Notes under the pieces: generated by a model
The model's input: only the letters and a program-made list of their open reading frames with translations
What the model was told of the DNA's origin: nothing
Databases searched by the model: none
Part shown: piece after piece, positions 1 to 64,000 of the stretch
How the letters are laid out: every line of letters begins with the position of its first letter
How positions within the stretch are numbered: the stretch's first letter is position 1
From: a virus
Virus record (IMG/VR): IMGVR_UViG_3300035659_000003
Location: 1-64,000 of that record
Length of the DNA: 64,000 nt
Strand: one strand, 5' to 3'
Program-made: the position numbers and the translations under genes

Positions 1-86
1 GCCTTGCCGACAACCCGCGTTTTGTTACCGTACAGGCTCGTGGTGTAGACTAAGGGTAGCATGATTCCGCGCTTGTCCCAGCTCAT
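1..86 (-). CDS. Partial CDS entering the left edge, function unknown
   Basis: ATG at 86..84 follows the previous stop (91..89) by two bases, with a GAGGAG Shine-Dalgarno sequence inside the preceding gene. Twenty-eight codons are open to the window edge, beginning MSWDKRGIMLP. The sequence is too short to assign. By position (after TerL and three small genes, and before the MuF-like gene if the genome is circularly permuted) the reading could be a portal or another head gene, but nothing in the visible residues shows that. Confidence 0.55.
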   Translation of the reverse strand, partial: MSWDKRGIMLPLVYTTSLYGNKTRVVGK

Positions 87-88
87 CC

Positions 89-349
89 TTACATCTCCTC
101 GATGTCGGTGAGGCCCAGGCCTGCTAGCTCCGCAAGCATCGCGCTTGTCCGGCGCGCCCGTTCGTCATCCAGCTCAACGTGGACAACGCCGTGTGGTGTT
201 CCGCGCAGCACGAAATCGCAGGCGATGTAGAGCAGCACTCCGCCTAGCCCACCCGCCGTCATACGCACGGTCATCGGGTCGACGAACGCTAAAGAAGTGT
301 CGAAGGGCATACTCGCCATTGTGGTTGGCCCCATCAGCAGCAGGTTCAT
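89..349 (-). CDS. Small hypothetical protein (86 aa)
   Basis: The ATG at 349 overlaps the TGA of the upstream gene (ATGA, 346-349), so I start here and not at an Arg-rich upstream extension. The protein begins MNLLLMGPTTMASMPFD, has a hydrophobic stretch around residues 31-48 (GGLGGVLLYIACDFVL) and ends in an acidic helix (LTDIEEM). No family is recognised. It belongs to the co-translated set behind the promoter-like element at 760-785. Confidence 0.6.
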   Translation of the reverse strand: MNLLLMGPTTMASMPFDTSLAFVDPMTVRMTAGGLGGVLLYIACDFVLRGTPHGVVHVELDDERARRTSAMLAELAGLGLTDIEEM

Positions 350-555
350 TCCTCGTCCTCCCATGTCCCGTCTTCCTCGGCGTGATCCATCACGGCGTGG
401 GGGCCGCAAACGGCGGCGTTCAGGTTGCAATCGTCGCAGACGTACTCGTGGCAGCCGTAGCAATAGTAGTCGTCGGGGTCTAGGCCCTTGTCCACGAACT
501 TCACCTCGCAGAAGAAGCAGTAGGCGTCGACGCCCTCGGGGTCGGCCTCATGCAT
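346..555 (-). CDS. Small zinc-ribbon-like protein (69 aa)
   Basis: Start chosen at the ATG at 555, which overlaps the end of the upstream gene by 8 nt. Four CxxC-type pairs are visible (CFFC, CYGC, CDDC, and a later C with several His), so one or two treble-clef or zinc-ribbon folds are likely. The tail is very acidic (EEDGTWEDEE). No family is identified. Small zinc-ribbon proteins are a recurring gene type in this genome. Confidence 0.65.
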   Translation of the reverse strand: MHEADPEGVDAYCFFCEVKFVDKGLDPDDYYCYGCHEYVCDDCNLNAAVCGPHAVMDHAEEDGTWEDEE

Positions 556-736
556 GGGCGATCTCCTCGATGGTGACACGGACATAAGCGATGTCCTCGG
601 CGTCCCAGCCCATCTCCAGCAAGTCCTCTCGGCGCTCGCACACCGCGAAGTTGTAGTCGATCGAGCCGTCCTCGTTGATGGGCGTGTCCTCCACGTCCAT
701 CCGGATGACGTAGCCCTCAGCGCTTCTGTTTTCCAT
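548..736 (-). CDS. Small acidic hypothetical protein (62 aa)
   Basis: First gene after the ECF-type promoter element at 760-785; AGGAGG at 744-749 is well spaced from the ATG at 736. The protein is acidic, with a predicted beta-alpha pattern (EGYVIRMDVED ... YVRVTIEEI). The ending RVTIEE(I/A) resembles the end of the 69-aa protein at 2489-2698 (RVTIEAL). The function is unknown. A promoter and RBS of its own suggest it heads a short operon running out of the left edge. Confidence 0.7.
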   Translation of the reverse strand: MENRSAEGYVIRMDVEDTPINEDGSIDYNFAVCERREDLLEMGWDAEDIAYVRVTIEEIAHA

Positions 737-752
737 AAGTGCGCCTCCTCAC

Positions 753-785
753 TTACTATGACGATTCGGGCGGGGGTACGGTCAC
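753..785 (-). promoter_or_regulatory. ECF-sigma-type promoter, class B copy 1
   Basis: On the minus strand GTGAC (785-781) is separated by 17 nt from CGTC (763-760), followed by ATAGTAAG. The -35-like end overlaps the TerL stop codon. A 34-nt block is shared with the copy at 61447-61477; its last 14 nt (ATCGTCATAGTAAG) are identical. The implied transcript start lies just before the Shine-Dalgarno sequence of the 548-736 gene. Confidence 0.6.
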
Positions 786-2272
786 CGTAGGCGACGAGAG
801 AACATATCGTTTACATCGCCCAGGTCAACGAAGCTTGGGCCGGTGTCCGCCGCGTAGATGGCCAGGGAGTTGCTCCAGAAGCTGTCGCCGTGTCCGTCCT
901 CGCTCTCGTATGCGCTCAGGTCTTTCTTGACCGCGCATATCTGGCGCACCTGGCGGCTGTTCTCGGGGCCTAGCAAGATGAGCCCAGGCTCCCCAGGCTG
1001 GGAGTACACGCGCTTCTCGAACATAGTCGCCATTGTGACCTTGATGCCCTTTTTGAACTTCTTCCCTTGCGCGCGCTTGGACAAGGCACGGTCATCCAGC
1101 TCGGCGCGCGTGCTGTCGTAGAAGAACCTGGCGACGTCGAAGTGCTCGATGATCTGGTTCACGCGTATAGCCTGAGCCCTGAAGTCCATATGCGATAACC
1201 ATTCTTCGAAAATCTGCATCAGCGTGCCGTCCGGCATCATGGCGTGGATGGTGATATGGCTGGGGTGGACTTCCTTGCCCACGTCCATGCCGCCGTAGGT
1301 GGCGTAGCGCCCTCGGCCAGGCCAGGGCTCATCCGTCGTCCAGCGCTTGAGATTCTCGTCGACGATGTTATCAATGGCGAAGCGGGGGAAGTAGGCGTCC
1401 GCAGTAACCACAGGCTTGAGCAGGTATTCCACCTGGAACGCACGCGGCTTGACCTCGGCCAGTAGCTCCATCAGGCGGTTGTAATCGTACTTCTCCGGCC
1501 ACTGGGTCTCCTGCGTCACCTCGTTCTTGATCGCCGGATACCGCCGCCATTGCCAGCGCCTGTCCTTCTGCACGCTGTGGAGAACGTCGTTCTCGGCCTG
1601 CGGCGTCCCGACCAGGAGCAGGGATTGGTGCAGCTCCGGCATAGACATCACCACCTGGTGGAAGATGTTGTTGATGCGCACGACTTCCTCGGATTCCATA
1701 GGGTTCGCGAAGTCCGACAGGATGTCGTCGCAGACCACCGCCTTGGGGTGTCTGCCTCGTGACGCGCCAAGGATACCGGCAGGCTCCACGACGTAGTGCC
1801 ACGTCTCGTTCCCTGGTGGCCCCCACGATGCGGTGAAGTCTACCAGGCTGTCGCTCGTGGGCTTGTTGTCTACCCACCACCGGCAGTAGGGGTTGTTTAG
1901 GATGTAAGACTTGAGCGCGGTCGTGTGGTCGCGCGCTAGGTTATCCTTGTAGCTAAAGTAAACGGCGTCGAAGTCCTCCGTCTTCCGCATACCTAGCCAG
2001 AACAAGAACCCGCGCCCCAGGATGGTTGACTTTAGATGTCCGCGCGGGGCCAGGACGCATAGGCGGGAATATTGCTGCGCCGCCCCCGCCCACGCCTGGT
2101 GCATCGCCGAAAGGCGGAACGGGCTCCAGCGCTTGTTCGCCATGAAGTACTTCTCTTCGGCGAAGGACAGCGGATAGAACTTCAGGAGAAAGTGCCAGAA
2201 GAGCTTCGCTGAGCCGTTGATGACGACCTTCTCCTCGTCGGTCAGGGGATCGATCTCGGTGTCAATACTCAT
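782..2272 (-). CDS. terL: Terminase large subunit
   Basis: A 496-aa DNA-packaging motor that cuts concatemers and translocates DNA through the portal. The N-terminal ATPase has a Walker A motif APRGHLKST (about residues 75-83) and Walker B AVVCDDI (178-184). The C-terminal RNase-H-like nuclease has its acidic residues in YGGMDVGKE (D330), FYDSTRAE (D386) and GHGDSFW (D463). Length and domain order are normal for TerL. The start at 2272 has only a weak Shine-Dalgarno sequence. The gene follows a run of small genes and, further upstream, a candidate small subunit at 6060-6860. Its stop codon lies inside the next promoter element. Confidence 0.95.
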   Translation of the reverse strand: MSIDTEIDPLTDEEKVVINGSAKLFWHFLLKFYPLSFAEEKYFMANKRWSPFRLSAMHQAWAGAAQQYSRLCVLAPRGHLKSTILGRGFLFWLGMRKTEDFDAVYFSYKDNLARDHTTALKSYILNNPYCRWWVDNKPTSDSLVDFTASWGPPGNETWHYVVEPAGILGASRGRHPKAVVCDDILSDFANPMESEEVVRINNIFHQVVMSMPELHQSLLLVGTPQAENDVLHSVQKDRRWQWRRYPAIKNEVTQETQWPEKYDYNRLMELLAEVKPRAFQVEYLLKPVVTADAYFPRFAIDNIVDENLKRWTTDEPWPGRGRYATYGGMDVGKEVHPSHITIHAMMPDGTLMQIFEEWLSHMDFRAQAIRVNQIIEHFDVARFFYDSTRAELDDRALSKRAQGKKFKKGIKVTMATMFEKRVYSQPGEPGLILLGPENSRQVRQICAVKKDLSAYESEDGHGDSFWSNSLAIYAADTGPSFVDLGDVNDMFSRRLR

Positions 2273-2312
2273 ACACTTGTTTGAAAGTGAAGGGCTTTCT
2301 ATCCGCCCCGCA

Positions 2313-2492
2313 TCACCACCCAGCCCGCTTGTACAGGATCGTTAGGCAGGTCTTGCAGGTGACGTCGGTCTTACGCATCGCGAAGCGCTCCCGTCGCTGC
2401 AGCCCTTCCAGGCCGCACACCGTACGGCACATCGTCCAGGGGACGCGTCGCCGCTTACCGCCGTTGCCAGCATCAGACCAGTGCTTCATCAT
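2313..2492 (-). CDS. Small basic Cys-containing protein (59 aa)
   Basis: The ATG at 2492 overlaps the upstream TGA (ATGA). The protein is strongly basic in its N-terminal half (GGKRRRVPWT) and has paired cysteines in MCRTVC and CKTC, so a zinc-binding, nucleic-acid-binding role is possible. It lies immediately upstream of terL, where small DNA-binding packaging factors often occur, but no such function can be shown. About 40 nt without a gene separate it from terL. Confidence 0.6.
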   Translation of the reverse strand: MMKHWSDAGNGGKRRRVPWTMCRTVCGLEGLQRRERFAMRKTDVTCKTCLTILYKRAGW

Positions 2493-2698
2493 AGTGCCTC
2501 AATCGTAACGCGTACGGGGATGGTGTCGCCGGAGCGTCCGGTCAGGTGCCATTTCTTGGCCTGCGCCGTAGCGCCATCCACGTCACCCATGCCCGCCCAT
2601 AGAGCCATCGCTAGATCGCGCAGGGCGTCTTCCAGGGTGCTCTCGAATAAGCGCTCGGCGTCCTCGCGGGGCAGGTAAACGGTATCGGTCGTGATCAT
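2489..2698 (-). CDS. Small hypothetical protein (69 aa)
   Basis: Starts at an ATG that overlaps the previous stop (ATGA, 2695-2698) and ends overlapping the next start. It reads MITTDTVYLPREDAERLF, then a helical stretch, then a beta-like end RVTIEAL that resembles the end of the protein at 548-736. No family is recognised. Confidence 0.65.
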   Translation of the reverse strand: MITTDTVYLPREDAERLFESTLEDALRDLAMALWAGMGDVDGATAQAKKWHLTGRSGDTIPVRVTIEAL

Positions 2699-2922
2699 CG
2701 GATCGGGTAATCGTCAGGATCGAACGTCGGCGGCTCATCGGGGCCGTTGTAGGGGCCGCAACCGCAGGTCACGCACTTGCCCTCCCGCACATGGGTAAAG
2801 GCCTTGAGCAGGGCAGCGGCCTGAAACGCCAGCTCCCGTGTTGGCGCGGTCTCCTCCAGGAGGCCCAGGGTGCTTAGGATCGCCCCCGCCCGCCACACGT
2901 TCATTTTCTGCCAGTCGGTCAT
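2695..2922 (-). CDS. Small hypothetical protein with a Cys cluster (75 aa)
   Basis: Coupled to both neighbours by 4-nt overlaps. The N-terminal half is helical (WRAGAILSTLGLLEETAP), followed by CVTCGCG, a possible metal site, and a Pro/Asp-rich tail. No family is recognised. Confidence 0.6.
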   Translation of the reverse strand: MTDWQKMNVWRAGAILSTLGLLEETAPTRELAFQAAALLKAFTHVREGKCVTCGCGPYNGPDEPPTFDPDDYPIR

Positions 2923-3128
2923 CCCAGCTCCTCTGCCCGCTTGTCTAGGGCGCTGAATCCGTTGACGATCTCAATCCCTGTCGGTTCGCCGTCCATAAAG
3001 TCGATCACCACGTCAATACCCTTGGTGCCGAGCTTCAGGTAGCACCCTTCAGGATGGTCGCCGCATGCCTCCACGAACTCCACACCGTAGCTAGAGCCGT
3101 AGCGAGTCTTCTTCTTGAACGGCCACAT
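2919..3128 (-). CDS. Small hypothetical protein (69 aa)
   Basis: Starts MWPFKKKTRYGSSYG and overlaps the next gene by 4 nt. The predicted structure is mostly beta, with an acidic second half (GIDVVIDFMDGEPTGIEIV). Two cysteines and a His (CGDHPEGC) could bind metal. No family is recognised. It lies 4 nt downstream of the first member of the tandem beta-protein family. Confidence 0.6.
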   Translation of the reverse strand: MWPFKKKTRYGSSYGVEFVEACGDHPEGCYLKLGTKGIDVVIDFMDGEPTGIEIVNGFSALDKRAEELG

Positions 3129-3132
3129 CGTC

Positions 3133-3194
3133 TTAGAACAAGCGCAGGGGCAGATAGCCCACGAACGTGTTCAGCTCGACGCGGAGGAAGGGGA
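3133..3194 (-). repeat. 62-nt direct repeat, copy 1 (3' end of family member 1)
   Basis: Matches 3965-4026 at 61 of 62 positions by eye (G versus T at one site). Both copies cover the stop codon and the last about 20 codons of two paralogous genes, so this looks like a recent duplication or gene conversion limited to the 3' ends. Confidence 0.85.
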
Positions 3195-3564
3195 GCGGGA
3201 TACGCCCGAAGACACGGGTGAGCCCTGCGCCGAACGATCCATGCAGCTCGAACACAGGCAGGTAGACGGTCACCTCGGTCGAAATGACGCGGCGTATATC
3301 AAAGCCGATCGTGCGCACGCTATGGTCATGCTGGTAGGAGAACGGCCCGAAGGCCCGATGGGTGTAGCGGTAGTCGTCGTCAACCTCGTCATAAGGCACG
3401 TCGGAGAGCAGGGTCTCCTCCTCATATTCGGGGTCGTAGGTCTTGCGGTCGCCCGTGTCAGATACATAGCCCTCGGGGTAAGGTACTGCAGGCACATCGC
3501 TAGGTGGATAGCCGTTGGGATAGCTCGACGGGCCATCGTCCCCGATGTAGTCTCGCTCGTCCAT
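3133..3564 (-). CDS. Tandem beta-protein family, member 1 (143 aa)
   Basis: Tyr-, Asp- and Pro-rich N-terminal 70 residues, then a beta-rich domain (FGPFSYQHDHSVRTIGFDI) and a C-terminus PFLRVELNTFVGYLPLRLF. The same C-terminus closes the gene at 3965-4288 almost unchanged, and the FGPF(S/T)Y...RT(I/L)G core recurs in the gene at 3638-3922. The 3'-terminal 62 nt are nearly identical to those of 3965-4288. No known family is recognised; small virion or membrane-associated beta proteins are possible. It has its own spaced Shine-Dalgarno sequence (GGAGG). Confidence 0.7.
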   Translation of the reverse strand: MDERDYIGDDGPSSYPNGYPPSDVPAVPYPEGYVSDTGDRKTYDPEYEEETLLSDVPYDEVDDDYRYTHRAFGPFSYQHDHSVRTIGFDIRRVISTEVTVYLPVFELHGSFGAGLTRVFGRIPLPFLRVELNTFVGYLPLRLF

Positions 3565-3637
3565 AGTAGGTTTCCTCCACTCCTCTGTATGATACCCCCC
3601 GCATTTGGGCAGGGCGTCAGTGTGGGCGCGCGCCGGT

Positions 3638-3922
3638 CTAGTTCTTGCCCAGGGATGCAGTTACGGTCAGCGTGAACGCGTCAACCGAAACGCGCAGCCA
3701 CGGGTAGGGCAGGCTAAGCTTGTAGCCGACGGTCACAGGGACGGTGATCTTCTCAACGTCGCCGGTCACGTTCAGCCCAAGGGCGCAGCCTGGCGTATAG
3801 GTCGACACCTGCAGGGTGAGGATGTTGGGGATGCGGATTCCAAGCGTCCGCGCATCGGCGTGGCGGCTGTAGGTGAACGGGCCGAATTCCTTAATGCTAC
3901 AATAAGTAACGTCGTCGCTCAT
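3638..3922 (-). CDS. Tandem beta-protein family, member 2 (94 aa)
   Basis: Shares FGPF(T/S)Y, RTLG(I/F) and the spacing of the beta core with member 1, and ends PYPWLRVSVDAFTLTVTASLGKN, a diverged version of the family C-terminus. It lacks the acidic N-terminal extension of member 1. It has its own AAGGAGAAA Shine-Dalgarno sequence. The 73-nt gap upstream (3565-3637) holds only a leader. Function unknown. Confidence 0.7.
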   Translation of the reverse strand: MSDDVTYCSIKEFGPFTYSRHADARTLGIRIPNILTLQVSTYTPGCALGLNVTGDVEKITVPVTVGYKLSLPYPWLRVSVDAFTLTVTASLGKN

Positions 3923-3964
3923 GGTATTTCTCCTTTTCTAGAACAGTGATAGGTCGCTGCCGGA

Positions 3965-4026
3965 TTAGAACAAGCGCAGGGTCAGATAGCCCACGAACGT
4001 GTTCAGCTCGACGCGGAGGAAGGGGA
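3965..4026 (-). repeat. 62-nt direct repeat, copy 2 (3' end of family member 3)
   Basis: Partner of 3133-3194; see that entry. The identity drops sharply past position 4026. Confidence 0.85.
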
Positions 4027-4288
4027 CGGGGAGGAACCGGAACTTGTCCGGCCCGATCAGCCGGATACCGCCGCCCAGCTCGACGTCAGCCACGTCCGCG
4101 CCGGACACATCCTCAAGGGAGGGCTTGTTGAAGTAGAGGGTGATGCTGACCGGCCCCAGGTGCAGGGTGGTCTCGACGTCGGGGAGGTCGCTCGTCTCGA
4201 CGTCGACCACGGTGTAGCCCAGGACGCCGACATCGTACCTGGTGTAGTAGTCGCAGTGGCGAGTCTTCTCGATCGCGAACAGCTTCAT
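3965..4288 (-). CDS. Tandem beta-protein family, member 3 (107 aa)
   Basis: Begins MKLFAIEKTRHCDYYTRYDVG, predicted to be all beta, and ends in the family C-terminus PFLRVELNTFVGYLTLRLF. It is the first of the three paralogues to be transcribed, 100 nt after a terminator-like hairpin, with a GGAAGGAGACACCT ribosome binding site. Function unknown. The small beta protein at 21125-21328 may be a distant relative. Confidence 0.7.
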   Translation of the reverse strand: MKLFAIEKTRHCDYYTRYDVGVLGYTVVDVETSDLPDVETTLHLGPVSITLYFNKPSLEDVSGADVADVELGGGIRLIGPDKFRFLPVPFLRVELNTFVGYLTLRLF

Positions 4289-4380
4289 AGGTGTCTCCTT
4301 CCCTCAGACCCGATTCTCCGGCCACACGGCGCAAATCCTGTGCCCTGCGTGCCGGAATCGGTATCCGTCTGCCTTCTCCG

Positions 4381-4404
4381 CTCAAAACGGGCTGTCAGGC
4401 CCGC
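4381..4404 (-). terminator. Intrinsic terminator-like hairpin
   Basis: On the minus strand GCGGGC-CTGACA-GCCCGT is followed by TTTGAG, directly after the stop codon of the gene at 4405-4764. The stem is short but GC-rich and the T run is short. The 116-nt gap 4289-4404 otherwise holds only the leader of the next gene. Confidence 0.5.
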
Positions 4405-4764
4405 TCACTTCATTCCCTTTTCGATCGGCTGTGGCCTGCCTGGTGGCGGGGCCAGAGGGAACCGATCCTGTGGTAGCTCTTCCTTTGGAACGCTAGCGCA
4501 GATGTCCCCGCAATCTCCATCGCAGGAACCTGCCTCGCCGCAACCGCGTTCATAGCATGTGGTGCAGTTAGTGCTGCCCAAGGGCCGTTGTAGGGGAACG
4601 GGCTCAAACGTATGATCGAACGCGTATTCACACTCATAGCATTTGCACTCGTACGAGCACGTCAGCCGACCGAAGGGGTCGTCGTGCGCGATGCCTATCT
4701 CATACCATTCGCGCAGCGCGCACTCGCCGCAATTCGGGCAGGTGGCGATGTTGCCAAAGCTCAT
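4405..4764 (-). CDS. Cys-rich zinc-ribbon protein (119 aa)
   Basis: Begins MSFGNIATCPNCGECALREW. CPNC with CSYECKCYEC suggests a rubredoxin-like or zinc-ribbon fold in the first 50 residues, and a second Cys cluster (CTTCYERGC, CDGDCGDIC) follows. The C-terminus is Pro-rich and probably disordered. Overlaps the upstream gene by ATGA. It is one of six consecutive Cys-rich genes between 4.4 and 6.1 kb. A nucleic-acid-binding or scaffold role would be inference only. Confidence 0.7.
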   Translation of the reverse strand: MSFGNIATCPNCGECALREWYEIGIAHDDPFGRLTCSYECKCYECEYAFDHTFEPVPLQRPLGSTNCTTCYERGCGEAGSCDGDCGDICASVPKEELPQDRFPLAPPPGRPQPIEKGMK

Positions 4765-5279
4765 CTTCCACCCAGACGATCCATCCGCTCTGCCCGTTTC
4801 GGCGCGGTCTTGGGGCGAATGTGAACGCCCGCGTTCTCAATCTGCTCCGGTGACCAGTAAAAGTAGTCAGGCGCGGTCTCCTGCTTTTCGTAGTCAGGCT
4901 TTGCCGCCGTGGTGGGGGTCTGCGGGCAGGGTGGCGGACAGGTGCTCGTGCTCGGCACGTTTACCCAGGTCTTGCACACCCCACAGAGGAACTGGCCTGG
5001 GCCGCCGCTCTTGGCCATGATCGACGGGTGGGTACAGAACTTCGGATCGTCCAGCAGCGCGCCGTTCTGCCAGCGCCGCGTGAAGCGCGCCCCGCACACG
5101 TCGCAGCGGTAATAATGGGTTTCGACGTTGGGGTCGTGGGTCTCGATGACCCTACCTCGGTTGTCCACGCGGGTGTAGGCACCGCCCATAAGCGTCATGC
5201 TGATGCCCTCCGCCTTGAACGTGTCGCTGTGCCCGTTCGGGCAAACCAGCAGCAGGGGCTCGTGTCTATAACCGCTCAC
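4761..5279 (-). CDS. Zinc-ribbon protein with two or three metal sites (172 aa)
   Basis: I start at GTG 5279, which overlaps the upstream stop (GTGA); the upstream extension is Arg/Gly-rich and looks non-coding. CPNGH near the N-terminus, CDVCGARF, and CGVCKTW supply metal ligands, and a Pro/Thr-rich linker leads to a basic tail (KTAPKRAERMDRLGGR). Transcription-factor-like zinc ribbons are the nearest general comparison. No specific family is recognised. Confidence 0.7.
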   Translation of the reverse strand: MSGYRHEPLLLVCPNGHSDTFKAEGISMTLMGGAYTRVDNRGRVIETHDPNVETHYYRCDVCGARFTRRWQNGALLDDPKFCTHPSIMAKSGGPGQFLCGVCKTWVNVPSTSTCPPPCPQTPTTAAKPDYEKQETAPDYFYWSPEQIENAGVHIRPKTAPKRAERMDRLGGR

Positions 5280-5500
5280 ATTTCCTCCCCGCCGATGATG
5301 CCTGCCTCGTGCTGGCAAGGCTCCTCATCCAGGTTCTGGAACAAGGTAGCGATGATGGCGTAGCACGTCCGGCAAACGATGTCGCCCGCCGCCCAGCGCC
5401 CAGGGGTCGTGGGGGTGATGCAAGGAGTAGGCTCCTCGATGGTCGCCTCCGTCACCTTGTCGCAATTCGGGCAGTAAGCGTAGGTGTTCAGGCTTGGCAT
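5276..5500 (-). CDS. Small zinc-ribbon protein (74 aa)
   Basis: MPSLNTYAYCPNCDKVT with a second pair CRTCYAII about 30 residues on makes a classic four-Cys zinc ribbon. The C-terminus contains EPCQHE. AGGAG precedes the ATG. Part of the Cys-rich cluster; function unknown. Confidence 0.7.
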   Translation of the reverse strand: MPSLNTYAYCPNCDKVTEATIEEPTPCITPTTPGRWAAGDIVCRTCYAIIATLFQNLDEEPCQHEAGIIGGEEM

Positions 5501-5518
5501 AATTGCTCCTCTCCCAGA

Positions 5519-5815
5519 TTATGCTGGCGGCTGCCTCTCGTCCGTGTACGGGTAGCGGCAATTCAGGCCGCAAGGCTGTGCCGGTGGGCCGTCGCATGTG
5601 CATATGCCCAGGCCGACGCCGCTCGCACACTCGCCCTGGGTGACGGCGGGGTAGACGGCCAGGGCCGCCTGAATCGTCTCCAGGCTCTCCTCCCAGATGG
5701 CGCGCATACAGCAGATGCACTTAGGCCCGCCCTGGTGCCCAGGTGCCCATTCCCAGGCGATGCCTGGCGTCGGGTGGCCGCAGATGCATCGCACGGACTC
5801 AGCCGTCAGGCTCAA
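5519..5815 (-). CDS. Cys-rich small protein (98 aa)
   Basis: Contains CICGH, CICCMR and CTCDG..CGLNC, ten cysteines in all, so it probably binds several metal ions. The start ATG 5815 overlaps the upstream stop by 4 nt. No family is recognised. Confidence 0.65.
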   Translation of the reverse strand: MSLTAESVRCICGHPTPGIAWEWAPGHQGGPKCICCMRAIWEESLETIQAALAVYPAVTQGECASGVGLGICTCDGPPAQPCGLNCRYPYTDERQPPA

Positions 5816-6063
5816 AGCTCTACCTCCACGCCCGCGACGATGATGGTGTTGCGCCCAGGTCGGCCCTCATCCCCATCGTGCATCCAGGGCGGCCCCTCGG
5901 AGAGATACTCTTGCGTCGTGCGTGTAGCGAGGCACTCCGTGCCTTCGCCGTCCGTGGGGCAGAAGCCAGGTAGCCAGTAGGGGTTACAGGCCTCGCTATC
6001 GGGGTCTTCGCACTCGCAGCCCCCGCAATGGGGCGGGCAAGTATAGCTATCGTGCTTCATCAC
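5812..6063 (-). CDS. Cys-rich small protein (83 aa)
   Basis: Begins MMKHDSYTCPPHCGGCEC; the dense Cys/His content in the first 45 residues suggests metal binding or a knottin-like fold. The end is beta-like (NTIIVAGVEVEL). Overlaps both neighbours by 4 nt. No family is recognised. Confidence 0.65.
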   Translation of the reverse strand: MMKHDSYTCPPHCGGCECEDPDSEACNPYWLPGFCPTDGEGTECLATRTTQEYLSEGPPWMHDGDEGRPGRNTIIVAGVEVEL

Positions 6064-6860
6064 TCAGCCTCCTCCAGGTTCGCGTCAAGCGGCTTCGGTT
6101 CCGGCAGGATTGCGCCGACCTCCGCCGCCTCCTTGATCAGCATGTTGTAGGTCTCGCGCATCTCGCGGTCGACCTCCTCCATCTCCTTGCGGAGCAGCTC
6201 AACGTTACTGATAGTATACAACGTCGGGCCGACCGCTTGGCCGCCTTCTGCGGTCTGTTCGCCGCCTGTTCCTGGCATTTGCACGCGCATATCAGCGTGC
6301 AGCCGCGTGCGCTCAACCAGCATCCTGAACAGCTTCCCTACGGCGTTCTGCGCCGCGTTGAGGATGTGAATCTTGTCGTCTATGCTCGCCGCCGGAAGGA
6401 TCACGTACTCCTCGTGCCCGTGCGCGTTGGTGATCTTCAGCGGTACGCCGTCCGGCCCGTTGATGATCTCCGGTCGCTCCCGCAGGTCGCGCATCTTTTC
6501 CATAACCATGCCGACAAGCTGAGCCTGCTGCGTCGCCGCCGCGTCGAGCTGAGCATCCCAGTCCACGAAGTTGTCCAGGATGTGCTGCACCATATCCGCC
6601 AGCCAAGGGAAGACCCGCATCGGTAGGTGCGCAGGCTTGTAGCGCTTCAGGCCAACCTGAATCTGGAACACCGTCAACGGGAAGCCCATCTTCTCGGCGT
6701 GCACCGAGACCTGCGGGAAGGTGTAGACGCCGGTGGCCAGCCGATCCTGGATGTCCTGCCATAGTGGATGTCCTGGGTTAAACTCTGGCCGCCGCCCGTG
6801 GATCGGGTCGTTGGGATAACGCTTCCCTGGTTTCCTCTGGTGTGATCGCTTCCTGCTCAT
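6060..6860 (-). CDS. Putative terminase small subunit or other DNA-binding protein (266 aa)
   Basis: A very basic N-terminus (MSRKRSHQRKPGKRYPND) precedes a helical region that could hold a helix-turn-helix (around residues 45-80), then a long helical, probably coiled-coil C-terminal half (ELLRKEMEEVDREMRETYNML) and an acidic tail. This DNA-binding plus oligomerisation layout is what TerS proteins show, and the gene is the only suitable candidate upstream of terL, though 3.8 kb and many small genes lie between. No sequence-level family match is claimed. Confidence 0.45.
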   Translation of the reverse strand: MSRKRSHQRKPGKRYPNDPIHGRRPEFNPGHPLWQDIQDRLATGVYTFPQVSVHAEKMGFPLTVFQIQVGLKRYKPAHLPMRVFPWLADMVQHILDNFVDWDAQLDAAATQQAQLVGMVMEKMRDLRERPEIINGPDGVPLKITNAHGHEEYVILPAASIDDKIHILNAAQNAVGKLFRMLVERTRLHADMRVQMPGTGGEQTAEGGQAVGPTLYTISNVELLRKEMEEVDREMRETYNMLIKEAAEVGAILPEPKPLDANLEEAE

Positions 6861-6941
6861 CTCATTAACAGCTTAGCACACGCGCTGGCAATGCCGAAGG
6901 GGAGTGAATATTTGAGATTTTCTAGGATTGCCACAGGGCTC

Positions 6942-7166
6942 CTAGCCGTTGTCCCTTGTCAGGGTCTGCAGCAGCATGGCTGCCGTAGCCGTCTCCGCCA
7001 TCTTCACCAGGAGGATGTCTATAGCTGCTGATATGGCTAGGGCCATGTCAACGCACTCATCGCTAGTAACGGTGTGCTCTTGGAGAAAGTCGATGTCGAA
7101 GGGATTTCTCATCTCTTGGTATGCGCGCGAAGCCTCGCGGAGGAGGCTCTCCATGCGGTCGGTCAT
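6942..7166 (-). CDS. Small hypothetical protein (74 aa)
   Basis: I start at ATG 7166, which overlaps the upstream gene (ATGA); a longer upstream reading is Arg-rich and unsupported. Helical throughout, with a hydrophobic C-terminal half (MALAISAAIDILLVKMAETATAA is amphipathic to hydrophobic). The 80-nt gap 6861-6941 downstream has no gene. Confidence 0.6.
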   Translation of the reverse strand: MTDRMESLLREASRAYQEMRNPFDIDFLQEHTVTSDECVDMALAISAAIDILLVKMAETATAAMLLQTLTRDNG

Positions 7167-7360
7167 TGGGCTTTCTCCTCGCCGCTGCTCTCGCTGTGGT
7201 AGTAGACGCCGTAGACCTCGTTCTTCTCTCGGAGCCCACAGGCGTGGTGGAGGGAGAGGATGCCGAAGCGTCCGGCATTCAGCCATCTCCACAGGCGCTT
7301 GCCGAGGATGAAGCTTGCGATCCGAACGCGCAGCCAGTCGATTGGGGTTAGACGCTTCAT
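7163..7360 (-). CDS. Small basic hypothetical protein (65 aa)
   Basis: Start ATG 7360 overlaps the stop of the 44-aa gene upstream (ATGA). The N-terminal half is basic and amphipathic (MKRLTPIDWLRVRIASFILG), resembling a membrane-surface helix. Function unknown. Confidence 0.6.
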   Translation of the reverse strand: MKRLTPIDWLRVRIASFILGKRLWRWLNAGRFGILSLHHACGLREKNEVYGVYYHSESSGEEKAQ

Positions 7361-7491
7361 GGACAGGCTCCTCCTCTCGGCCCCCGCCCGCTCCAGGGCC
7401 AGCGCCAATCTCCGGTGAGGGCGCAGGCGAAGAACCAGGCGACGGCTAGCCAGTAGATAACGGCTACAGTGATCTCAAGCGCTAGGGGCAT
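7357..7491 (-). CDS. 44-aa single-pass membrane peptide
   Basis: ATG 7491 lies inside the end of the upstream gene and its TGA overlaps the next ATG, so it is bracketed by coupling on both sides. Residues 6-25 (EITVAVIYWLAVAWFFACAL) form one transmembrane helix and the tail is Trp/Arg/Gly-rich. Too small to assign; several such micro-membrane proteins are scattered through this genome. Confidence 0.5.
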   Translation of the reverse strand: MPLALEITVAVIYWLAVAWFFACALTGDWRWPWSGRGPRGGACP

Positions 7492-7721
7492 TCTCTTTTC
7501 TCCGCGCCGGTCAGGGCTTCGTAAAACCGCGCCATCTCGTCCATGGAGTTGGCCATCGCCAGGGTTGCCTTGGCTACCTCACCCGACGCCCACACCATGG
7601 CATCCAGGGCAGCCATTGCCTTTTCCCAGCACTCACAGCGCCGCTCGTAACAGCGGCCCATCTCGCACCAGGAGGTGGCGGGGTCAAACCAGCGCCAGTG
7701 GCTAGCGATCCAGCGGAGCAT
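7482..7721 (-). CDS. Small hypothetical protein (79 aa)
   Basis: Trp-rich N-terminus (MLRWIASHWRWFDPATSW), a Cys cluster (CEMGRCYERRCECWE) and a helical remainder. Overlaps the upstream gene by 20 nt. No family is recognised. Confidence 0.6.
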   Translation of the reverse strand: MLRWIASHWRWFDPATSWCEMGRCYERRCECWEKAMAALDAMVWASGEVAKATLAMANSMDEMARFYEALTGAEKRECP

Positions 7722-8034
7722 CTGCTTCTTTCTCCATAGTGCGCTTTTCCTCTGCCGCCGCTACCTCGCCCCATAGCTCGTGCCACTGTTGAAAGGCCTC
7801 GACGCCGCGCGTCGGGACGGGGACGTTCTTCCGCAGCAGCCGTGTTCGGTAGGTGTGCTCAGTCAGGCCGCCCAGGTCGTCGGCGTAGCGCTGCCAGAAT
7901 GCATACTTCGCCTTGCCCCGCGTCTCGGCAAGCATAATGTCGATGACGCGCTCCATGCCGTAGATCGCGCCTAGCTCGCCCAGGTACTCCTGGCAAACGT
8001 AGACCTCACCGGCGTCAACGAGGTAGGCGTTCAT
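7702..8034 (-). CDS. Hypothetical protein (110 aa)
   Basis: Start chosen at ATG 8034 (MNAYLVDAGEVYVCQEYLG) with GGAGAC just upstream; the longer reading upstream belongs to another gene's frame. Mostly helical with a charged C-terminus. No family is recognised. Confidence 0.6.
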   Translation of the reverse strand: MNAYLVDAGEVYVCQEYLGELGAIYGMERVIDIMLAETRGKAKYAFWQRYADDLGGLTEHTYRTRLLRKNVPVPTRGVEAFQQWHELWGEVAAAEEKRTMEKEADAPLDR

Positions 8035-8191
8035 TCCGTCTCCTTTGCTTGTCGTCTTGCCGCCGCTCGCGCCGCCCACGTGGTGTCCGTGCCAGGCGCT
8101 CGTCGTCGTCTTCCTCGAGCTTGTCCTTACGCATCCGATGCTTGCGCCCGCGCGGGATAGAGTAGAGAGGGATCAAGGTGTAAAAGGCCAT
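8015..8191 (-). CDS. Small highly charged protein (58 aa)
   Basis: ATG 8191 preceded by AAAGGGGGTGAT, 4 nt after the upstream stop. It reads MAFYTLIPLYSIPRGRKHRM, then an acidic run (LEEDDDE) and an Arg-rich tail (RGRRERRQDD). It overlaps the next gene by 20 nt. Good coupling and RBS support a real gene; function unknown. Confidence 0.5.
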   Translation of the reverse strand: MAFYTLIPLYSIPRGRKHRMRKDKLEEDDDERLARTPRGRRERRQDDKQRRRNERLPR

Positions 8192-8195
8192 AATA

Positions 8196-8453
8196 TCACC
8201 CCCTTTCCTCTAGGGAGTGAACTACGTACCATATCGTCTGATTGCACCAGGGGCAGCCGTTGAATAGGCCTTCTTGCCAGGACGCCCCGCACTTGCACTC
8301 TAAGATAGAGGGGCCGATCTGCTCCATACAGACAAGGCAGAACACGGTTGTATCCGTGCCCCAATCGCAGCCTAGCGTGTAGGCGTGCGCAGTAGCGTCG
8401 TCGTGATCGACGTCGTGGTTGCACTCCGACTCGTCGCCCAGGAACTTAGGCAT
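8196..8453 (-). CDS. Small zinc-binding protein (85 aa)
   Basis: CLVC, CKCG and CPWC, plus an N-terminal His/Asp-rich stretch (CNHDVDHDDATAH), give a likely two-site zinc-ribbon protein. The start lies within the end of the 32-aa gene upstream. No family is recognised. Confidence 0.65.
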   Translation of the reverse strand: MPKFLGDESECNHDVDHDDATAHAYTLGCDWGTDTTVFCLVCMEQIGPSILECKCGASWQEGLFNGCPWCNQTIWYVVHSLEERG

Positions 8454-8544
8454 CGGGGTTTACCACTCGCCAGATCTCGGCCATCGCCATAAACATCGCC
8501 CAGAGAGAGCAGACGCTCAGGGCCTGGAAGAACAGGTCTGTCAC
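8446..8544 (-). CDS. 32-aa membrane peptide
   Basis: GTG 8544 overlaps the TGA of the upstream membrane protein (GTGA) and the TAA overlaps the next ATG. One hydrophobic helix (LFFQALSVCSLWAMFMAMA). It may assist the neighbouring membrane protein; that is inference from position only. Confidence 0.45.
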   Translation of the reverse strand: MTDLFFQALSVCSLWAMFMAMAEIWRVVNPDA

Positions 8545-8822
8545 GAGGCTCGCCTCGCCCTGTGGCCCTGCCACGCCCGTTCCCCAGCTACCCCAGCCCA
8601 CAGCAGGCCGCCGCAGACGGTGGAGGCGAAGCCGAACACTAGGCCCTGCGAGAGCAAGGCCAGGCCGATGACACCCAGGGCCAACGCCAACACCACGCTC
8701 GTACCGTAGGGCACGTCCTGGTGCTTGAGCCCGTGGCGCAGGGTGGGGATCACCCCGATGCTACACGCGATGTTCCCCAGGCCTACGATCAAGTCTGCCC
8801 AGGGAGAAATGAAGTCAAGCAT
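8541..8822 (-). CDS. Small membrane protein, about three TM helices (93 aa)
   Basis: Hydrophobic segments at about residues 8-26, 42-60 and 62-80, with short polar loops (RHGLKHQD) and a basic C-terminus. No holin or transporter family can be assigned. It overlaps the upstream gene by 8 nt and is coupled to the 32-aa membrane peptide. Confidence 0.6.
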   Translation of the reverse strand: MLDFISPWADLIVGLGNIACSIGVIPTLRHGLKHQDVPYGTSVVLALALGVIGLALLSQGLVFGFASTVCGGLLWAGVAGERAWQGHRARRAS

Positions 8823-9003
8823 CTGCGTTCAGCTCCTCGTCCGTCCTGATCTCGGCTACCGCGCGGATCGTCCCGCGCAGCTTGAACGGGTAGAAGATCA
8901 ACCGAGCAGGGACGTTCAGGGTGCACTTTTGCCGGATCATATCCAGCACTTTGGGGTACACGTAGCCCTCCACGATGAGAGGGGTTCTAGCATGGTTCGT
9001 CAT
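8815..9003 (-). CDS. Small hypothetical protein (62 aa)
   Basis: Start ATG 9003 (MTNHARTPLIVEGYVYPK); longer readings are in the shadow of the neighbour. Alpha/beta pattern with an acidic end (RTDEELNADA). The VEGYV motif also occurs in the protein at 9751-10338 (MEGYVAYLP) and may mark a shared fold. Function unknown. Confidence 0.6.
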   Translation of the reverse strand: MTNHARTPLIVEGYVYPKVLDMIRQKCTLNVPARLIFYPFKLRGTIRAVAEIRTDEELNADA

Positions 9004-9172
9004 CCTCCACCTCCACCATAACGCGCGCGGCGACGATGTCGTCGCCTGGCTCGTCCGCCTCAAGGGTCTCCTCGGCGGCCTCACGGGTAGGGAAGATGAT
9101 GATCTCGATGTAGCCCTCGTCGTCCAGGTCAAGGTCACCCTTGAAGACGAATCCGGTGTAGACTTTGCACAT
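8987..9172 (-). CDS. Small acidic hypothetical protein (61 aa)
   Basis: Start ATG 9172 (MCKVYTGFVFKGDLDLDD), preceded by AAAGGAACTC in the end of the upstream gene. The rest is beta-alpha-beta with an acidic end (MVEVEDDEPC). Function unknown. Confidence 0.6.
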   Translation of the reverse strand: MCKVYTGFVFKGDLDLDDEGYIEIIIFPTREAAEETLEADEPGDDIVAARVMVEVEDDEPC

Positions 9173-9174
9173 CG

Positions 9175-9459
9175 CTAAGAGTTCCTTTCTCGCTGCCGCA
9201 ACGCGGGCGGCACCCACTTGTAGCCTTCGACAGCCTCTATGTACGCCAGGATCGCCTGGGTAACCGAGAACGGCGGGCACAGGCACTCGCCTACGACATC
9301 CGCCAGCTCATCTACTGTCTGCGGACGCCCTTGCCCCCAAGCCGCCGCACGATCGCGAATACACTGAGCGGCTTCGGGGCCTATTATGATCTCGTCGCTA
9401 ACTGGCCCCAGGAGCAAGATAAGACGCCTCTCAACGTCCGCTGGTAGGTGGCGCGGCAT
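9175..9459 (-). CDS. Hypothetical protein (94 aa)
   Basis: Overlaps the upstream gene by 29 nt. Mainly helical, with CLCPPF in the middle. AGGAGGAGC precedes the start. No family is recognised. Confidence 0.6.
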   Translation of the reverse strand: MPRHLPADVERRLILLLGPVSDEIIIGPEAAQCIRDRAAAWGQGRPQTVDELADVVGECLCPPFSVTQAILAYIEAVEGYKWVPPALRQRERNS

Positions 9460-9754
9460 CCTGCTCCTCCTTTACGATTGCCTCCTTGAAGGCATCGAGA
9501 AGCTGGATGACTCTCCTAATCCAATGCGTGTCGCTGCCCGACGTGGTCGCATAGGTCTTCATCGACACCCTGGGGTACCTGGTAGGCTCCCCTAGCCAGG
9601 TCGTGTAGGTCAGCACGCGCAGATAGACGTCCCAGCCATCCTCCTGCACGCGGTAGAGCTGAGCATGAAGCTGATAGACATCGACAGAGTCCTTCTCCGC
9701 GCCCTTCCACGTGGCGGGCACTTCTCTGCGCACGGTCTCGTCGTACAGCTTCAT
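9431..9754 (-). CDS. Hypothetical protein (107 aa)
   Basis: ATG 9754 overlaps the upstream stop (ATGA). Predicted beta-rich first half (VYQLHAQLYRVQEDGWDVYL) and a helical end. No family is recognised. Confidence 0.6.
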   Translation of the reverse strand: MKLYDETVRREVPATWKGAEKDSVDVYQLHAQLYRVQEDGWDVYLRVLTYTTWLGEPTRYPRVSMKTYATTSGSDTHWIRRVIQLLDAFKEAIVKEEQDAAPPTSGR

Positions 9755-10338
9755 TGGGGAAGAATCCCGTAGTCCGTCACCTGGCGCATGAACTCCTCAG
9801 CCTTTGCTAGGGCCTTAGTGCCGGTCTTCGTGGCCGGAAGCGTGTGGGTCAGAATCCACCAGAAGCCGTCGATGTAGGCTAACACCTGATGCCAGACAGA
9901 CGGCTCTACGTTCTCGATAGCGTTTGAGAAGGCGCGCTCAACAGCAGGTCGCAAGTGCGCGGCTAGCGCAGGGAACTTGGGCGGCTCCCCATCCCTGGCG
10001 AAGTCGTCCAGGAGGGCCTCGGTTAGGAGAAGGAGCATCGTGCGAACATTCTCCTTGTCGAGCGGGTCAACGAAGGTCGCCGCCGCTGCCGCGCCGCAAA
10101 CGAACCACCGGAACTCGATCATGGGTAGGTAGGCCACGTAGCCCTCCATCACCAGGTCGATGACCGCCGGATCGCTGTGGGAGATCGCAGAAATAGGCGG
10201 GATGTCCTTCAGGGCGCGCAGCCGCAGCACGGGGTCGCCGACGATATAGAAGCCGCGCGGCTCGAACCGTGCAACGCCGAGCGCCTCCAGATAGGCGATC
10301 CGATCCTTGGCCGTAACAGAATAGTCGATGGTGCTCAT
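9751..10338 (-). CDS. Hypothetical protein (195 aa)
   Basis: Starts MSTIDYSVTAKDRIAYLEALG and overlaps the upstream gene by ATGA. A hydrophobic segment (residues 75-92, FRWFVCGAAAAATFVDPL) is followed by a helical domain. The N-terminal third could be a small DNA-binding or beta-hairpin domain. No family is recognised. Confidence 0.6.
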   Translation of the reverse strand: MSTIDYSVTAKDRIAYLEALGVARFEPRGFYIVGDPVLRLRALKDIPPISAISHSDPAVIDLVMEGYVAYLPMIEFRWFVCGAAAAATFVDPLDKENVRTMLLLLTEALLDDFARDGEPPKFPALAAHLRPAVERAFSNAIENVEPSVWHQVLAYIDGFWWILTHTLPATKTGTKALAKAEEFMRQVTDYGILPQ

Positions 10339-10901
10339 CGCTTGCCCAGCCCGTCTCTGACGGCCTTACTGAAGGTCTTGTCGATGCTTGCGGAAAACCC
10401 CTTCGCGCCGTCATCCTTGGGATCGACCGCTGCGTTCCGACGAATCTCCTCGATCTCGGCCTCGCTCGCTGGCGCAGTTCGAGGCTTACCAATCTGGATG
10501 CCCTGAACCGCTGCCGCCTTCAGCATCGGATTGTCCTCCGGTGCCACAGCGGGAAGCTCGTCCACGACCTCCGCGATATCCTCTATTCGCGCAGGAGCAG
10601 CGACGATGGGAACCGGCGAGGCAACCAGCCGCGTGGGGGTAGTGTGCACCGCGTCGCTGACGACGATGCCGTAGGTCTCGCGCAGCGTGATTGCCGTCCG
10701 CATCATCGCATCTTTTGTCAGGATCAGGGAGTCCGTGAGCTTGCTCACCTTCTCCTGCAAACTCGCAAAGCGGTTCAGCAAGACAGCGCGGGACGGGATG
10801 GGTGCTTCCTGTGGTTCCTCCTGAACCGGCGGTGCCTCGGCTACCTTATCTTTCCTGGTCAAGTTCCACCTCCGAATCCAGTCCGCCTGGGACTGGAACA
10901 T
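10335..10901 (-). CDS. Hypothetical protein with coiled coil (188 aa)
   Basis: Start chosen at ATG 10901, two bases after the upstream stop. The N-terminus is aromatic and basic (MFQSQADWIRRWNLTRK), then a Pro/Glu-rich linker, a coiled coil (residues 45-75) and a charged C-terminal region. Function unknown. Confidence 0.6.
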   Translation of the reverse strand: MFQSQADWIRRWNLTRKDKVAEAPPVQEEPQEAPIPSRAVLLNRFASLQEKVSKLTDSLILTKDAMMRTAITLRETYGIVVSDAVHTTPTRLVASPVPIVAAPARIEDIAEVVDELPAVAPEDNPMLKAAAVQGIQIGKPRTAPASEAEIEEIRRNAAVDPKDDGAKGFSASIDKTFSKAVRDGLGKR

Positions 10902-10902
10902 T

Positions 10903-11085
10903 CTACGCGCCAGCGACGGCAACGAGGATGGCTCCGACGACTACCGCCAGCCCTCCGGCCATAGCGATCGTCCGGCGGTCGAGCAGTGCACCCTCAAGCA
11001 AGGCACTCGGTGCAAGCAGGGCTGCGACCAGCCAAGTAGCCCCCATCGCGACAGTGCCTCGGGCAAACCAGATTAACTCAAGCAT
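10903..11085 (-). CDS. Small membrane protein, two TM helices (60 aa)
   Basis: Two hydrophobic helices (about residues 4-30 and 41-59), with a short basic loop DRRT between. Overlaps the end of the ClpP-like gene by 13 nt. The size and two-helix topology resemble small holins, but a location beside a protease gives no support for a lysis role. Confidence 0.55.
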   Translation of the reverse strand: MLELIWFARGTVAMGATWLVAALLAPSALLEGALLDRRTIAMAGGLAVVVGAILVAVAGA

Positions 11086-11915
11086 CCCTTGGGCTTCTTC
11101 TCGCTGGCGGCCTTGGTCTTCTTCGCTGCGTCGTCGGGCAGGGCGGGGTCGGCGGTGAGAATCGAGTCAACGAAGCCGAGCCTGAGTGCATCGTCGCTGT
11201 TGATCCACCAGTCCGTGCGCTTCCACTTGGCGGCGATCTGCCGCTCGGTCATCTTAGAGCGCGACGCGAAGATGTGCAGGATGCGCTTCTGGATCGCATT
11301 GACCCACTTCACCGTGTCCTCGATCTCCCCGATCTTACCGCTTGAGCCGAAGCTGGCCTCATGAATCAGGAGCCACGCTTCGCGGCCCATGATACGCTTG
11401 CTACCGGCCTGCAGGAGAATCCCTGCCATGCTAGCGGCCATACCCAGAGTAATCGTAGTGATCTCGTGCCCCTTGCGCCGAAGCACCTGGATGTAGTCGA
11501 ACAGCGTCATACCGGAGATGATCTCCCCGCCAGGGCTGTTGAAAACGATCTCAATCGGGCACTCAGGAACCGTCCGTGCCCAGATTGCCAACTGCGCGAT
11601 GCACTGCTTCACGGAGGCGTCACTAACGACGCCATTGAACGTGTACGTGAAGTGATACTCGTCGGCAGTCAGCTCCTTCTCGCGCTTGGTGCGCTCGCGC
11701 TCCAGGCCCATCTCGGACAGCTCAGCCCGAACCACGGACTCGCGCACGTCGTTGTCGAGCCGCTCGGTCTCCTTGTCCGCGCGCCGCGCCTCGGAGAGGG
11801 CCTTCGTTGCTTCGGCCTTGGCCTTCTCTGCCTCCGCCCGCACGTGATCGCGCTTGGCCTCTAGCAGCTCTTCCTTCAGCCGCTGTTCCGGTTCGGGTGT
11901 CGTCTTCTCGGCCAT
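11073..11915 (-). CDS. ClpP/S14-family serine protease with N-terminal coiled coil
   Basis: 280 aa. Residues 1-82 are a charged Ala/Glu/Lys coiled coil that ordinary ClpP lacks. From residue 88 the ClpP-like fold follows, with the oxyanion-hole segment NSPGGEIISG, the nucleophile Ser162 in MAASMAG and His185 in LLIHEASFG; an acidic third member probably lies in the following helix region. Phage ClpP-like proteases commonly process prohead proteins, yet this one sits beside recombination genes, not beside the capsid gene. It is one of two ClpP-like proteins in the window (the other is at 58458-59066). It has its own promoter. Confidence 0.85.
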   Translation of the reverse strand: MAEKTTPEPEQRLKEELLEAKRDHVRAEAEKAKAEATKALSEARRADKETERLDNDVRESVVRAELSEMGLERERTKREKELTADEYHFTYTFNGVVSDASVKQCIAQLAIWARTVPECPIEIVFNSPGGEIISGMTLFDYIQVLRRKGHEITTITLGMAASMAGILLQAGSKRIMGREAWLLIHEASFGSSGKIGEIEDTVKWVNAIQKRILHIFASRSKMTERQIAAKWKRTDWWINSDDALRLGFVDSILTADPALPDDAAKKTKAASEKKPKGCLS

Positions 11916-11950
11916 AGTGTTGTTCTCCCTCTGCTCGCTTGATTATCCCT

Positions 11951-11980
11951 AGTATACCTCGCCGCTCGACCCACTCGATG
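11951..11980 (-). promoter_or_regulatory. Host-type promoter candidate before the ClpP-like gene
   Basis: GTATACT (-10 TATACT at 11956-11951) lies 36 nt upstream of the ATG at 11915. The -35 region (TCGAGT, about 17 nt further up) is poor. The same GTATACT core occurs before the DUF932 gene and before the structured leader at 43.5 kb. Confidence 0.4.
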
Positions 11981-11987
11981 GGCTTTT

Positions 11988-12305
11988 CTACTCTAACCTG
12001 TTCCGAATTGCCAGGAAGACGTCCGGCAGGCCGCTCAGCGTTCGGCCCACAAGGGCCAAGGCTAGGCCATCGATAAACCAAGCGACTACCCCAGGCTGCA
12101 CGTCGGCAAACCGCGCGAACAGGGCCAGCGTCAGGCCCGCCCATGTTGCCACGCACAGCCGACAACCGATTCCCTGGCCGAGGAAGGGGCTGAAACCCTC
12201 AACGAGCCGCCTCACGGGGGCGAACAGGCCGCCCTCAGCCACAATCGTGGCCCCTTGCCCACACGCCAACGCTAGCAGCACGAATAGCCACACGTTAGCC
12301 AACAA
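11988..12305 (-). CDS. DUF1360-like membrane protein
   Basis: About 105 aa, three to four hydrophobic segments, and the motif GCRLCVATWAGL, which resembles the CxxC...W.G signature of DUF1360 membrane proteins. The start is uncertain: two adjacent TTG codons (12305, 12302) overlap the upstream stop, and a GTG lies a few codons in. Located in the membrane by prediction; function unknown. Confidence 0.6.
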   Translation of the reverse strand: MLANVWLFVLLALACGQGATIVAEGGLFAPVRRLVEGFSPFLGQGIGCRLCVATWAGLTLALFARFADVQPGVVAWFIDGLALALVGRTLSGLPDVFLAIRNRLE

Positions 12306-12792
12306 AGTGCTTCTCCTTGATGTCGTCGGTGCGGCGTGACTGCTCTCGGCTCAGGGCGAAGTAGTGAGCCTTGTAAATCTCTATCTGGGCCTGGAGTGCC
12401 TCCACGACCGCCCGCTTCGTAACCAGGGCGCGGGTGAGCTTGGTCAATACCGGATCGCTGTCGACGGCAACGGCCCTGAGAACTTCCTTGACCTGGCGCT
12501 TCTCGCTTGCCAGTCTCGCCATCGCACGCCCCAGCAACAACTCGTAGATCGTCTCGAATGCGTGCAGGTCTAGCGCGGCCATCCCCAACAGCCTAGAACC
12601 GTAACCCTGCCAGCCTGACAGCCTTCCCATGAGCTGCCCTAGCTGAATCGAGGTCAGCGCTGTGACGTCTTCGGGCCACTCGTACTCAGCAGCGTACCCC
12701 GCAGGACGTTTTGGCAGCGGCAACGCACCCTTTTCCAAGAGCTGCTCAGCGTGCTTGACCGCGCTCTGATACGACCAGGCCTCTTCGCTCAT
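12295..12792 (-). CDS. Hypothetical protein (165 aa)
   Basis: Start at ATG 12792 overlapping the upstream stop (ATGA); the longer reading upstream is the shadow of the Cas4-like gene. Helical, with a region SIQLGQLMGRLSGWQGYGSR and a coiled-coil-like C-terminal half. It lies between a Cas4-like nuclease and a membrane protein. Function unknown. Confidence 0.6.
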   Translation of the reverse strand: MSEEAWSYQSAVKHAEQLLEKGALPLPKRPAGYAAEYEWPEDVTALTSIQLGQLMGRLSGWQGYGSRLLGMAALDLHAFETIYELLLGRAMARLASEKRQVKEVLRAVAVDSDPVLTKLTRALVTKRAVVEALQAQIEIYKAHYFALSREQSRRTDDIKEKHFVG

Positions 12793-13595
12793 CGCTTTGC
12801 TCTCCCCAGCCGCCGCTTGATGTCCTGCGCCAATGCCGCGTCGCCGTCCTGAAGCCGGAAGCAGGGGTCTCGGTGCCAGCAAGTACGGCAGTTCGGGTGT
12901 CCCTTCAAGAACGGCGGGGCGATCAGCCGCTTCTCGATGCAGGCCCCCTGAGCCACCTCCGCGTTACTCAGCAGCTTACGCCACACGTCCTCCTCGTAGG
13001 CGATCAGATAGACTTTGTACTCCTGGGTATCCTTGTCCTCGAACAGCAAGAACCCATCCATCTTGATGGGACAAGCCCGCAAGTAGGTCAGCAACTGCCC
13101 GACGTATTTTGCGTGCTGCTTGGCCAGGGCATAGAGGTTAGTGCGAGGGTCGCGCGGGGGCGGCAGCCGCTTGAAGCCACCGCTCGAGATACTCTTCAGG
13201 TCGCCCAGGAATAGCTCGTTCCGAGTCGCCACAGGGCGTCGGAGAATGAGGTCTGCCGTCCCGCTGACCATCAGAGGATCGCGCAGCGCGAGCTTGATAT
13301 CCCACGCCCGCAGCATCCCCTGCTCTGCGAAGTAGGCCGTCCAGCGAACGTGCATACTCTTGCCGGTGTCGAAGATGCGCCCCAGGCGCGCCTCCACGGG
13401 GGACTTGTGCCCCAGCAGGCCGAGCTGGATGCTGCGCTGGCAGGGGTCTACAGCGCCGGACGGGTGGAGAAAGCAACTGGGCGACCACCAATCTTCCGGC
13501 TGCCGCTTGGCGAAGAACTCGTCCATCGCAGGCGTGATCCAATCGTCCGCCGCGAGGGATCGCAACAGCCCGATCAGTCCGCCAGTGCTAGCCAT
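12789..13595 (-). CDS. Cas4-like PD-(D/E)XK exonuclease with Fe-S cysteines
   Basis: 268 aa. The catalytic core is seen as SGTADLIL followed by FLGDLKS (the GxxD and DxK elements). One Cys near the N-terminus (DPCQRS) and three near the C-terminus (CRTCWHRDPCF) match the 4Fe-4S pattern of the AddB/Cas4 group. Such proteins resect DNA ends in phage recombination or replication. Next to RecA and a VSR-like nuclease, a recombination module is the natural reading. There is no CRISPR array in the window. Confidence 0.8.
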   Translation of the reverse strand: MASTGGLIGLLRSLAADDWITPAMDEFFAKRQPEDWWSPSCFLHPSGAVDPCQRSIQLGLLGHKSPVEARLGRIFDTGKSMHVRWTAYFAEQGMLRAWDIKLALRDPLMVSGTADLILRRPVATRNELFLGDLKSISSGGFKRLPPPRDPRTNLYALAKQHAKYVGQLLTYLRACPIKMDGFLLFEDKDTQEYKVYLIAYEEDVWRKLLSNAEVAQGACIEKRLIAPPFLKGHPNCRTCWHRDPCFRLQDGDAALAQDIKRRLGRAKR

Positions 13596-14013
13596 TCCAA
13601 CCCTTTCCCCGCGCTCGCCGCCTGCGCGTACTCACCTCGCCGAGCTTATCGATGTCGTGCAAGAATAGGGCGATCTCTCCTGCTACCGCACCCTCGTCGG
13701 TTACATCCTTCACGATAAGCGTGGGCAGGGAGAAGTTCTCCCAAAGCCACTGCGCACGGGCCGCGTCTCGCTTGCCCCAGTGAGCAGGGCCATTATACTC
13801 GATCACCGCGTGGCATTCCGGCAGGTAGATATCCAGCTTATACACCCCCGCCGGTTGCTCGGCAACCGTCGTGTAGCCCATCCCCTGAAGGATACTAATC
13901 AACTTCTGATGAGGCCGACTCAACTCCGTCGGCGGCGGCCCCTGAAGCCGAGGTGCCTTCGAGTGCCTCGTGGACGGCTGCCCAGAGTCGGGTTTTGACT
14001 TTCTCATTCTCAT
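13588..14013 (-). CDS. VSR/DUF559-like small endonuclease
   Basis: 141 aa from the first ATG. A PD-(D/E)XK-type core is visible as YKLDIYLPECHAVIEYNGPAHW with a later LIVKD, like the VSR, DUF559 and Holliday-resolvase group. It overlaps the RecA gene by 119 nt if the ATG at 14013 is used; the N-terminal 30 residues are poorly ordered, and a TTG near residue 30 is an alternative. Likely role: nicking or resolving recombination intermediates (inference). Confidence 0.65.
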   Translation of the reverse strand: MRMRKSKPDSGQPSTRHSKAPRLQGPPPTELSRPHQKLISILQGMGYTTVAEQPAGVYKLDIYLPECHAVIEYNGPAHWGKRDAARAQWLWENFSLPTLIVKDVTDEGAVAGEIALFLHDIDKLGEVSTRRRRARGKGWNG

Positions 14014-14968
14014 CCAGCCATGCGATCAACCTGGCCCTGCCGAAGAACTTTTGATCCTCGAACTCGTAGTGCGGAGGCTTCCCACTTATCAAGCTCAGGT
14101 CTACGGCGACGTCGACCAGCCCCGCCGTCAGCTCTAGATGTCCGGTGCGGAAGTAGAACGGGATGGCGCAGCTCTGGAAGGGTGGGGCCTGCTTGTTCTT
14201 ATCGGTGCGGAACCCCATATTGAACCCTACCCGCCGCTGATCCTCGCCCTTCTTCGGAGACTTCTCGGTTAGCCAGCCCTCGCGGGTCACACGAACGATG
14301 CCCCATGCCCAGAACAACTGCCCCACGCCGCCAGGGAAGGTCTCCCCCGCGCCGAGGCGCTGCCCACCGATGGCTACGCGGGTCTGGTTCGTGAACAGCA
14401 CGACGCTGTGGGTGTTGACGTCTAGTAGGCGGCGGCAGCCGCCGTTGATCAAGCGCGCCTGCCCGCCGACCACGATCTTATCCATACCCTCTTCGGCCTC
14501 GGCGGTAGGCACCATCGCGGCTAGGCTGTCGACCACGATGAGATCAACTTTCGCTCGCGCCAGGGCCAGCACGACGTCGAACGCCTTCTCGCCCGTGCCA
14601 GGCTGCGACACTAGCAGATTGTCGGTATCGATGCCGACCTTGCGGAACCACTCTTCGTTGTAACACCGCTCCGCGTCGATGTAGGCCGCCACCCCTCCCT
14701 GCTGCTGCACCGCCTTGATCGCAAGTTGAGTGAAGTACGTCTTGCCGACGGCGTAGCGACCCACGACCAGATAGAACCGGCCACGGGCCAAGCCTCCGCC
14801 CAGCATATCATCTAGGGGAGTAACGCCCAGCGGAATCGCCTTGAGCTTCAGTACGGGGTCGGAACCGAACAGCAACGAGGTCTCCTTCATCTTCTTGTTG
14901 ACCTCTTCTCGAACCTCGCGCACCCGATCAACCGGCTGCGCTTTAGCGGCTTGCTTTACCACGCTCAT
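13895..14968 (-). CDS. recA: RecA/UvsX-like recombinase
   Basis: 357 aa. Walker A GRYAVGKT at residues 70-77, Walker B LIVVDS around 140, and the L1/L2-region signature FTNQTR follow RecA order. The protein forms filaments on ssDNA and catalyses strand exchange, probably for recombination-dependent replication. The C-terminus is Ala/Ser/Glu-rich and overlaps the start of the endonuclease gene. It is followed by Cas4-like and VSR-like nucleases and preceded by an ssDNA-binding-like protein. Confidence 0.92.
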   Translation of the reverse strand: MSVVKQAAKAQPVDRVREVREEVNKKMKETSLLFGSDPVLKLKAIPLGVTPLDDMLGGGLARGRFYLVVGRYAVGKTYFTQLAIKAVQQQGGVAAYIDAERCYNEEWFRKVGIDTDNLLVSQPGTGEKAFDVVLALARAKVDLIVVDSLAAMVPTAEAEEGMDKIVVGGQARLINGGCRRLLDVNTHSVVLFTNQTRVAIGGQRLGAGETFPGGVGQLFWAWGIVRVTREGWLTEKSPKKGEDQRRVGFNMGFRTDKNKQAPPFQSCAIPFYFRTGHLELTAGLVDVAVDLSLISGKPPHYEFEDQKFFGRARLIAWLDENEKVKTRLWAAVHEALEGTSASGAAADGVESASSEVD

Positions 14969-15155
14969 CCCTCACCTTTCGTGCCCGTGCCAGCTCGTCA
15001 TACGTGCTGGGGGACACCACTAAGCTCACGCTCAACTGACAGCCGCTGCACGTGCCGGTTAGGGCAATCCCTGGCGGCTCGGCATACTCGCTGCACGTCC
15101 GCAGGCTAGTGATTGCTCGCGAGTGCCCACAGGCATAGCAGTAGGCGGAGATCAT
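14943..15155 (-). CDS. Small zinc-ribbon protein (70 aa)
   Basis: CYACGHS and CSGCQLS make a four-Cys zinc ribbon. It overlaps the recA start by 26 nt and the upstream gene by ATGA. Basic C-terminus (KVRDERGKASR). A nucleic-acid-binding accessory of recombination is possible, not shown. Confidence 0.65.
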   Translation of the reverse strand: MISAYCYACGHSRAITSLRTCSEYAEPPGIALTGTCSGCQLSVSLVVSPSTYDELARARKVRDERGKASR

Positions 15156-15826
15156 GCCTCGGGAGTTTCCGGCAGGGCAGCCCTCCGTACCATCGCAGCC
15201 AGCGTGGTAATGTTCGCCTTGACTTTCTCGTCGAAGGCCTCCAGCGCGACAACGCGCTCGGCTAGGGTTGAGCCCGTTTCAGACTCGATGAGCTTGTCAT
15301 CCACCAACTCGCCGATGGTGTCGTTGATGCGCACGAACGCCAAGACTCCGGCAGCTAGTGACACCTCGATCTGGCCCTCGACGTCGGTGTAGGGGTTGAT
15401 GCCCCTGATCGCCAGTGCGGGCCGAATGTTCCCGAACTGGGCCGAAGGGATTGTCGCTCCCAAGTCGACGTCGACGCGCAGGTCTGGGTTGATGCCAGGG
15501 CCAGGAGAGGTCTTACCTTCGTGTGAAGGGAACTTCGCCGGATTCGCGGGCTTCGCGTCCGTTAGCGGCAGCGCAATCTGCTCAGGGGGGCCTGCTGCCG
15601 GTGCTGGTGTCTTCAGCTCCTCCTGGATGGCCTCCGCAATGACCTCTTGCGCGCTACCAGGCGATGTCGGGGTCTTCACCTTGGGAGGCGACTTCGGGCT
15701 CGGCGTCGAGGCCGAGACTGATGAGTCCTTCGTCGGGCTTGGGGATAGGCCGTCCGGTGGGTCTTTCTTCATGAGTCGCTCCCGTAGGGACTCCCGTGGG
15801 GAAGTCGTCTGTGCCTGCTCGTCCAT
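15152..15826 (-). CDS. Hypothetical protein with disordered N-terminus (224 aa)
   Basis: ATG 15826 has GGAGGACATCGCTT upstream. The first 110 residues are Pro/Ser/Lys-rich and probably unfolded; residues 115-224 look folded (QFGNIRPALAIRGINPYTDVEGQIEV) with a helical end. The first 173 nt overlap the end of the ssDNA-binding-like gene in another frame. Function unknown; it sits in the recombination operon. Confidence 0.6.
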   Translation of the reverse strand: MDEQAQTTSPRESLRERLMKKDPPDGLSPSPTKDSSVSASTPSPKSPPKVKTPTSPGSAQEVIAEAIQEELKTPAPAAGPPEQIALPLTDAKPANPAKFPSHEGKTSPGPGINPDLRVDVDLGATIPSAQFGNIRPALAIRGINPYTDVEGQIEVSLAAGVLAFVRINDTIGELVDDKLIESETGSTLAERVVALEAFDEKVKANITTLAAMVRRAALPETPEA

Positions 15827-16451
15827 AAGCGATGTCCTCCAATGATGTCAGAGTGGGAATGATGCTGGTGATGTCGGCGCGGATCGGAGCGGGAATGTCC
15901 GCGAGGAGATCGTACGAGGTCTCTAGCTTCTCGCCCGATCGGATTAGGGTGTAGTCGCGATCCGTGAGGGAGCCTATCCGCACGTAGTAGGTGTCCATCT
16001 TCGCTGCCAAGCGTGACCCTGCCAGGAGCAGTCTAGGAGCCTCGACCGGCTCGCGGTAGCAAACCATGTTCCCGTAGACGACCTGCTCCCAGGGCTTCGT
16101 ACCGGCCCGCGTGGAGGGGTTCTGCCTGGTGTGGTCGATGTAGTAGACCCACACCCAGTAGAAGGTGAGGAGACGCGAACGCGCGGAGTCCTCCTTGTTG
16201 CTGGCGCAGATCTCACAGGTATCGTCCTCGGAGCATAGAATGGGATCGCCGACACGGGTCTTCCCCGTTGCCGTGGTGACCGCCAGTCGGTGGAACTTGC
16301 CCACCACAAAGTCCTGCTGCTCGGTCAGGATTCTGATCTTAGATGCCTCTCCGCTGGCACGCAAGACGAGGAAGCGGCTCCCGCTGAACCCCTCCTGCGA
16401 CTGCTTGCTCAGGTAGTCTTGCAGGGCATCGCGCCCTCTGCTAATTGGCAA
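15654..16451 (-). CDS. Putative ssDNA-binding protein, gp32-like
   Basis: 265 aa, TTG start at 16451 with GGGAGG six bases upstream. The layout resembles phage SSBs of the gp32 type: an N-terminal beta domain (FLVLRASGEASKIRIL), a zinc motif (LCSEDDTCEICAS), aromatic strands (FYWVWVYYIDH) and an acidic C-terminal tail (EPEVASQGEDPDIAW). Position between the sigma-like gene and recA supports a recombination/replication role. Family membership is judged from pattern only. Confidence 0.55.
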   Translation of the reverse strand: MPISRGRDALQDYLSKQSQEGFSGSRFLVLRASGEASKIRILTEQQDFVVGKFHRLAVTTATGKTRVGDPILCSEDDTCEICASNKEDSARSRLLTFYWVWVYYIDHTRQNPSTRAGTKPWEQVVYGNMVCYREPVEAPRLLLAGSRLAAKMDTYYVRIGSLTDRDYTLIRSGEKLETSYDLLADIPAPIRADITSIIPTLTSLEDIAYGRAGTDDFPTGVPTGATHEERPTGRPIPKPDEGLISLGLDAEPEVASQGEDPDIAW

Positions 16452-16941
16452 ATGCTGCCTCCCTTCGCCCTTCTAGGAATCTCCGAATCTCGTTTCTGGC
16501 GCGGTAGAACCCCTTGTGGCCTGGCACGGGGTCTCCGAACGCTGGGCGGGCACCGCGCCCGCCGGTCTCCAGGACGACTCGGATAAACCGGATCGCGTCC
16601 TTGCTCAAGCCCGCGTGCTCAAGATCGATCTGAAATTCCGCGTTAGCCAGGGTGCGCGCTGAGGAGCTGCTATGAAGCGCCCCAGCATGCGTCTCCAAGC
16701 CGACCGCGTGACGGGCATCCCGCAGGCTCACCCGCTGCATATCCAACACGCAGTTGCGGGCCACTGTCCTAAAGTATACGGCAACAGGCAAGCGCAAATC
16801 AGGGTTTTCGGTGGTTATTTTGTGGAGTTTGATCGTCAGTATTTGCTCCACGTCGTCCCGATCCAGGCCCATACGAGCAGCCTGGCCGCGCCAATAGGCT
16901 ATGGTGGGCTGGCAAGCTGCCAGCGCCTCGTCAAACGTCAT
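16441..16941 (-). CDS. Phage-encoded ECF-like RNA polymerase sigma factor
   Basis: 166 aa from ATG 16941, preceded by GAAGGAGGCGATACCC. The N-terminal half follows sigma region 2: LDRDDVEQILTIKLHK corresponds to the core-binding helix and FRTVARNCVLDMQRVSLRDAR to the -10-recognition helices (compare ArN..lD..R in ECF sigmas). The C-terminal 50 residues (LSKDAIRFIRVVLETGG ... RARNEIRRFLEGR) could be region 4. Length fits the ECF group. The gene has a strong host-type promoter. Five GTRAC-N16/17-CGTC elements in the window are candidate targets. The assignment rests on motif pattern, not a search. Confidence 0.65.
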   Translation of the reverse strand: MTFDEALAACQPTIAYWRGQAARMGLDRDDVEQILTIKLHKITTENPDLRLPVAVYFRTVARNCVLDMQRVSLRDARHAVGLETHAGALHSSSSARTLANAEFQIDLEHAGLSKDAIRFIRVVLETGGRGARPAFGDPVPGHKGFYRARNEIRRFLEGRREAAFAN

Positions 16942-16978
16942 GGGTATCGCCTCCTTCTGAAAATTGCCTTCTGGAGAA

Positions 16979-17007
16979 ACGATACCAGGCTTTGCGCCCG
17001 TTGTCAA
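16979..17007 (-). promoter_or_regulatory. Strong host sigma-70 promoter before the sigma-like gene
   Basis: TTGACA (17007-17002), 17-nt spacer, TATCGT (16984-16979) with an extended-10 TGG just upstream. The -35 overlaps the stop of the HNH gene. The start codon of the sigma-like gene is 38 nt downstream. It is the closest match to the sigma-70 consensus that I found in the window. Confidence 0.8.
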
Positions 17008-17438
17008 GCATTTTTTAGGGCCACTCTATGAATAATGGCGTGACATCGACGGCACAAGGTTGTTAGATTATCTCGGGAGTTATTGGTGCGGTCGCCATCC
17101 CGATGATGAACCCCCAGTTTCTCCGTCGTTCCGCACGTCTGGCAGCAACCCTCAAGCCCGCGTATAAGTTTTGAGATCGCCTGCCAAAGCCGACCGTAGT
17201 GACTAACCGAGATACCACCTCGCCAGCAAGGATGATTCGGCCCGCGCTTCTTGTCAGACATCACGCGCCGCGCTGCTGGTGCAACGGCATGGCCGCTCGC
17301 GTTGTGATTGCCCAAACTCGCTTGGCGCATTCTCTCACGAAACTCAAGGGAGCGCCTGCCCCGCGCAGACGTATTACCGAGATGCGCTTGGCGGTTTTTC
17401 TCGTTCGCTTCAGCCGAGTGGCGATAGCCTTGTGGCAT
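17004..17438 (-). CDS. HNH homing endonuclease with NUMOD3 motifs
   Basis: Start at ATG 17438 (MPQGYRHSAEANEKNRQAH); a GTG at 17471 is less likely. Two to three NUMOD3-like DNA-binding repeats (KNRQAHLGNTSARG, RMRQASLGNHNASG, KRGPNHPCWRGG) precede an HNH domain with CQTCG, VHHRDGDRTNN and CRRCHAIIH. Overlaps the primase end by 29 nt. Free-standing endonucleases of this kind promote their own spread into phages that lack them. There is no sign of an intron in the primase. Confidence 0.88.
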   Translation of the reverse strand: MPQGYRHSAEANEKNRQAHLGNTSARGRRSLEFRERMRQASLGNHNASGHAVAPAARRVMSDKKRGPNHPCWRGGISVSHYGRLWQAISKLIRGLEGCCQTCGTTEKLGVHHRDGDRTNNSRDNLTTLCRRCHAIIHRVALKNA

Positions 17439-18291
17439 CTGAGACTGCCTTTCTAAGTTCCTCGCAGTCACATTCGGCAGGGTCTTTCTTAGGCAGCGTA
17501 GCTACCCTGGCCCTTCCGCCCAGCAGCTTCATTGCGCGCTTAGTCGCGTCATGACCAGCGGCATCCATATCAAAGCAGAGGGTCACTTCCATGTAATTAG
17601 CGTTGATAATTTGCGCCTGTGCCTTTGACATAGACATGCCCAAAATAGCGACAACCGCATGCAGCCCGCATTGGTATGCCCACAAGCAGTCGAGTGGGCC
17701 TTCCACCACAATAAGGGGCTCGTTAGATGAGCGATGATCCCAACCAAATAGAATGCGTGATTTTGGCATACGCGGAGTATACTCGTAGCGAGGATATCCC
17801 TCCGGAATGGGCGGCACATGCCGGTAGATCAGGCCCACGGTATCCCCCTGCCACGTCACGGGGATGACAATCGCCTGGCGTGCGAAGTCCCACCCCACGT
17901 GCCAAGCCCTGAGCGTGTCCGGCGTGAAGCCGCGCTCGATCATGTAGTGATGCGTCTTGCCCTCAACGTAGTGGAACTCGGGTGGGCCGACGACCTCCTT
18001 CTCCGCCCCGACGGTTAGCGTCGGCGCTTCCGGCATCGCGGAGACCACCTTGCTATCCAGGTAGTACTGCGCGGTCTGATAACTACAGCCCAGGACGCGC
18101 TGCGCCAGGGTCAGTATGCCGCCCTGCCCACAGCCGGTGTAGCAAATCCACGCCCCCGTGTCTGAGTTGATTGCGAAGCTCGGATGGCTATCGTTGTGGA
18201 GTGGGCACAGCCCGATTAGCTCCGTATCGCTCTCGCTGGTGATCTCGATTCCCAGCACGCGGACAGCGGCGCGTACATCAATCCGCCGCAC
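17410..18291 (-). CDS. DNA primase (CHC2 zinc finger and Toprim)
   Basis: 293 aa. I start at GTG 18291, which has AGGAG upstream and overlaps the helicase end by 14 nt. CPLHNDSHPSF with WICYTGCG is the CHC2-type zinc finger; the Toprim core follows with LIVVEGPLDCLWA and CFDMDAAGHDATKRA. It makes RNA primers at the fork with the adjacent DnaB-type helicase. Shorter than bacterial DnaG because the C-terminal helicase-binding domain is missing. Confidence 0.92.
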   Translation of the reverse strand: MRRIDVRAAVRVLGIEITSESDTELIGLCPLHNDSHPSFAINSDTGAWICYTGCGQGGILTLAQRVLGCSYQTAQYYLDSKVVSAMPEAPTLTVGAEKEVVGPPEFHYVEGKTHHYMIERGFTPDTLRAWHVGWDFARQAIVIPVTWQGDTVGLIYRHVPPIPEGYPRYEYTPRMPKSRILFGWDHRSSNEPLIVVEGPLDCLWAYQCGLHAVVAILGMSMSKAQAQIINANYMEVTLCFDMDAAGHDATKRAMKLLGGRARVATLPKKDPAECDCEELRKAVSDATRLSPLG

Positions 18292-19576
18292 GTGCCATCT
18301 CCTCGCGCAGCTCGTCCGCCGTGACTTGCCGTATGTCGCCCACATCAACATCAAATGCAAGATGCACTCGAATCGTAACGGGCTCGCCGTCTCGGGTCTT
18401 CGGGACTTTCAGGTAGCGCAGCTTGGGCTGGCCCTTGGGCATCGCGAGGCTGAACACGCGGTCGCTATCCTCAATGAGGGCCTTGCCGTAGGCCCCGTGC
18501 TGCAGGTCAGGAGCCTCGCCCGTTGTCTTCATCGCCTCACGCACGACCTGCATCGCCACGATAACCACCATCCCGTTCCGCTGAGCCAGCGCCTTCAGCG
18601 TCTGACCCGCCTCGGCGATGACTTTCCACTGCTCATCCTTGCTGCCACCGATGAGGTGGAAGCCGTCGATCAGTAGCATATCCGGACGGTGCGCGGCAAC
18701 CAGGGCGGCGATATCCTTGAGGGCGAACTTGCCCGTCGGGGTCTCGGTGCTGTCGGCTGTAACCCAGCGGCGCTCGCTGCTCAGTTCCCCCAGCCACTTC
18801 TCGTAGAGCTGGAGGTCAACCGACCCGTTTATCAGTGAGCTGTTGCTAATTACCATATCGTAGAGACGGGACAGAACAGTGTCAAAGCGGAACTCAGTAT
18901 GGAGCTTGCTCATCTCCGGCGAGATGTAGAGGACGCGCTTGCCACAGTAATAAGCCACGCAGCCGAAGAAGAGCAGCAGCCATGATTTGCCGATGGTGCT
19001 CCGGCCCAGAATCGTGACTAGCTCGGCAGGCTGCCAGCCAACGCCAGTGTCGTCAAACAGGGGAAGGCCCGTAGGAATCCCGATGATCTCTCCCCGCGCA
19101 CGTATCTCACTGCGCTCCTTGACATTCCGGAGACGATCCATCGCGCCTGCGTCACTGAAGCCGAGGTGCTCGGACGTGCCCGCCTGCAGATTGGACAGCC
19201 CCGTGATCACGTTCTGGATGGCCTCTTCTGGCTCGCCATACCATAGCTCGGTCATCTGGGTCTGCATGGCGTCCTGCCCCTTGCGGATCAGCTCCTGCTT
19301 CCGCAACGTTCGTGCTAGCGAGTCGACGTCGGTGGCAGTCTTGTCCGGCGTGAACTGATAGAGCGCCAGCAACTCAGAGTCACTAGGGGGTTGGCCGGTC
19401 TCAATGATACGCCGCTCAATGTAGACAAAGAGATCGCGATAGACCGCCTGGGAAAACGAATCCGGTGTGACGCTCGCGCGCCGAAGCTTTGCCAGATCGC
19501 CCTGCGTTCGCATAGTTGACAGGAGTAGTCTCTCAACCACCTCCGGCGCGCTTTGCGTTGGCGAAAGGGGCTCCAT
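18278..19576 (-). CDS. dnaB: Replicative DNA helicase, DnaB-like
   Basis: 432 aa. The N-terminal helical domain (residues 8-130) is followed by a RecA-fold ATPase with Walker A GRSTIGKS (191-198), Walker B LLIDGFH and a DnaB-type end. It unwinds DNA ahead of the fork and recruits the primase encoded next. The start shares a base with the upstream stop (TGATG). Confidence 0.9.
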   Translation of the reverse strand: MEPLSPTQSAPEVVERLLLSTMRTQGDLAKLRRASVTPDSFSQAVYRDLFVYIERRIIETGQPPSDSELLALYQFTPDKTATDVDSLARTLRKQELIRKGQDAMQTQMTELWYGEPEEAIQNVITGLSNLQAGTSEHLGFSDAGAMDRLRNVKERSEIRARGEIIGIPTGLPLFDDTGVGWQPAELVTILGRSTIGKSWLLLFFGCVAYYCGKRVLYISPEMSKLHTEFRFDTVLSRLYDMVISNSSLINGSVDLQLYEKWLGELSSERRWVTADSTETPTGKFALKDIAALVAAHRPDMLLIDGFHLIGGSKDEQWKVIAEAGQTLKALAQRNGMVVIVAMQVVREAMKTTGEAPDLQHGAYGKALIEDSDRVFSLAMPKGQPKLRYLKVPKTRDGEPVTIRVHLAFDVDVGDIRQVTADELREEMARAAD

Positions 19577-20034
19577 CAGACTTTCCCTCTCTGATTCAAG
19601 TAGCGCATTGCAAAGTAAAAACCAGCAGATAGTGCCTCTTGCTCTTCAGTCATCGGAGCCTGTGGCTTTCCATCAATAGCCCCGCGCGGCCCAATACATT
19701 GTGCGCGGTACTCTAAGGCCAACCACGCCCGTTCGCGCTTTACCCACAGGAGCGGGTATAACTCCTGCAATACCGACTCTGCCTTCGGGCCATCGATATA
19801 CCAATAGAGCTGCGGCTTTCTGCTCCCACGCCCAGCATGCGCATACAGCCGTCCCCCGAAGCGCCGCCGGAGAGCCTCTACGGGAGGCGCGAACGTATTA
19901 GCAACGCACAGGTTCAGCCCAAACCGTCCATACATACCCCGCCGTGACTTTCGACATATACTGATGCTACCCTCGCCGTCGAAGAAGCCCGCAAGATACG
20001 CGTCTGACACGTTAGTTGGCGGCAGGTCGTCCAA
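19576..20034 (-). CDS. LAGLIDADG homing endonuclease, free-standing
   Basis: 152 aa. A single LAGLIDADG motif YLAGFFDGEGSI at residues 13-24 means the enzyme should act as a homodimer. The following strands (FGLNLCVANTF, YWYIDGPKAES) fit the family. The TTG at 20034 overlaps the upstream gene by 23 nt; a GTG at 20010 avoids overlap and is an alternative. It lies between a possible loader gene and dnaB, the second endonuclease in the replication operon. Confidence 0.88.
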   Translation of the reverse strand: MDDLPPTNVSDAYLAGFFDGEGSISICRKSRRGMYGRFGLNLCVANTFAPPVEALRRRFGGRLYAHAGRGSRKPQLYWYIDGPKAESVLQELYPLLWVKRERAWLALEYRAQCIGPRGAIDGKPQAPMTEEQEALSAGFYFAMRYLNQRGKV

Positions 20035-20572
20035 GGAAGGCCTCCAACAGCTTGTCTAGCTCCACCCGCGCCTCGGCGATCACCCGAGTGTCGTCCGCTG
20101 CGTCTTCCCATGCCGCGAACCACGGATAGCATTGCGCCCGCAGGGATGCCCCCGCGACGAAGTCCATGAGATAGGCATACCGCCCCATCCCCTCTGGCAT
20201 CCAGTACCAGGCGCGCAGCCGCGCATAGGCCCGCACGTCCAAGGTGTTCCACACCTCGCCGACGAGGTCTAGCTCGTGCCGTTTTGCCGCCGTCAGCAGG
20301 ACACAAGCGACCTCATAAGGATCGGGGTAGTCGATCATGATCTCACGGATCAGCCGCTCTACGGTAGCAAACGGGAACGCCATCTCGCCAGTCATTGTAT
20401 CGGCTAGTTGCCGAAGTGCCCCCGCCACATCAGCGGCGGATTCTAGTCGGATAGGAAACTCGGGCGCTCCAGGCTGGCGGCGGGCACGGGGCTGATAGAA
20501 CCCAGCGATCCTCGCAAGCCACTTCGCCCACTCGCGCAGCTCCTTCTCCTCTGGCGAAAGACGCAGCGGCAT
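20012..20572 (-). CDS. Hypothetical replication-operon protein (186 aa)
   Basis: Helical throughout, beginning MPLRLSPEEKELREWAKWLA. The position just upstream of the helicase would suit a helicase loader, but no AAA+ motif is present and no family is recognised. Confidence 0.6.
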   Translation of the reverse strand: MPLRLSPEEKELREWAKWLARIAGFYQPRARRQPGAPEFPIRLESAADVAGALRQLADTMTGEMAFPFATVERLIREIMIDYPDPYEVACVLLTAAKRHELDLVGEVWNTLDVRAYARLRAWYWMPEGMGRYAYLMDFVAGASLRAQCYPWFAAWEDAADDTRVIAEARVELDKLLEAFLGRPAAN

Positions 20573-20573
20573 A

Positions 20574-21128
20574 CTACCAGCTTATGATATCCGTCAGCGG
20601 ATCGCGTTTCGTTTCTGGTTCCGGCGCGAGAGGCTCGCCCTTCTTGATCCGAGTATGCATCAGGCGGCAGCTCACCCTGCCCGCGTCAACGCAGGCCTCA
20701 AGCTGCGCCCGCGTGATCTCCTCCTTGTTGATGGCATCCCGCAAGGCCTCATAGTCCAGCTCGTAGGTCACGGTGGTCGTTGTGATCTCTTGCTTCTTGA
20801 CTACACGTGTGAACACCTCGGGGGCCAGGATGGTCTCGAGGCGGTCGTAGTGCACGATTGGCGAGCCGAACACGACGACGCGCTGCAGGCGTCGGCCTGT
20901 GGCCTTCACGTCGTAACTGTAGCGAGTGTCCGCGCCAACCAGCTCGGTCGCCAGCGCGAAGAATGCCTTGCGTAGGTCTTCGCGCTCCGTCTCCGCGCTC
21001 TCCCGCGCCTTCTCTGCCGCGACCAGCTTCTGGGACAGCTCCTCAAAGGCGACAATCACATCCGGTGCGATCTCGCCGCCCAAGACGCGGCCCGTGAGCA
21101 GGGTCATTTCGTCCTTGCTCTTTGTCAT
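20574..21128 (-). CDS. Hypothetical protein with coiled coil and beta domain (184 aa)
   Basis: Start ATG 21128 overlaps the upstream stop (ATGA). Residues 20-65 form a coiled coil (EELSQKLVAAEKARESAE); the second half has strands around ETILAPEVFTRVVKKQEITT and ends with a proline-rich, charged tail. Possibly related to phage DNA-metabolism accessory proteins; not identified. Confidence 0.6.
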   Translation of the reverse strand: MTKSKDEMTLLTGRVLGGEIAPDVIVAFEELSQKLVAAEKARESAETEREDLRKAFFALATELVGADTRYSYDVKATGRRLQRVVVFGSPIVHYDRLETILAPEVFTRVVKKQEITTTTVTYELDYEALRDAINKEEITRAQLEACVDAGRVSCRLMHTRIKKGEPLAPEPETKRDPLTDIISW

Positions 21129-21328
21129 ATTGGATACCTTTCTGCATTCCACCCCGCCGTCAGAGTCAGGAATACCAGCTCCAGGGTCACCACACCGTAG
21201 CGCAGCCCGATCTCGAAGACTGGCCCGCCGATACGCACCGTGGAGAAGCCCTCGCCGGACACGAACAGCCTGACCGGAGTGAGGGGAATCCGCACAGAGC
21301 CCTCCTTATAGAAGTAGAGGCTCTTCAC
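21125..21328 (-). CDS. Small beta-rich protein (67 aa)
   Basis: MKSLYFYKEGSVRIPLTPVR followed by strands ending VVTLELVFLTLTAGWN. In size and pattern it resembles the beta proteins at 3.1-4.3 kb, though no shared motif is strong enough to claim homology. Coupled to both neighbours by 4-nt overlaps. Confidence 0.55.
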   Translation of the reverse strand: MKSLYFYKEGSVRIPLTPVRLFVSGEGFSTVRIGGPVFEIGLRYGVVTLELVFLTLTAGWNAERYPI

Positions 21329-21606
21329 TCGCCAGGCCCTCCCGCTTGCCCCATCAACTGGTCATAGAGTTCCTTCGGAATCTCAAGGGGCTTGCTGATC
21401 AGCTCCATCGGTCGCAGACCGAGTTCCTTAATCACCCATGAGAACACGCAGACAGGGCAGTAGCGGTTGTCGGGGCCGGTAGGAAAGTCTGCGTTCGTGT
21501 TCTCGCCGAAGGTGATCGCGCCTTGGGGCAGCAACTCGTGCCCGAACGCGCACCGGCACACCTGCACGCTGTAAGTAGCGGTCTCAGCCTCTTCGCTCAA
21601 ACTCAC
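21325..21606 (-). CDS. Zinc-binding paralogue A (93 aa)
   Basis: CRCAFGHE and RYCPVCVFSWVIKELGLRPM supply a four-ligand metal site. The second motif and what follows match the next gene upstream (PYCVSCINLYVIKVAGLKPM), so the two arose by tandem duplication. Function unknown. Confidence 0.65.
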   Translation of the reverse strand: MSLSEEAETATYSVQVCRCAFGHELLPQGAITFGENTNADFPTGPDNRYCPVCVFSWVIKELGLRPMELISKPLEIPKELYDQLMGQAGGPGE

Positions 21607-21919
21607 TTGGCAACTCCCTTCCTGGCACGATCAGCTTCGGCGGGACGGCCTGGTAGGAGCGCTTCCTGATGAAGAAGCGCATCGGCTTCAGGCCCGCCAC
21701 CTTAATGACATACAGGTTGATGCAGGATACGCAGTAAGGACTAAACTGCCCCTTCGGGCCATCGAAGGGAACGCCCTCGTCGATGGTCATTATCGGCCCA
21801 AGGTGCCCGTCCTCGCAGCGCACGTAGCCCTCCTCGCCAGGGCCAGGGTGATCCCCGCCCTGGGGGAAGGCCTCGCGCTCCGTCGCCGTCTCCTCTACGA
21901 TATTGTCTGCGTCTGTCAT
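21584..21919 (-). CDS. Zinc-binding paralogue B (111 aa)
   Basis: Start ATG 21919 overlaps the polymerase stop (ATGA). RCEDGHLGPI and PYCVSCINLYVIKVAGLKPM correspond to the two metal half-sites of the 93-aa protein downstream. Acidic N-terminal 35 residues. Coupling to the DNA polymerase gene suggests, without proof, a role at the replication fork. Confidence 0.65.
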   Translation of the reverse strand: MTDADNIVEETATEREAFPQGGDHPGPGEEGYVRCEDGHLGPIMTIDEGVPFDGPKGQFSPYCVSCINLYVIKVAGLKPMRFFIRKRSYQAVPPKLIVPGRELPSEFERRG

Positions 21920-24564
21920 GTGGCTTTGTCTCCCCAACATTGAGTAGTCTCCACGTCCACCACCAAGGGAACAGGGAACCACACATCGGGGTCTAGCTCT
22001 AGCAGCGGCAAGGTCTCCATGATCTCCTTGAGCTTCGGAACGTAGTAATCGACCTTATCCTCGCGCACCTCGAACAGCAACGCGTCGTGAATCCAGGCCA
22101 CCAGTCGAATCTCGTCACGAGGTAGTATACCAGACAAGCCGAGCGCGATCATCACTTCTGGCGTGTAGATTCGGCCCATACTCCAGTAGGTGAAGTCGCT
22201 CGCGGTCGATTGGATCGGCGAGTTGACTGCCTGCCGCTCCGTATAGCTCTGCAGCCCCCTATCTGTCGAATCGATGTCTGGCAAGTGCCGCATACGCCCG
22301 AGCAGGGACTCCACTTGCTTATCGCTGTGCGCCAGCCCGCGATACAGCTCATGCCCTGCGACGACGCCTGGGTGCTGCTCGAAGAACACCCTCCGGTCTT
22401 CCTCGGCCTCCGACAGGGTCAGCCTCAAGCCATAGTTTCGGAACGCGTACCCTTGGTACTTAGGCGCGCCCATGCCGTAGAGGTAGCCAAAGTGCCGCCC
22501 CTTGGCGCGGGAGCGCTCCTCGTAGGTGACCGCGTCTAGGGCCTTGCCCGTCACCCATGCCGCGCCCTCGCGGTGAGGGTCGCGCCCCGCCGCAAAGGTC
22601 TTCAAGAACGGCCCGTCGTCCCACATCGCCGCTGCAACGCGAAGCTCGATCTGAGCGTAGTCAAGCGACACCAGCTTATAGCCAGGAGGCGCGCAGATCA
22701 CTGATCGGACGCGGGGATCGCGTGCCGTCTGCTGGACGTTCGGCTTCTCTGCCGACGCACGGCCCGTCACCGTGCCCCACGGATTGTAGTAGGGGTAGAG
22801 GCGGTGCGTCTCGGGGGAGATCAGCTTAGGCCAGCCCGTCACCTTCTTGGTCTTCGTGCCCTCCGTCTCCGTCCCCAAGTACGTATCCAGCAGCTTCTGG
22901 ACTTCCTTGATATCCAGGTACAGGTCGATGGCCGGACAATCGTCGCGGTGATAGGCTAGTTTCTTCTCCGATACGACAGGCCGCCCCGTCTTCTCCGTCC
23001 GATCCGTGATGGGAATGCCCAGCCCCCCAGGTGGCGGGCCGTAAATCCAGTTGATAAGGAAGGCCTGCTTGCGGAAGCTCTCGGGCTTGACACCGAACTC
23101 CTCGAACATCCGCTGATGCAACGTGCCCAGCAGCTTGCGAAGGTCGTTTGCGTGTTCCGGCAGTCGCTCAGGGTCGACGTAGACTCCGTTCAGCTCCATC
23201 TCGATGAGCGCACGATAGGCAGGCAGCAACACCATGCGGTGCAACCGCGCGAGCTTAGGCTGCTGGAGTACGCGCCCATACTGCAACGCGTCCAGCCGAT
23301 GCGTCCATACTGCGTCCTGTGCGTTGTAGTCTAGGAGATCGCCAAGGGAAAGAGGCTCGCCTCGTAACGCACAGGGGCCGATCCCCTCCTTGAAGTCCAC
23401 ACCCGCCGCGTAGTTGGGTGCTCCCAGCTCATCGCGGACGATCGGCTTTAGGTGATGCCCCTTCGGTTCATTCTCGTCTAGCAGGTGAGACATCACCTTG
23501 GTGTCGCGGGGAGGCTTGGCCATCTTCCAGATGTCAAACCCTCTGAGCCGCGCCAGCCAGCGAAGGTCGAACTTCGTAGCATGATTGGTGACCTGCTTCT
23601 CGTACAGCAGGCGGAATATCTCCTCGTAAACCGCGTCGAGTGCGTCTCCTCCCCAGGGGGACTGCGGGTGGTCGAGCGGGATCGCCCAGCCGGTCTTGCC
23701 GTCCCCGCACAGGGCGATGCTGAGAACGCGTGCCTCGGGCCGGTAGTCTATCAGGCCCGTCGTCTCGATGTCCGCCGCGATGATGTCGGCCTTCCCCAGC
23801 GCGTCAAAGCACTCTAGCGCTGTGTCAGCATCCAGCACGTGCCGAATGATGACGTCCTGGGCAGGGGCCTCTCCCCTGATCAGTTGAACGAACTTCTCCA
23901 GGTCTGCCCAGAACCGATCCAGCCTGCGCTGATCTCGCATCACGTAGGAAGGGTGGTAGGTCGGTAGGTAGTAGCAATCCTCCGCCGCATCATAGATTTC
24001 GCCGCCGCGCGCCGCCGTGATTTTACCTTTTCTGGTGAAGGCCCGCAGAGCCTCATCGCCTAGCAGGATGATGAAGCGAGGCTTGACATTCCGTAGCTCG
24101 GCCTCTCGATAGGGAGCGCAGGCCTTGGCTTGCTTGGCGGTCGGAGGAATCCGCTTCCCGTCCGCTGCGGTCTTGAGCTTGCACTTGAGGACGTTCGATA
24201 GGTAGACCTGATCTGGAGGTAGCCCCACCTCCTCTAGCGCCTTCCGCAAGAACTTACCGACTGGCCCCATCCAGGAGCGCCTGAGTGCATCCTCTTCCGG
24301 CCCAGGGGACTCGCCGTACACGGCAACGTCACAAGGCACCGGCCCCTCGCCCATGATGCAAGCGCTCTTGCAGCCTTCCCATAGCGAGCACCGGCGGCAG
24401 TTAGGATTACCATCCATCGTTACCGCCAGCGCAGACAGGTCTACCGGCGCACGCGGGCGCAGCGTGCGTGGCTGCTTAACCCGAAATGCGTCGGTATCGA
24501 ACAGGGCAGGGGCTGCGAATTCATCTTTTCTCATGAGACGGCACTGGGCGGCGAAGCTGTCCAC
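21916..24564 (-). CDS. Fusion of uracil-DNA-glycosylase-like domain, 3'-5' exonuclease and family A DNA polymerase
   Basis: 882 aa. Residues about 50-225 look like a family 4 UDG: CRRC Fe-S pair, GESPGPEED (the GEAPG motif), MGPVGKFLRKAL, LSNVLKCK, and LPTYHPSYVMR. Exonuclease: IIAADIETTGL, NHATKFDLRWLA, YNAQDAVWTHRL. Polymerase: motif A LVSLDYAQIELR, motif B RSRAKGRHFGYLYG, motif C WIHDALLFEV. A UDG-like domain fused to a phage Pol is known from SPO1-type phages; here it would scan template or product for uracil, or serve as a clamp. Start is GTG 24564 or ATG 24534; neither has a strong Shine-Dalgarno sequence. Confidence 0.9.
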   Translation of the reverse strand: MDSFAAQCRLMRKDEFAAPALFDTDAFRVKQPRTLRPRAPVDLSALAVTMDGNPNCRRCSLWEGCKSACIMGEGPVPCDVAVYGESPGPEEDALRRSWMGPVGKFLRKALEEVGLPPDQVYLSNVLKCKLKTAADGKRIPPTAKQAKACAPYREAELRNVKPRFIILLGDEALRAFTRKGKITAARGGEIYDAAEDCYYLPTYHPSYVMRDQRRLDRFWADLEKFVQLIRGEAPAQDVIIRHVLDADTALECFDALGKADIIAADIETTGLIDYRPEARVLSIALCGDGKTGWAIPLDHPQSPWGGDALDAVYEEIFRLLYEKQVTNHATKFDLRWLARLRGFDIWKMAKPPRDTKVMSHLLDENEPKGHHLKPIVRDELGAPNYAAGVDFKEGIGPCALRGEPLSLGDLLDYNAQDAVWTHRLDALQYGRVLQQPKLARLHRMVLLPAYRALIEMELNGVYVDPERLPEHANDLRKLLGTLHQRMFEEFGVKPESFRKQAFLINWIYGPPPGGLGIPITDRTEKTGRPVVSEKKLAYHRDDCPAIDLYLDIKEVQKLLDTYLGTETEGTKTKKVTGWPKLISPETHRLYPYYNPWGTVTGRASAEKPNVQQTARDPRVRSVICAPPGYKLVSLDYAQIELRVAAAMWDDGPFLKTFAAGRDPHREGAAWVTGKALDAVTYEERSRAKGRHFGYLYGMGAPKYQGYAFRNYGLRLTLSEAEEDRRVFFEQHPGVVAGHELYRGLAHSDKQVESLLGRMRHLPDIDSTDRGLQSYTERQAVNSPIQSTASDFTYWSMGRIYTPEVMIALGLSGILPRDEIRLVAWIHDALLFEVREDKVDYYVPKLKEIMETLPLLELDPDVWFPVPLVVDVETTQCWGDKAT

Positions 24565-24622
24565 CAGGTATGGTCAGCAAACCGGCTTCGCTCTTATCTA
24601 CCTGGCAAGGCCCCCTTGCTCG

Positions 24623-25660
24623 CTAGTTGCTGGTGGCAGCGAACCGCGCTGCCGTGACTGGGGACAAGAGAGCCCCCGCTGCGACTTCCCATCGCAGCCG
24701 CAGGGCGGGGTTGGCGGAATCCCGCCCCAAGCGGGATAGCCCATTGTAGAGTCCGTAGACCGTGGCGTCTTCGCTGTGCAGGGCCTCGACCAGGTCGCTG
24801 CCCATCTTCCTCGGAACGCGCCCCAGCCGGAGCACATCGCGAAGCCAGGGCTTGCGGCTGTCGTCGGCGTCTTCGCCCTCAGCCAGCACGAAGTCCGGCA
24901 GTGGCATGTCCACTAGCTCAGGCAGCACTGCCGCCTTCGCTGCCACGATACCGTAGGCCTCCTCAACGTACTCGAAGGCCCGATCCAGGATGGCGTCGTG
25001 ATCCTGCCATCCGATCTGCCGCGCCCGCTTCGAGAACCCGACGTCGTGGGTGACAGCGCCGTTGGCGCAGACCAGTCGGTAGAACAGGGCCTGAACGTCC
25101 AGGTAGCCCTTGATAGACTCGTGGTTGATCAGATCAACGCCACACTCGACGATGTCTCCGACCTTCGGTGCCACGCGCGCCGTCGCGGTCGGGGAGGTGA
25201 TCCGCAGGCGCAGGTCTTCGTTGCGAAGGATGAACTCCTTGAGAACCGGCTCCTCGCGCACGGGGTAGCGCCCGATGTACTCCTCGGCGCGCTCGACGAT
25301 CCGCAGGTGCGGGATCGGGGTGTAGCTGTCCTTCATCGCACCGATGATCATGCCGTTCGCGACGGCCAGCTTCACACTCCCTCGCTGGCGCGGAAACCAG
25401 AAGTTGAAGTTGTGCGCGGCCAGGTCGTTCGGGGCCTGTGCCATGTAGCGAATGGGCAGGCCGGTGGGCCGGAGTAGCTTGGACAGGGCCAACTCAGTGG
25501 CGGGGCCGTCGAAACCGCCCGCACGGATATGGCCACTAGACGCGTCCATGCGCAGCTCGCTGCGCGGGATGGTGATGTAGTCGGGCTGGTTATGAAGCGC
25601 GGCGCTCCGCGCCTCCTCCAAGGTCGTGCCCTTCACGGGCTCAACGATAGCCAACCTCAC
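24623..25660 (-). CDS. DUF932-family protein
   Basis: 345 aa from GTG 25660 with GGAAGGAGGCACC upstream. It matches the DUF932 pattern: an N-terminal region that positions a Tyr/Pro stretch (KDSYTPIPHLRIVERAEEYI), then a beta core (RLRITSPTATARVAPKVGDIVECGV) and LVCANGAVTHDVG. Such proteins are common in phages and plasmids near replication genes; biochemistry unknown. First gene after a host-type promoter, so it probably leads the replication operon. Confidence 0.8.
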   Translation of the reverse strand: MRLAIVEPVKGTTLEEARSAALHNQPDYITIPRSELRMDASSGHIRAGGFDGPATELALSKLLRPTGLPIRYMAQAPNDLAAHNFNFWFPRQRGSVKLAVANGMIIGAMKDSYTPIPHLRIVERAEEYIGRYPVREEPVLKEFILRNEDLRLRITSPTATARVAPKVGDIVECGVDLINHESIKGYLDVQALFYRLVCANGAVTHDVGFSKRARQIGWQDHDAILDRAFEYVEEAYGIVAAKAAVLPELVDMPLPDFVLAEGEDADDSRKPWLRDVLRLGRVPRKMGSDLVEALHSEDATVYGLYNGLSRLGRDSANPALRLRWEVAAGALLSPVTAARFAATSN

Positions 25661-25707
25661 AGAGGGTGCCTCCTTCCAGAAATCTGAAATACGGTTTTTG
25701 CGAGGCT

Positions 25708-25740
25708 AGTATACCACGACTACCGTGGCCGTCTGGGGGG
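25708..25740 (-). promoter_or_regulatory. Extended -10 host promoter before the DUF932 gene
   Basis: TGG-TATACT (-10 at 25713-25708) with a weak -35 about 17 nt further upstream. The start codon is 47 nt downstream, preceded by a strong Shine-Dalgarno sequence. It overlaps the end of the gene at 25720-25974, and likely starts the replication transcript. Confidence 0.6.
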
Positions 25741-25974
25741 TTTGAGCCAGGTCTTTGGGCGAACTTGTGGGGGATCGGCTAGGCCACTAGGATAGTCGCC
25801 GCCGTTGACGGTCGCCACCACGTCAACCATCAGCGCCGGTATCCCGTCGGCCAGCATCCGTGCCTCGCGGTCGCGCACGACACGGTCGTTGAAGCTGCGC
25901 AGCGTAAAAGTCCCGTCTGGGTTGAAGATGAGCAGCCGGAAGGGGAAATAAGCCGGAGCATCTAGTCTAGCCAT
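25720..25974 (-). CDS. Small hypothetical protein (84 aa)
   Basis: MARLDAPAYFPFRLLIFNPD, a beta-rich first half, and a basic Pro-rich tail (KTWLKPPRRPR). GAGAGGAG precedes the start. It is the last gene of the structural block. The 87 nt between it and the lysin could hold a 35-codon reading frame (see rejected items). Confidence 0.6.
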   Translation of the reverse strand: MARLDAPAYFPFRLLIFNPDGTFTLRSFNDRVVRDREARMLADGIPALMVDVVATVNGGDYPSGLADPPQVRPKTWLKPPRRPR

Positions 25975-26061
25975 TCGCGCAGACTCCTCTCACACGCCGA
26001 TCCTGCGGCGCTGTGGCGGGCGACACGGGTACTCTGTTGCCAAAGCCGCAGACGGATACCC

Positions 26062-27372
26062 CTATGCCACACATGGGACGTAGATCGCCGGATTCCGGCG
26101 CTGGTAGCACGGCGCGTCGATGCAGCCACAGGTCAAGTCCGGCAAGGTCGCCTTCCGCACCTCGAAGTGGAGATGGATACCCGACGAGAGTCCAGTTGTG
26201 CCCGTCAACCCGATATTCGTGGCAGACGTGATCCACGTGTTCTGTGTAACGTAAACCGTGCGAAGGTGCGCATAGGCGGTCTCGACGGTCTGGGTGTAGT
26301 GATTATCTGCATGGCGCAAGACGACGTGGTTGCCCCATTGACTATCGTACCCTACCCGTGCAACCCACACCTTATTAGAACCGTCCGCCCAGCCCGCCGC
26401 CGGATAGACGCTGATGTTCGCACCAAAGGTGTCCAGGTCTACCCCCGAGTGACCGCCGGTGCAGCGCCCGCCAGAACAGTCTGGCAGCTCGCCCGTGCAG
26501 TGGTAACCAAGATAAGCCTCCCCGTAGCGCTGACTAACCGCGAAGCTCCCCCTCAGCGGGCACTGCCACACTAGAGACGGTGAGCCGCCGCCGCCGCCCG
26601 CGCAGGGGCTTCCCTGAGTGGGCAGGTTCGGCATAGGCCACGCCGAAGGTGTGTCCGGCGGCAGCGCAGGCATCGGCCTAGCAGACGCCACGCCAAACGG
26701 CAGGTCGGGCATAGGACTCGGCTCGCAGTTAGGGTCAATGGGTGTGGGCGGCGCATTCCCTGCCAGCCAGTCGCAGACCGCCGTGCGCATGTTGTTATAG
26801 GCCTTGATAATGTTCTGGATTCGGTACTCGTCGCAAGGAATACAACCTGGCCAGGAGCAAGGGTGCCCGCTGCCAGTTGCTGCGTTGCAGATGTTCGTCT
26901 CAATCGGCAGACCGTTATCCCAGTAGCGATTGATCGCATCTCTGATGGGCGGCAACGCGATCAAGAAGTGGGTAGCTGGTTGATGGAGTTCGGCAGGATT
27001 GCAAAGGTAGGCACGCGCCTGACCGCCGCAGGTGCTGAGCTGATACGGGCCGTGGGAGGTGTAGGCGTCCCCGTAGTGCTCGCGTGCCTTGTCCCACGGC
27101 GACTTCGTTCCGCCATCACAGATAGGCGAGCACATATTGCACTCGCCGCACTCGCCGCACGAACAACAGCCGCAGGGATACGCCCCGTCCGCATCTACCC
27201 GCCACCCACTCTCCGCCGCGCCGATCGCCAGGTACGTGGTTATCTTCTGGCAGTTGCCGTCGAAGGGGCTGGCTACGTGTCCCGCCGCACGAACGAAGTT
27301 ATAAAGGGCTGCCCACCAGTCCGAGGGGACGGAGTAGCTCCCGAAGATGACTGGAACCTGGGCGTCAGCCAT
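26062..27372 (-). CDS. Virion lysin: lysozyme/SLT-like domain plus M23 peptidase
   Basis: 436 aa. The N-terminal half has the transglycosylase-like AIGAAESGW (Glu54) and HGPYQLST motifs. A linker with repeated PMPxLP units follows (PMPDLP, PMPALP, PMPNLP). The C-terminal M23 zinc peptidase shows GGHSGVDLD and HLHFEVR (His and Asp ligands). The protein is very Cys-rich, especially residues 67-88, suggesting disulfides outside the cell. Location after the tail hub gene means it probably rides at the tail tip and opens peptidoglycan at infection. Confidence 0.85.
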   Translation of the reverse strand: MADAQVPVIFGSYSVPSDWWAALYNFVRAAGHVASPFDGNCQKITTYLAIGAAESGWRVDADGAYPCGCCSCGECGECNMCSPICDGGTKSPWDKAREHYGDAYTSHGPYQLSTCGGQARAYLCNPAELHQPATHFLIALPPIRDAINRYWDNGLPIETNICNAATGSGHPCSWPGCIPCDEYRIQNIIKAYNNMRTAVCDWLAGNAPPTPIDPNCEPSPMPDLPFGVASARPMPALPPDTPSAWPMPNLPTQGSPCAGGGGGSPSLVWQCPLRGSFAVSQRYGEAYLGYHCTGELPDCSGGRCTGGHSGVDLDTFGANISVYPAAGWADGSNKVWVARVGYDSQWGNHVVLRHADNHYTQTVETAYAHLRTVYVTQNTWITSATNIGLTGTTGLSSGIHLHFEVRKATLPDLTCGCIDAPCYQRRNPAIYVPCVA

Positions 27373-27375
27373 GCC

Positions 27376-27906
27376 CTAGCGATGCCCCTCCAATGGGGGC
27401 GGAACGGGCCGCTCCGAGCGCCCCTCCTCCCAGGGAGGGCCGTCCGCAATAAGTTGGGCCAAGCGTGCATCCTGCTCGGCGGTGACTAGACCCTGTTCTG
27501 GCAGGACTACGCTGCTCTCATCATTGACCCAGCGGCGCTCTAGCTCCTCGGCGGTGTATCCATAGTCAGACTCAATCGCATCCACGCGCTCGCCGACGGC
27601 GCGAAGCACCTCGGTAATCGCGGTCTTCTCCTGAAAGGACAAGAAGCCGAAGACAGTCAACTCCACGTGCAGGACGCCCTTCTGAAGCATATAGACGAAT
27701 AGACGCCCGCGCCCAGGCAGGTCGCGCAGGCAGGTGTGCTGGGGTGGAAGCCCCTTCTGATGCTTCTTAAGCGCCTTCTCGAACAAGCCGCACACACAAG
27801 CAGCCTCGGAGCCCAGAGTACGAGCAACGTCTCCGCCGATACAACACGGACACGCGTCCTTATGGACGCCCGTAACCGTCAGCTTGATGTAGTTGAGTCC
27901 CGCCAT
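27376..27906 (-). CDS. Hypothetical tail-region protein (176 aa)
   Basis: CPCCIGG and CVCGLF cysteines in the first third, a beta core (RLFVYMLQKGVLHVELTVFG) and a helical, acidic C-terminus. It sits between the hub-like protein and the lysin. Probably a tail-tip accessory protein; family not recognised. Confidence 0.6.
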   Translation of the reverse strand: MAGLNYIKLTVTGVHKDACPCCIGGDVARTLGSEAACVCGLFEKALKKHQKGLPPQHTCLRDLPGRGRLFVYMLQKGVLHVELTVFGFLSFQEKTAITEVLRAVGERVDAIESDYGYTAEELERRWVNDESSVVLPEQGLVTAEQDARLAQLIADGPPWEEGRSERPVPPPLEGHR

Positions 27907-27908
27907 AG

Positions 27909-29630
27909 CTATGCCTCCACTATGATCCGGAATGCCGTGTCCCAGCCCAGCTCAAGCCAGCCCCGAGAGGGGTCGCCAGAACCCGCCGCCTCGCCCTGCG
28001 AGTACCCCATAAAGTGTGCCCATCGGATGCGGATCGCATCTCGGTCAGAGCGCATAACCGCGTAGCCCACCCACCGACCATCCTCCTCGCGATACATAGG
28101 AGCGGCCTTGCTGATCGTCTTAGCAAACGGGCACCTGTCGTCCATCTCCTGGCCCGAATTGCTACACCCGTAGGGACGCGCCGTGTTGATCTTGGCGATT
28201 TGAACGTAGACGTTTCGGGGGACAACGCCCATATGGTGATAGAACTGATAATCAGAGCTGCCGACGTTCTCGTGCAAGGTGCTCCACCATGGGCCTACCC
28301 AGTGCTGACCCGATATCCCTTGGCGCGCCACATTCTGCAGGGCGGAGAGCTTCAGCCCCGCGTCATTGAGTGGTAGGCCCAGGTCGACCCGTGTCACGCC
28401 CTCCGGCGCGCTGTATGACCAGCGGCTGATCACGAAGGACTGGGCCTCGACGCCTGGTATCCCCTGCACGAAGATACGATAGCCTGGCAGGGGCAGCCCG
28501 CCAAACGCGGTACGCGGGATACCGACCGTGGTCAAGGTCATCTTGCGGCCCCTGTAGTAGTCGTCGTACCCATCCCCCTCTAGCTTAGCTTTCGCGTCCT
28601 TTGTGAGGGCATCCTTGTCCGTCTCGCCCACGCGCACCTCGCTCGCATCACGCTGCACGCGGAAGCGACCATAAGTGGGAGCCCAGGTAGTCTCTCTCGC
28701 GGCGCTCTCGCTATCGGTATCGGGATCGACAATCCCGTAGGAGTGCAGCGTGGGATTGCCCTCCAGCCCCGAAGCCTCCCCCGTACCCATCGCGTATGCC
28801 CGCGTGTAGACATCATAGGCGTGGTCGAAGACCTGGTAATCGGTAATCGTTACGCGGTTTGCGCCGTGCTCCTTCCAGGCCCATCGGATACTCTCATCCC
28901 ACCACAGCCGCCCACGCGGGAACACCACAAAGCGCTGCATTGTTCCCATGCTCTGCCGAAAGTCCCACCCACTGCGCACGCGGTAGGGTATCTTCAGCCA
29001 CGAAGCCCCGTTGCACAGTTCCTGAATAACCTGGAGAATACTCTTCGTTGGCGTGTGCAGGTAATCCGGCGCGATATAGTCCCCCGCGTAGTTTACCTCC
29101 TCGCCTAAGTAGTAGAAGCCCGTGAACGCGTGACGAGGACTCATCGCGAGCGCATAAACAACGTAGTAGCGAGGAACGCCACACTGCCCGCCTGGGTCTT
29201 GGCCGTCCCGACAGCCGGTGCTGTTGATCCCTGGCACGGCCTCTCTCCAGTTAGGCACCCGACGAGACCAGGCGTCGATGGGCATAAAACCACCGTTAGG
29301 CATCGGATGACCTACCGTGTTGTCGGCCAAGGCCGCCAGGAAGTCCCTGGCCCGTAGCTGCCAGATATGCCCTACGTTGGTGGTGTGGATAGGCTTAACC
29401 TCATCTATGCGTCCGGAGAACAAGGGATCATTCCCGTAATCTGGATCAAGCACGCGGATGCACGACAACAGCGCCGGAGGGGTGCCGCCCGAAGACCCAC
29501 ACTCTACCTCAAGCTGACTGGGATGATTCGAGTAGTAATCCAGATGCACGCGGTAAGTATGCGGAAGATCAGTCCAGCTAGGAGGATATGCCCCGCCCTC
29601 GCCATATTGGACTTTCAACATTCTTGCCAT
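27909..29630 (-). CDS. Tail hub or tail-tip protein (putative)
   Basis: 573 aa, the largest protein downstream of the tape measure. Beta-rich, with FSGRIDEVKP near residue 72, which resembles the OB/hub region of gpD/gp44-like tail proteins, a long central domain, and a C-terminal jelly-roll-like part. Gene order (tape measure, two distal-tail-like proteins, this gene, lysin) supports a hub role. No direct family call is made. Confidence 0.6.
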   Translation of the reverse strand: MARMLKVQYGEGGAYPPSWTDLPHTYRVHLDYYSNHPSQLEVECGSSGGTPPALLSCIRVLDPDYGNDPLFSGRIDEVKPIHTTNVGHIWQLRARDFLAALADNTVGHPMPNGGFMPIDAWSRRVPNWREAVPGINSTGCRDGQDPGGQCGVPRYYVVYALAMSPRHAFTGFYYLGEEVNYAGDYIAPDYLHTPTKSILQVIQELCNGASWLKIPYRVRSGWDFRQSMGTMQRFVVFPRGRLWWDESIRWAWKEHGANRVTITDYQVFDHAYDVYTRAYAMGTGEASGLEGNPTLHSYGIVDPDTDSESAARETTWAPTYGRFRVQRDASEVRVGETDKDALTKDAKAKLEGDGYDDYYRGRKMTLTTVGIPRTAFGGLPLPGYRIFVQGIPGVEAQSFVISRWSYSAPEGVTRVDLGLPLNDAGLKLSALQNVARQGISGQHWVGPWWSTLHENVGSSDYQFYHHMGVVPRNVYVQIAKINTARPYGCSNSGQEMDDRCPFAKTISKAAPMYREEDGRWVGYAVMRSDRDAIRIRWAHFMGYSQGEAAGSGDPSRGWLELGWDTAFRIIVEA

Positions 29631-29631
29631 G

Positions 29632-30090
29632 CTAACCCCCGCTCGGCGGCCAGGCGATGACTGTGAACGTTAGGGAGTATTCCCAGAACGTCCGGCCCGC
29701 CGTCTTCTCTACTTGGCCGCCGGAGAACACCGTCTTGTAGGTGATGACCTGCCCGTCGCGCTTCCAGTAGGTCAGCAGCACCGTTGACTGGGGATTCGTA
29801 GCCGCGTTCCAGGATACCATCAAGTCCTTCCAAGACTTGCGGACGGCCTCCAGCAACTGCCACACCGTCACCAGATACAGGGCCTGGCGGTCGTCCTCGA
29901 TGATCCCCTTGAGCGTTATGTTCTGGGACAGCTCCCCGAAGTCAATGGCAAACGCGCGGGGTGTTCCGGTAACGTAGTCGCCAGGCATCGGCATAATAGA
30001 GACCGGACGGGTTAGCTGGTGAACGGACTGCTCAACGTGCAGCCAGTACTGCCCGCCTGTTCCTGGGACGATTAGAACGGTATCTGCCAT
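29632..30090 (-). CDS. Distal tail protein-like paralogue A (152 aa)
   Basis: Shares with the next gene upstream the core PVSIMPMPGD (versus PSVIPMPMVN), AIDFGELSQNITLKGII (versus VLDLGMMSETIRLEGTI) and the WEYSLTFTVIAW end (versus WGFVMSLSVIKW). Beta-rich; likely a ring or baseplate component of the tail tip. Tandem duplication is the simplest origin. Confidence 0.65.
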   Translation of the reverse strand: MADTVLIVPGTGGQYWLHVEQSVHQLTRPVSIMPMPGDYVTGTPRAFAIDFGELSQNITLKGIIEDDRQALYLVTVWQLLEAVRKSWKDLMVSWNAATNPQSTVLLTYWKRDGQVITYKTVFSGGQVEKTAGRTFWEYSLTFTVIAWPPSGG

Positions 30091-30091
30091 C

Positions 30092-30589
30092 CTAGTTCCA
30101 CTTTATCACGGATAGCGACATGACGAATCCCCAGTATGGTTTTGCGCCCACGCGCGTCAGCGTCAACTGGCCCCACAGCACCGCAAAGGCCTGCCCCGCC
30201 TGGTTGTCCATCACAAGGCTCAGCAGCGTGTAATTCGTGGGCTCCATCCCCATCTCGTAGCGCTTCCAGCTCGTGCGGAACACTCGCTCGACTTCTGGCC
30301 ACGCCATCCAGGTTCCGCCCTTGTCGGGATCATCCGTATCGTGACGAGGCTCGGCGTTCGCGTCGTAGATGGTGCCCTCAAGCCTAATGGTCTCACTCAT
30401 CATCCCCAGGTCTAGGACAAACGCGACGGGCTCGCCAGTCGAGGCCTTGTTCACCATCGGCATCGGGATGACGGAGGGGTCGCGCTGAGGCGCGATCTGA
30501 ATCCTCTCTACGTGTAGCCGTCGTGACTCCCAGCCGCCGTAGACGCCTGGATACTGAATACTGATGTCTACACCAGAGAGATCGTTCAC
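30092..30589 (-). CDS. Distal tail protein-like paralogue B (165 aa)
   Basis: See paralogue A. This copy has a longer N-terminus (MNDLSGVDISIQYPGVYGGW) and a 10-residue acidic insert (RHDTDDPDKGG). Starts on the last base of the tape measure stop. Probably part of the tail tip. Confidence 0.65.
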   Translation of the reverse strand: MNDLSGVDISIQYPGVYGGWESRRLHVERIQIAPQRDPSVIPMPMVNKASTGEPVAFVLDLGMMSETIRLEGTIYDANAEPRHDTDDPDKGGTWMAWPEVERVFRTSWKRYEMGMEPTNYTLLSLVMDNQAGQAFAVLWGQLTLTRVGAKPYWGFVMSLSVIKWN

Positions 30590-31707
30590 TAGGGTTTGCC
30601 TTCCCGACCCGCGTCAGCTTGCTGTTTAGCAAGCATGCGCTCGAGTTCCTGGCGCATAACCCAGGGATCACTCGTGTTGATGACGACGTTAAAGGTCGAG
30701 GGCGCAGCCAGCCGATTAGCCTCCGTCTGTGCACTGACCCAGGGCGCAGGGGCTTTGCTATAAAGCTGACTGCTTACCTCCATCCCGACGCCCACCCCGA
30801 GGCCGAGCCCAGTACCCACAATCGCCCCTGGAGGGCCAGCGATGCTGCCACCGAGCGTCGCCCCGCCTGCGGTCGTCCCTGCGATATCCCGCAGAGTCTC
30901 GTTACGGCTTCTGTCCTGGTTTGTGGCCAGGTCGTAGGCGCTCAAGCCCCCGATCACCGCCCCAGTAGCACCGATCATTGGTTTATTGAGTAGCATAGGC
31001 ACAGCTCCGCCGCCTGGGACGCCGCCCTTACCGCCGCCTACGCCTAAGAACCCAGAGATTCTTTGCAGTACCAGCATCGACGCAAGGGTACCGGCGATAG
31101 TCAACAGCGGGTCTCTAACTAGGCTCTGCATCCACGCCTTCATCGTAGTGCTGCCCAAGTCCCATATCGCGCCCGCGATCTTCCCAGGATTCATTTCCTT
31201 AATCCCCTCCACTAGCTCCTGTAGCGGAGGCCAGATCTCGTTCTTGACAAAGTTCATGAAGCGGATAACGCCCTCGCTGATCTTCTCCAGCACGCCGGAC
31301 GTTATCAGCCACTTGACCAGCATTGACATGCCGATCATAAGAACGTTGAATAGGGGAATGAACGGCATCAGGAGCAGGTCAATCGCCGCCCCGAACATCT
31401 TACCCATCGCGCCCAGGTAGGTGCCCGCGATGCGGCTTTGGCCCAGGACGCCCTGGATGCCGAGGTTGATGCCCATGAGCGCCGCGACGGGCTTGAAGAT
31501 GGACATGAACGTGGGCGAAGTACGAATGCTCTTCTCGAGGTTAACAGGCTTGCCACGGATGCGCTCCTCGCCGCCGCCCGCCGCCATGCCTGTCGCCTGC
31601 TCCGACGAAAAGCCCATGCGCTCCAGCACCCTGCCGAAGTCATCGGCAGAGAGGATCATCTTGACTTGAATCTCGCCCTCGACGCCGCCCGTGCCTGCTG
31701 TCACCAT
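30589..31707 (-). CDS. Tail tape measure protein (short)
   Basis: 372 aa. Identified by position directly behind the gpG/gpGT frameshift pair and by content: amphipathic and hydrophobic helices (FNVLMIGMSMLVKWLI), a Gly-rich membrane-active region near residues 215-300 (GATLGGSIAGPPGAIVG) and a polar C-terminus. Tape measure proteins set tail length; at roughly 0.15 nm per residue this one predicts a tail near 55 nm, which is short for a siphovirus. Confidence 0.75.
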   Translation of the reverse strand: MVTAGTGGVEGEIQVKMILSADDFGRVLERMGFSSEQATGMAAGGGEERIRGKPVNLEKSIRTSPTFMSIFKPVAALMGINLGIQGVLGQSRIAGTYLGAMGKMFGAAIDLLLMPFIPLFNVLMIGMSMLVKWLITSGVLEKISEGVIRFMNFVKNEIWPPLQELVEGIKEMNPGKIAGAIWDLGSTTMKAWMQSLVRDPLLTIAGTLASMLVLQRISGFLGVGGGKGGVPGGGAVPMLLNKPMIGATGAVIGGLSAYDLATNQDRSRNETLRDIAGTTAGGATLGGSIAGPPGAIVGTGLGLGVGVGMEVSSQLYSKAPAPWVSAQTEANRLAAPSTFNVVINTSDPWVMRQELERMLAKQQADAGREGKP

Positions 31708-31708
31708 C

Positions 31709-32295
31709 TTACCGCCTCATCGCATCTAGCTCGGCTTGTCTCCGCTCCGCTATGAACTCGTTTATGTGGAAGTACGCCCAGACGTCCTCTTCCGACATCA
31801 CCTTCAGGTCGGCGTAAGGAATACCAACCTGGAGCAGGGCAAACTCCACGGCTTTTCTGACTATCAGGAGGTCGGTTAGCTGAACGCGCTCTCCCGATAG
31901 CGCCCTAGCTACTCTTTTTTTGTTGCCGCCGAGATGCCAGATTCGACCGCAGATGGGATGATCGTGGCGAGCTGCTCACCGACCTCGCGCCGCAGCTTGC
32001 GGAGCACCAGCACGTTAACGGGGAAGGGGGCCTGTGTGATCATGCGCTTCAAGCACTCCTCCACGTAGACCTCGATGTGGAACCGGCTGCGCAGGTTCCC
32101 CGTCTCATCCTGATAGTACTCGGTAGCCGCGCTCAGGGCCAGGTTCTTCTCCCAGTAGGTCAAGTCCTTGTAGACCACGGTGCCGGTCTTGCCGTTGATC
32201 TCGATAGTCAGCTCTTTGACGTTCGCGTCGTCCACTACGACATCCGCCATTGTGATGCCGCCCTCGCTTGTCACCTTTGCCGGTCGTCCGCTCAT
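31709..32295 (-). CDS. Tail assembly chaperone, frameshifted long form (gpGT-like)
   Basis: Predicted product of a -1 ribosomal frameshift on A-AAA-AAA (31921-31915). The zero-frame product ends three codons later; in the -1 frame translation continues for 68 codons (RVARALSGERVQLTDLL ... RRQAELDAMRR) to a TAA at 31711, two bases before the tape measure start. The arrangement matches lambda gpG/gpGT, which chaperone the tape measure protein. The gap would otherwise be a 200-nt open frame with no start codon of its own near its beginning. Confidence 0.75.
31909..32295 (-). CDS. Tail assembly chaperone, short form (gpG-like)
   Basis: 128 aa. The N-terminal beta domain (ELTIEINGKTGTVVYKDLT) and a helical C-terminal half end in ISAATKKE. 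Its last codons carry the slippery run. Made in excess over the frameshifted form in related phages. Confidence 0.8.
   Translation of the reverse strand: MSGRPAKVTSEGGITMADVVVDDANVKELTIEINGKTGTVVYKDLTYWEKNLALSAATEYYQDETGNLRSRFHIEVYVEECLKRMITQAPFPVNVLVLRKLRREVGEQLATIIPSAVESGISAATKKE
31912..31923 (-). promoter_or_regulatory. Programmed -1 frameshift site
   Basis: The zero-frame codons ACA-AAA-AAA-GAG-TAG include the heptamer A-AAA-AAA. A seven-A run is an efficient bacterial -1 slip site. Location at the end of the gene before the tape measure is diagnostic. A downstream stem is possible (GGGCGCTATCGGGAGAGCGC region) but not modelled. Confidence 0.75.
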
Positions 32296-32304
32296 ACTCC
32301 CTCC

Positions 32305-32796
32305 TTATGTGATCCCTGGATCGCCGCTTACACTAACCCAGTCCATCCAGTCCTCAACTGCCTGCAGCCCGTCGGGGCCGCCCACGAAGCCGTGCTCCCT
32401 ATGCACTAGGCCCCGTGCCGGATCATACCGCCATTCGGGATGCGCCGCCAGCCAGTCTAGCCAGATTCGCTCGACTCGCTCGCACCACGCCCGCTGTCGG
32501 TCAAACGGCAGGGCCGTAATGTCATACTCCATGCCCATCCGATTCTTAGCCTCGCGATGGTAGCCCGCCTGGGCACCCAGGATGCGCTCCCTGACCTCGG
32601 CGTCCGGTATTGCCCGAACCGTCGGATCGCCTAGATACTGATCATGCGGGTTATGGAACCAGCGCAGCGCCTTGACTAGCTCGTCGCATACTGCATCCGC
32701 GACCTTCTGCGGCACGGTGTTCTCCACCGCCGTGTTTAGCTGGTAGCTCTCAAGGTCAAAGTCTTCAGGGAAGCCCTGACCCATGATGTAGAACAT
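32305..32796 (-). CDS. Hypothetical tail-region protein (163 aa)
   Basis: Helical, acidic N-terminus (MFYIMGQGFPEDFDLESYQL) and a Trp-rich C-terminal part (RIWLDWLAAHPEWRYD, WMDWVSVSGD). It sits between the tube and chaperone genes. Function unknown. A later ATG (MGQG) is an alternative start. Confidence 0.6.
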   Translation of the reverse strand: MFYIMGQGFPEDFDLESYQLNTAVENTVPQKVADAVCDELVKALRWFHNPHDQYLGDPTVRAIPDAEVRERILGAQAGYHREAKNRMGMEYDITALPFDRQRAWCERVERIWLDWLAAHPEWRYDPARGLVHREHGFVGGPDGLQAVEDWMDWVSVSGDPGIT

Positions 32797-32804
32797 GGCC
32801 TAGT

Positions 32805-32954
32805 TTATGGGTCGCGCGGACGGGATGGCCAGCTTATCCATTTTCGCTGCGTAGGGCACACCCTGTCCGGCTGAACAAACCTCTCAGGGCCTGGGAACGG
32901 ATCGTCTCCAGGCAAGATTGGCGTCTTCGTTTTGGTATCAGTTTCCGTAGCCAT
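32805..32954 (-). CDS. 49-aa hypothetical protein
   Basis: ATG 32954 lies two bases after the tail tube stop. It is rich in Lys, Thr and Pro (MATETDTKTKTPILPGDD). No domain. Tight spacing supports translation, though the Shine-Dalgarno sequence is weak. Confidence 0.45.
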   Translation of the reverse strand: MATETDTKTKTPILPGDDPFPGPERFVQPDRVCPTQRKWISWPSRPRDP

Positions 32955-32956
32955 CT

Positions 32957-34021
32957 TTAATTCGCGTAGATGGTAACGTCGCTCACGTCCCAGGTCGCCA
33001 TTTGCGGCACGAGGCCAGTAGGCGGCGCGGGAATGTGCGCAGGGGCGCTGAGCAGGACGGAGCCTGGATGCGTCGTCGAGAACCCGCCGGTGGAGCAGAT
33101 GATCGTAAACACCTGGCCAGTGGAGCCCGTGTCGCCCATAGTATTGAACTGCATGTAGATCTGCCCGCCGAGGGTCGGCCCAGGCCAGGTGGTTGCGCCC
33201 TGGTCGAGCAAGAACTCCCAGACGTTTCGGTCGATATTAGGATCGGACAGGTCAAGTTCTGTCTCCAGACGGTAGACCTGCTTACCTGGCACCAAGTCCT
33301 TCGGATGCTGCGCGCCATCCGCGCTATCCGCACGGGCCAGGTAGTACTTCGCCTCGATCTGGTTATCAACGGTCAGCGAGAACCGGCGCACGTGAGCAAC
33401 GGTTAGGCCAAGAATCTGAATCTCCGCCGAGGAGAACATAAACCTGCCCGCTGCCGAGGGGCCTGGGTCTGTACCTACGGTAGCGCTAGCAGAGTACTTG
33501 GCGTGACCCGACAGTGGATACGCAAGGGCAGTAGAAGTATGGATCATGTCCTTGAACAGAATCTCGTCCAAGCCGATCCGAAGCTCCTCGCCCTCGTTTG
33601 CGAAGATGGTAGCACGGTTGACACGCCCGCCCAGATAGTCGCGGATCAGGGGGAAGTAGCCGTCAGTATCCCGCAGCCCCACGGCCATCGTAAACGACGG
33701 GAAGGGAATCGTAACGCCTCGGAAGTCGTCCTGGTAGTCGTCGCCGACCTTCTTGCCCAGGATCATCTCCAGAATGCCTGCGTTGCCACCCTGCATGCGG
33801 ATATCCGGCACGGCTCCCCTGAAGGACTGGCGGCCCCGCAGAATAGTCTGGCGGCCCCGCGTCGAGAAGATGCCGAAGTACGGATACCATTCATACTCAG
33901 GATCGGCCACGTTTACGACCTCATGGATTCCGAATCGCTTCCAGCCGCTGACGGGAAGGGAGCCGAAGGTCGACTCCTTGGCCCAAAGTACTGAGGCGCG
34001 CTCCGTTCTGATGATACTCAC
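32957..34021 (-). CDS. Major tail tube protein (putative)
   Basis: 354 aa. The N-terminus RTERASVLWAKESTFG resembles phage tail tube proteins, and the rest is beta-rich with hydrophobic strands. It lies three genes upstream of the tape measure, where tube genes normally are. The C-terminal stretch (APPTGLVPQMATWDVSDVTI) could be an Ig-like surface domain. No sheath gene flanks it. Confidence 0.65.
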   Translation of the reverse strand: MSIIRTERASVLWAKESTFGSLPVSGWKRFGIHEVVNVADPEYEWYPYFGIFSTRGRQTILRGRQSFRGAVPDIRMQGGNAGILEMILGKKVGDDYQDDFRGVTIPFPSFTMAVGLRDTDGYFPLIRDYLGGRVNRATIFANEGEELRIGLDEILFKDMIHTSTALAYPLSGHAKYSASATVGTDPGPSAAGRFMFSSAEIQILGLTVAHVRRFSLTVDNQIEAKYYLARADSADGAQHPKDLVPGKQVYRLETELDLSDPNIDRNVWEFLLDQGATTWPGPTLGGQIYMQFNTMGDTGSTGQVFTIICSTGGFSTTHPGSVLLSAPAHIPAPPTGLVPQMATWDVSDVTIYAN

Positions 34022-34037
34022 TTACTTCACCTCTCTC

Positions 34038-34676
34038 TTAGAATGCGTCCGGCCTCGGCGCGCGTGCGGGAGGCACCGGAATCTCCGGCTCCTCATGCGC
34101 GTTTTCTGTCAGTGGTGTGCGCTGCGGCACCGGCTCGGAGGCCGATGGTCGTGATGGCGTCTCGTAGCCCGTAACGATGCCCGTGACAACCGGCACGAGC
34201 CGACTCGTCAGGCGGATATTACAAGTGCCACGCCAGTAGCGGTTCAGGCCCTCGGACTGCTCCTGAAAGCCGTCCCAGTAGAGCTGCTGATAGGGCCGAA
34301 TCACCCGCTGGTAGGTGTATATGATTCGGCGAACCTCGGACATCAGGTTGTAGAGCCGCTGACGGCTGTGCATCGTATGAATCTCAAGAGGGGACAAGAT
34401 GTCCACGTCCTTGAACTCGTAGGAGAATCCGCGCTGCTTCTCGTCGACTCGCGTCTCCCCGATCACGATGTAGTCGGATCGCTTGAGCCACATCTGCTGT
34501 GCGTCCTGCTGCACGTCGTCCTTGATGCGAATCGAGGGTTTCGGCAAGGCTCCGGCAGTGATCCAGGCCCAGTCAATGAGATCGCGCATGATCTCAGCAG
34601 GCACGGGCTCCGCGCCAGGCGTCGTCAAGGACGGGGTCGGGAGGGTGATTAGACCCTCTTGCACAGTCACGCCCAT
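34038..34676 (-). CDS. Head-tail junction protein (putative tail terminator)
   Basis: 212 aa. Residues 25-170 are alpha/beta with a strand-rich C-terminal half (GTCNIRLTSRLVPVVTG), like tail-terminator/completion proteins; the last 40 residues are Pro/Glu-rich and disordered. The gene lies between the connector-like gene and the tail tube, where the terminator is expected. Confidence 0.45.
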   Translation of the reverse strand: MGVTVQEGLITLPTPSLTTPGAEPVPAEIMRDLIDWAWITAGALPKPSIRIKDDVQQDAQQMWLKRSDYIVIGETRVDEKQRGFSYEFKDVDILSPLEIHTMHSRQRLYNLMSEVRRIIYTYQRVIRPYQQLYWDGFQEQSEGLNRYWRGTCNIRLTSRLVPVVTGIVTGYETPSRPSASEPVPQRTPLTENAHEEPEIPVPPARAPRPDAF

Positions 34677-35776
34677 TAGAGGATCACCACATACCGAAGA
34701 TGATCGGCGCGCTCCAGCGCCACTTCATACCATTCCCTGACTTTTTCGCTCTTGCTCAGCTCGTTCAACCCGCTAGACAGCCAGCCAGTCTGGTCGCTAT
34801 TACGTGCCAAGTCAGCACCCACTAGCCGGAGGATGATGTGCTGCACCTCAGCCATCTGAGGGCTAGTTTCAAAGTCCTGCCCTGCGAGGTAGTCGATACT
34901 CACGCTGCGCGGCTGCCGCAGGTAGCGGCTCAGCAGGAAGCTGTAGTAGCGTAGCCGGAAGGACGGGAGCATGAAGTAGAACATCCCCGAGTAGGGGTCT
35001 AGGAACCAGTCCTTGCCGCGCCCCTCCCGCATAGCCTCGAACGCCGTCCCCTGCCAGAGCCCCACGTTCATCACCATCTGCGGCGGCTGAATACGTAGCC
35101 GCATCCCATAAGGATTGAAGTCGTGCGTCTCCCCCCACACCATCTTGTAGCGCCACGTCCGGCGGCAGTACTGATCGAGCCAGTCCTCCTGATCACGGAT
35201 GGCGTGCCGGACAACGGATACCTCCGGTGCCGTCACGTCCGTAAACGAAGGCAGGCTCAGGAACTGCGCCACGTGGTTGTAGGCGGCGTAGGTGTTATAC
35301 ATCAGCGGGCGCGCCTGCTTCAGGGTGAGCGTCCCCGCTACCGATGAGAAGCTGATGCGAATCCAGAACTCCGTCGTAACGTCGTTCGGCGGATTCTCGG
35401 TCTTGGGCCAGTTGCTCGCCGCCGAGGGAGTGTCGAGTCCCCAGGCGTACGGAGAGCGCCCCCAGTAGGCCGCGCCGTCGCTCTTGAAGGTGAAAGCGCG
35501 GTCGAACGTGTGGCCGGTCATAATCGTCTGGTAGACGTCCTCTAGGTGCACGGCCCGCCAGTCGTCGCCATCCCACAACGAGATGGTGTAGCCGACGGCA
35601 GAAGGGTACGCGGACAAGAAGAACAAGATGCCGGACGTCCAGTCGTCCATACCTAGATACAGCTCATCAGCCGTCTGGATCGTGAGGGCCATATCCGAGT
35701 CCGCCAGCGCGGTCTTGTCAGTCCAGGTGCCAGGCGCTCCTGGCCTAAAATGCCACACCGCCGCGAAAAGCTTCAT
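34676..35776 (-). CDS. Head-tail connector candidate with beta-sandwich N-terminus
   Basis: 366 aa. Residues 1-180 are beta-rich (SGILFFLSAYPSAVGYTISL), reminiscent of a carbohydrate-binding sandwich, and residues 180-360 are mixed with aromatic clusters (SFRLRYYSFLLSRYLRQPRS). Position between head and tail modules suggests a connector carrying an added domain. No family assigned. Confidence 0.45.
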   Translation of the reverse strand: MKLFAAVWHFRPGAPGTWTDKTALADSDMALTIQTADELYLGMDDWTSGILFFLSAYPSAVGYTISLWDGDDWRAVHLEDVYQTIMTGHTFDRAFTFKSDGAAYWGRSPYAWGLDTPSAASNWPKTENPPNDVTTEFWIRISFSSVAGTLTLKQARPLMYNTYAAYNHVAQFLSLPSFTDVTAPEVSVVRHAIRDQEDWLDQYCRRTWRYKMVWGETHDFNPYGMRLRIQPPQMVMNVGLWQGTAFEAMREGRGKDWFLDPYSGMFYFMLPSFRLRYYSFLLSRYLRQPRSVSIDYLAGQDFETSPQMAEVQHIILRLVGADLARNSDQTGWLSSGLNELSKSEKVREWYEVALERADHLRYVVIL

Positions 35777-35779
35777 GAC

Positions 35780-36025
35780 CTAGTCCTCGTCTACCGCTAC
35801 CTCGGCGCTGCCCTTGGCGTCGACCTTGATCACTACTTGAGTCTCGGATACCGTCTTGGTCGTGGGTCGCCGCGTTTGCACCGGACGTCGACCAAGCCTG
35901 CGCGCGCTGCGCGTCGGCGTAGCGACACCAGCCTCCATGATCAGGTTGCGCCCGAACACGCCCGCAAGGGCGTTCAGGTGGCTCCGCTGGGCCTCCTCCA
36001 GCAAGGCCATATCACGTGTGTTCAT
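35780..36025 (-). CDS. Small basic hypothetical protein (81 aa)
   Basis: Start ATG 36025 (MNTRDMALLEEAQRSHLNAL), three bases after the upstream stop; a longer reading overlaps the neighbour and is rejected. Helical N-terminus, then an Arg-rich segment (SARRLGRRPVQTRRPT) and a beta end. Function unknown. Confidence 0.6.
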   Translation of the reverse strand: MNTRDMALLEEAQRSHLNALAGVFGRNLIMEAGVATPTRSARRLGRRPVQTRRPTTKTVSETQVVIKVDAKGSAEVAVDED

Positions 36026-36029
36026 GGTT

Positions 36030-36851
36030 CTACTCGGATTCGCTCCAGATGAGACGGATGTATTCGATGACGCCGATTTCCTCAATGCCGTCCGGAAGCA
36101 TGGACACGCCGATGCTGCCCACCGTGTGGACTGGACGTGCATTAAACCAGTTGCCTCCGCCCTCGACCAGGGATAGCGGCTGATAATCGGAGGGGCCGAT
36201 AGCTAGAACGTCCTCCCCCAGAACTCCGCCCTTGGGCGAATTGATAATGGTAAGGATGTCTACCCCCGCCCCTCCTGGGCCTTGGACTGAAAAGAGACCG
36301 CTAACCGTAGTGAAGCCCCTTATGCCATCGAAGGTCAGAACTTCGGTAAGGCCCGCAGCAATTTCTGAGCCTACTCCCAGCCATAGTTCCAACTGGTCTA
36401 TCTGATTGCCCACGCCCGCGCCCGTCTTCCAGAGGTAGAAGTAGTAGGTGTGCGGCAGCCCATCAGATATCAAGCCGCCAATCGGAGTGGCAGTCAACCA
36501 GCTCGTTCCGGACGCGTCGAGAACCGGCGCAGGGACGGCGATTGTCCGGTCAAATATCAAGTTGGCGGGAAGCTGGTCGTCCACATAGACGCGGACGCGC
36601 AGGTCGTTGCCGTCGTCAACCGTGAAGTTGACCGTCAATTGAAGAGCGACACTCAATACCGTGAACCTAGCGTCCGCTGGCGTAGCAAGAGTAATAGGAA
36701 CAGCGAAGTCAGCCGCGCCCAGTCCTGCGGCCTCTGCCACTGCCGCGATAACAAGGGGCGCGCCAGGCACCAAGTCGCCGGTGGTAAGAGCCCCTGGGGA
36801 ATAGGCTGCGTCCCTGACCGCGTTTACTTTTCCGTCTCTGATGATGGCCAT
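36030..36851 (-). CDS. Beta-rich structural protein (273 aa)
   Basis: All-beta by eye, with strands at residues 62-80 (TVLSVALQLTVNFTVDD) and throughout the Gly-rich middle. It sits in the head/neck gene block. Candidate head fibre, neck or decoration protein; not identified. Confidence 0.55.
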   Translation of the reverse strand: MAIIRDGKVNAVRDAAYSPGALTTGDLVPGAPLVIAAVAEAAGLGAADFAVPITLATPADARFTVLSVALQLTVNFTVDDGNDLRVRVYVDDQLPANLIFDRTIAVPAPVLDASGTSWLTATPIGGLISDGLPHTYYFYLWKTGAGVGNQIDQLELWLGVGSEIAAGLTEVLTFDGIRGFTTVSGLFSVQGPGGAGVDILTIINSPKGGVLGEDVLAIGPSDYQPLSLVEGGGNWFNARPVHTVGSIGVSMLPDGIEEIGVIEYIRLIWSESE

Positions 36852-36852
36852 C

Positions 36853-37224
36853 TTACCGTCCTACCTCTACTAGGTAAACGAGGATGCCGACGTCTACGCC
36901 TACGCCGCCGAGCGGGGCGACTACTTCAAGTCCGTCGTCCGAGCTAAAAAGAATCTCCTCTTCGGGAATCCAAGCGCCGGACTGCTCCGCGCTGAGCGAG
37001 ATTGTCCGGAGAGGAACCGGCCCGCCCACTACGCCGGATACCAGGTATATCTCGACATCGACTGTGGAGGCCACCGAGTAGTAGACGCCTACTGCGTCCA
37101 CGCGCCAAGCCGCACCGATCTGCTCGGTGTCGACGGTCAACGGCGCGCCAAGGGCAAAATCACTAAAGCGCAGCAACCTGCCTCTCGTGCCAGATATCTC
37201 GTCTGCTTTCTTTTCAAGAGCCAT
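36853..37224 (-). CDS. Beta-rich structural protein (123 aa)
   Basis: Predicted beta sandwich (AWRVDAVGVYYSVASTVDVE) with a hydrophobic end (GVGVDVGILVYLVEVG). Its fold pattern resembles that of the downstream 273-aa protein. Probably virion-associated; function unknown. Confidence 0.55.
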   Translation of the reverse strand: MALEKKADEISGTRGRLLRFSDFALGAPLTVDTEQIGAAWRVDAVGVYYSVASTVDVEIYLVSGVVGGPVPLRTISLSAEQSGAWIPEEEILFSSDDGLEVVAPLGGVGVDVGILVYLVEVGR

Positions 37225-37233
37225 GTATCTCTC

Positions 37234-37605
37234 CTACCCGATTAGCTTCACCACGAGCGCCGCGATTCCCGACGCCACACCTGCTGCCGCGATGGTTGTA
37301 GCAACCACATAGCGAACAGCGTCCTTGATCGTGATCACGCCCTTCTTGAAATCCTCCAGCTTGTCAAACCGGCCCCCACAAACGGCAACCTGTTTGCTGT
37401 AGTTACTCGCCGCCGCCGTCTGTTGATGATTCACGACGTTGCGAAGCGCCTCAAAGTCTTGACGACTAACAACTGCGTCAGCGCGGTCGCTTGAGGCACC
37501 CGAGGTCACACGCTCCTCTAGTGAAGTCAGACGATCATCGATCCCATTAAGACGGTCACGGATACCGGCCAGGACTTCGGTATAGGTTTCGTTGCCGTTT
37601 GCCAT
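37234..37605 (-). CDS. Coiled-coil protein with C-terminal TM helix (XhlA-like)
   Basis: 123 aa. Residues 8-35 form a coiled coil (LAGIRDRLNGIDDRLTSLEE) and residues 98-121 a hydrophobic helix (YVVATTIAAAGVASGIAALV). This layout is that of haemolysin XhlA-type phage proteins, often linked with holin function. Lies in the structural block, not in a lysis cassette. Confidence 0.5.
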   Translation of the reverse strand: MANGNETYTEVLAGIRDRLNGIDDRLTSLEERVTSGASSDRADAVVSRQDFEALRNVVNHQQTAAASNYSKQVAVCGGRFDKLEDFKKGVITIKDAVRYVVATTIAAAGVASGIAALVVKLIG

Positions 37606-37625
37606 GTCCGGCCTCCCTGTTGATT

Positions 37626-37652
37626 GGGGCGGGGTGATTTAGTCCCCGCCCC
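37626..37652 (-). terminator. GC-rich perfect hairpin downstream of the 431-aa gene
   Basis: Nine-base perfect arms (ggggcgggg / ccccgcccc) with a 9-nt loop, between two genes. No T-run follows on the minus strand, so it may attenuate, stabilise the upstream message or be a processing site, not a simple terminator. Confidence 0.4.
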
Positions 37653-37667
37653 GTAGTTTATTCAGGT

Positions 37668-38963
37668 TTACTCGAACGCGAACACAGTGACACGGTCGGC
37701 AGCAAGAAGAGGAGAGGCCGCAATGCCCGTAACGGTTACGAGGGCAGGAATTCCAGCCCCCGCTGCCGCGAACACGACTGAGCCCGCAAACGGCAAGAAC
37801 ACGCCAGCAGTCTCGAGAACCACGATCCCCCAGAAAGCGTCGAAAGGAAGGGGAATCCGCACCTCGCCGAAACCAGCGCCCGCCAGTGCCTCGCCCGCGT
37901 CGGGGATCACGGTCACGCAACAGACCTGCTTCCTGCCTGGGTCTGCACCGCGCCACATGGTTACCTCGTCGAATACGCAGTCCAGAGGAATGACGGTGAC
38001 CGCGACGGTTGCCGGAGTAGCGGGGCCAAGGATATCAAACGTCAGGAGCAAGTCTATGCCCGCAACGAGGCTCTGTGCCGTAACGTTGTTGACCGCGCCG
38101 ATGGCGTCGTTGTCGTTGATGGTTGCCGCGATAAGTGGAGTGAGAACAACGGCAGCAACCGGCGCGCCGGTGGCCTGAGAGCCAATCGGAATATTGGCCG
38201 ACAGTGCAGTTACGTGTGATACGCTCCAGAAGATGTCTACTCCGTTAGCGTGTGGCGCTGCAGCCGTTCCGCAGCGTGCACGCCCGAAGGTCACGCTGGT
38301 GCCTGCAACGTTAAGGACGCGCAGGTATTCCGCGCCGATGAAAACAAGCTCGCCCACAATCACCGGAGTCACGCCGCCGATGCCGCTTTGCACGTAACCG
38401 CGCGCAGGGGTCAGCACGACGGTCAACGGGTTAGTGATGTTGTTGAAGTCGTTATTGGCTGTGTTGTCAGCAGAGTCCAACGTGATGTCGTCCAGCTCGA
38501 AGGTGTCCGTGCCGATCTGGTAGGTATCACCAGGAACAGGAACGCCGGTTCGCGCCGTGCCAGCGACTACGCGCGCCGTCCCCATCGCAAAACGACCAGG
38601 GTCGTCCAGCGGAGGAGACGCCAGAAGGTTAACGGCAAGTGCGGCAGGTTCAATCTTGTCAAGGGCTGTAGCCGCATTGAAGAAGTCATTCGCCATCTTT
38701 GCTCGGCCAGCCGCGTCAGCCGACAGTACATCGTCGGCGAGGTCGTCGGTATCAACCGCCAGGTTATCGATGGCCAAGCTAGTGAGCCCGCCCTTATCGG
38801 GCAAGTCCATCCATACCGCCAGGTTGATGATGATGGTGTCAGGGCTGCCCTCGATAAGGTAGACCGCGTCGGTCAGGGACGGATCATTTATGTAGGTGAC
38901 CTGCCTATAGACGGGCCGCGCCAGGTTCCCCAGTTGAGTCAGGGTCAGTTTAGTAAGTGCCAT
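37668..38963 (-). CDS. Beta-rich structural protein (431 aa)
   Basis: Start ATG 38963 (MALTKLTLTQLGNLARPVYR), two bases after the upstream stop; the longer reading is rejected. Composition is Ala/Val/Gly/Thr-rich and all-beta. One Cys-Cys pair (KQVCCVTVIPD). It follows the tandem pair after the capsid gene and may form head fibres or neck appendages. No family recognised. Confidence 0.6.
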   Translation of the reverse strand: MALTKLTLTQLGNLARPVYRQVTYINDPSLTDAVYLIEGSPDTIIINLAVWMDLPDKGGLTSLAIDNLAVDTDDLADDVLSADAAGRAKMANDFFNAATALDKIEPAALAVNLLASPPLDDPGRFAMGTARVVAGTARTGVPVPGDTYQIGTDTFELDDITLDSADNTANNDFNNITNPLTVVLTPARGYVQSGIGGVTPVIVGELVFIGAEYLRVLNVAGTSVTFGRARCGTAAAPHANGVDIFWSVSHVTALSANIPIGSQATGAPVAAVVLTPLIAATINDNDAIGAVNNVTAQSLVAGIDLLLTFDILGPATPATVAVTVIPLDCVFDEVTMWRGADPGRKQVCCVTVIPDAGEALAGAGFGEVRIPLPFDAFWGIVVLETAGVFLPFAGSVVFAAAGAGIPALVTVTGIAASPLLAADRVTVFAFE

Positions 38964-38964
38964 A

Positions 38965-39429
38965 TTAGTAAGTCCTCTCGTCGTCGCACAGAATGTAGTC
39001 GAACGCAAGCTCGACCGTGCCCGCAAATGCGCCACCACAGATCACCGCGAAGATAATCGGCTGCTCCGCCGCCACCCGCAAGGCGTTAGTGGTCAACGCG
39101 CCGTAGACGATAGTGTTGTCGGCTGGCGTTGTCGCACCGAGAATCTGGGTGATCAGGCTATTGCCCGCCGCCGCCGCTTCGTCATAAAGCGATGGTGCCA
39201 GAAGGTCGATGCTTGTCAGCCCCGCGAGGCTCTCGCCCAGAATCCTGACATCAACGATGCGGATCGGGACGGTAGGAACCAGGCATGTGGCGCGAACCTC
39301 GCCGTTAATCGGCACGATCTTGACGGGATTGCTGGTGCGGAGCATCTCCTGCCCCTTTCCCAGCTCGTCCACCACGCGCTTGGCAGTGCTGTAAAGAACC
39401 CGTTGTCGCCTAGCTGCTGGGTACGCCAC
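38965..39429 (-). CDS. Tandem structural paralogue, copy 2 (154 aa)
   Basis: GTG 39429 start. About half its residues match copy 1, including the first 21 (AYPAARRQRVLYSTAKR...DELGKGQE) and the last 15 (DYILCD(D/E)ERTY). The centre is a beta barrel by pattern. Placed directly after the capsid gene, the pair could be head decoration or cement proteins; this is inference. Confidence 0.7.
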   Translation of the reverse strand: MAYPAARRQRVLYSTAKRVVDELGKGQEMLRTSNPVKIVPINGEVRATCLVPTVPIRIVDVRILGESLAGLTSIDLLAPSLYDEAAAAGNSLITQILGATTPADNTIVYGALTTNALRVAAEQPIIFAVICGGAFAGTVELAFDYILCDDERTY

Positions 39430-39430
39430 C

Positions 39431-39889
39431 CTAGTAAGTCCTCTCCTCGTCGCAGAGGATGTAGTCTACCTGCACCTCGACGGAACCCGTGGCCGCGCCT
39501 GCAGTTATCACAACAAGATTGATGGGCTGCTCCGCCGCTACCCTATTAGCCAACGGAAGAACCGCGCCGTAGACTAGGGTGTCGTCCGCCGCTGCTGCCA
39601 ACTCTGTGATCAAACGGTTACCCGCACCTGCTGCAGAATCATAGAGAGCCGGAGCTAGGACGTTGATGCTGGTAAGGTTGGCGACGCTCTCGCCCATAAC
39701 CTTGACGTCAACAATGCGAACAGGAACGGTAGGAATGCCCACGATCGCGCGGATCGTGCTTGCGCCCGCCTGAGTAATCTTAACCGGCCCAAATGTGCGC
39801 AGGGCCTCCTGACCCTTACCGAGTTCGTCGCGGACGCGCTTTGCGGTGCTATAAAGAACACGCTGTCTTCGTGCTGCTGGGTACGCCAT
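39431..39889 (-). CDS. Tandem structural paralogue, copy 1
   Basis: I use the ATG at 39889 (MAYPAARRQRVLYSTAKR), aligned with copy 2; a GTG two codons earlier is possible. Paralogous to the next gene over its full length. First gene after the capsid; see copy 2 for the likely role. Confidence 0.7.
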   Translation of the reverse strand: MAYPAARRQRVLYSTAKRVRDELGKGQEALRTFGPVKITQAGASTIRAIVGIPTVPVRIVDVKVMGESVANLTSINVLAPALYDSAAGAGNRLITELAAAADDTLVYGAVLPLANRVAAEQPINLVVITAGAATGSVEVQVDYILCDEERTY

Positions 39890-39966
39890 CGTCACTATTC
39901 CTCTCTGGGAGGGGGGCCATGGGACTCCCCGCCTATGCTTTTCGCCTCTTCCCGTGTGAGCGCCAG

Positions 39967-39994
39967 GGCCGGAGAAAGGAGGCGAACTCCGGCC
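39967..39994 (-). other. Hairpin in the gap after the capsid gene
   Basis: ggccggag / ctccggcc arms, eight perfect pairs, with a 12-nt loop. The 190-nt gap 39896-40085 also holds ACATAGTAAG right after the capsid stop, similar to the end of the class B promoters but lacking CGTC, and a leader with GAGAGGA for copy 1. No long T-run, so it may reduce readthrough from the capsid gene or stabilise its message. Confidence 0.45.
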
Positions 39995-40085
39995 TGCGCC
40001 ATTTCAGCTTTCGCTGTCGTCCTTTTAACCAAGGAAGGGGGCTAGGCGGATGCCGTAACCCCGTCCCTTACTATGTTGTCCTTGT

Positions 40086-41507
40086 TTACGTCAGGTTGAC
40101 GCCGTCGCTCAAGTCGACGATCTTCGCCTGCTTCCTGAAGTCCATGCAGCGGAGGTTGAAGGCGGTAAGGTAGATGGCCTTGATGCCGAGCATGTTGTTC
40201 TGGAGGTAGTCACGGGATTCCATATACTGGGTGGTGAAGAGAACCGGAATCTCGAGGAACCGAGTGTCCATCACGTACACGTTCGGGCCGCGCTTCTCGT
40301 CACCGGCAGCCGCCAACTGGTAGCTAGTCGGGGTATCGAAGTCGTGGAAGACTGGGATGCCCTTGTAGGTTGCCACCTGGAAGCCGGTCGGGTAACCCTT
40401 CAGCGTGCCTTCGCCGCCGAGCTTGACCTGGAACTCGCCTTCACCGATGAAGTGCTGGTTGGCCTGGAGAATGGTTCCCAGTCGGGTCAACTGCTCGATG
40501 CCGGTTGTGACTAGGTCGGGCTCGCCGCCGTTCCGACGTACCCTGTCAATGGCCTGGTCTAGCAGGACAGTGCTCAGGTGCCGGAGTGGAGCCGCTGCGG
40601 AAGCAGCCTCAAACACGTTGCCTGCGTTCCAGGCCAGGGCATCGCGGTCGGCAAGAACGAGGGAGCCGTAGCCCGCAACTTCGGCGTTGGTGAACGTCGC
40701 GCCGTTGCGGATACGGGCCGTCTGGTCGACCACGTCGTCGAGGCTGTAGGAAGCGCCGCGATCGCGTGCGTAGAGGATGCGGTCGGTTGTGGTGATCTGG
40801 TCAAACGTGGCCACCGTGTCGGAAGTGATGCCGGTGCAGATGATGTCCTGTGCCTGACCTGCCTCGCGGAACGTGTCGCCCACGTTCAGCCACGAGGTGT
40901 CGATCAAGGTGACCGCGCCTGCAGGAGCAGCGCCTAGCACGATGCGCTGGTCACTAGATGCCAGAAGCATCTGGTTGAGGCGCTTCGTGTGGTCGATCAT
41001 CGCAGTCTCCTGCGCTACCGCCAGGGCGTCCCCGATACCACCCTCCAGGGTGCCCAGGAACTGTGCCAGAGCGGAAACGCCGATGGACGTCACGATGAAT
41101 CTCGGCTGGATGTAGACGGTCTGCAGGTCAGGGCTGTCGATGTCCGGCAGGGCCGCGACTTCCGTCACGGGCCGAGTCGAACGGTTACGACCAGACCGAA
41201 TCCTGTAACCTGTGGTTGGCCCCCACGCCACCTTTCGGAGCAGGTTGAACACCCTGGTCTGGGAGTTCAAACTATCCCAGACTTTGGCTCCAAAAGTATT
41301 GACAAAAAAGTCACCCGCAATGAATGCATCGGCAGGCGGGGACGAGGTGATGTCCTTCTGGAGGAGGCCGGAGCCTGGGCCGAAGTAGCCGTAGCGGAGT
41401 TCGCGGGGACTAGAGCCACCAGGAACGCGCTGCAGCCAGTCGGCTAGAGTTCTCGGACTCCAGTTGATGGCCTTGTTTAGTTGGCTGTTGCGGTAAGAGC
41501 TTCCCAT
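40086..41507 (-). CDS. Major capsid protein, HK97-like (putative)
   Basis: 473 aa. Long N-terminal region, then an alpha/beta core with a spine-helix-like stretch (GIGDALAVAQETAMIDHTKR) and a C-terminal A-domain pattern (GYPTGFQVATYKGIPVFHDF, NVYVMDTRFLEIPVLFT). Length and position after an acidic scaffold-like gene support the call. Cleavage by a protease is not evident from sequence. Confidence 0.8.
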   Translation of the reverse strand: MGSSYRNSQLNKAINWSPRTLADWLQRVPGGSSPRELRYGYFGPGSGLLQKDITSSPPADAFIAGDFFVNTFGAKVWDSLNSQTRVFNLLRKVAWGPTTGYRIRSGRNRSTRPVTEVAALPDIDSPDLQTVYIQPRFIVTSIGVSALAQFLGTLEGGIGDALAVAQETAMIDHTKRLNQMLLASSDQRIVLGAAPAGAVTLIDTSWLNVGDTFREAGQAQDIICTGITSDTVATFDQITTTDRILYARDRGASYSLDDVVDQTARIRNGATFTNAEVAGYGSLVLADRDALAWNAGNVFEAASAAAPLRHLSTVLLDQAIDRVRRNGGEPDLVTTGIEQLTRLGTILQANQHFIGEGEFQVKLGGEGTLKGYPTGFQVATYKGIPVFHDFDTPTSYQLAAAGDEKRGPNVYVMDTRFLEIPVLFTTQYMESRDYLQNNMLGIKAIYLTAFNLRCMDFRKQAKIVDLSDGVNLT

Positions 41508-41525
41508 CGTGGTATCGCCCCTCCC

Positions 41526-42287
41526 CTAGATGATCGAATCCGGCAGATCACCGACCGCAACGCGGAAGCGGTTGATCTCCTGGAAACTCATGCCGCGAGC
41601 CCGATCTTCCAGCTCGCCCAGGTCAGGCGTGGGCTCCGACGGGGTCTTCCCCACGGTCGGGCCAACGGCCTTCTTGATGATGCCCGCCGAAACGAGAGCG
41701 GCCTTGATCTCTGCATTCTCGTCGAAGAGCTTCTTGAGGGTCGGCCCCATCTTGCTCTTCGGGATGATTGTGGCGTCGGCAGGCCAGTCCTTGGTGTCGG
41801 GAGTGATGGGAGGGTTACCTGGAACGTCCGAGTCCTTCTCGCCGAAATTGCTAGAGGCGTCGTCCTTGTCCACCTTGGCCTTGCGGGCCATACTGACCAG
41901 GCCAGGCACGTTCTTGGTGTCCTCTTCCGAACCGCTATAGCTCTCCGGCGACCCTAGATCGCTGTCGCCGTAGGGACTAAAGTCGGACTCGGTTGCGGAC
42001 TCGCCCAACTCGAACTCGTCCTCTTCGGGGGCCTCTTCGTCCTCCTCGGAGTCTTCGTCGCTGTCGAGCGCCATGACATGCTTGGTCAGGGCGGACATGG
42101 AGCGGGTAAGGTCAAGCATCAGCGTTGCCTGCTCGCGCAGGGCCTTGCTGAGCGAACTCACCTTGGTCTCTAGCGACTCAGCGGAATCCTCGTCGTCGTC
42201 CCCCTCGTCCTCGGACAGGAGAGACTCCAGGCTTTCCTCGTCATCGCCCTCGGGATTGTCTGCCAGACGTAGAAGTCTCTTATTCAT
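41526..42287 (-). CDS. Scaffold-like acidic capsid assembly protein
   Basis: 253 aa with long acidic, unfolded stretches (EGDDEESLESLLSEDEGD; DSDEDSEEDEEAPEEDEF), a coiled coil (VSSLSKALREQATLMLDLTR) and a helical C-terminus (LGELEDRARGMSFQEINRFR). Immediately upstream of the capsid gene, a scaffold role fits. A GGAGG ribosome binding site is present about 15 nt upstream, and the gene has its own promoter. Confidence 0.65.
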   Translation of the reverse strand: MNKRLLRLADNPEGDDEESLESLLSEDEGDDDEDSAESLETKVSSLSKALREQATLMLDLTRSMSALTKHVMALDSDEDSEEDEEAPEEDEFELGESATESDFSPYGDSDLGSPESYSGSEEDTKNVPGLVSMARKAKVDKDDASSNFGEKDSDVPGNPPITPDTKDWPADATIIPKSKMGPTLKKLFDENAEIKAALVSAGIIKKAVGPTVGKTPSEPTPDLGELEDRARGMSFQEINRFRVAVGDLPDSII

Positions 42288-42336
42288 ACGAAAACAACCT
42301 CCAACGTTGCGCTACACTCCCAGCTATTCGATGCGT

Positions 42337-42368
42337 AGCATATCATAATGGAGGCAGTTCTGACAGAG
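42337..42368 (-). promoter_or_regulatory. Extended -10 promoter before the scaffold and capsid genes
   Basis: TGA-TATGCT (-10 at 42342-42337) with a weak TGTCAG-like -35 about 17 nt upstream. It lies directly downstream of a terminator and 50 nt before the start codon. Fits a promoter for the late head genes. Confidence 0.5.
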
Positions 42369-42400
42369 CTACAATAACAAAGGGCCGCCCGAAGGCGACC
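42369..42400 (-). terminator. Intrinsic terminator with UUCG tetraloop
   Basis: On the minus strand GGTCGCC-TTCG-GGCGGCC is followed by CTTTGTTATTGT. It separates the tRNA/holin-like region from the scaffold promoter. The rest of the gap 42401-42512 shows no gene. Confidence 0.75.
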
Positions 42401-42512
42401 TATCTCGGCGGAGCATCAAACCGCCCGCCAATCACACAGCGTAGTTGTTCCCCTTACCCACCCTCGGCAGGCATTATGCCCGCCTACTCCGAACAGCCCT
42501 CTCGCGAAGCTG

Positions 42513-42710
42513 CTAAGTTATTGGTGGCTTCCTGTTTTGCCACGCAGTCACGCCCGCCAGGACGGGAGCCATGACCCACAGCAGCAACAGGGCCTCCTCT
42601 GGTACGGCGTAACCCTCGTGTAGAGCGTACAGCAACGCCGCGTAGCCGACTAGCATCGCCCCGAACGGGGCCGCAACGTCCTGTATGATCTGTGCAACGG
42701 CTTGAAACAT
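42513..42710 (-). CDS. Small two-TM membrane protein, holin candidate (65 aa)
   Basis: Two hydrophobic helices (residues about 14-32 and 38-56) and a basic C-terminus (WQNRKPPIT). A short amphipathic N-terminal helix precedes them. Size and topology fit class II holins. An endolysin-like glycosidase is 4 kb upstream in the transcript, not adjacent. Confidence 0.5.
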   Translation of the reverse strand: MFQAVAQIIQDVAAPFGAMLVGYAALLYALHEGYAVPEEALLLLWVMAPVLAGVTAWQNRKPPIT

Positions 42711-42726
42711 AAGTGGTTCTCCTTCA

Positions 42727-42800
42727 TGGTCGGGAGAGGAGGAATTGAACCTCCGCTTCCTGGCCCCAAACCAGGGGTGCTACCGTAACACTTCCCCCCG
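42727..42800 (-). tRNA. tRNA-Pro (anticodon TGG)
   Basis: Folds as a standard cloverleaf on the minus strand: CGGGGGG acceptor pairing with TCTCCCG through two G-U pairs, D arm, anticodon loop TTTGGGG between CCTGG/CCAGG, T arm GGAGG-TTCAATT-CCTCC, and an encoded ACCA end. It abuts the tRNA-Ala with no spacer. Confidence 0.92.
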
Positions 42801-42875
42801 TGGTGGACTTGTTCAGACTCGAACTGAAATCTCGCCGCTTGCAGGGCGGCTGCTCGCCCGTTGAGCTACAAGCCC
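42801..42875 (-). tRNA. tRNA-Ala (anticodon TGC) with unusual C33
   Basis: Cloverleaf: GGGCTTG/CAAGTCC acceptor, GCTC/GAGC D stem, GCCGC/GCGGC anticodon stem, loop CCTGCAA, T arm TTCAG-TTCGAGT-CTGAA, encoded ACCA. Position 33, normally T, is C. Its 3' 63 nt overlap the end of the HNH reading frame. Confidence 0.85.
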
Positions 42876-43343
42876 GATGATATAGTCCTGCCCAAACCGC
42901 CCCTTCTCCGTGTGGTGTGTTGGGCACAACACCTGCAGATTCTCGATTTCGTTATTAGTGCGGTCGCCGTCAATGTGATCCACCTCGACGCAGATTCCCG
43001 CATAGCCACAAACGCAGCACACCGGCCCGAGCAATCTAAGTGCTCTGTCTCGATAGCTAGCAGCGCCGGTCGTCCTTGCCGCCCCCGCGCGGTAGCCTAA
43101 CCGTCGCGCCTCATCAGAATCCTGACAGGCAGGGCCACAAAAGAAGAAACCAGTCTTGTTACCCTTGATACGACTAGGCATCCGATGAACTGCTGTTCCG
43201 CACACGGAGCAGGGCAGGAAATGGCTCGCACGCACTTGGTGCCACACGCACCGGCATCCCTCCTTGTGAGGATGAGGCCGTCGGGCCATCTCTGGTTGCC
43301 CGCCGTGAAACGGACATTGACACCCTACCTTATGTGCACCCAT
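42813..43343 (-). CDS. HNH endonuclease whose end overlaps tRNA-Ala
   Basis: Up to 176 aa. HNH core: CVCGYAGICVEVDHIDGDR, NLQVLCPTHH. The N-terminal part has two copies of HK(V/E)GC(Q/R)C(P/V)(F/W)H and a CSVCG/CGPAC zinc site. The ATG at 43343 has no clear Shine-Dalgarno sequence; MARRPHPHKEG, further in, is an alternative. The last 21 codons lie within the tRNA-Ala gene, so translation and tRNA maturation share the sequence. Probably a mobile endonuclease inserted beside the tRNA pair. Confidence 0.8.
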   Translation of the reverse strand: MGAHKVGCQCPFHGGQPEMARRPHPHKEGCRCVWHQVRASHFLPCSVCGTAVHRMPSRIKGNKTGFFFCGPACQDSDEARRLGYRAGAARTTGAASYRDRALRLLGPVCCVCGYAGICVEVDHIDGDRTNNEIENLQVLCPTHHTEKGRFGQDYIIGLVAQRASSRPASGEISVRV

Positions 43344-43507
43344 TACAAAAATAGAAGCCCCGCACTCCCCGCGACCGTCGCCGCAGGTGGCGGCCCCTTG
43401 CAGGGCCTAAAATCGCACCGGCCAGGGTCTCATCATGAGTTGAGGGCCGCCCCTGTGTCCAGCGCGTAACCTTGCCAGGGTGGAACCAGTCCACCCCTGC
43501 AACGGAC
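43344..43507 (-). ncRNA. Structured leader or small RNA behind a promoter
   Basis: Downstream of the promoter at 43508-43535 about 165 nt lack a convincing gene but can form three stable hairpins: GGGTGGA/TCCACCC, CTC/GAG with a short loop, and GGCCC/GGGCC. GGCGGCC and GGCCGCC further pair over about 50 nt. It may be a leader of the HNH/tRNA transcript, a tRNA-processing element or a small RNA. No T-arm or anticodon can be found, so it is not a tRNA. Confidence 0.35.
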
Positions 43508-43535
43508 AGTATACCACAAGCGCTGGTGCCTACAA
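43508..43535 (-). promoter_or_regulatory. Host-type promoter of the HNH-tRNA transcript
   Basis: TTGTAG (43535-43530), 16-nt spacer, TATACT (43513-43508) with an extended-10 TGG. The -35 overlaps the stop codon of the DUF1003 gene. Likely starts the transcript for the leader, HNH gene and the tRNA pair, ending at the terminator near 42.37 kb. Confidence 0.65.
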
Positions 43536-43922
43536 GGGCTTTTCGTCGGCCTTCCGAACACGCTTCTCAACGCGAGCAACGGACTTCTGCAGGGCCTCCA
43601 TACCGGCGCGCAGGACGTCGAGGTCGGTCTGAATCTCATCCAGGTCTTCGTCGAATTCCTTATCCTCCGCCTCTTCCTCTTCGGCCTGCTCCTCGATGGT
43701 CTCCTCTAGGCGGTGCTGGGCCAGGAGAATAAACGCCGCGAGGAAGATGGCCTCCAGGGATACCACCATCGTCAGCAGGCTATAAGGCCAGGGATCGCCG
43801 AGGCGTCCGCCCAGGACTAGCCAAAGAGTAAACCCCACGATATGCAGGTAGACGAAGAGGGGGCTGCCCGCGAAGCGGGACACCCACAGCGCGAAGCGCG
43901 TCTCCAGATCGTGCAGCCTCAC
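43530..43922 (-). CDS. DUF1003-family membrane protein
   Basis: 130 aa, GTG start with GAGAGGGGG upstream. Matches the DUF1003 pattern: RFAGSPLFVYLHIVGFTLWL, then DPWPYSLLTMVVSLEAIFLA, giving two TM helices, and a very acidic coiled-coil tail (EEQAEEEEAEDKEFDEDLDE). Inner-membrane location expected. Role in a phage unknown. The 93-nt gap 43923-44015 holds only its leader. Confidence 0.8.
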   Translation of the reverse strand: MRLHDLETRFALWVSRFAGSPLFVYLHIVGFTLWLVLGGRLGDPWPYSLLTMVVSLEAIFLAAFILLAQHRLEETIEEQAEEEEAEDKEFDEDLDEIQTDLDVLRAGMEALQKSVARVEKRVRKADEKPL

Positions 43923-44015
43923 AGCGGCCCCCTCTCTTGACAGGGTGCCCTCCCCCGCCCTGGTGCGTCAAGGGGCCAGGATTTGCCCCACAACGCGGCA
44001 GGATTGGCCCCAGAC

Positions 44016-44651
44016 CTAAGCCTGCGGTGTCCGCGCCCGTGCGTGGATCAAGAACTTCTGCGAGCTTAGGTAATCGTACCCAGGGGGGTCAGTGCCGTAG
44101 CGGATCGTGACCTGACCCTCGTAGAGTCCTGGCGTCCTAAAGACGTATCCGGACTGCAGCGCCACGTGGCCCTGTAGTGAGTTTAGAATCTGGCAGGGCG
44201 CGCTAGTCAAGAGCTTCGTGCCCTTGTAGCGCGAGACGTAAACCGTCACCAACGTGAGAACCTGAAGCTGGACATTTGAATCGTCCGAGTGCAGCGCGAT
44301 GGACGTGCCCTCCTGCGCGCGATCAGCCGTGAAGACATCGCCTGCGCGAAGCGTCACGAGCAGGGTCTCGGAACCGATAGACACGCGGTAAGGAGTCGCG
44401 GGTGGCGGAGTCGCCAGCGGGAAGAGCGTGCCCTGTCCGGCGTGCAGGCTGAAGACGACGGGGTCGTCAACGTCGTTCATCGGGCCGTCGAGCTGACCGG
44501 AGATCGCAGTAGGAGGCTCCAGGTCGACGTACCCGCCGTCGTCGTAGACTAGCCAAATGTCAAGGTCAGGCAGCGTATCCCCGACCCACACCGTGAGCGG
44601 GCCAGCGAAAGAGGCCAGTAGCTCTCGAGTCGTCTGATAGTCCATTGTCAT
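44016..44651 (-). CDS. Tail-fibre-associated beta protein (211 aa)
   Basis: Start ATG 44651 with GGAGGG upstream. Residues 65-130 (NDVDDPVVFSLHAGQG ... AGDVFTADRAQEGTSIALH) match the N-terminal domain of the large fibre at 48073-50130 (NNVDDPVIVTLNAGEG ... VGDVLTATRADEGTVIAVH). The rest is beta-rich. Likely anchors to the same tail-tip site or forms part of the fibre network. Confidence 0.65.
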   Translation of the reverse strand: MTMDYQTTRELLASFAGPLTVWVGDTLPDLDIWLVYDDGGYVDLEPPTAISGQLDGPMNDVDDPVVFSLHAGQGTLFPLATPPPATPYRVSIGSETLLVTLRAGDVFTADRAQEGTSIALHSDDSNVQLQVLTLVTVYVSRYKGTKLLTSAPCQILNSLQGHVALQSGYVFRTPGLYEGQVTIRYGTDPPGYDYLSSQKFLIHARARTPQA

Positions 44652-44655
44652 TATG

Positions 44656-46650
44656 TTACCCTCCAGGGCCAATCACGCGCAGGCGAAGTCTGCCGTGTCC
44701 TACCAGCAGCCGCAAGGCCGCCAGAACCAGCGCCGCCGTCGAGTACGAAGCCGTATCTAGCCCTGCGCCGGTGTCCGCTAGCGTGATCAAAATCCGTGCA
44801 ACCTCGGCGCTCACACCGGCGTCCGTCAGGAACAGCCGGATGTCCGCATACTCCGCGCCAGTGCCCGCCTCCAAGACCTGCTTGCTTGCGAACCCGACGA
44901 TCTCCGCTGCCGCGCCGACCTCTGTGGCGTAGTGAAGGATCGCCGCAACATCTGTACCGGAGCCTGGATCGTTGAAGAGCAGCAAGAGCCCGTAGGTGTC
45001 CACGCCCGCGCCCGCTTCTGCAACAGGCAGGTTGAGGAGCAGTGCGTCGGCTCCGCTGCCGACCTCGGCGGCGAAAATCCACGGGATATAGGGCGGAGGG
45101 CCTTCGTCTCCCACCCCAACATCGGTGGTAAGGACACCAGGCATGAACTCAAGCTCTACGCCGAGGCCGTACTCCAGCAGGGTGGCAGGGAGGATGTTCG
45201 CTAGGGCTTCGGTGCCCACGCCAGTCTCGAAGAGTTCCCACAGCTTGTCGTAGATCTCTATGCCGAGACCCACGTCGTCTAGCAGCAGGTTGAGGAGCAA
45301 CACGTCTAGCCCAGAACCCGCCTCAACTAGGGGCAGGATAAGCTGCATGCTATCGGCACCAGCGCCAGACTCCGGCGTTAGCGAGACAACCCCCAGCATC
45401 GAAACTGCATCAAGGCCCTCCCCCAGCTCCGTGGCAGGCCGCGTAGTTATCAGGGGCAGGGTGCCCGTGTAAACGCAGTTCGGCCCCCCGACCGCGTCGG
45501 TCTGGCTCCAGGCGATCATATAGATAGCACCTGGCAAGCTGTTGCTAGGTGTGTTAATCCAGTCCCACTCCTCGCCGGTCGCGTCCTCTTGGTAGAGGAA
45601 TAGCGCGGCCCAGTTCTGCTCCGTTGCCCAGTAAATGGTGCGGGTGACCGCGCCGTCGTCGCGTATCCAGTACATCCGGTAGTAGTAACCGTCCCAGGTG
45701 ATATCGGCTGAGAGCGTCCCGTCCAGCACGCAGACCTGCGTCGGGCCGGACAGCAAGGTGCCGTCTACTCCGTACTTGCGGAAGTAGGGCGTCTCGTTAT
45801 AGATATAGCACACCCCGACGTCGAGGGCCGCATACGTATTGCCCGACAGAGAAAAGCCCTCGCTCTCGTCCGCCACCCACTGCTCGATGCTGGTGTAGAC
45901 GACGGCGCTTGAGCCCCAGGCCACGTCAGTCGCCTTGTAGAGAACCAGCGAGCCGCCCGCGCGGGCGAGAACGAAGGTATAGGCACCCACCTGAATCATC
46001 GACGCCTTGTCGCTACCGCTTGCGGGTAGGACGTTCGGCGTCTCAACCGCGTTCTGCAGCGTCCATGGGGCCTGCGCGGTGAACTGTGCCCAGTCCCGTG
46101 TCGTGGCGGTCTTGCGAAGAGCGAGAACCTGTAGCTTGCCGTCTGCCGCGCCGGACAAGACCGCGTTTCGGTAGCCCGCAGCCAGCGCACCAAAGGAGAG
46201 CGCGATCTCGTTGCTCACTCGCCAGACAGGACTGGCGGTGTAGGTGAGGGTGCGATACCAGACGTCGTCACCCAGGGTCGGGTCGCCCCACCTACTGTAG
46301 ACGACATGGATGTCATTGGTAACGGGATCAGCAACAGCAGAGGCGTAAACGTCCGTGCGAGAGCTGATTAGCGCAGGGGCTGTCCACGTAGCGCCGTAGT
46401 CAACGGTGACAGAATACATCAGCCCCGCCGCGCCCTCTTGGTAGATCACCATCATGGCGAAGGGCGTGGCAATACAGATGGGCGAGTAGGGATGCGCGGT
46501 CGCCTTTTGGCTTGCCGAGGTGTCAACGCAGGTAACAAGCGCGTCGCCCCAGATCGCGGGGATATCAAGACCGGAACCGGCGTCCGCCGCCCCAAGTTCC
46601 GAGGTCTCCCAGGCGTCTAGGAAGTATCTATCTAGGTATGAGGTGTCCAT
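44656..46650 (-). CDS. Fibre-like protein: sialidase-type propeller plus GxG(x)D repeats
   Basis: 664 aa. Residues 45-400 look like a beta propeller with an Asp-box motif (SVTVDYGATWTAP). The C-terminal 270 residues carry about 11 repeats near 20-25 residues long of the form (E/D)xGxGx(D/E): EAGSGLD, DVGLGIE, ETGVGTE, EVGSGAD, EAGAGVD, DPGSGTD, EAGTGAE, DTGAGLD. Probably a receptor-binding appendage. The Gly at each repeat suggests a beta-solenoid or helical stalk. Confidence 0.65.
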   Translation of the reverse strand: MDTSYLDRYFLDAWETSELGAADAGSGLDIPAIWGDALVTCVDTSASQKATAHPYSPICIATPFAMMVIYQEGAAGLMYSVTVDYGATWTAPALISSRTDVYASAVADPVTNDIHVVYSRWGDPTLGDDVWYRTLTYTASPVWRVSNEIALSFGALAAGYRNAVLSGAADGKLQVLALRKTATTRDWAQFTAQAPWTLQNAVETPNVLPASGSDKASMIQVGAYTFVLARAGGSLVLYKATDVAWGSSAVVYTSIEQWVADESEGFSLSGNTYAALDVGVCYIYNETPYFRKYGVDGTLLSGPTQVCVLDGTLSADITWDGYYYRMYWIRDDGAVTRTIYWATEQNWAALFLYQEDATGEEWDWINTPSNSLPGAIYMIAWSQTDAVGGPNCVYTGTLPLITTRPATELGEGLDAVSMLGVVSLTPESGAGADSMQLILPLVEAGSGLDVLLLNLLLDDVGLGIEIYDKLWELFETGVGTEALANILPATLLEYGLGVELEFMPGVLTTDVGVGDEGPPPYIPWIFAAEVGSGADALLLNLPVAEAGAGVDTYGLLLLFNDPGSGTDVAAILHYATEVGAAAEIVGFASKQVLEAGTGAEYADIRLFLTDAGVSAEVARILITLADTGAGLDTASYSTAALVLAALRLLVGHGRLRLRVIGPGG

Positions 46651-46792
46651 CGTGAGCCTGCTCTAGCCTTTTCGCTTTCTCTACAGCTATGCGCCAGAGC
46701 AGCTTCACAGATGCACCATCCGTCTTGTGCGACAGCCTTTTGCGCCGCTGCTCTTCGCGACGCTCTCCTTTAGTCTCATCCCTATTCAACAT
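46628..46792 (-). CDS. 54-aa charged hypothetical protein
   Basis: ATG 46792 lies inside the end of the lysin gene with AAGGTGG upstream, and the reading overlaps the start of the fibre-like gene by 23 nt. Helical, alternating Lys/Arg and Glu (NRDETKGERREEQRRKRL). Coupling supports it; function unknown. Confidence 0.45.
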   Translation of the reverse strand: MLNRDETKGERREEQRRKRLSHKTDGASVKLLWRIAVEKAKRLEQAHDGHLIPR

Positions 46793-47813
46793 AGGGGGCC
46801 ACCTTCAGGCTGCCGAGAACGGCCTCCAGAACTGGCACCGCACCCTTCAGACGGGTCTCGTAGTCGCGGATGCGCTGTAGCCGCTTGTCGGCCTTGACGC
46901 TAAGGGTTTTCAGTTGTGCGGCGGTTGCGTCCTGCAGTCGCTGAAGCTGGGCGATCTGATCGCTAGCTCCGCGCAGCCTGCCGTAAGCCGCGAGCAGTTC
47001 CTCGTTCATTTTCGCCAGCTTCTGCTCGCAGGTCTCGACCAGCACGCCGGTGTCGGCTTGCGCGATAATATCCCAGTTAGCCTGTGCAGTAACCCCACGC
47101 CGCCACAAGGATGTGCCGCCCCAGCCCATAGGGTCTTGCGAGCCCGCCAACTGCACCGCGCGCTCTAGTCCCTTGCGGAACCGCGCAGGGTCGTCGTCGT
47201 TACCAGGCAAGGCGAACACGACGGTCTTACCGTAATACTGCAGCCGCTCCCAGGTATGCTCGACCTCCCAGACGGGATCGGTGCCGAACGTGTCCCAGTA
47301 GTCCTGGGGCACCAGGCAGTTGACGTAGGGGAGCCACTCGTCGATGTGTATCTCCGCCATGTGATCAACGGTGTAGCCTCCGTAGGTTCCGTAACGAGGA
47401 TCGAAGGAGAGGCTGATCCAGGCGTCAGGACAGGCCGCACGGATCGCCTGCATGTACGGGTGCAGGTTAGACCACGGCCCCGTCCAGAAATACTGGTAGG
47501 GCTCAACGTCCAGGATGAGCCGGTTGCCGCCCGCGCGGATCACCTCGATAGCGATTGCAGCCTCGGCAGCAGGGTCTAGCCCCTTCGGAACGCACCACGG
47601 AGAGAACAGGATGCCCTGATTCCCGTAGACGGTTTTCAGGTGCGCGACCGAGGCGGCGTTTTTCGGCGCGGCGGGGTGGTTAGAAAACGCGGACATATAG
47701 GACACCCCATCGTGTGTCTTGACCCAGACCTCTCCGATAGGAAGTTTGGCGTCGTCCCCCTCTACCCCAGGGTAGTCACTCTCGAGCTGCCACACCCACG
47801 CGCGTGTCTTCAT
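46782..47813 (-). CDS. TIM-barrel glycosidase-like lysin with coiled-coil C-terminus
   Basis: 343 aa. Residues 1-245 have the strand pattern of a GH barrel, with LILDVEPYQYFW (a DxE catalytic pair, as in GH25-like lysins), SLSFDPRYGTYGG and VVFALPGNDDDP. Residues 260-330 form a coiled coil (EQKLAKMNEELLAAYGRLRG). Candidate endolysin or fibre-bound muramidase; a signal peptide is absent. Confidence 0.55.
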   Translation of the reverse strand: MKTRAWVWQLESDYPGVEGDDAKLPIGEVWVKTHDGVSYMSAFSNHPAAPKNAASVAHLKTVYGNQGILFSPWCVPKGLDPAAEAAIAIEVIRAGGNRLILDVEPYQYFWTGPWSNLHPYMQAIRAACPDAWISLSFDPRYGTYGGYTVDHMAEIHIDEWLPYVNCLVPQDYWDTFGTDPVWEVEHTWERLQYYGKTVVFALPGNDDDPARFRKGLERAVQLAGSQDPMGWGGTSLWRRGVTAQANWDIIAQADTGVLVETCEQKLAKMNEELLAAYGRLRGASDQIAQLQRLQDATAAQLKTLSVKADKRLQRIRDYETRLKGAVPVLEAVLGSLKVAPYVE

Positions 47814-47820
47814 GTGCTGC

Positions 47821-48039
47821 CTAGCCCTTCGGCCCCTCCATCTCGCGGATGCGGTTCTGCAGCGTGAGAATGATCAGTTGCTGCCGACGGTTTTCCTTCG
47901 CCTGCTGCATGATCAGGATCGCCTGGTTGCCCAGGAACATCTGAATCTCCTCCAGGGTCAGGCCTGGCAGGGCTGGCCCCTCCTGCGGAACGGGTGCCTC
48001 TGGCACCGGAATCTCTTGTGGCTTCTTCTTGCTGCTCAT
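47821..48039 (-). CDS. Small Pro-rich and helical protein (72 aa)
   Basis: The N-terminal 28 residues are Lys/Pro-rich (SSKKKPQEIPVPEAPVPQEG); the remainder is one amphipathic helix (LQNRIREMEGPKG at the end). AAGGAGGCACTAGCT precedes the ATG. May trimerise or bridge the fibre and lysin; unproven. Confidence 0.6.
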   Translation of the reverse strand: MSSKKKPQEIPVPEAPVPQEGPALPGLTLEEIQMFLGNQAILIMQQAKENRRQQLIILTLQNRIREMEGPKG

Positions 48040-48060
48040 AGCTAGTGCCTCCTTACTACG

Positions 48061-48092
48061 ATTATACCCTATTTAGCGTGTCAGGCCACGGA
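48061..48092 (-). promoter_or_regulatory. Promoter candidate with consensus -10
   Basis: A perfect TATAAT (48066-48061) 22 nt before the start of the 72-aa gene, but the -35 region (GTGGCC or CTGACA at a short spacing) is poor. It overlaps the tail-fibre stop region. Confidence 0.4.
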
Positions 48093-50130
48093 TATACAAG
48101 TCCATTACATCCACGGTGAGAGTCGTGCCAGTACCGGCGGCGGCTCGAACATAGCATGTCGGCGTCACTGGTTGGGTTGGCATAGCTACGTTATGCGTCA
48201 CCTCGCCTGCTGCATCGAGAGTAAGGCCGACGCTCCCTGCAGTGATACGACGAATCCTGATCTTATGCCACGCGGTGTCTATCGGCACGCCAGTGTTGGT
48301 TCGGGTACTATCCACGCCGCCCGCGCGCGTGGTTAGATAGAAGTTCGCGTCGGCGGCACGTTTCTCGATAAAGTGACCGTCGGTTGGGGGCTCGCCCGCA
48401 GGGTCGCGACAGAGCCCTAGCCGAACACACGCATCTGCCGTGTTCCACGGCGCAAACACGAAGGTGATGTCGAAGTAATCCGTAATTGCCAGAGGGTGGT
48501 TGCTAGAGTTATACAGGGCGATCGCCCCATAGTTTCCAGTCCCCGCCGCGATGCTCATATAGAACTGCCCAGGGTGATTAGCGCCGCCGCTGAGGTTGTT
48601 AACAGTGGCACCAACCTGTATCAATGACCAGTTAAGCTCTCCGATGCCGATGGCGGAGGTGCCGCCCATAAACTCATCAAACAAATGAGAGTCAGCGATG
48701 CTGGGGCCAGCAGTGTTGCCCGCACCCAGGGCCACCCACGCCCCATTGACGCGCGCGTGTACGCCAGGAACGTCCGAGTCGTAGAGGATCATCCCGTTAA
48801 CTGCGGTCAGCGCGCCGCGCTGGGCGGTAGTCATGCGGTTCAGTAGAAGCGCACCCGTGGTGGACTGCAGCTCCAGCGTCGCGCTCGTCGCGGGATCGGC
48901 GTCCGCGCCGATTAGCGCGCGCCCGATCAGCCTAGAAATCAGCGCCACGTGCAGTGCGTCATCGGTTTTGAGGACGTTTGCCGCCGAGCGGTAGAGAGTC
49001 GTATCCAGCGCTGCCGCGCCCCCCGCGCCGAAGCTAACGCTCAAGTGCGAGATCTGAACCTTGGGGTTCGCCTCCCCAAGCACATGACCTGCGATCACTG
49101 TGGTACCAGCCGCCAGCGAATGGGTGATGGGGGCCTGTATCGCGATGTTGTTGCTGGCGTTCAGGCCCAGAAGAAGAACGTCAGCGGCACCAGCGAAGTT
49201 GCGTGCGTAGATGTACTGCGCGTTAGGGATACGAATAAGTCCTACCGTGGCCGGAGTCGTGCCGAGCTGAAGGTCGTCGGGGGTCGCCAGGACATTTGCG
49301 GCGGCCCGATACAGCCTGACGTCTACTGCGCTTGCGCCGCCTGCGCCGAACTGGATCTGCCCATGCTCGATGGTCGTCTTGGGATTAGCCTCAGCAGCGA
49401 CATAGGCAGAAAAGGCAACAGTACCACCGATCGCCCCCAGCATCCGGTGGGCGATGGGGGCCTCCATGTGGATTTCGTTGGAGACGTTCAGGCCGAGAAG
49501 GATGACGTTAAAGACGTTAGCCTGCTCGCGGGCCTGGATGTACTGAACGTTAGGAAGGCGAATCTTGCCCGCCGTCGCGGGGGTCGTGCCTAGCTGAAAG
49601 TCGTCCGGCGTAGTCAGTAGGTTTGCGCCACCACGCCCGATCTCTGTGTCGGCGGCAACCGCGCCCGTACCCCAGGCAATCTTCTCCTCCGTCCAGTAGG
49701 AGCGATCCTCTGCGTCGGCCCCGATCCGGCGTGCGATATGGACTCCGGCAGCCAGCGTCCACGTCCACTTGGCAGAGATGGTTTCGGCCTCGTCGATGAA
49801 CGCGCCCGTGACCTCGACGTAGTTGACCGCCACCTGCAGCTCGCTGAATAGTTGAGAGGTGGTATGAAGCTGAACAACCGAGCCGTTCACATGCACCGCG
49901 ATAACCGTGCCCTCGTCGGCGCGTGTGGCTGTGAGCACATCACCTACACGGTTTGTGACGTGTAGGATTTCATCGTTGATGGTGATGTGGAAAGGAAAGA
50001 CTGCCGGAAAGAACGCGCCCTCGCCAGCGTTAAGGGTGACGATGACGGGATCGTCGACGTTGTTTATCCCGCCAAGGAGCGTGCCGGTAGAGCGGTTCTT
50101 AGTCTTATGGAAGATCGTTGCTGCGGGCAT
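48073..50130 (-). CDS. Tail fibre protein with repeated modules
   Basis: 685 aa. The N-terminal 110 residues form the attachment domain shared with the protein at 44016-44651. Two long internal repeats follow (around TTPDDFQLGTTPATAGKIRL and ATPDDLQLGTTPATVGLIRI, each ending Y(I)xAR), a third diverged, then a chaperone-like/neck segment (TTGALLLNRMTTAQRGALTA) typical of fibre trimerisation, and a C-terminal LamG-like lectin domain (WHKIRIRRITAGSVGLTLDA). Presumed receptor-binding fibre. Confidence 0.75.
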   Translation of the reverse strand: MPAATIFHKTKNRSTGTLLGGINNVDDPVIVTLNAGEGAFFPAVFPFHITINDEILHVTNRVGDVLTATRADEGTVIAVHVNGSVVQLHTTSQLFSELQVAVNYVEVTGAFIDEAETISAKWTWTLAAGVHIARRIGADAEDRSYWTEEKIAWGTGAVAADTEIGRGGANLLTTPDDFQLGTTPATAGKIRLPNVQYIQAREQANVFNVILLGLNVSNEIHMEAPIAHRMLGAIGGTVAFSAYVAAEANPKTTIEHGQIQFGAGGASAVDVRLYRAAANVLATPDDLQLGTTPATVGLIRIPNAQYIYARNFAGAADVLLLGLNASNNIAIQAPITHSLAAGTTVIAGHVLGEANPKVQISHLSVSFGAGGAAALDTTLYRSAANVLKTDDALHVALISRLIGRALIGADADPATSATLELQSTTGALLLNRMTTAQRGALTAVNGMILYDSDVPGVHARVNGAWVALGAGNTAGPSIADSHLFDEFMGGTSAIGIGELNWSLIQVGATVNNLSGGANHPGQFYMSIAAGTGNYGAIALYNSSNHPLAITDYFDITFVFAPWNTADACVRLGLCRDPAGEPPTDGHFIEKRAADANFYLTTRAGGVDSTRTNTGVPIDTAWHKIRIRRITAGSVGLTLDAAGEVTHNVAMPTQPVTPTCYVRAAAGTGTTLTVDVMDLYIRGLTR

Positions 50131-50167
50131 CCTACCACACTCCTCGTGCTAGGGTAATAGGGATGAT

Positions 50168-50207
50168 AGGGGCGGGTCAGAGCAACCCTGTAGCGAAGTC
50201 CGCCCCT
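50168..50207 (-). terminator. Imperfect hairpin between fibre genes
   Basis: aggggcgg / ccgcccct arms enclose a 24-nt loop in the 86-nt gap 50131-50216. No T-run follows, so termination is uncertain; it could protect the message upstream. Confidence 0.3.
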
Positions 50208-50216
50208 GCACGCCTC

Positions 50217-50738
50217 TTACGAAATTGTGATGCTGAGGGTCAGCGTCCAGCTCGCGCCCGCCGCCTTGGTGCCCAGACCACCGGCGGGAACCAGGTGGTT
50301 CAACATGGCCGAGGCCGGAGGAGCATTCCCGTTGAAGCACCCGATCTCGTTCCACACGTAGTTCGCGTCTCCTGCGCCGAAGGTGCTGCGGAAGGTGATA
50401 ACCGTAGTAACCACCTGTGGATAAGCGACGTCCTGTATGATGTAGGTCTTGCTGGGGCCGTTGATGTCGGTGTCGCCAGGTGCCGCAGCGCCCGCGCCGT
50501 TGCCGACGGCCAGGTAGGTGTTCCCGTTGGCGAACGCCGTGCCTACAGCGCCCATAAGCAAGTCCAGCAACACGTTGATGCCAACGTTGCACAGCAGGTT
50601 GCCGTCCTTCTCGATGACTTCATAAGGCTTAACCGTGGAGAGGAACTTCTCCAGGTCGCCGTCGAAATCCGCCTTGTCGCCCCAGCGCTTCTCAAGCCGC
50701 CAGTGTGCGCGCCAGTTGCCCTTGTCCGTTTGCTCCAT
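50217..50738 (-). CDS. Beta-rich fibre-region protein (173 aa)
   Basis: Start ATG 50738 (MEQTDKGNWRAHWRLEKRWG); the longer reading into the upstream gene is rejected. A short polar N-terminus, then a hydrophobic Gly-rich region (NVLLDLLMGAVGTAFANGNT) and a beta-sandwich-like C-terminus. Likely a fibre or baseplate accessory. No family recognised. Confidence 0.6.
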   Translation of the reverse strand: MEQTDKGNWRAHWRLEKRWGDKADFDGDLEKFLSTVKPYEVIEKDGNLLCNVGINVLLDLLMGAVGTAFANGNTYLAVGNGAGAAAPGDTDINGPSKTYIIQDVAYPQVVTTVITFRSTFGAGDANYVWNEIGCFNGNAPPASAMLNHLVPAGGLGTKAAGASWTLTLSITIS

Positions 50739-50782
50739 TGTAGACCTCACTCCTGCTCGTTCTCGGCCCCTAGCGTGCTCAC

Positions 50783-51067
50783 CTAAGCTGGCCACGGGAG
50801 ACCGGCTTCCGCCGCTTCCTTCTTCAGCGCGCGGATGCGAGTCGTTATCTCGATTGCCCGCTGGCGCTGTGCCGCCACCTCCGGCGGAACGTTCCTGAAT
50901 GCTGGGTCGCTTGGATTGCTCAGATAAGCGCACTCTGAGCTGCAGTAGACCTTGCCTAGCACCGTGATGGGATGATCCACCTGACGCTCGCACAAGTCGT
51001 TATCGCAGACGTGCACCCCGTCGCACCCTGGCCGACCACATTCCTTGCAGTGTACCCGCTCAACCAT
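50783..51067 (-). CDS. Zinc-ribbon protein (94 aa)
   Basis: Start ATG 51067 with ACAGGAGGGG upstream. CKECGRPGC, CDNDLC and CSSEC could bind two zinc ions; the remainder is a basic coiled coil (QRQRAIEITTRIRALKKEAA). First gene after a terminator/promoter pair, so it opens the fibre transcript. Function unknown; a regulatory role is possible. Confidence 0.65.
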   Translation of the reverse strand: MVERVHCKECGRPGCDGVHVCDNDLCERQVDHPITVLGKVYCSSECAYLSNPSDPAFRNVPPEVAAQRQRAIEITTRIRALKKEAAEAGLPWPA

Positions 51068-51118
51068 GTCTTGCTCCCCTCCTGTGAGGATGTCTCTTCT
51101 CGCTACCCTTGTGCAGCT

Positions 51119-51148
51119 ATCATACGACAACACCGGCGGTAGACGAAG
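51119..51148 (-). promoter_or_regulatory. Promoter candidate before the zinc-ribbon and fibre genes
   Basis: TATGAT (51124-51119) with TTCGTC about 17 nt upstream as a weak -35. It sits just downstream of a terminator, as expected for the start of a new transcript. Confidence 0.45.
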
Positions 51149-51154
51149 GGCTCA

Positions 51155-51188
51155 CAAAACGCCCGCGACCCGCCGAAGCGGGCCGCAA
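51155..51188 (-). terminator. Intrinsic terminator with UUCG tetraloop
   Basis: Minus strand: GCGGCCCGC-TTCG-GCGGGTCGC, nine pairs with one G-U, then GGGCGTTTTG. It closes the transcript that carries the lipoprotein gene and 51221-51934. The 153-nt gap holds this hairpin, the next promoter and a leader. Confidence 0.75.
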
Positions 51189-51220
51189 AGCGGAAAGGTG
51201 AGATGCAGAAACTGTCTAGG

Positions 51221-51934
51221 TTAAGGGGTGTCGGACGCCTCGTCTAGTACTTGCTCCGCCCAAGCACACCAGGTAACGGCCTCCCCCAGGATATCCGAAT
51301 CCATAAGAGCCGTCTCCCCCTGAGCCGCGAGATATGCCCTCTCGTAGCATTGCAGAAAGGCTTCTAACTCCCCCGCTGCGGCGTCGTCGCGGGCAACACT
51401 GCCCCTCGCGTCGAGAAACTGCCTCACCCCACGGAGAACCGTGGTAAAGGGCGAGGATTCATATTCTGAGGTGGCCGCGCGCAGGTCATCAGCAGCCCCA
51501 CGCGGGAGAAGGAGATGATCAACGCGCCGCTCGTCCTCGGCCAGCGCCTTGAACGCGTTATCAAGGTCTGCCTCGGTTAGGGCAGGGTCTCTCCCCTTCG
51601 CACCTGGGGGAAGGGCGAGCACGTCGCGCCGAGTCAGCTCGTCCAAGTGGAAGTGCAGCTCGTCGTACAGGGGATTGCCTTCCTGCATAGTGATGCGCAC
51701 TAGCGCGCCGTCCTTGTGCACAAACAGAACCGTACCGAAGTCCCCGAAGAACTGAGAAGACTTATTGCTGATCGTAACAGAGTCACCGATCTGGAGCGCC
51801 CGCTCCTCGCTCGTCCGGCGGTTGTGAAGGAGCGCGTCCAGGTCTGCGTGGTGCCAGCGCAACTCGTGCGCGGGGATCACGCAGTCCCTTGGATCGTCGT
51901 GCCAGGTCTTGGCGTCTAGCGGGTTGAATATCAT
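51221..51934 (-). CDS. Hypothetical protein with a small beta-barrel domain (237 aa)
   Basis: Residues 46-90 (LQIGDSVTISNKSSQFFGDF, GTVLFVHKDGALVRI) look like an SH3/KOW-like barrel; the flanks are helical and acidic. It lies three bases after the lipoprotein gene, under class A copy 1. No family recognised. Confidence 0.55.
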   Translation of the reverse strand: MIFNPLDAKTWHDDPRDCVIPAHELRWHHADLDALLHNRRTSEERALQIGDSVTISNKSSQFFGDFGTVLFVHKDGALVRITMQEGNPLYDELHFHLDELTRRDVLALPPGAKGRDPALTEADLDNAFKALAEDERRVDHLLLPRGAADDLRAATSEYESSPFTTVLRGVRQFLDARGSVARDDAAAGELEAFLQCYERAYLAAQGETALMDSDILGEAVTWCAWAEQVLDEASDTP

Positions 51935-51937
51935 CCC

Positions 51938-52276
51938 CTAGTACTCCGGCGCAGGCTCCGTCGGCGGCAGCCTGTCCATGCACGCAAGGATGGCCGCGCT
52001 GAGTTCGTCGGGGAAGTAGTCGGGGTCGTTAAGCATGTCTTCCTCCAGCGCCAGGAACTCGCCGATGCTGACGTTCGCCTCTAGCTCCCGCAGGGTGCAA
52101 TGGCAGTAGGGCAGGAAGTCAGGATCAAACGACGTCGCCTCCGAGCAGCCCACAATGAAGAGGTCTTTGACTGCCTGCGGATAGCGACCGACTTCACCGC
52201 CCCCGCCGCCGCCGGAACAGGCTGCAAACAGGGCCATCGTCAGGGCGATTACGCCCAGAATAAGAACGTGCTTCAT
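51938..52276 (-). CDS. Phage-encoded lipoprotein (112 aa)
   Basis: Signal peptide MKHVLILGVIALTMALFAAC with a lipobox (L-F-A-A-C) and a Gly-rich stretch following the Cys. The mature part has several Cys (VGCSEATSF, YCHCTL) and an acidic helical end. Lipoproteins carried by phages often block superinfection at the cell surface; that function here is inference. ATG overlaps the upstream stop (ATGA). Host must have a lipoprotein export pathway. Confidence 0.7.
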   Translation of the reverse strand: MKHVLILGVIALTMALFAACSGGGGGGEVGRYPQAVKDLFIVGCSEATSFDPDFLPYCHCTLRELEANVSIGEFLALEEDMLNDPDYFPDELSAAILACMDRLPPTEPAPEY

Positions 52277-52449
52277 GAGGTGCCTCCTTCAATAAACAAG
52301 GGGAGGGCCGCGTCCGACGGTGTAGGCTCGGCTACCGGCGCGCGGAACCCGACATCGGCGGGCGCGGACTGCTCCCCGCCTAATCTTACGCCTGATTGCC
52401 GTATCACTCTAGACCCCGCCCTCTTCCAGCTCTTCACCACTCTGATCAC
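52273..52449 (-). CDS. 58-aa basic peptide under an ECF-type promoter
   Basis: GTG 52449 overlaps the upstream stop (GTGA), follows AAAGGTGG by a few bases, and the TGA overlaps the lipoprotein ATG. It reads VIRVVKSWKRAGSRVIRQSG, then a Pro/Ala-rich end. Continuous coupling to the lipoprotein gene supports it. It may be a leader that sets lipoprotein translation. Confidence 0.45.
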   Translation of the reverse strand: MIRVVKSWKRAGSRVIRQSGVRLGGEQSAPADVGFRAPVAEPTPSDAALPLFIEGGTS

Positions 52450-52775
52450 CCACCTTTCACTGATATAGACGGTGCCAGTAGCCCTGTGTTACACCTTTTC
52501 GGTGGGTTTTTCACTTTTTCTTGCAGGCCTAGCCGTGCCCGCTGACTGCCGGTCAGTTGCCGGAGCTGCTTAGGCCGGAACGGATACCAGACACCCCCTT
52601 CAACAGGAAACCCCCACGCCTGCAGGACGCGCACGGAGCGGGGGTCAAACGACACGAGCAGCCACCGCCCCTCCAGAACGGCCTCCACCTTGACTAGGTG
52701 ATCGTTGATCAGCAGGCAGTCGGGGTCGGAGAGGTAGTAGTGGTCGCCAACCCGAATCGTCGCGATCTGGGCCAT
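52446..52775 (-). CDS. Hypothetical protein (109 aa)
   Basis: Start ATG 52775 shares a base with the upstream TAA. Beta-rich (IATIRVGDHYYLSDPDCLLI, GRWLLVSFDPRS), with a basic C-terminus (RARLGLQEKVKNPPKRC). The last codons overlap the class A promoter copy 1. Function unknown. Confidence 0.6.
   Translation of the reverse strand: MAQIATIRVGDHYYLSDPDCLLINDHLVKVEAVLEGRWLLVSFDPRSVRVLQAWGFPVEGGVWYPFRPKQLRQLTGSQRARLGLQEKVKNPPKRCNTGLLAPSISVKGG
52453..52492 (-). promoter_or_regulatory. ECF-sigma-type promoter, class A copy 1
   Basis: GTAAC (52492-52488), 16 nt, CGTC (52471-52468), then TATATCAGTGAAAGGTGG. The block from ACCGTC to GGTGG is shared with copies at 54256 and 61892. A-rich DNA lies upstream of GTAAC, a possible UP element. 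It drives the 58-aa peptide, the lipoprotein and 51221-51934. Confidence 0.65.
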
Positions 52776-52873
52776 TAGCGTATCTCCAGCCACACGGCCA
52801 GGGCGATCACGAGCATCGTCCCCACGCCCCATAGCTCCAGGATGATCAGCCAGGCCGGTAGGTCAAACCACAT
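52775..52873 (-). CDS. 32-aa membrane peptide
   Basis: ATG 52873 follows the upstream stop by one base. One transmembrane helix (LIILELWGVGTMLVIALAVW). It is the second 32-aa membrane peptide in the genome with tight coupling on both sides. Confidence 0.45.
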   Translation of the reverse strand: MWFDLPAWLIILELWGVGTMLVIALAVWLEIR

Positions 52874-52874
52874 C

Positions 52875-53120
52875 CTAGAACCGCTCCTGCAGGGTCTGGC
52901 GTGATATGTAGGGCAGGCTGCCCAGCGCCGCCGACACGCGTGCGTAGAGCTGCGGCGCGTCGCGCTCCCCGAAGGGCGCGCCGAAGTCTGCGATGACCGA
53001 CTCCGTGCACACAGAGCAGGCGTACAGATCACCGCTCCGAATCAGCTCGCCCTCGCGAACGAAAACGCCGATCTCCTGGCACCGCATCGGACTACCACAT
53101 AGTGGACACACAAGCAGCAT
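52875..53120 (-). CDS. Small zinc-ribbon protein (81 aa)
   Basis: CPLCGSP and CSVCTES form a four-Cys ribbon; the C-terminus is helical. Overlaps the upstream gene by 29 nt. Function unknown. Confidence 0.65.
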   Translation of the reverse strand: MLLVCPLCGSPMRCQEIGVFVREGELIRSGDLYACSVCTESVIADFGAPFGERDAPQLYARVSAALGSLPYISRQTLQERF

Positions 53121-53397
53121 CTCGGCTCCCCTTTCTGTATAGCGCCCATTCGTCCTCGACCTTGAACGCCTGGTATGCGTTGACGTTCGGAATCTGGCCT
53201 CGGATAAGCGCCTTCAACGTCTCGTCAGTAATCGCCGCACGGATTTCCTTGAGGCACGTGCGGCACGTCGCCCTATCAATATCGCCAGTGACGTTGGCGG
53301 GATTACGGAGCGTCTGCTCGCACAGGGTGTGGAACCGCACCAACATCTCCCCGTGCCCCTGGCGCGTGAAGGCTTGTCCTAGATGGATAACGCTCAA
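53092..53397 (-). CDS. Hypothetical protein with CxxC (101 aa)
   Basis: I use the TTG at 53397, which overlaps the upstream stop (TTGA). A CRTC pair at mid-protein and a helical layout. Later ATG (MLVRFH) is possible. Function unknown. Confidence 0.55.
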   Translation of the reverse strand: MSVIHLGQAFTRQGHGEMLVRFHTLCEQTLRNPANVTGDIDRATCRTCLKEIRAAITDETLKALIRGQIPNVNAYQAFKVEDEWALYRKGSRDAACVSTMW

Positions 53398-53633
53398 ACT
53401 ACCTCCGCCTCGAAGCCGGACTCGTGGAGCATCGTCGCCAGCTTGTGCGCGTTCTCGACGGCGCATCCGGCGGAGACCCCCGTGACCGTCGACTCATCGC
53501 GCGCGGTATTGACCGAGACGCCGCCTTCAGGGAAGACGCGCTTGAAGTCGCGCGTCAGCTCGTCGTTGTTAGGCAGCTTCTCGTGGATCACGTAGGCGTG
53601 ATACTTGCCGAACATGAACCGAACCGTAGGCAT
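53394..53633 (-). CDS. Small hypothetical protein (79 aa)
   Basis: Beta-alpha-beta-beta-alpha pattern, beginning MPTVRFMFGKYHAYVIHEKL. Coupled at both ends. No family recognised; an ACT- or RRM-like fold could be tested by structure prediction. Confidence 0.55.
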   Translation of the reverse strand: MPTVRFMFGKYHAYVIHEKLPNNDELTRDFKRVFPEGGVSVNTARDESTVTGVSAGCAVENAHKLATMLHESGFEAEVV

Positions 53634-53945
53634 CTAAACTACCCCCAACCGCGCCAGGTTGTATCCCGCGCGGACGCCGCGCCCATGCTTGCAGAGGGTG
53701 CTGCCGAACATGTGCCGGAACTCGTAATCGCCGCAAATGCACGTGAGCGTGGGCCGTTCGGGTTCCAGGTAGATGCGGTAGTGGCGGCCCTCCGGCGAGG
53801 TCAGGCCGATGTAGCCCCGCGCTGACCGGCGGTGGAAGCGGTAGAATACCAACACATCCAGCGCTTTCGGATCGAGGTTTCTCAGCCATCCCCCGCGCCG
53901 ATGGATGTTGCGCCGCTGCAACCTGGGCCAGGTAAGGGCTGTCAC
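53634..53945 (-). CDS. SWIM-type zinc-finger protein (103 aa)
   Basis: LTCICGDYEFRHMFGSTLCK followed by HGRG matches the CxCx(n)CxH signature of SWIM fingers. The N-terminal half is basic with beta strands (RLQRRNIHRRGGWLRNLDPK). SWIM domains bind DNA or protein in transposases, helicases and kinases; a stand-alone small one may be an adaptor. In the operon behind class A copy 2. Confidence 0.65.
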   Translation of the reverse strand: MTALTWPRLQRRNIHRRGGWLRNLDPKALDVLVFYRFHRRSARGYIGLTSPEGRHYRIYLEPERPTLTCICGDYEFRHMFGSTLCKHGRGVRAGYNLARLGVV

Positions 53946-53947
53946 CG

Positions 53948-54232
53948 CTAGACCTCCCGCGTGTAATGCAAGGCCTCGAGCCGCTCGCCGAGGCGCTTGA
54001 CGTAGTCATCCACACCCGTGTAACCAGCGTGGCCCCTGGCGTAGACCTTCCAGCCGTAGTCGTGGGAGCCTGTGTCACTGCGGAACCACACCGCGTAGCG
54101 CCGCAGAACGACCCCATTGCTCCGCACGGCGTACTCCCTGACGCGCGCGCTAACGAGATCGTCGTCCGGAGTGTCCCACTCCTTGCGCCAGCGGGCCAGG
54201 ATCGTCGTTCCCTTAGTTGTCAACTTCGCCAT
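53948..54232 (-). CDS. Small hypothetical protein (94 aa)
   Basis: Start chosen at ATG 54232 (MAKLTTKGTTILARWRKEWD), 9 nt from GGAGG; an ATG two codons earlier is too close. Alpha/beta (RRYAVWFRSDTGSHDYGWKV). First gene behind class A promoter copy 2. Function unknown. Confidence 0.6.
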   Translation of the reverse strand: MAKLTTKGTTILARWRKEWDTPDDDLVSARVREYAVRSNGVVLRRYAVWFRSDTGSHDYGWKVYARGHAGYTGVDDYVKRLGERLEALHYTREV

Positions 54233-54240
54233 AATCATCC

Positions 54241-54280
54241 ACCTCCACTGATATAGACGGTGGTGGGCGAAGATCGTTAC
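54241..54280 (-). promoter_or_regulatory. ECF-sigma-type promoter, class A copy 2
   Basis: GTAAC (54280-54276), 16 nt, CGTC (54259-54256), then TATATCAGTGGAGGTGG. The leader contains the Shine-Dalgarno sequence. AAAAAGGC upstream is an A-rich stretch similar to the other copies. Fills most of the 62-nt gap before the deoxyribosyltransferase-like gene's end. Confidence 0.65.
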
Positions 54281-54294
54281 GCCTTTTTGCGCGA

Positions 54295-54774
54295 TTATCC
54301 GGCTTCTTCTACATCCAGCCCCGCGAACTCTAGAACGGCGTGCACAGCCTCCTCGCGACTGTGCACACGGCAGCTCGCGGCCTCGCGGACGAAGGCGTGC
54401 TCGTGGGGGTTCCCCTCCTTCTCCATGATGAGGACGACGAACTTGTGCAGGTGCGACGCCCAGGCCAGCTCGAACATCGAGCCGATGCTTGCCTTTGTTG
54501 CGCCCAGGAAGTCCGCGATGATCACGTCAACGGTAGACACATCGTGGTGGTCTCGCGCGAAGATGGCCGAGTCCGTTGACATAGCTGCGCGGTAGTGGCC
54601 GGACGGCAGCGGCTTGTTGCGGTATTGATGGGACAGGCTACGCTTCCCCCGCATAGGCGAGCGAACCTCGACTCCGCGCTTCTCCAGTGGCATGGCGATC
54701 TCCTCGCGGTGGGTGATCGCCTCGTCATATGTAAGGCCGGTTATGGGGCCACACAGATAACAAGATACGTGCAT
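54295..54774 (-). CDS. Nucleoside 2-deoxyribosyltransferase-like protein
   Basis: 159 aa. The N-terminal CYLCGPITGLTYDEA, then STDSAIFARDHHDVSTVDVI, IADFLGATKASIGSMFELAW and KFVVLIMEKEGNPH follow the NDT/DUF4406 fold (Rossmann-like, catalytic Glu in SMFELAW). These enzymes swap or hydrolyse nucleobases of deoxynucleosides and are found in phage nucleotide salvage and DNA modification. With the HAD nucleotidase and the dNTP diphosphohydrolase-like gene it makes a small nucleotide-metabolism set. Confidence 0.7.
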   Translation of the reverse strand: MHVSCYLCGPITGLTYDEAITHREEIAMPLEKRGVEVRSPMRGKRSLSHQYRNKPLPSGHYRAAMSTDSAIFARDHHDVSTVDVIIADFLGATKASIGSMFELAWASHLHKFVVLIMEKEGNPHEHAFVREAASCRVHSREEAVHAVLEFAGLDVEEAG

Positions 54775-54785
54775 GGTTCCTCCTT

Positions 54786-55238
54786 CTAGAATACGTCCCC
54801 GTGAAGTTCGTAATGGCAGTTCTTACACAAGAGGACACACTTCTCAACCTCGCGGCAGAACAGATCGGTGTTGCTGCGCCACAGCCCTGCTGAAATTCGC
54901 CGCTCTTTAACCGCGCCGTCCTCATGGTGAAAGTCTAGTGAGCCGCCATACGTATTATACCCGCATTGCTGACAGCCGAGACCTTCTTTATAGGCAGAAA
55001 ACGCGTCTCGCCGCCGACCCCGAAATTTCCTAGCCCGCGTCAGGTAGGCTGCTCTGCGGCAGGGTTCGCTACAGTAACACGCCCCAGGAGATGGGAACGG
55101 AATCGGGCCTCCGCACTCGCGACAGGGGCGGCGACGCTTCATTCTATAGCAACGCTGCAGCGCGGCCCATCGTTCAGGATTGCGCGCGGCCCACGCGCGA
55201 GATCTAACCGTTTTAGGATTCTGGCTCAGGATAGACAT
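54786..55238 (-). CDS. HNH endonuclease-like protein
   Basis: Start ATG 55238 (MSILSQNPKTVRSRAWAAR) overlaps the upstream gene by 26 nt. A CREC/CSEPC zinc site is followed by the HNH core CQQCGYNTYGGSLDFHHEDG and VLLCKNCHYELH. Probably a homing endonuclease inserted between two small genes. Confidence 0.75.
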   Translation of the reverse strand: MSILSQNPKTVRSRAWAARNPERWAALQRCYRMKRRRPCRECGGPIPFPSPGACYCSEPCRRAAYLTRARKFRGRRRDAFSAYKEGLGCQQCGYNTYGGSLDFHHEDGAVKERRISAGLWRSNTDLFCREVEKCVLLCKNCHYELHGDVF

Positions 55239-55536
55239 CGCCGTTCTCAGAACATTTGCGCCGCTCGTAAGGCACCACCACACGGCGATACAGCTCCTGA
55301 TCGACATTTTTCAACACACCGGTCAGCAGGGCAATCTTCCAGTATCTAGGCGTGCCCATGAGGTTCAGGACTAGCGTGGTGATGGCATAATTGAGCAGGC
55401 CCGCCTCCACGGTCATCCTATCCGCCTCTAGCTGTGCGGCAGGGGCCATCATGGTGCGCTCGTTGCGGATGGCATCTGCCAACTGACGCACCCAGGTGTC
55501 AATGAACTCGCGGTTCTTCTTCGGCACGTAGGGCAT
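55213..55536 (-). CDS. DUF6899-like phage protein (107 aa)
   Basis: MPYVPKKNREFIDTWV start, NYAITTLVLNLMG centre and GVLKNVDQELYRRVVVPYE end resemble a small phage family that I know as DUF6899. Conserved helical fold; biochemical role unknown. Confidence 0.6.
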   Translation of the reverse strand: MPYVPKKNREFIDTWVRQLADAIRNERTMMAPAAQLEADRMTVEAGLLNYAITTLVLNLMGTPRYWKIALLTGVLKNVDQELYRRVVVPYERRKCSENGDVYPEPES

Positions 55537-55836
55537 CTACATACCTCCTACAGGATGGCCGCAGACACGGCACACCACGACTTCTTCGAAATACTGCTCG
55601 GTCGTAGGTCGACGCTCGATGATGTGCTCACCGTGTTGCACGCGCAGCAGCGAGGCATTCACCCGCACACGCTCGCGGTCAACGGGGACGATTCGGAAGC
55701 TGCCGTCGCAATGCTGCTCCAGACGCACCCGCTTGTCCATCAGCGGCTCCAGGTAGCGCTTAAGGAATACCTCCGTGCCGCAGCACGAGCGGATCAGAAC
55801 CGCGTCCCCCCGCCACTCCAATGTTCCCTCAGTCAT
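55537..55836 (-). CDS. Small hypothetical protein with zinc pair (99 aa)
   Basis: Start ATG 55836 overlaps the upstream stop (ATGA). The C-terminal CRVCGHPVGG and internal SCCG could bind metal. Beta-rich centre (DGSFRIVPVDRERVRVNA). Function unknown. Confidence 0.6.
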   Translation of the reverse strand: MTEGTLEWRGDAVLIRSCCGTEVFLKRYLEPLMDKRVRLEQHCDGSFRIVPVDRERVRVNASLLRVQHGEHIIERRPTTEQYFEEVVVCRVCGHPVGGM

Positions 55837-56042
55837 ACAGCCCTCCCTACTACCGGAACCACTGGCACATCCGCCGCCAGTGCCCACTGAACGGCCACTG
55901 TCGGCCCCTCACAGCGTGGGCAGTACCTGATTACCTGCTCTGGGCGAAACCGCCCGTGAGGGAAGTCCTCCGGTCTGGACGGGCGGTAGCCGTAGGGCCA
56001 GTCGCACGTGCCACACCGTGCCCCAATCAGGATCGCGTTCAT
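55833..56042 (-). CDS. Small zinc-ribbon protein (69 aa)
   Basis: CGTCDWP and CPRCEGP make a zinc ribbon. Coupled by ATGA overlaps on both sides. Function unknown. Confidence 0.65.
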   Translation of the reverse strand: MNAILIGARCGTCDWPYGYRPSRPEDFPHGRFRPEQVIRYCPRCEGPTVAVQWALAADVPVVPVVGRAV

Positions 56043-56533
56043 GCCTTTTTCACCAGGTGGATGTGGGGATGGTTCGGGAAGCAGCTCCGGTCGGTGCTGA
56101 GCACCAAGTCGGGATAGCGCTTGATCCCGCGCCGAACCAGCTCAAGGATATAGCCTCCGTCACGGGGCCACACGCCGTGTCGTGCGTTGGTGTTCTCCTT
56201 CACCGCGATCACGATATCGCCGCAGTAGGGGCAGTCCGCCACCCAGATATCCACATCCTCGTACCACCACTGATAGCCCTTGTGCGGGCGCTCACAGAGG
56301 AAGCACGACCCCTTGGCCGGTTTCGGTAGGGGTGGGGGCGGGCACACGGGCTCCGACTGCGTCGTCGCCAGGAGCGTGCCGTCTTCCCACACCTTGAAAA
56401 AGGCGTAGCGGCCATCCAGCACCTCGAGGCACAACTGGTGCCCTTTCGGGATGATCTCGACGGGCACCGACGAAGCTGCGTGAACCTTCAGATCACGCCC
56501 TGTGTCGTTGAAGAATACGGCGTGTGCTGTCAT
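56039..56533 (-). CDS. Hypothetical protein with two CxxC sites (164 aa)
   Basis: N-terminal beta domain (LKVHAASSVPVEIIPKGHQL), then CFLCERPHKG and CPYCGDIVIA, and a His-rich end (NHPHIHLVKK). It may bind zinc. The His end recalls HIT-type motifs but the order of elements is wrong for a HIT hydrolase. Confidence 0.55.
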   Translation of the reverse strand: MTAHAVFFNDTGRDLKVHAASSVPVEIIPKGHQLCLEVLDGRYAFFKVWEDGTLLATTQSEPVCPPPPLPKPAKGSCFLCERPHKGYQWWYEDVDIWVADCPYCGDIVIAVKENTNARHGVWPRDGGYILELVRRGIKRYPDLVLSTDRSCFPNHPHIHLVKKA

Positions 56534-56856
56534 GACTCCTCCTTCTCCCGCGCCAACAGGATGCTGTTCCAGCTAAACTCTACCACGTCTGCATAGGGCA
56601 GGTCGTCCAGCAACCGATCTGCGATTGCCGTGCCCTCGTACTCGGCGAACTGAAATCGGATACCCTCGATCGTAGCAAACAGCCGCGTGCAGGTCGCAAC
56701 GATGTAGCGCCAGCCCTTGTCGTTCTCGGCGTTGTGGATGGCCCAGCATGGCACCAGCTCCGCGTCAATGCGCTCAACTGGAAGGCCCGTCAGTGTGCGG
56801 GCCGCCACACAGGTCAGCGCCAGAGCCATCTCAAGTTCCGTCCACATGTAGCTCAT
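56530..56856 (-). CDS. Hypothetical protein (108 aa)
   Basis: Start ATG 56856 (MSYMWTELEMALALTCVA); the longer reading is shadow. Mainly helical with a Cys in each half. Overlaps the upstream gene by 26 nt. Function unknown. Confidence 0.55.
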   Translation of the reverse strand: MSYMWTELEMALALTCVAARTLTGLPVERIDAELVPCWAIHNAENDKGWRYIVATCTRLFATIEGIRFQFAEYEGTAIADRLLDDLPYADVVEFSWNSILLAREKEES

Positions 56857-57037
56857 CCTTATGATACCAGGCCTGGGCTCCGCGTGCGGCATTGATCGAG
56901 ACCAAGAACCACCCGCGCCCGAATATCCCGTCAATGTCTTTCTGCCCACTCATAATGACGGTGCCGCCGCTCCCAGCGAAACACTGGAACCGCTGGCCTG
57001 GCGGCTTGATGATGGTAACGCGGGTTCCGCGTCTCAC
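56831..57037 (-). CDS. Small beta-barrel protein (68 aa)
   Basis: MRRGTRVTIIKPPGQRFQCF, GGTVIMSGQKD, FLVSINAARGAQAWYHKDEL: a pattern of short strands like an SH3 or KOW barrel. Coupled by ATGA. Possibly nucleic-acid or protein-binding. Confidence 0.6.
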   Translation of the reverse strand: MRRGTRVTIIKPPGQRFQCFAGSGGTVIMSGQKDIDGIFGRGWFLVSINAARGAQAWYHKDELHVDGT

Positions 57038-57240
57038 TTAGTTCTCTCCAGGCACTGTGTGATCCGGCGCGCCAGGAGCTTCGCGTCCCCGCGCGAGATC
57101 GTAAAGGCGAAGCCAGGCTTATCCTCTTCGGGGTAGATCTCCAGCTTCAGCTCCTGGGGGCTCGCCGTCGAGACGTAGCCGTTCGGGTATTTGCCTGGTT
57201 TACGCCAGCCCCACATCAGCCCTGGGATGTGCTTGGCCAT
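57034..57240 (-). CDS. Small hypothetical protein (68 aa)
   Basis: Basic N-terminus (MAKHIPGLMWGWRKPGKYPN) and a beta/alpha remainder with an amphipathic end (LLARRITQCLERTK). Overlaps the nucleotidase end by 41 nt. Function unknown. Confidence 0.55.
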   Translation of the reverse strand: MAKHIPGLMWGWRKPGKYPNGYVSTASPQELKLEIYPEEDKPGFAFTISRGDAKLLARRITQCLERTK

Positions 57241-57832
57241 TTGCTTCCTCCAGTATGTCTAACAGCGCCCCAACGCCAGGTATCCGCACGATCTTCGGGT
57301 GTTCGAGATGCCGGTTGTAGGGGTAGTCAAGAGTGAAGACCGTGATTCCCGCCTCTGCCAGGGCCTGCACAGCTCTCGGGTGGTCGTCCACCATAACAGT
57401 GATGCCTAGCTCCTCGCATTTGGCGGGCTTGTCGCTCGGCTTCTCGACGGTGAATACGGTAGGCTGTACCAGCAGGTGCCACTGCAGCCAGCGCGCCGTT
57501 TGCTCCGCCGCTGGCCTGCCCGTCACGCGCCCGCGCGCCGTAATCCAGGTCACCTCCCAGGTGTCCATCAAGCAGCGCAGCCGCCACCACTCGTCATCGG
57601 TTAGCAGACTAGGCACCCTCTCCCACGAGTTCGGAACCTTGTCGAACTCCCGCCACGCCGCGTTGATGGCCTTCTTGTCCACACCATAGAGCACGGCCAG
57701 GTCAGACACCGTGGCGTCGCCCCCTCGGATCGGCGTGACGGGGTTGCCTGCCGCATCCCGCAGGAACCGCGCCCAGTAGGTCATGAAGTCCGCGACAACT
57801 CCGTCCACATCCCAGCCTATGCGATAACTCAC
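57200..57832 (-). CDS. HAD-family 5'(3')-deoxyribonucleotidase-like
   Basis: 210 aa from GTG 57832, which overlaps the LAGLIDADG stop (GTGA). HAD motif I WDVDGVVADFM, motif II VTWITARG, and later VEKPSDKPAKC with VMVDDHPRAV. Such enzymes remove phosphate from deoxynucleotides. Forms a nucleotide-metabolism set with 54295-54774 and 59259-59654. An open frame continues upstream of this start but lies on the LAGLIDADG gene and is rejected. Confidence 0.8.
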   Translation of the reverse strand: MSYRIGWDVDGVVADFMTYWARFLRDAAGNPVTPIRGGDATVSDLAVLYGVDKKAINAAWREFDKVPNSWERVPSLLTDDEWWRLRCLMDTWEVTWITARGRVTGRPAAEQTARWLQWHLLVQPTVFTVEKPSDKPAKCEELGITVMVDDHPRAVQALAEAGITVFTLDYPYNRHLEHPKIVRIPGVGALLDILEEANGQAHPRADVGLA

Positions 57833-58275
57833 TGTTGGCTCCGTCTCCCGCGTAGCGCCTGATAGATAATTGCGCGAGTGATTGCCACGAACGGGCCATG
57901 CCACCACCCACCACGATGCGCAGGTCGCCCACCCTGTCCCAGAATAGGAAATGCTACAAATAGCTCTGCGTCTGAACGCCTGCGTCCCCGAAAGTAAGGC
58001 AGCAACATACGGATGATCCACTGCGCCCTGCGTCCAGTAACAACCCAGTCTCCACAGAGCGCCCAGTTCTGCCGCTTTCGAAGTCGGATATCGCCCGCCC
58101 CCGTCCCGTCCTGACACGCCTGCAAAAGCTGCGTATCAGTGTTAGTCACGCGCAGTCTAAGAGCGAAGCCAGTCGGACATCGGTAGCACTGAAGGTGACC
58201 CTCGCCCTCCACGATGCCCGCAAGCCAGCCTAGAAACGAGTCTGAGGAATCCAAAACCCTAGTCCTCTTACGCAA
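57829..58275 (-). CDS. LAGLIDADG homing endonuclease
   Basis: 148 aa with one LAGLIDADG motif FLGWLAGIVEGEGHL, RLRVTNTDTQLLQACQ and a basic C-terminus. Start TTG 58275 or TTG 58254 (the latter is better spaced from AAGAGGAC). Inserted directly in front of the nucleotidase gene with a GTGA coupling, so it may have taken over that gene's start. It is unrelated in detail to the one at 19576. Confidence 0.8.
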   Translation of the reverse strand: MRKRTRVLDSSDSFLGWLAGIVEGEGHLQCYRCPTGFALRLRVTNTDTQLLQACQDGTGAGDIRLRKRQNWALCGDWVVTGRRAQWIIRMLLPYFRGRRRSDAELFVAFPILGQGGRPAHRGGWWHGPFVAITRAIIYQALRGRRSQQ

Positions 58276-58456
58276 ACAGAATCACGCCTGCTATAGCCAA
58301 CGCAGGAAGCCCTACCATGACTAGGCACGCCGCCCAGAACGGCCAGCGAGGATAGCTGCAGACCACCAGCACGCATTCGCCGTCCAGCACACTACGCTCG
58401 CCGCAACGTGGGCAGATCTCAAGCCCCAGGCCGCCAGTGCCGGAACCGCCGCCCAT
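58268..58456 (-). CDS. Zinc-ribbon plus TM protein (62 aa)
   Basis: Gly-rich start (MGGGSGTGGLGLEICPRCGE) with CPRC, a later Cys pair, then one TM helix (WAACLVMVGLPALAIAGVIL). A membrane-anchored zinc ribbon. Function unknown. Confidence 0.6.
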   Translation of the reverse strand: MGGGSGTGGLGLEICPRCGERSVLDGECVLVVCSYPRWPFWAACLVMVGLPALAIAGVILFA

Positions 58457-58457
58457 G

Positions 58458-59066
58458 CTAGTCCTCCACCGCGTCGACCATACCCCACTCCAGAGCCTCT
58501 TCGGGGAAGAGGTAGACGGGGGTGTTGGCCTCTAGAATCGTGAGCCAGAACTCCTCGGTCTTGTAGGGTGTCCCCGCCGCCGCCGTGCTGCGCTCCGCAT
58601 GGAACTTGGCTGTCTCCCTGTGCAACCGCGTCAGAAGCTTCTGCTCCGCGTTGAGGTCGCGCAGGTCGCCCACCGTCCAAGACGTGATGCCGTGCACCAT
58701 CAAGAAAGCGCTCTTGCCCATCTTGCGGACGTTGCACGTCTGGAGAACCTCGAACGCAGCGCTCATGCCGTGCCCGTAGACCTCGCCGGTGACGATGCAG
58801 CCCTTCCGCTGCGCCGCGCGGATCGCGTCCACGATAGCAAACTCGGACTCCACACTGCCGCCGTTCGAGGAGATGCGGACGGTGATCGGGTCAGGCTTCT
58901 CGCTGAGAAGGCTGATCTCCCGAACGATCCTGGCCGCCATCTCCGACCCCACGCGCTCGTCCAAGTAGACCTCGCGGCGCTTGAGGGCGGCAAACCGAAG
59001 CGAATCCTCGTAGCCGCGTGGCTCCTTCGTCTCGTCCACGTAGGTAGGCTCGTCCTGAGTCCTCAT
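58458..59066 (-). CDS. ClpP-like serine protease, second copy
   Basis: 202 aa from ATG 59066. The ClpP fold is seen as RISSNGGSVESEFAIVDAIR, nucleophile Ser102 in YGHGMSAAF and His125 in FLMVHGITSW. It lacks the coiled coil of the copy at 11073. It lies between zinc-ribbon genes in the accessory operon. Possible targets: host regulators, or a phage prohead if expressed late. Confidence 0.82.
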   Translation of the reverse strand: MRTQDEPTYVDETKEPRGYEDSLRFAALKRREVYLDERVGSEMAARIVREISLLSEKPDPITVRISSNGGSVESEFAIVDAIRAAQRKGCIVTGEVYGHGMSAAFEVLQTCNVRKMGKSAFLMVHGITSWTVGDLRDLNAEQKLLTRLHRETAKFHAERSTAAAGTPYKTEEFWLTILEANTPVYLFPEEALEWGMVDAVED

Positions 59067-59067
59067 A

Positions 59068-59262
59068 CTAGCCCTTCCTCTCCTTCTGATCGCTATCGAT
59101 CGTCCAGTTCGCGATGACATCCTCGGCGCAGCCTCCGCAGTAGCAGCCGTCGTCTATCCAGTGCACGCACCCTGAGCAGACCGCCAACCCGCAGGTCTCG
59201 CACTCGTGCTCCGGAAACTCCGCGCTGCAAAACCAGCAGGGGAACTCGCCCACGTCCATCAC
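59068..59262 (-). CDS. Small zinc-binding protein (64 aa)
   Basis: Six or more Cys in three pairs (CWFC, CETCGLAVC, CYCGGC) give a B-box/LIM-like arrangement. Overlaps the upstream gene by ATGA. Function unknown. Confidence 0.65.
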   Translation of the reverse strand: MMDVGEFPCWFCSAEFPEHECETCGLAVCSGCVHWIDDGCYCGGCAEDVIANWTIDSDQKERKG

Positions 59263-59654
59263 TCCGCCTCTGACTCCTGCGGCGCGAACGCTCCGGCGCG
59301 AATGGCCTCGACCGCCTCGATGTCGCGACCGTCAAGTGCCCTGTCGTCAAGCTCAGGATGCGTCCGCTCATACTCCATCAGCGTCAACGCACACCAAGCG
59401 ACCGACGCCAACACATGCTGGCCGTCCTTCGGGTCGAGTGAGACCCCCTTGCGGAACGTCTCCAGGTGCCGCATCATTGCGCCGATGACACGGCTCCAGG
59501 CCATGCCCTTGCGCCAGTTGTGATCGGTGTATTTGCGGGCACCCATCGTGTAGACGAACGCCACCGCCCCTAGTGGCAACGGGGGGATCAGATCATAGCG
59601 GAGTTTCTCCGCGTCGTTCTTCCAGGCCGGTAGTTTGGCCTTCGGGCCGCTCAT
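59259..59654 (-). CDS. dATP/dGTP diphosphohydrolase-like protein (DUF5664 type)
   Basis: 131 aa, start ATG 59654. The core LRYDLIPPLPLGAVAFVYTM, GARKYTDHNWRKGM, MMRHLETFRKG and HVLASVAWCALTLMEY is the signature of PF18909-type phage proteins (MazG-like helical fold, Glu/Asp metal ligands). Enzymes of this group cleave dNTPs; related ones serve 2-aminoadenine phages. No PurZ-like synthetase is in the window, so a base-substitution pathway is not supported. Confidence 0.75.
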   Translation of the reverse strand: MSGPKAKLPAWKNDAEKLRYDLIPPLPLGAVAFVYTMGARKYTDHNWRKGMAWSRVIGAMMRHLETFRKGVSLDPKDGQHVLASVAWCALTLMEYERTHPELDDRALDGRDIEAVEAIRAGAFAPQESEAE

Positions 59655-59944
59655 CACCAAGTCCTGTCCAGCTCCACCGGATAGGGATCGCTCGGCTCGT
59701 CGTCTAGAAACGAATCCTCCGGTGGCTCGCCCGTAGGAAACCCTCCACTCAGGACATAATCTGGGGAAGCGTAAGGGTCGTCGCGGGCCGCGTCGTCGAG
59801 GTCGAGTACAGGCCGATAGGCCCTGAACGGGGCCTTGTTGATGATCCTGACCGTAGTGGGGCTCCCTTGCCGCACTAGGTACTCTAGCGCCTTGCGGATT
59901 CCCCGCATCTCCTCCAGCATCTGCCGTTGCTGCTCGATACACAT
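59654..59944 (-). CDS. Hypothetical protein (96 aa)
   Basis: A helical N-terminus (EQQRQMLEEMRGIRKALEYL) and an acidic, Pro-rich tail (DLDDAARDDPYASPDY). Coupled to the diphosphohydrolase gene (TGATG-type). Function unknown. Confidence 0.55.
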   Translation of the reverse strand: MCIEQQRQMLEEMRGIRKALEYLVRQGSPTTVRIINKAPFRAYRPVLDLDDAARDDPYASPDYVLSGGFPTGEPPEDSFLDDEPSDPYPVELDRTW

Positions 59945-59947
59945 AGA

Positions 59948-60364
59948 CTAAGCCTCCTCTATCTCTCGTGCCCAAGGTGGCACCTCGGTCAGTGGTTCCA
60001 GTTCCGGCACGAGGCCGCTGAATTGCTGCAAGACAAGGAACACCTGCAGCAGCACCGGCTGTGCATTGTCATAGGACGTGCGCCCCAGGCTGGAGACAAT
60101 CATCCAGGCGTCGTCGAACGTCAAGGCCAGCTCCTGCTTATCGGCGCTAGGGGCAGCCGCCGCACCGTATCCGGCGATCGCCGCTGTGGTGGTGACGCCC
60201 TTTGGAAAGGTCAGGGCCAGGATGATATCTTGCACCTTGCGGAGTAGATAGTGCACCTCCGACTCGTCCTTCCCCAGCACGTGAGGGCCGCTAATGCCGC
60301 GCAAGAGTTCATGGATGGCCCAGCCGTCAGTCAGGCTCACCCATATCGTCTTCGTATCGGACAT
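59948..60364 (-). CDS. Hypothetical protein (138 aa)
   Basis: MSDTKTIWVSLTDGWAIHEL, mostly helical, with an Ala-rich linker (IAGYGAAAAPSADK). Overlaps the upstream gene by 38 nt. Function unknown. Confidence 0.55.
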   Translation of the reverse strand: MSDTKTIWVSLTDGWAIHELLRGISGPHVLGKDESEVHYLLRKVQDIILALTFPKGVTTTAAIAGYGAAAAPSADKQELALTFDDAWMIVSSLGRTSYDNAQPVLLQVFLVLQQFSGLVPELEPLTEVPPWAREIEEA

Positions 60365-60590
60365 TGGGCACCTCCTCCGATAAGGAATCTACCGCTAGCA
60401 CAATCGTCTCCTCGAACTCAGGGTGCTCAGCGCGGAGAAACTCCGTAACCGCGCCGCACTTCTTGCAGACGCCATGCTCGTAGAAATAATGACTCCCCAT
60501 CACCCATGTGGGCCGATCCATAATGTAGTGATGGACGCAGTTCGAGTCCCCGCCACGGACGTTGACTCGCTGTGAGGCGTGCTTACCCAC
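60327..60590 (-). CDS. Hypothetical protein with CxxC (87 aa)
   Basis: Contains CVHHYIMDRPTW and GVCKKCGAVTEF, so a zinc site with His and Cys ligands is likely. The C-terminus is acidic. Overlaps both neighbours. Function unknown. Confidence 0.55.
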   Translation of the reverse strand: MGKHASQRVNVRGGDSNCVHHYIMDRPTWVMGSHYFYEHGVCKKCGAVTEFLRAEHPEFEETIVLAVDSLSEEVPNVRYEDDMGEPD

Positions 60591-60948
60591 GCGTCCACCC
60601 CGTCGCCGCCGCCAGACGCTCCTGAGCAGTCGCGTCCGGCAGGGTATTGATCTCGGGATCGGTGCGAGATAGGCCCAGGATGCGGTCGGTGCTCTTCTCC
60701 TCGGGGTCGCCCCGCTGCTCGGCGTGTTCTCGCATCTCCTGCGCCAACGTGTAGGCGGGCCGGATATGGTCGGAGAATGTGTAAACGTCCAGTGCTCCGA
60801 ACCGGCCTAGTGGCACACGCACCGTTACGATTTCCCACGCGTGCTCCCCGAAGGCGTAGCGCTCGACGGCGACAACGACGCCGATCGCCCGCAGCGCTCT
60901 CCGCTCAGCCGTGTGAAGGATTTCTGCTAGCTCACCGAGCCTCGTCAT
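60583..60948 (-). CDS. Hypothetical protein (121 aa)
   Basis: MTRLGELAEILHTAERRALR, alpha/beta. An acidic middle and a helical end. Second gene behind class B promoter copy 2. No family recognised. Confidence 0.55.
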   Translation of the reverse strand: MTRLGELAEILHTAERRALRAIGVVVAVERYAFGEHAWEIVTVRVPLGRFGALDVYTFSDHIRPAYTLAQEMREHAEQRGDPEEKSTDRILGLSRTDPEINTLPDATAQERLAAATGWTRG

Positions 60949-60966
60949 TGGTATTCTCCAGTGCTA

Positions 60967-61425
60967 CTAGGCCGCATTTGCCCGTCGCCTCCCATGAACT
61001 TCCTCGTTGTGCTGCGCCAGAGTGTCGTTCAATCTGTCAAAAGGCACAGTTGAGGTAGTACCGTCGCACCAATGAATCGGGACGGGCGGGTGAAACTGCA
61101 TCCGCCACGCAATGGCCTCGTCGCTCTTGGCGTTGGCGTCAAGGCGCGTGGCCTTGGTACCTGCAGGGACGAGTTTGAGCGGCGTCGGCGTGTCGACGAC
61201 CCTCGCCGCGACTGCTGCCCGCTGCCCCCCCTCGGCCAGGCTCCAGAAGCGCCAGCCGTTGCAGGCGACTCCGCCCGTGATTGCGCTCCCCGCCGCCGAC
61301 AAGCTCCCGAACTCCCGCCCGTCCTCCAGGCGGCAGCGCCCCCCATCGAGGACGGTGGCCCCGTAAGCGTCGCCCTTATAACGAGCCACCAATGGTGTGC
61401 CCGCTGCCAAGCTATGCCGAGCCAT
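60967..61425 (-). CDS. RAMA-domain protein (putative reader of modified DNA)
   Basis: 152 aa. Residues 7-65 match the RAMA fold pattern: GTPLVARYKGDAYGATVLDG, CRLEDGREFGSLSAAGSAIT, ACNGWRFW. RAMA domains are predicted to read methylated or otherwise modified bases. The remainder is charged with a hydrophobic strand. It is the first gene behind class B promoter copy 2 (GGGAGG ribosome binding site). It may sense host or phage DNA modification. Confidence 0.7.
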   Translation of the reverse strand: MARHSLAAGTPLVARYKGDAYGATVLDGGRCRLEDGREFGSLSAAGSAITGGVACNGWRFWSLAEGGQRAAVAARVVDTPTPLKLVPAGTKATRLDANAKSDEAIAWRMQFHPPVPIHWCDGTTSTVPFDRLNDTLAQHNEEVHGRRRANAA

Positions 61426-61446
61426 ACGCGACCTCCCTTTCTGCTT

Positions 61447-61477
61447 ACTATGACGATCCGGCGGGGTCTTCGGTCAC
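61447..61477 (-). promoter_or_regulatory. ECF-sigma-type promoter, class B copy 2
   Basis: GTGAC (61477-61473), 17 nt, CGTC (61455-61452), then ATAGTAAG. Strongly similar to the element before the 548-736 gene. It overlaps the end of the 56-aa gene upstream and sits 15-20 nt before the RAMA gene's Shine-Dalgarno sequence. Confidence 0.65.
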
Positions 61478-61618
61478 ACCCCGCACCCGCTCAATAGGAA
61501 ACCGGATGATCTTATGGGCCTCCTTCTTGGCCCGCTGATAGTCAGCCATGAAGCGGTTCGCCACGCCCATGAATTTCAAGAAGCGGCGCAGCTCAAGGTC
61601 AATCGGCTCCTTGTCCAT
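61448..61618 (-). CDS. Small basic helical protein (56 aa)
   Basis: ATG 61618 with AGGAGGG well placed. It reads MDKEPIDLELRRFLKFMGVA, then a basic helix (DYQRAKKEAHKIIRF). Its stop TAG is inside the class B copy 2. Behind class A copy 3. Function unknown; a DNA-binding role is possible. Confidence 0.6.
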   Translation of the reverse strand: MDKEPIDLELRRFLKFMGVANRFMADYQRAKKEAHKIIRFPIERVRGVTEDPAGSS

Positions 61619-61630
61619 CGTCAGGCCCTC

Positions 61631-61864
61631 CTAGCTAAGCAGGGCCTCGACTAGCCCCTGCCGAAACGCCGCAATGATATCTGTGTTGCTCAGGCCCGCC
61701 GCGCGGAGTGCCTTGATCTTAGTCGCCGTCGCCATCTGGGTAGGCGTCCACAGACACGTAGCCTTCGAAGTCAGACTGAGAACCTCGGCGATGCGGGGCG
61801 CGGTGACGCTCAGCTCCTGCTGAAACTTCCGCACTGCTTCGTCGATCTCGTCTTGCGTAAGCAT
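61631..61864 (-). CDS. Small hypothetical protein, possible HTH (77 aa)
   Basis: MLTQDEIDEAVRKFQQELSV, then TPTQMATATKIKALRAAGLS followed by NTDIIAAFRQG, which has the spacing of a helix-turn-helix. First gene behind class A promoter copy 3. Candidate regulator; not certain. Confidence 0.55.
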   Translation of the reverse strand: MLTQDEIDEAVRKFQQELSVTAPRIAEVLSLTSKATCLWTPTQMATATKIKALRAAGLSNTDIIAAFRQGLVEALLS

Positions 61865-61876
61865 CCCCGATCACCA

Positions 61877-61916
61877 CCTTTCACTGATAGAGACGGTCGG
61901 CTGGGGGGAGTGTTAC
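61877..61916 (-). promoter_or_regulatory. ECF-sigma-type promoter, class A copy 3
   Basis: GTAAC (61916-61912), 16 nt, CGTC (61895-61892), then TCTATCAGTGAAAGGTGG. One base differs from copy 1 in the region after CGTC. It abuts the stop of the minor head gene (61920) and starts the accessory gene block. Confidence 0.65.
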
Positions 61917-61919
61917 GGG

Positions 61920-64000
61920 TTATTCTGGGGATTTTTTAGGGTTCTTCCGACGAACAGGCCGGAATGTGGGCCGTGCCTTCCGATAGATCAGGAAGCAGCG
62001 GCAGTTAGACCGGCAGATCGTGCTGCCGTCTCGGGGTAGGCGGGGCATCCGGTTGGCGGGCCAGGGGCTCTGCGTGGCCATCTCCAGGCACGTAGCACAG
62101 TGCTCAGCGCCAAGGGTCAGCTTCCAGTGGGCCTTCATCTGCGGCAGGTTCTCCGAGACGGTCTGATGATACAGTCCGGCGGAGCCGTCCGCGTAGAGCT
62201 TGGCGCGCCAGATGGCCTGCTTCTCGGTCTTGACCTTGCCCGCCGCCAGATCGTCGCGGAAGCCGTCGAGGTAGTGGTGCTGATGTCTCAACTCGGCCAT
62301 GAGATTATCCCGTGCCCGCTGCCGTGCGTCCGGCGTTTCCTTGAGCCGCAGCGTCGAGGCGTAGGCCGACTTGCCATAGAGGTCATCAACCGCCGCGCGC
62401 ATCTGTGCGTGCCAGGTATCCACGTCGCCTTCGCCGCGCCACAGGGCACACGTTGCGGTCTCCATTGCCTTCTTCGTGCGCCCGATCTCCATGTTGACGC
62501 GCTCAAGCGGGGAGGGCCACCGGCGCTTGCCTCGCTTGTCCAGCTTAAAGTACACGCGGGAGGGCAGATCGGAGTCCACGGCGGTGCGGGCCTTGTTGAT
62601 GCCCATCGCTGCTAGGCGCATCAGCATCTCTGCATGCGCGATTTCCGCCAGGGTAATAGGCGCATTCCGGCTGTCCTGCACGTCCTGAGAACCAGCAACA
62701 CCCTGGTTCGTGGTGACGATCCCCGTCGTGACTTCCGGTGCGTTGCCGGTGTGGGCACGAGAATCCATCGGCTCGGTTGGCGCGCCCTTCTCAACCTCCC
62801 CACCTACGAATATCTGGATGTGCCGCCCGTCCGAGGTGGTCACGAACTTGCGGGGGGCGATCCCCAGCTCCTCACCGAAGTCCTTGTTCAGGGTATCCGC
62901 CTCGTCCTCGACGGGGTTCCACTCAAGCAGCTCCGCGATAGCGTCGTAAAGCCCCGAGAAGCGCCGCTTAAACTTAGTAGGGCTTATCGTCATGTATGCC
63001 ACGCACTCGGCGAACATCTCCGCCGAACTGTCGCGCCCGTAGTGACTCGGGAGACCGCGTGCCGTCTCCTGCGCCGCGTGGAAGGCATCGAGCCAGGTGT
63101 CAGAATTAGAGAAGCGACGCTCCGTGCCATCGTCCATGACATGAGCATACTCGTGGGCGATCACCGCCCGCATGGTGTCATAGGGGCCAGAGGGAAGCTC
63201 TCCCCCCATCGCGCTCCCCCACGACTGGGCGTCGAGGGTCAGGACACTGACCTCCGCCTCATCATATCCGACGTAGGTCATGCCCGCCGCCTTGCCCACG
63301 TCGTCTGGAGACAGCTCGCCCGCTTCTGCCAGATCTTCCATAGCACGTCTCATATCGTCGCGGGAGTAGGTGTGCCAGACCGCATTAGGTACGCCGTGCG
63401 GTGCGGGCATCAGCACCAGCACCTCAGCGACGATGGGCTGATCCTGAACGTAGACATCAGCGAAGTCATGCTGCTCGGCGATCTTGAGCGCGGTGAATAG
63501 CTCGTGGATTTTCTTCGGTATTGCCTCCCCGCCATGCCGGTTGATGTCGCGGATATGGCGAATCAGGGCGCTCCGTCGGACGTGGGCACCTCCGTGCTTG
63601 CCATGCTTCTTCTGATCATGCTTGCCTGGAAGGTGCTTCTCGACCCCACTCGCAGGCTGCAACGCGAACACATCATGCGTCTGCTTTGTCCAGTCGGCAT
63701 TATGCATGTCCTCGTCCAGCCACACGGCCTCTTGTGCGGCGAGTTCGATATTGTGATGCCGCATATCCTGCTCGAAGCGCTCCTCCCACGCCGGTAGTTC
63801 CTGCCCTCCAGCACGCCGAGCAACGACATCAATTTCCCCGCCGATGACTAGCATCTCATACTCTTCGGCGCAGCCAGGCCCTGTGCGGAACGTCGAAAAG
63901 ATCTTATCACGAGGCACGCGGGCGGCAACCAGCATCTGCTCTTCCTCATGGTGTATAGCAAAGCGCGTTGCAACCGAGTACTCGCTGGCGAAGGACGACA
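61920..64000 (-). CDS. Minor head protein, 5' truncated: ADP-ribosyltransferase-like end, zincin domain and MuF-type tail
   Basis: At least 692 codons, open past the right edge. The visible N-terminal part (SSFASEYSVATRFAIHHEEE, then VPRDKIFS and AEEYEMLVIGG) has the STS-like strand and ExE motif (EYE) of R-S-E-type ADP-ribosyltransferases. A linker with KHLPGKHDQKKHG follows, then a metallopeptidase-like domain with HEYAHVMDD and a downstream Glu (SSAEMFAECVAY). The C-terminus is MuF-like: HCATCLEMA, then RSNCRCFLIYRK. Such proteins enter the head with DNA and may be injected. Order ART-zincin-MuF is unusual. Nucleotides 61917-64000 are all coding. Confidence 0.8.
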   Translation of the reverse strand, partial: SSFASEYSVATRFAIHHEEEQMLVAARVPRDKIFSTFRTGPGCAEEYEMLVIGGEIDVVARRAGGQELPAWEERFEQDMRHHNIELAAQEAVWLDEDMHNADWTKQTHDVFALQPASGVEKHLPGKHDQKKHGKHGGAHVRRSALIRHIRDINRHGGEAIPKKIHELFTALKIAEQHDFADVYVQDQPIVAEVLVLMPAPHGVPNAVWHTYSRDDMRRAMEDLAEAGELSPDDVGKAAGMTYVGYDEAEVSVLTLDAQSWGSAMGGELPSGPYDTMRAVIAHEYAHVMDDGTERRFSNSDTWLDAFHAAQETARGLPSHYGRDSSAEMFAECVAYMTISPTKFKRRFSGLYDAIAELLEWNPVEDEADTLNKDFGEELGIAPRKFVTTSDGRHIQIFVGGEVEKGAPTEPMDSRAHTGNAPEVTTGIVTTNQGVAGSQDVQDSRNAPITLAEIAHAEMLMRLAAMGINKARTAVDSDLPSRVYFKLDKRGKRRWPSPLERVNMEIGRTKKAMETATCALWRGEGDVDTWHAQMRAAVDDLYGKSAYASTLRLKETPDARQRARDNLMAELRHQHHYLDGFRDDLAAGKVKTEKQAIWRAKLYADGSAGLYHQTVSENLPQMKAHWKLTLGAEHCATCLEMATQSPWPANRMPRLPRDGSTICRSNCRCFLIYRKARPTFRPVRRKNPKKSPE

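Follow-up and report, generated by a model that had tools for sequence, protein, structure and literature searches.

An ECF-like sigma factor encoded by this phage, itself presumably driven early by the host sigma, probably goes on to read GTNAC/CGTC promoters that make up an accessory regulon comprising no fewer than 13 transcription units, as far as can be judged from the sequence of the window (the whole 64,000-nucleotide stretch analysed) and of the complete 109,910-bp record. The repeated elements would be bipartite ECF-type promoters, with GTNAC as the -35 box and CGTC as the -10 box, 16-17 bp apart, distributed over accessory gene clusters. The sigma-like gene (16441-16941) would first be made early from a host-type TTGACA/TATCGT promoter via the host sigma, and its product would next steer the RNA polymerase of the host to promoters of the GTNAC/CGTC type. 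Transcription would be expected to start 6-10 nt past CGTC, and the mRNA would therefore begin only just ahead of its Shine-Dalgarno sequence. We infer that the elements are transcribed, that the phage sigma binds them and that expression follows this order; their reader is presumably the sigma of the phage and not an ECF sigma of the host.

The first-pass annotation had described five elements in the window, whose sequences, coordinates, strands and spacers were all recovered as described (Table 1). The five are a subset of the 13 that the complete record holds (eight of class A and five of class B), every one of them on the coding (minus) strand. A motif search of the complete genome, proposed as a check at that stage, returned 11 exact GTRAC-N16/17-CGTC matches on the minus strand, against 1.5 expected from third-order Markov simulations (maximum of 5 in 60 runs), and three on the plus strand, which have no downstream box and seem fortuitous; the reversed pattern, used as a control, gave no match in the full record. 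The fuller class A pattern was seen 8 times (0.05 expected) and the class B pattern 5 times (0 expected) in the full record. With weight matrices, all class A copies score at least 25.7 bits (next match 12.6, reversed control at most 17.9), and class B copies at least 19.8 bits (reversed control at most 18.7), with one unsupported plus-strand match at 20.4 bits. An unbiased k-mer search recovers the same GTNAC/CGTC motif; the highest-ranked strand-specific 9-mer is CGTCTATAT (6 seen, 0.11 expected), and GTAAC-16/17-CGTCT ranked first in a de novo dyad search (six leaders, nominal p 6e-14). When the 13 copies are aligned, two invariant blocks appear, separated by 16 or 17 bp, and the boxes are constant while spacers and flanks vary. 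The upstream block is GTNAC in every copy, where only the third base varies, and contains the AC/AAC core of ECF -35 boxes; the downstream block is CGTC in every copy, as in the CGTC/GTC -10 boxes of ECF promoters, and the spacer, of 16 bp in four copies and of 17 bp in the other nine, has the ~16-17 bp of this promoter class. The core between 2.3 and 50 kb contains no GTNAC/CGTC element anywhere, and none precedes the sigma-like gene there; a scan of window positions 50000-64000 for sigma-70-type promoters found none (3.2 expected), which favours the reading of the elements as promoters.

Table 1. Coordinates of the elements, the genes behind them and the sigma-like gene.
Feature	Position	Strand	Remarks
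Class A element, GTAAC-N16-CGTC then TATATCAGTGAAAGG	52468-52492	-	heads short GTG ORF 52273-52449
Class A element, GTAAC-N16-CGTC then TATATCAGTGGAGG	54256-54280	-	heads gene 53948-54238
Class A element, GTAAC-N16-CGTC then TCTATCAGTGAAAGGTGGTGATC	61892-61916	-	heads gene 61631-61864
Class B element, GTGAC-N17-CGTC then ATAGTAAG	61452-61477	-	heads gene 60967-61425
Class B element, GTGAC-N17-CGTC then ATAGTAAG	760-785	-	heads gene 548-736
Gene behind class B 760-785	548-736	-	
Gene behind class A 54256-54280	53948-54238	-	
Gene behind class B 61452-61477	60967-61425	-	
Gene behind class A 61892-61916	61631-61864	-	
Class A elements beyond the window	97426, 98955, 101285, 102027, 106025	-	first base of GTNAC
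Class B elements beyond the window	107065, 107333, 108992	-	first base of GTNAC
ECF-like sigma factor gene	16441-16941	-	166 aa; region 2 with DXXR, degenerate region 4
Predicted sigma-A-type promoter of the sigma-like gene, TTGACA-N17-TATCGT	16979-17007	-	kept in relatives G006 and G015

Ten copies have a called gene downstream; in these, CGTC lies 17-49 nt before the start codon, with a Shine-Dalgarno sequence between. Every class B copy overlaps the upstream gene at its 3' end; at 61452-61477 this is gene 61448-61618, and at 760-785 it is the large terminase gene (782-2272), an element that is kept in two relatives (G005 and G006). Similarity among the class B copies also extends over a long stretch that takes in the end of the upstream gene, where VT(E/D)...SS is encoded in four cases. 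The idea that all of them encode an identical C-terminal tail was rejected, since the terminase copy differs: the terminase stops at the TGA inside GTGAC and has no common tail. It had also been noted that A-rich DNA precedes class A; this holds for the three copies in the window (50-60% A+T in the 20 nt before the element; genome 39%), but not across all eight (25-60%), and the idea of an A-tract acting as an UP-element is weakened because the copies beyond the window are not consistently A-rich.

The reading of these elements as ECF promoters, already put forward from the window, is supported by the sequence and spacing of the boxes and by their placement directly before gene starts, and also by a natural leader copy in which both boxes are swapped for housekeeping ones. 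At record position 102209, a class A leader with its C-tract carries TTGACT-N17-TATGGT in place of the ECF boxes, and the leader begins at the same distance. A housekeeping-type promoter sequence, conserved as TTGAC(A/T)-N17-TATNNT, stands ahead of the sigma-like gene.

The sigma-like gene on which the earlier proposal relied does exist. It is syntenic in relatives, between primase and RecA, and is a predicted ECF-like member of the sigma-70 superfamily whose best matches are ECF sigmas. In region 2 its product contains a DXXR motif (N63-CVL-D67-MQ-R70), and D67-M-Q-R70 aligns with the D of ECF sigmas, as in their region 2.4. Pfam Sigma70_r2 scores above the cut-off in the proteins of three relatives; a profile search of the window's own protein gave no Pfam sigma match, direct Pfam searches of the record for regions 2 and 4 found nothing, and the family was recognised solely through its syntenic relatives. 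Homology to sigma region 2 is thus apparent at the level of the family, the window's own sequence lying below Pfam detection. Against the PDB, the family profile matches the ECF sigmas SigE (1.3e-4) and CnrH (2.2e-4). AlphaFold models also have ECF sigmas as their best PDB matches, with weak fold-match E-values (0.06 at best), and the Foldseek alignments to MtSigL and MtSigE cover the full length of the model. The modelled helices (H3-20, H28-45, H53-85, then H94-109, H114-126, H131-134, H143-165) and the length of 166 aa agree with ECF sigmas, which consist of regions 2 and 4 alone in about 160-200 aa; region 4, whose helix-turn-helix reads the -35 box in ECF sigmas, is predicted as helices at a pLDDT of about 55-77, and has no Pfam region 4 match. 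The missing Pfam match of the protein itself, its degenerate region 4, the weak fold E-values, the lack of elements in the 2.3-50 kb core and ahead of the sigma-like gene, and two relatives described below (G011 and G013) are points against the phage-sigma reading, and a host ECF sigma could use the boxes as well.

As for the co-occurrence of elements and sigma-like gene, proposed earlier as a check, both element-bearing relatives carry the gene. Near relatives retain the elements; at one class A copy the gene upstream is conserved and the gene downstream differs. In the alignment of the sigma-like proteins, DXXR is present in G000, G006, G015, G011 and G013, and absent from five relatives in which no CGTC elements are seen (G002, G003, G004, G010 and G012). 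G011 and G013 have DXXR, and no GTNAC/CGTC element was seen in the fragments examined, nor any excess of AAC-N15/18-CGTC. A search of G002-G004 and G009-G014 found no consistent coding-strand excess of GTNAC/CGTC; G012 has six coding-strand matches and one on the opposite strand, with no further shared sequence. TATAAT-type repeats occur instead of CGTC elements in G010 (GAGTATAATA) and in G012 (GGTATAATGTA, without a -35 box), and in both one copy of the promoter-like repeat lies directly before the sigma-like gene. In IMG/VR, the exact class B pattern was found in four contigs, two of them near relatives, and the exact class A pattern gave 75 single matches in unrelated contigs, which were set aside because their number is about that expected by chance.

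These distributions bear on a different account, in which the ECF promoters are read by a host ECF sigma, the phage tapping a host stress regulon and employing its own sigma-like protein otherwise. Many bacterial sigmas use boxes of this general ECF type (PMC3397946), and the sigma-like gene is core, with no element before it, and the elements are lineage-specific and accessory. This account is nevertheless unlikely, given that DXXR is missing in the aligned lineages that lack CGTC elements (G011 and G013 being exceptions to the correspondence), that G010 and G012 place a copy of their own motif before the sigma-like gene, and that low-copy, well-conserved promoters are typical for phage-encoded sigmas (PMC4331800). 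It is less probable still that the elements are operators or start-associated sequences for a phage regulator, like the start-associated sequences or stoperators of Cluster K mycobacteriophages. Each of the former is one 13-bp site located at the ribosome-binding site (PMC3203893), and the phage elements resemble them as many near-identical, asymmetric repeats in a single orientation, close to start codons and in non-structural regions only. However, the 13-bp GGGATAGGAGCCC overlaps the ribosome-binding site, whereas the phage elements are of another sequence and have two boxes upstream of it, an arrangement that, with its gap of 16 or 17 bp, suits binding by a sigma better than one 13-bp site; moreover, the blocks equal a mapped ECF promoter, and in the 102209 copy both are replaced by a housekeeping -35 and -10. 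An origin of the copies as intergenic cassettes without a transcriptional role, recently duplicated and scattered by recombination, would explain the stretch shared by class B copies, but is hardly credible when boxes stay constant as spacers and flanks differ, the spacing alternates between 16 and 17, and related phages keep the boxes despite differing neighbour genes.

If the elements are read by the phage sigma, one syntenic sigma family may even have switched promoter type between lineages, with two-box GTNAC/CGTC promoters in this phage, where DXXR is present, and a single extended -10 of the TATAAT type in sister lineages where it is absent (G010 and G012), a tentative idea that is somewhat doubtful as yet. 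Such a family would offer a natural series in which to follow how sigma specificity evolves. As a family whose ECF-like sigma is a core protein and whose branches differ in having canonical two-box ECF promoters (one branch) or one-box promoters (other branches), it would make sigma-promoter co-evolution directly testable, yield orthogonal sigma/promoter pairs and provide DXXR plus CGTC as a rule by which the regulons of uncultured phages could be read. RecA, DnaB, PolA and the TTGACA promoters point to a bacterial host; host scans with the major capsid alignment found nothing. The portal distantly resembles those of haloarchaeal viruses.

Among bacterial systems, promoters of the B. subtilis SigX, SigW and SigM type have an AAC-type -35 box and a 16-17-bp spacing. 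Their -35 box is TGAAAC and that of the phage GTNAC. A CGTC-type -10 box is listed as common to them (PMC3397946). The phage boxes match almost exactly the experimentally mapped promoter of Tt-RpoE1 from Thermoanaerobacter tengcongensis, tGTTAC-N16-CGTC, in which the CGTC -10 is an experimentally shown determinant whose -12G is read by DXXR (PMC3397946). Both share the GTNAC core, a CGTC box with TATA and then a Shine-Dalgarno sequence behind it, a spacing of 16 and a sigma with DXXR in region 2.4; Tt-RpoE1, however, is a bacterial chromosomal sigma with an anti-sigma gene, whereas here the sigma is a phage gene, the spacing is 16 or 17, the spacer is C-rich and there are 13 copies.

ECF-type sigmas encoded by phages are already known from phiEco32-like coliphages and phage 7-11 (Kuravirus type), with promoters that have no -35 box (PMC4331800, PMC5333181, PMC7881722). 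A tblastn search with the sigma protein of the relative G004 against 50,697 phage records (INPHARED) returned nothing, even with E values of up to 1 allowed. As in the phiEco32 type, an ECF-like phage sigma would be paired with a few highly conserved phage promoters, its gene being first expressed from host-type promoters (predicted here). Promoters of the phiEco32 type consist of an extended -10, TAATGTATA, and have no -35 that can be recognised, unlike the two-box motif of this phage, and the canonical two-box form is new among phage ECF promoters because the known ones lack a -35 box.

The five GTRAC-N16/17-CGTC elements of the first-pass annotation were recovered with the coordinates, sequence and spacing reported there, and are part of a larger set in the full 109,910-bp record, G000, whose bases 1-64,000 are the window. 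The pattern matches 11 times on the coding strand and three times on the opposite (plus) strand, each time without the downstream box, while the reversed pattern, used as a control across the record, has no match. Two more copies of class B, one with GTCAC and one with GTTAC, emerged from weight matrices. From third-order Markov sequences, the short pattern is expected 1.5 times on the minus strand against the 11 observed, the class A pattern 0.05 times against eight and the class B pattern 0 times against five. Motif-blind searches gave GTAAC-16/17-CGTCT as the top spaced pair in gene leaders (nominal p 6e-14) and CGTCTATAT as the top strand-specific 9-mer (6 copies vs 0.11 expected).

Repeated elements (first base of GTNAC) and genes ending in class B elements with a VT(E/D)...SS C-terminal tail, in record coordinates
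Feature	Position	Strand
Class A	52492	minus
Class A	54280	minus
Class A	61916	minus
Class A	97426	minus
Class A	98955	minus
Class A	101285	minus
Class A	102027	minus
Class A	106025	minus
Class B	785	minus
Class B	61477	minus
Class B	107065	minus
Class B	107333	minus
Class B	108992	minus
Gene with tail	61448-61618	
Gene with tail	107036-107284	
Gene with tail	107304-107867	
Gene with tail	108963-109202	

In the alignment of the 13 copies, the G, T, A and C of GTNAC and the whole of CGTC are invariant, and the boxes are separated by 16 bp in four copies and by 17 bp in nine, with a C-tract in this spacer. Downstream of CGTC is another conserved stretch, TATATCAGTG for class A and ATAGTAAG for class B. 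A Shine-Dalgarno sequence and a start codon come next; where a downstream gene was called (ten copies), CGTC and the start are 17-49 nt apart. All class B copies overlap the gene before them at its 3' end. For four of the five, VT(E/D)...SS is encoded in the overlap, and a TAG or TAA after CGTCA is the stop; in the fifth, the terminase gene, the stop is a TGA inside GTGAC. The shared tail could be either a protein-level by-product of promoter overlap or a conserved tag.

All 169 called genes of the record lie on the minus strand. A stretch of 3 kb (record 63936-66883; locus L009:436-3383) contains no convincing minus-strand gene and several plus-strand ORFs of 90-217 aa. A fragment of the near relative G006 spans both record ends (1 and 109910), which makes them contiguous and the record circular or circularly permuted, so that the elements at 97-110 kb and 0-0.8 kb form one cluster. 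Two ClpP-like protease genes are present, at 58458-59066 and 11073-11915 (Pfam CLP_protease, 1.3e-15 and 4.2e-30). The portal protein (record 86992-88782; locus L010:3995-5782) is about 26% identical to those of HCTV-5 and HVTV-1, 102-kb haloarchaeal tailed viruses; despite this, RecA, PolA and DnaB point to a bacterial host.

A class A leader is also found with housekeeping boxes. At record 102209 (locus L011, about 6209), the minus strand reads TTGACT-N17-TATGGT-GGGTTCAGTGAAAGGTGGTGAT, with CAGTGAAAGGTGGTGAT as leader and a spacer C-tract as in class A; in both forms the A of CAGTG is 7 nt past the -10 box. Such an arrangement would be expected if GTNAC/CGTC and TTGACT/TATGGT served as alternative -35/-10 pairs in front of the same leader.

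A single sigma-like protein was recognised in the record (16441-16941, minus strand; 166 aa). Its gene lies between the primase gene and RecA, and relatives with portal, terminase, primase, RecA and polymerase genes in like order have this protein at the matching place. An apparent homing-endonuclease-like ORF, identified by eye, lies between the primase and sigma-like genes (17000-17410); G006 and G015 lack it, and there the two genes are directly adjacent. The Pfam search did not detect the window's protein, and three relatives' proteins pass the Sigma70_r2 cut-off of 24 bits (34.3, 29.2 and 24.2 bits). A profile of ten family members matched the ECF sigma factors SigE (1.3e-4) and CnrH (2.2e-4) in the PDB, covering most of CnrH, and the lower matches were almost only sigma factors. 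Two AlphaFold models of the protein have mean pLDDT of 69 and 76, with region 2 mostly at 87-96 in the second. Foldseek placed M. tuberculosis SigL and SigE structures first for both, with weak E-values (best 0.06), and of the second model's first twenty matches nearly all are sigma factors, predominantly of the ECF type. Region 4 of the protein is degenerate, and the models represent it poorly.

Upstream of the gene lies a predicted housekeeping-type promoter, TTGACA-N17-TATCGT (16979-17007), which is conserved in G006 (TTGACA-N17-TATTGT; protein 81% identical) and G015 (TTGACT-N17-TATGCT; 62%). Between 50000 and 64000 of the window, no sigma-70-type promoter was found (3.2 expected). The host sigma factor would direct synthesis of the phage sigma first, which would then open the accessory regulon, the same logic as described for phages 7-11 and phiEco32 (PMC4331800).

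The case for the elements as ECF-type promoters is much stronger than that for which sigma factor reads them. The identity of the reader is the weakest link, and a host ECF sigma factor could recognise the same boxes. The boxes are those of the Tt-RpoE1 promoter of Thermoanaerobacter tengcongensis, mapped as tGTTAC-N16-CGTC. For the Tt-RpoE1 protein, recognition of the G of CGTC was shown to lie with the D of a DXXR motif in region 2.4 (PMC3397946), and the corresponding position of the phage protein is occupied by N63-C-V-L-D67-M-Q-R70. DXXR is present in G000 (this record), G006, G015, G011 and G013 and absent from the five aligned relatives G002, G003, G004, G010 and G012, in none of which the GTNAC/CGTC set was found. 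The correlation is incomplete: the 54- and 37-kb fragments of G011 and G013 contain no such elements, and G015 is represented by a 20-kb core stretch only. The first-pass annotation regarded relatives with elements and no sigma-like gene as refuting evidence, a combination not seen in G005 and G006, which carry both. With a terminase 97% identical, they retain class B at the terminase end and at the gene matching 108963-109202. A class A copy is present in G006 too; the gene upstream of it is conserved, and the one downstream differs from that in G000.

Two distant, DXXR-less relatives have one-strand repeats of their own: GAGTATAAT in G010 (16 copies vs 0.09 expected; 22 leader copies as GAGTA(T/C)AAT, loci L142-L146) and GGTATAATG in G012 (13 vs 0.43 expected; loci L137-L141). 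No -35 signal was found at either, and in both genomes one copy directly precedes the sigma-like gene. The G012 sequence GGTATAATGTA is similar to the phiEco32 sigma consensus TAATGTATA.

A tblastn search of 50,697 phage records with the sigma-like protein of G004 gave no match. The likeness to the start-associated sequences of Cluster K phages (PMC3203893) is limited to copy number, orientation and position. Phages phiEco32, 7-11 and Privateer encode ECF-like sigma factors and have few, highly conserved promoters (PMC4331800, PMC7881722); these promoters carry an extended -10 but lack a -35 (PMC5333181). The system proposed here would work like theirs, but its putative promoters are built from two boxes, as in bacterial ECF promoters.

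What the first reader, a model, noticed from the sequence alone, without database searches (positions are those of the whole stretch)
61920..64000. Minor head protein combining an ART-like end, a zincin and a MuF tail
The protein carries AEEYE (ExE), HEYAH and a CxxC/CxC MuF-type end in one chain. Each part is known from phage minor head proteins or polymorphic toxins, but two enzyme domains on one MuF scaffold would deliver both an ADP-ribosylating and a proteolytic activity into the host on infection. The N-terminal part is cut by the window.
Basis: partly seen in the sequence, partly recalled or inferred. Interest (0 to 1): 0.8.

Follow-up and report, generated by a model that had tools for sequence, protein, structure and literature searches.

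The report
Viral head protein with spliced-in enzymes
A tailed virus of microbes makes a very long head protein carrying three predicted ADP-ribosylating enzymes and a likely protease, joined by short repeated peptides that recur in many other viruses and may mark the cargo a virus injects into its host.

Summary
The motifs are real. The gene is the 3' part of one intact 1654-codon ORF (61920-66884 of a 109,910-base virus record). The full protein holds, in order: an H-Y-type ART-like domain (weak), an R-S-E ART-like domain (motifs only), an R-S-E ART related to Pfam DRAT (solid: profile, residues, model), a zincin-like HEXXH domain (motifs only) and a minor-head-type tail whose homologues sit in the portal region of isolated phages. 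So the ART is supported, the zincin likely, the tail supported by position but not by the MuF Pfam profile. ART or metallopeptidase on head proteins is already a known theme ('polyvalent proteins', MuF toxins).

The part not found in the library searched is the joints: short peptides A (4 copies), B (2) and C (6) between domains of four neighbouring head-module genes. Joint B (HLPGxHDQxxHG) lies in 75 stretches of viral contigs, in ORFs rich in portal, MuF, head-protease and ART domains, but in 4 stretches of 84,980 cellular genomes (2 convincing). The same nuclease sits behind joint A here and joint B elsewhere. Copies keep the peptide while codons differ. I read this as a modular virion cargo chain; whether joints are cut is untested.

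The parts
61920..64000 (-). 3' part (residues 962-1654) of the 1654-codon polyprotein P0001; the ORF goes on outside the window to genome position 66884
63750..64000 (-). C-terminal part of ART3 (DRAT-related, R-S-E type): S963-S964 and E1008-x-E1010; R930 lies just outside the window
63600..63635 (-). joint B, second copy, HLPGKHDQKKHG (residues 1084-1095); the first copy is at genome 65150
62775..63587 (-). zincin-like domain: HEYAH at 63155-63141, candidate third ligand E1289 (in SSAEMFAEC) 41 residues after the last H
   Evidence: motifs and sub-threshold profiles only
61923..62774 (-). minor-head-type tail (phrog_24776 family) with CATC and CRC; homologues lie in the portal region of isolated phages
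40086..41507 (-). major head protein of the same virus (phrog_24667), context

Best explanation
The protein is a minor head protein that works as a cargo chain. Its C-terminal tail anchors it at the portal vertex like a MuF/gp7-type protein (inferred from the gene position of homologues). In front of the tail hang a zincin-like domain and three ART-like domains, separated by short conserved joint peptides. Joints of these kinds also thread the neighbouring head-module genes, one of which carries the prohead protease and another zincin-like motif, another a nuclease. Cargo cassettes are exchanged between viruses behind joints of different sequence (shown by comparison). The chain is packaged during head assembly, probably cut at or near the joints by the prohead protease or by its own zincin (inferred), and the pieces enter the host with the DNA, where the ARTs modify host molecules (inferred from T4 Alt and from published reasoning on polyvalent proteins).
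For: One intact 1654-codon ORF. ART3: Pfam DRAT above cut-off, relatives in phages, conserved R-G, S-S and E-x-E, model pLDDT 80.8 whose structural matches are mostly ART toxins, Tpt1/KptA and other ART-fold enzymes, best Z 7.0, and phage proteins at Foldseek E down to 5.7e-15. Tail: homologue directly after the portal and before protease and major capsid genes in Synechococcus phage Sc-Yong805-2, and near the portal in Cylindrospermopsis phage Cr-LKS4. Joints: 12 copies of three types in four genes; joint B in 75 stretches of viral contigs against 4 in 84,980 genomes; of 77 distinct B-joint ORFs 11 match Phage_Mu_F, 10 ADPrib_exo_Tox, 7 Phage_portal, and 16 match the portal family phrog_2662, 14 the head-maturation-protease family phrog_595. 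In eight proteins examined, 0 of 16 B joints fall inside a Pfam match. Cassette exchange: same nuclease-like domain, 43% identical, behind joint A here and joint B in L093; kinase-like protein free here, fused behind joints A/E in L065 and L070. Codons of identical joint-A residues agree in only 0.49 of cases in this virus, so the peptide rather than the DNA is what is kept.
Against: Nothing shows packaging, cutting, injection or enzyme activity. The zincin and two of the three ART-like domains rest on motifs. PF04233 does not match the tail. In a census of the ART3 family made without the joints, only 1 of 25 ORFs carries a joint and 3 more loci have one elsewhere, and all four are contigs already found by the joint scan: joints are not general for this ART family. 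Joint B was not found among 50,697 phage records by tblastn, though low-complexity masking may hide it. In this virus the B and C joints are closer in DNA than codon usage predicts (0.86 against 0.60; 0.72 against 0.53), so recent copying also plays a part.
Confidence: 0.6

Rival explanations
1. The joints are only flexible spacers or places where DNA recombines easily; the peptide itself does nothing and the domains stay in one chain.
For: Glycine-rich stretches often follow joint B. B and C copies in this virus are closer in DNA than codon usage predicts. Joint C was found in no viral contig outside this virus and E only in L065 and L070, as if each lineage spreads its own.
Against: Joint B keeps the same residues with both histidine codons, all four glycine codons and all four proline codons in use across 87 copies; A copies inside one genome differ at about half of their codons. 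Joints also stand near the start of ORFs (26 of 87 within the first 60 residues), where no spacer between domains is needed, though these frames run from stop to stop or to a contig end.
Confidence: 0.3
2. The zincin-like domain, not the prohead protease, cuts the chain (autoprocessing in the head or after injection), as proposed for polyvalent proteins.
For: PMC5512222 (passages read) argues for such processing; the zincin-like domain sits inside the chain right after joint B.
Against: No zincin family is among the 24 Pfam families listed for the 77 joint-B ORFs; the zincin fold here is untested.
Confidence: 0.3
3. It is a MuF-type polymorphic toxin used against rival bacteria, with an immunity gene.
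For: PMC5576092 (passages read) describes MuF proteins with ART or metallopeptidase toxin domains, mostly in temperate phages.
Against: Polymorphic toxins carry the toxin at the C-terminus (same paper); here the tail is C-terminal and four cargo domains precede it. No dedicated test for an immunity gene was made.
Confidence: 0.1
4. The enzyme-like domains are degenerate and serve as structural filler in the head.
For: Only ART3 has strong support; ART1, ART2 and the zincin are far from known families.
Against: Motif residues are present in each of them and ART3 keeps its conserved residues across relatives.
Confidence: 0.12

Closest known systems
Polyvalent proteins of phages and plasmids (Iyer et al. 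2017, PMC5512222; passages read)
   Same: Several unrelated enzyme domains, including ARTs and zincin-like peptidases, in one polypeptide of a portal-terminase phage
   Different: That paper's text has no word beginning 'linker' and the passages read describe no conserved joint peptide; here joints recur across genes and viruses
MuF-ART fusions (PMC9503650) and MuF polymorphic toxins (PMC5576092); passages read
   Same: ART or metallopeptidase fused to a minor head protein
   Different: Tail not recognised by PF04233, placed C-terminal, with four cargo domains in front
T4 Alt and T4 internal proteins with capsid-targeting peptides cut by the prohead protease (Alt from PMC5512222 passages; the peptides recalled)
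   Same: Head-packaged ART that is injected; short peptide before cargo
   Different: Joints are internal, several per protein, and unlike the AXE cut motif described for SPN3US (PMC10052503, passages read); cutting not shown here
Haloarchaeal viruses HVTV-1, HCTV-1, HCTV-5 (Druskaviridae)
   Same: Related prohead protease (31-33% identity, E about 1e-8); zeta-toxin or ART genes in the same head module; a joint-A-like stretch in HVTV-1 gp115 (weak, E 0.06)
   Different: A different repeated joint (WVSDPTEQAPNRWTN...GEHRYQE) and other cargo

Membership tests
R-S-E ADP-ribosyltransferase (ART3) | Arg, Ser-Ser and E-x-E motif residues | tested here: met
   R930, S963-S964, E1008-x-E1010; S964, E1008 and E1010 invariant in 9 of 9 rows of A3, R930 in 8 of 9 (one row, L032, aligns poorly there)
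R-S-E ADP-ribosyltransferase (ART3) | profile and fold | tested here: met
   PF07357 27.0 bits over cut-off 25; model pLDDT 80.8; listed structural matches are ART-fold proteins with few exceptions, Z up to 7.0; but no Foldseek E below 0.001 in PDB
R-S-E ADP-ribosyltransferase (ART3) | NAD-dependent transfer activity | not testable with these tools
   needs an assay
R-S-E ADP-ribosyltransferase (ART2, residues 319-560) | R / S-x-T-x-S-like / Q-x-E motifs and profile | tested here: inconclusive
   LHRG, ESWTLS, GQHE present and R and S stretches in register with six ARTs, but hhalign E 0.14, probability 0.4%
H-Y-[DE] ART / Tpt1-like (ART1, residues 100-262) | HGT, Y and acidic motif; profile | tested here: inconclusive
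   YHGTT present; phrog_5470 RNA 2'-phosphotransferase only at E 0.38
Zincin metallopeptidase | HEXXH plus downstream acidic ligand; fold | tested here: inconclusive
   HEYAH and E1289 present; PF06167/PF07737 below cut-off; model useless; hhalign E 0.096
MuF (PF04233) minor head protein | profile match | tested here: inconclusive
   no PF04233 match at E up to 1; hhalign to six MuF domains probability 9%, E 0.0036, aligning the CxxC and CRC region
MuF (PF04233) minor head protein | gene between portal and head protease/capsid genes | tested here: met
   for homologues of the tail, not for this gene: between portal and protease in one phage (E 3e-4), after the portal in another (E 0.1, weak), gene 3 of an unannotated start cluster in the third (E 4e-3). 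In the window virus the order is portal, other genes, protease-bearing ORF, this gene
Polyvalent protein | several unrelated enzyme domains in one chain of a portal-terminase phage | tested here: met
   ART3 plus zincin-like domain plus tail; portal phrog_18178; the second enzyme rests on motifs
Polyvalent protein | packaged in the virion and injected | not testable with these tools
   needs virion proteomics

The most novel reading that the evidence does not exclude
Short conserved peptides such as HLPGxHDQxxHG are a cargo code of tailed viruses: an enzyme placed behind one is taken into the head, freed there by the head protease and injected, so that any enzyme cassette can be plugged into portal, MuF or protease proteins.
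Probability: 0.35. Interest if true: 0.85.

Novelty: new variant of a known kind. Interest (0 to 1): 0.52.

Why it matters
ART-zincin-head-protein fusions were already known in kind, so the original point is modest. The repeated joint peptides offer a way to find injected virion enzymes by sequence, without any domain profile, and a testable idea for how phages load and release unrelated effectors. They could also serve as tags to send proteins into phage heads in laboratory systems, if the reading holds.

Tried and rejected
Single-protein locus searches for the tail, zincin and ART2 found no relatives. Solved-structure sequence searches with the zincin and with ART3 found nothing. A single-sequence model of zincin plus tail was useless. 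Joint C and joint E scans showed they are confined to this virus and to two relatives, which removed the idea that every joint type is widespread. phrog_24776 was not found in six records carrying joints. Literature searches for joint strings returned no paper; other searches of the library listed no title about such a peptide, and only the papers named in this report, plus PMC3950731 and PMC4284463, were opened, in passages (one search found none of its six terms). The library holds open-licence papers only, so this is not proof of novelty. Whether HVTV-1 gp115 is in the virion could not be settled from the review read in passages.

Full report
What is there. The finding covers the 3' part of a gene. 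The window lies in a virus record of 109,910 bases. Fetching the flank shows one ATG-started ORF of 1654 codons, genome 61920-66884.

Domains. (1) ART1, about residues 100-262: YHGTT, then a Tyr-containing and an acidic stretch; only a trace match to RNA 2'-phosphotransferase, E 0.38. (2) ART2, about 319-560: LHRG, ESWTLS, GQHE; R and S stretches in register with six other ARTs but E 0.14. (3) ART3, about 835-1045: Pfam DRAT E 3.1e-6, above cut-off. Its alignment with eight relatives keeps S964, E1008 and E1010 in all nine rows and R930 in eight. The model has pLDDT 80.8. In PDB no Foldseek match reached E 0.001, but the second look listed almost only ART-fold proteins (which entries have that fold is partly recalled), best Z 7.0 over 97 residues at 3.4 A, and viral predicted structures matched at E down to 5.7e-15, the best in Bacillus phage SP-15. 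(4) Zincin-like, about 1100-1370: HEYAH and an E 41 residues later; no profile over cut-off, no usable model. (5) Tail, 1371-1654: phrog_24776, E 2.8e-15, function unknown in PHROGs. tblastn hits in isolated phages (nine records, most of them weak) were read in context for three: Synechococcus phage Sc-Yong805-2 (E 3e-4), where the gene lies between the portal and prohead protease genes; Cylindrospermopsis phage Cr-LKS4 (E 0.1), two genes after the portal; Lactobacillus phage JNU_P2 (E 4e-3), gene 3 of an unannotated start cluster. That is where minor head proteins of the MuF/gp7 kind sit (recalled). PF04233 itself does not match, so I do not file it as PF04233.

Neighbourhood. Upstream in transcription lie a 1731-codon ORF with a zincin-like HETCH motif and a prohead protease (phrog_23555, E 1.1e-10), a 393-codon ORF ending in a nuclease-like domain, a 913-codon ORF without families, and further up a portal (phrog_18178, E 4.3e-48). 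'Nuclease' is my reading of a PD-(D/E)XK-like motif (D, then E-V-K; motif recalled); no Pfam nuclease family matched. The major head protein is at window 40086-41507 (phrog_24667).

Joints. Three peptides repeat between the domains of these four ORFs: A, [VI]Y...GExPPxG...GPRGGxYY, four copies; B, KHLPGKHDQKKHG, two; C, KH[DE]TEENPxHSHDP, six. A DNA scan of viral contigs for strict back-translations gave 15 stretches for A and 75 for B. The same B pattern in 84,980 bacterial and archaeal genomes gave 4 stretches, of which I judge two real: a Micromonospora ORF of MuF, joint, then 2H phosphoesterase and a Sphaerisporangium ORF of joint then ART-like domain. The sizes of the two collections differ and the viral one was not given in bases, so no exact enrichment is claimed. 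The ORFs hit were 106 in 89 loci; one was dropped and near-copies removed, leaving 88. Of the 77 with joint B, 11 match Phage_Mu_F, 10 ADPrib_exo_Tox, 7 Phage_portal, 7 DUF3626, 4 Zeta_toxin, 2 Peptidase_S78, 2 DRAT; by PHROGs, 16 match the portal family phrog_2662 and 14 the head-maturation-protease family phrog_595 (an ORF may match several). As a context control, 89 flanking ORFs without the same joint hit also match head-module families, portals and proteases included, and in addition terminase and major head proteins, which are not among the 25 best-populated families of the joint ORFs. So joints lie in the head module; the contrast with neighbours is one of degree. In eight proteins examined in detail, none of 16 B joints lies inside a Pfam match.

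Are joints kept as peptides or as DNA? Across 87 B copies every silent choice of H, P and G codons is used (the scan itself fixes the residues, so only the codon variety counts as evidence). Within one genome, identical residues share the codon in 0.49 of cases for A in this virus and 0.55 for A in L065; codon usage of the four ORFs predicts 0.53 for C and 0.60 for B, and was not computed for A. For B and C in this virus sharing is 0.86 and 0.72, above prediction, so some copies are recent. Joint C occurs in no other viral contig by the exact pattern, E (FTHEHxxxPRHP) only in L065 and L070: secondary joints look lineage-specific.

Modularity. The nuclease-like domain behind joint A in this virus is 43% identical over 188 residues to one behind joint B in L093. 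ART3 is followed by joint B both here and in L065, with a different next domain. A PI3/PI4-kinase-like protein that is a free gene here is the end domain behind joint A in L065 and joint E in L070. L065's protease is 63% identical to the one here. 227 joint-bounded segments gave 238 related pairs, of which part was cut from view.

Results against. Taking the ART3 family without regard to joints gave 25 loci: a joint in the same ORF in 1, elsewhere in the locus in 3, and these 4 contigs were already known from the joint scan. Of 16 of those ORFs, 3 match a Pfam portal and 1 MuF, so head fusion occurs without joints. Joint B was not found in 50,697 phage records, perhaps through masking.

Mechanism. 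Shown: architecture, residues, ART3 fold, joint recurrence, cassette exchange. Inferred: virion packaging, anchoring by the tail, cutting at joints, injection, activity. The model follows T4 Alt and the polyvalent-protein papers (PMC5512222, PMC9503650, PMC5576092: passages only). SPN3US shows that a head protease can cut several head proteins at a short motif (PMC10052503, passages), but that motif is not like the joints.

Verdict. The joints are the part worth following.

Noticed in passing
genome 108134-108610 (L005:13134-13610:-), outside the window: Macro-domain-like ORF (PF01661 E 0.013, below cut-off) in a virus with several ART-like domains; might reverse or read ADP-ribosylation.
   Followed up: partly
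genome 95120-95521 (L004:17120-17521:-), outside the window: YspA/cpYpsA-like SLOG protein (PF10686 E 3.4e-18), a fold linked to ADP-ribose-type ligands (function recalled).
   Followed up: partly
window 54295-54774 and 58458-59120, minus strand: Nucleoside 2-deoxyribosyltransferase-like (PF05014 E 6.7e-9) and ClpP-like (PF00574 E 1.7e-15) ORFs.
   Followed up: partly
window 42727-42875, minus strand: Two adjacent tRNA genes, Pro (tgg) and Ala (tgc).
   Followed up: no
L008, L009, L010 (HVTV-1, HCTV-1, HCTV-5): Another repeated joint, WVSDPTEQAPNRWTN..TGEHRYQE and variants, in head-module proteins of haloarchaeal viruses, before ART-like domains in HVTV-1 gp115 and HCTV-5 gp109.
   Followed up: partly
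L033:3-6194:-: 2064-codon frame with four B joints; cargo segments between them are related to each other (about 26-41% identity), as if one cassette was duplicated.
   Followed up: no
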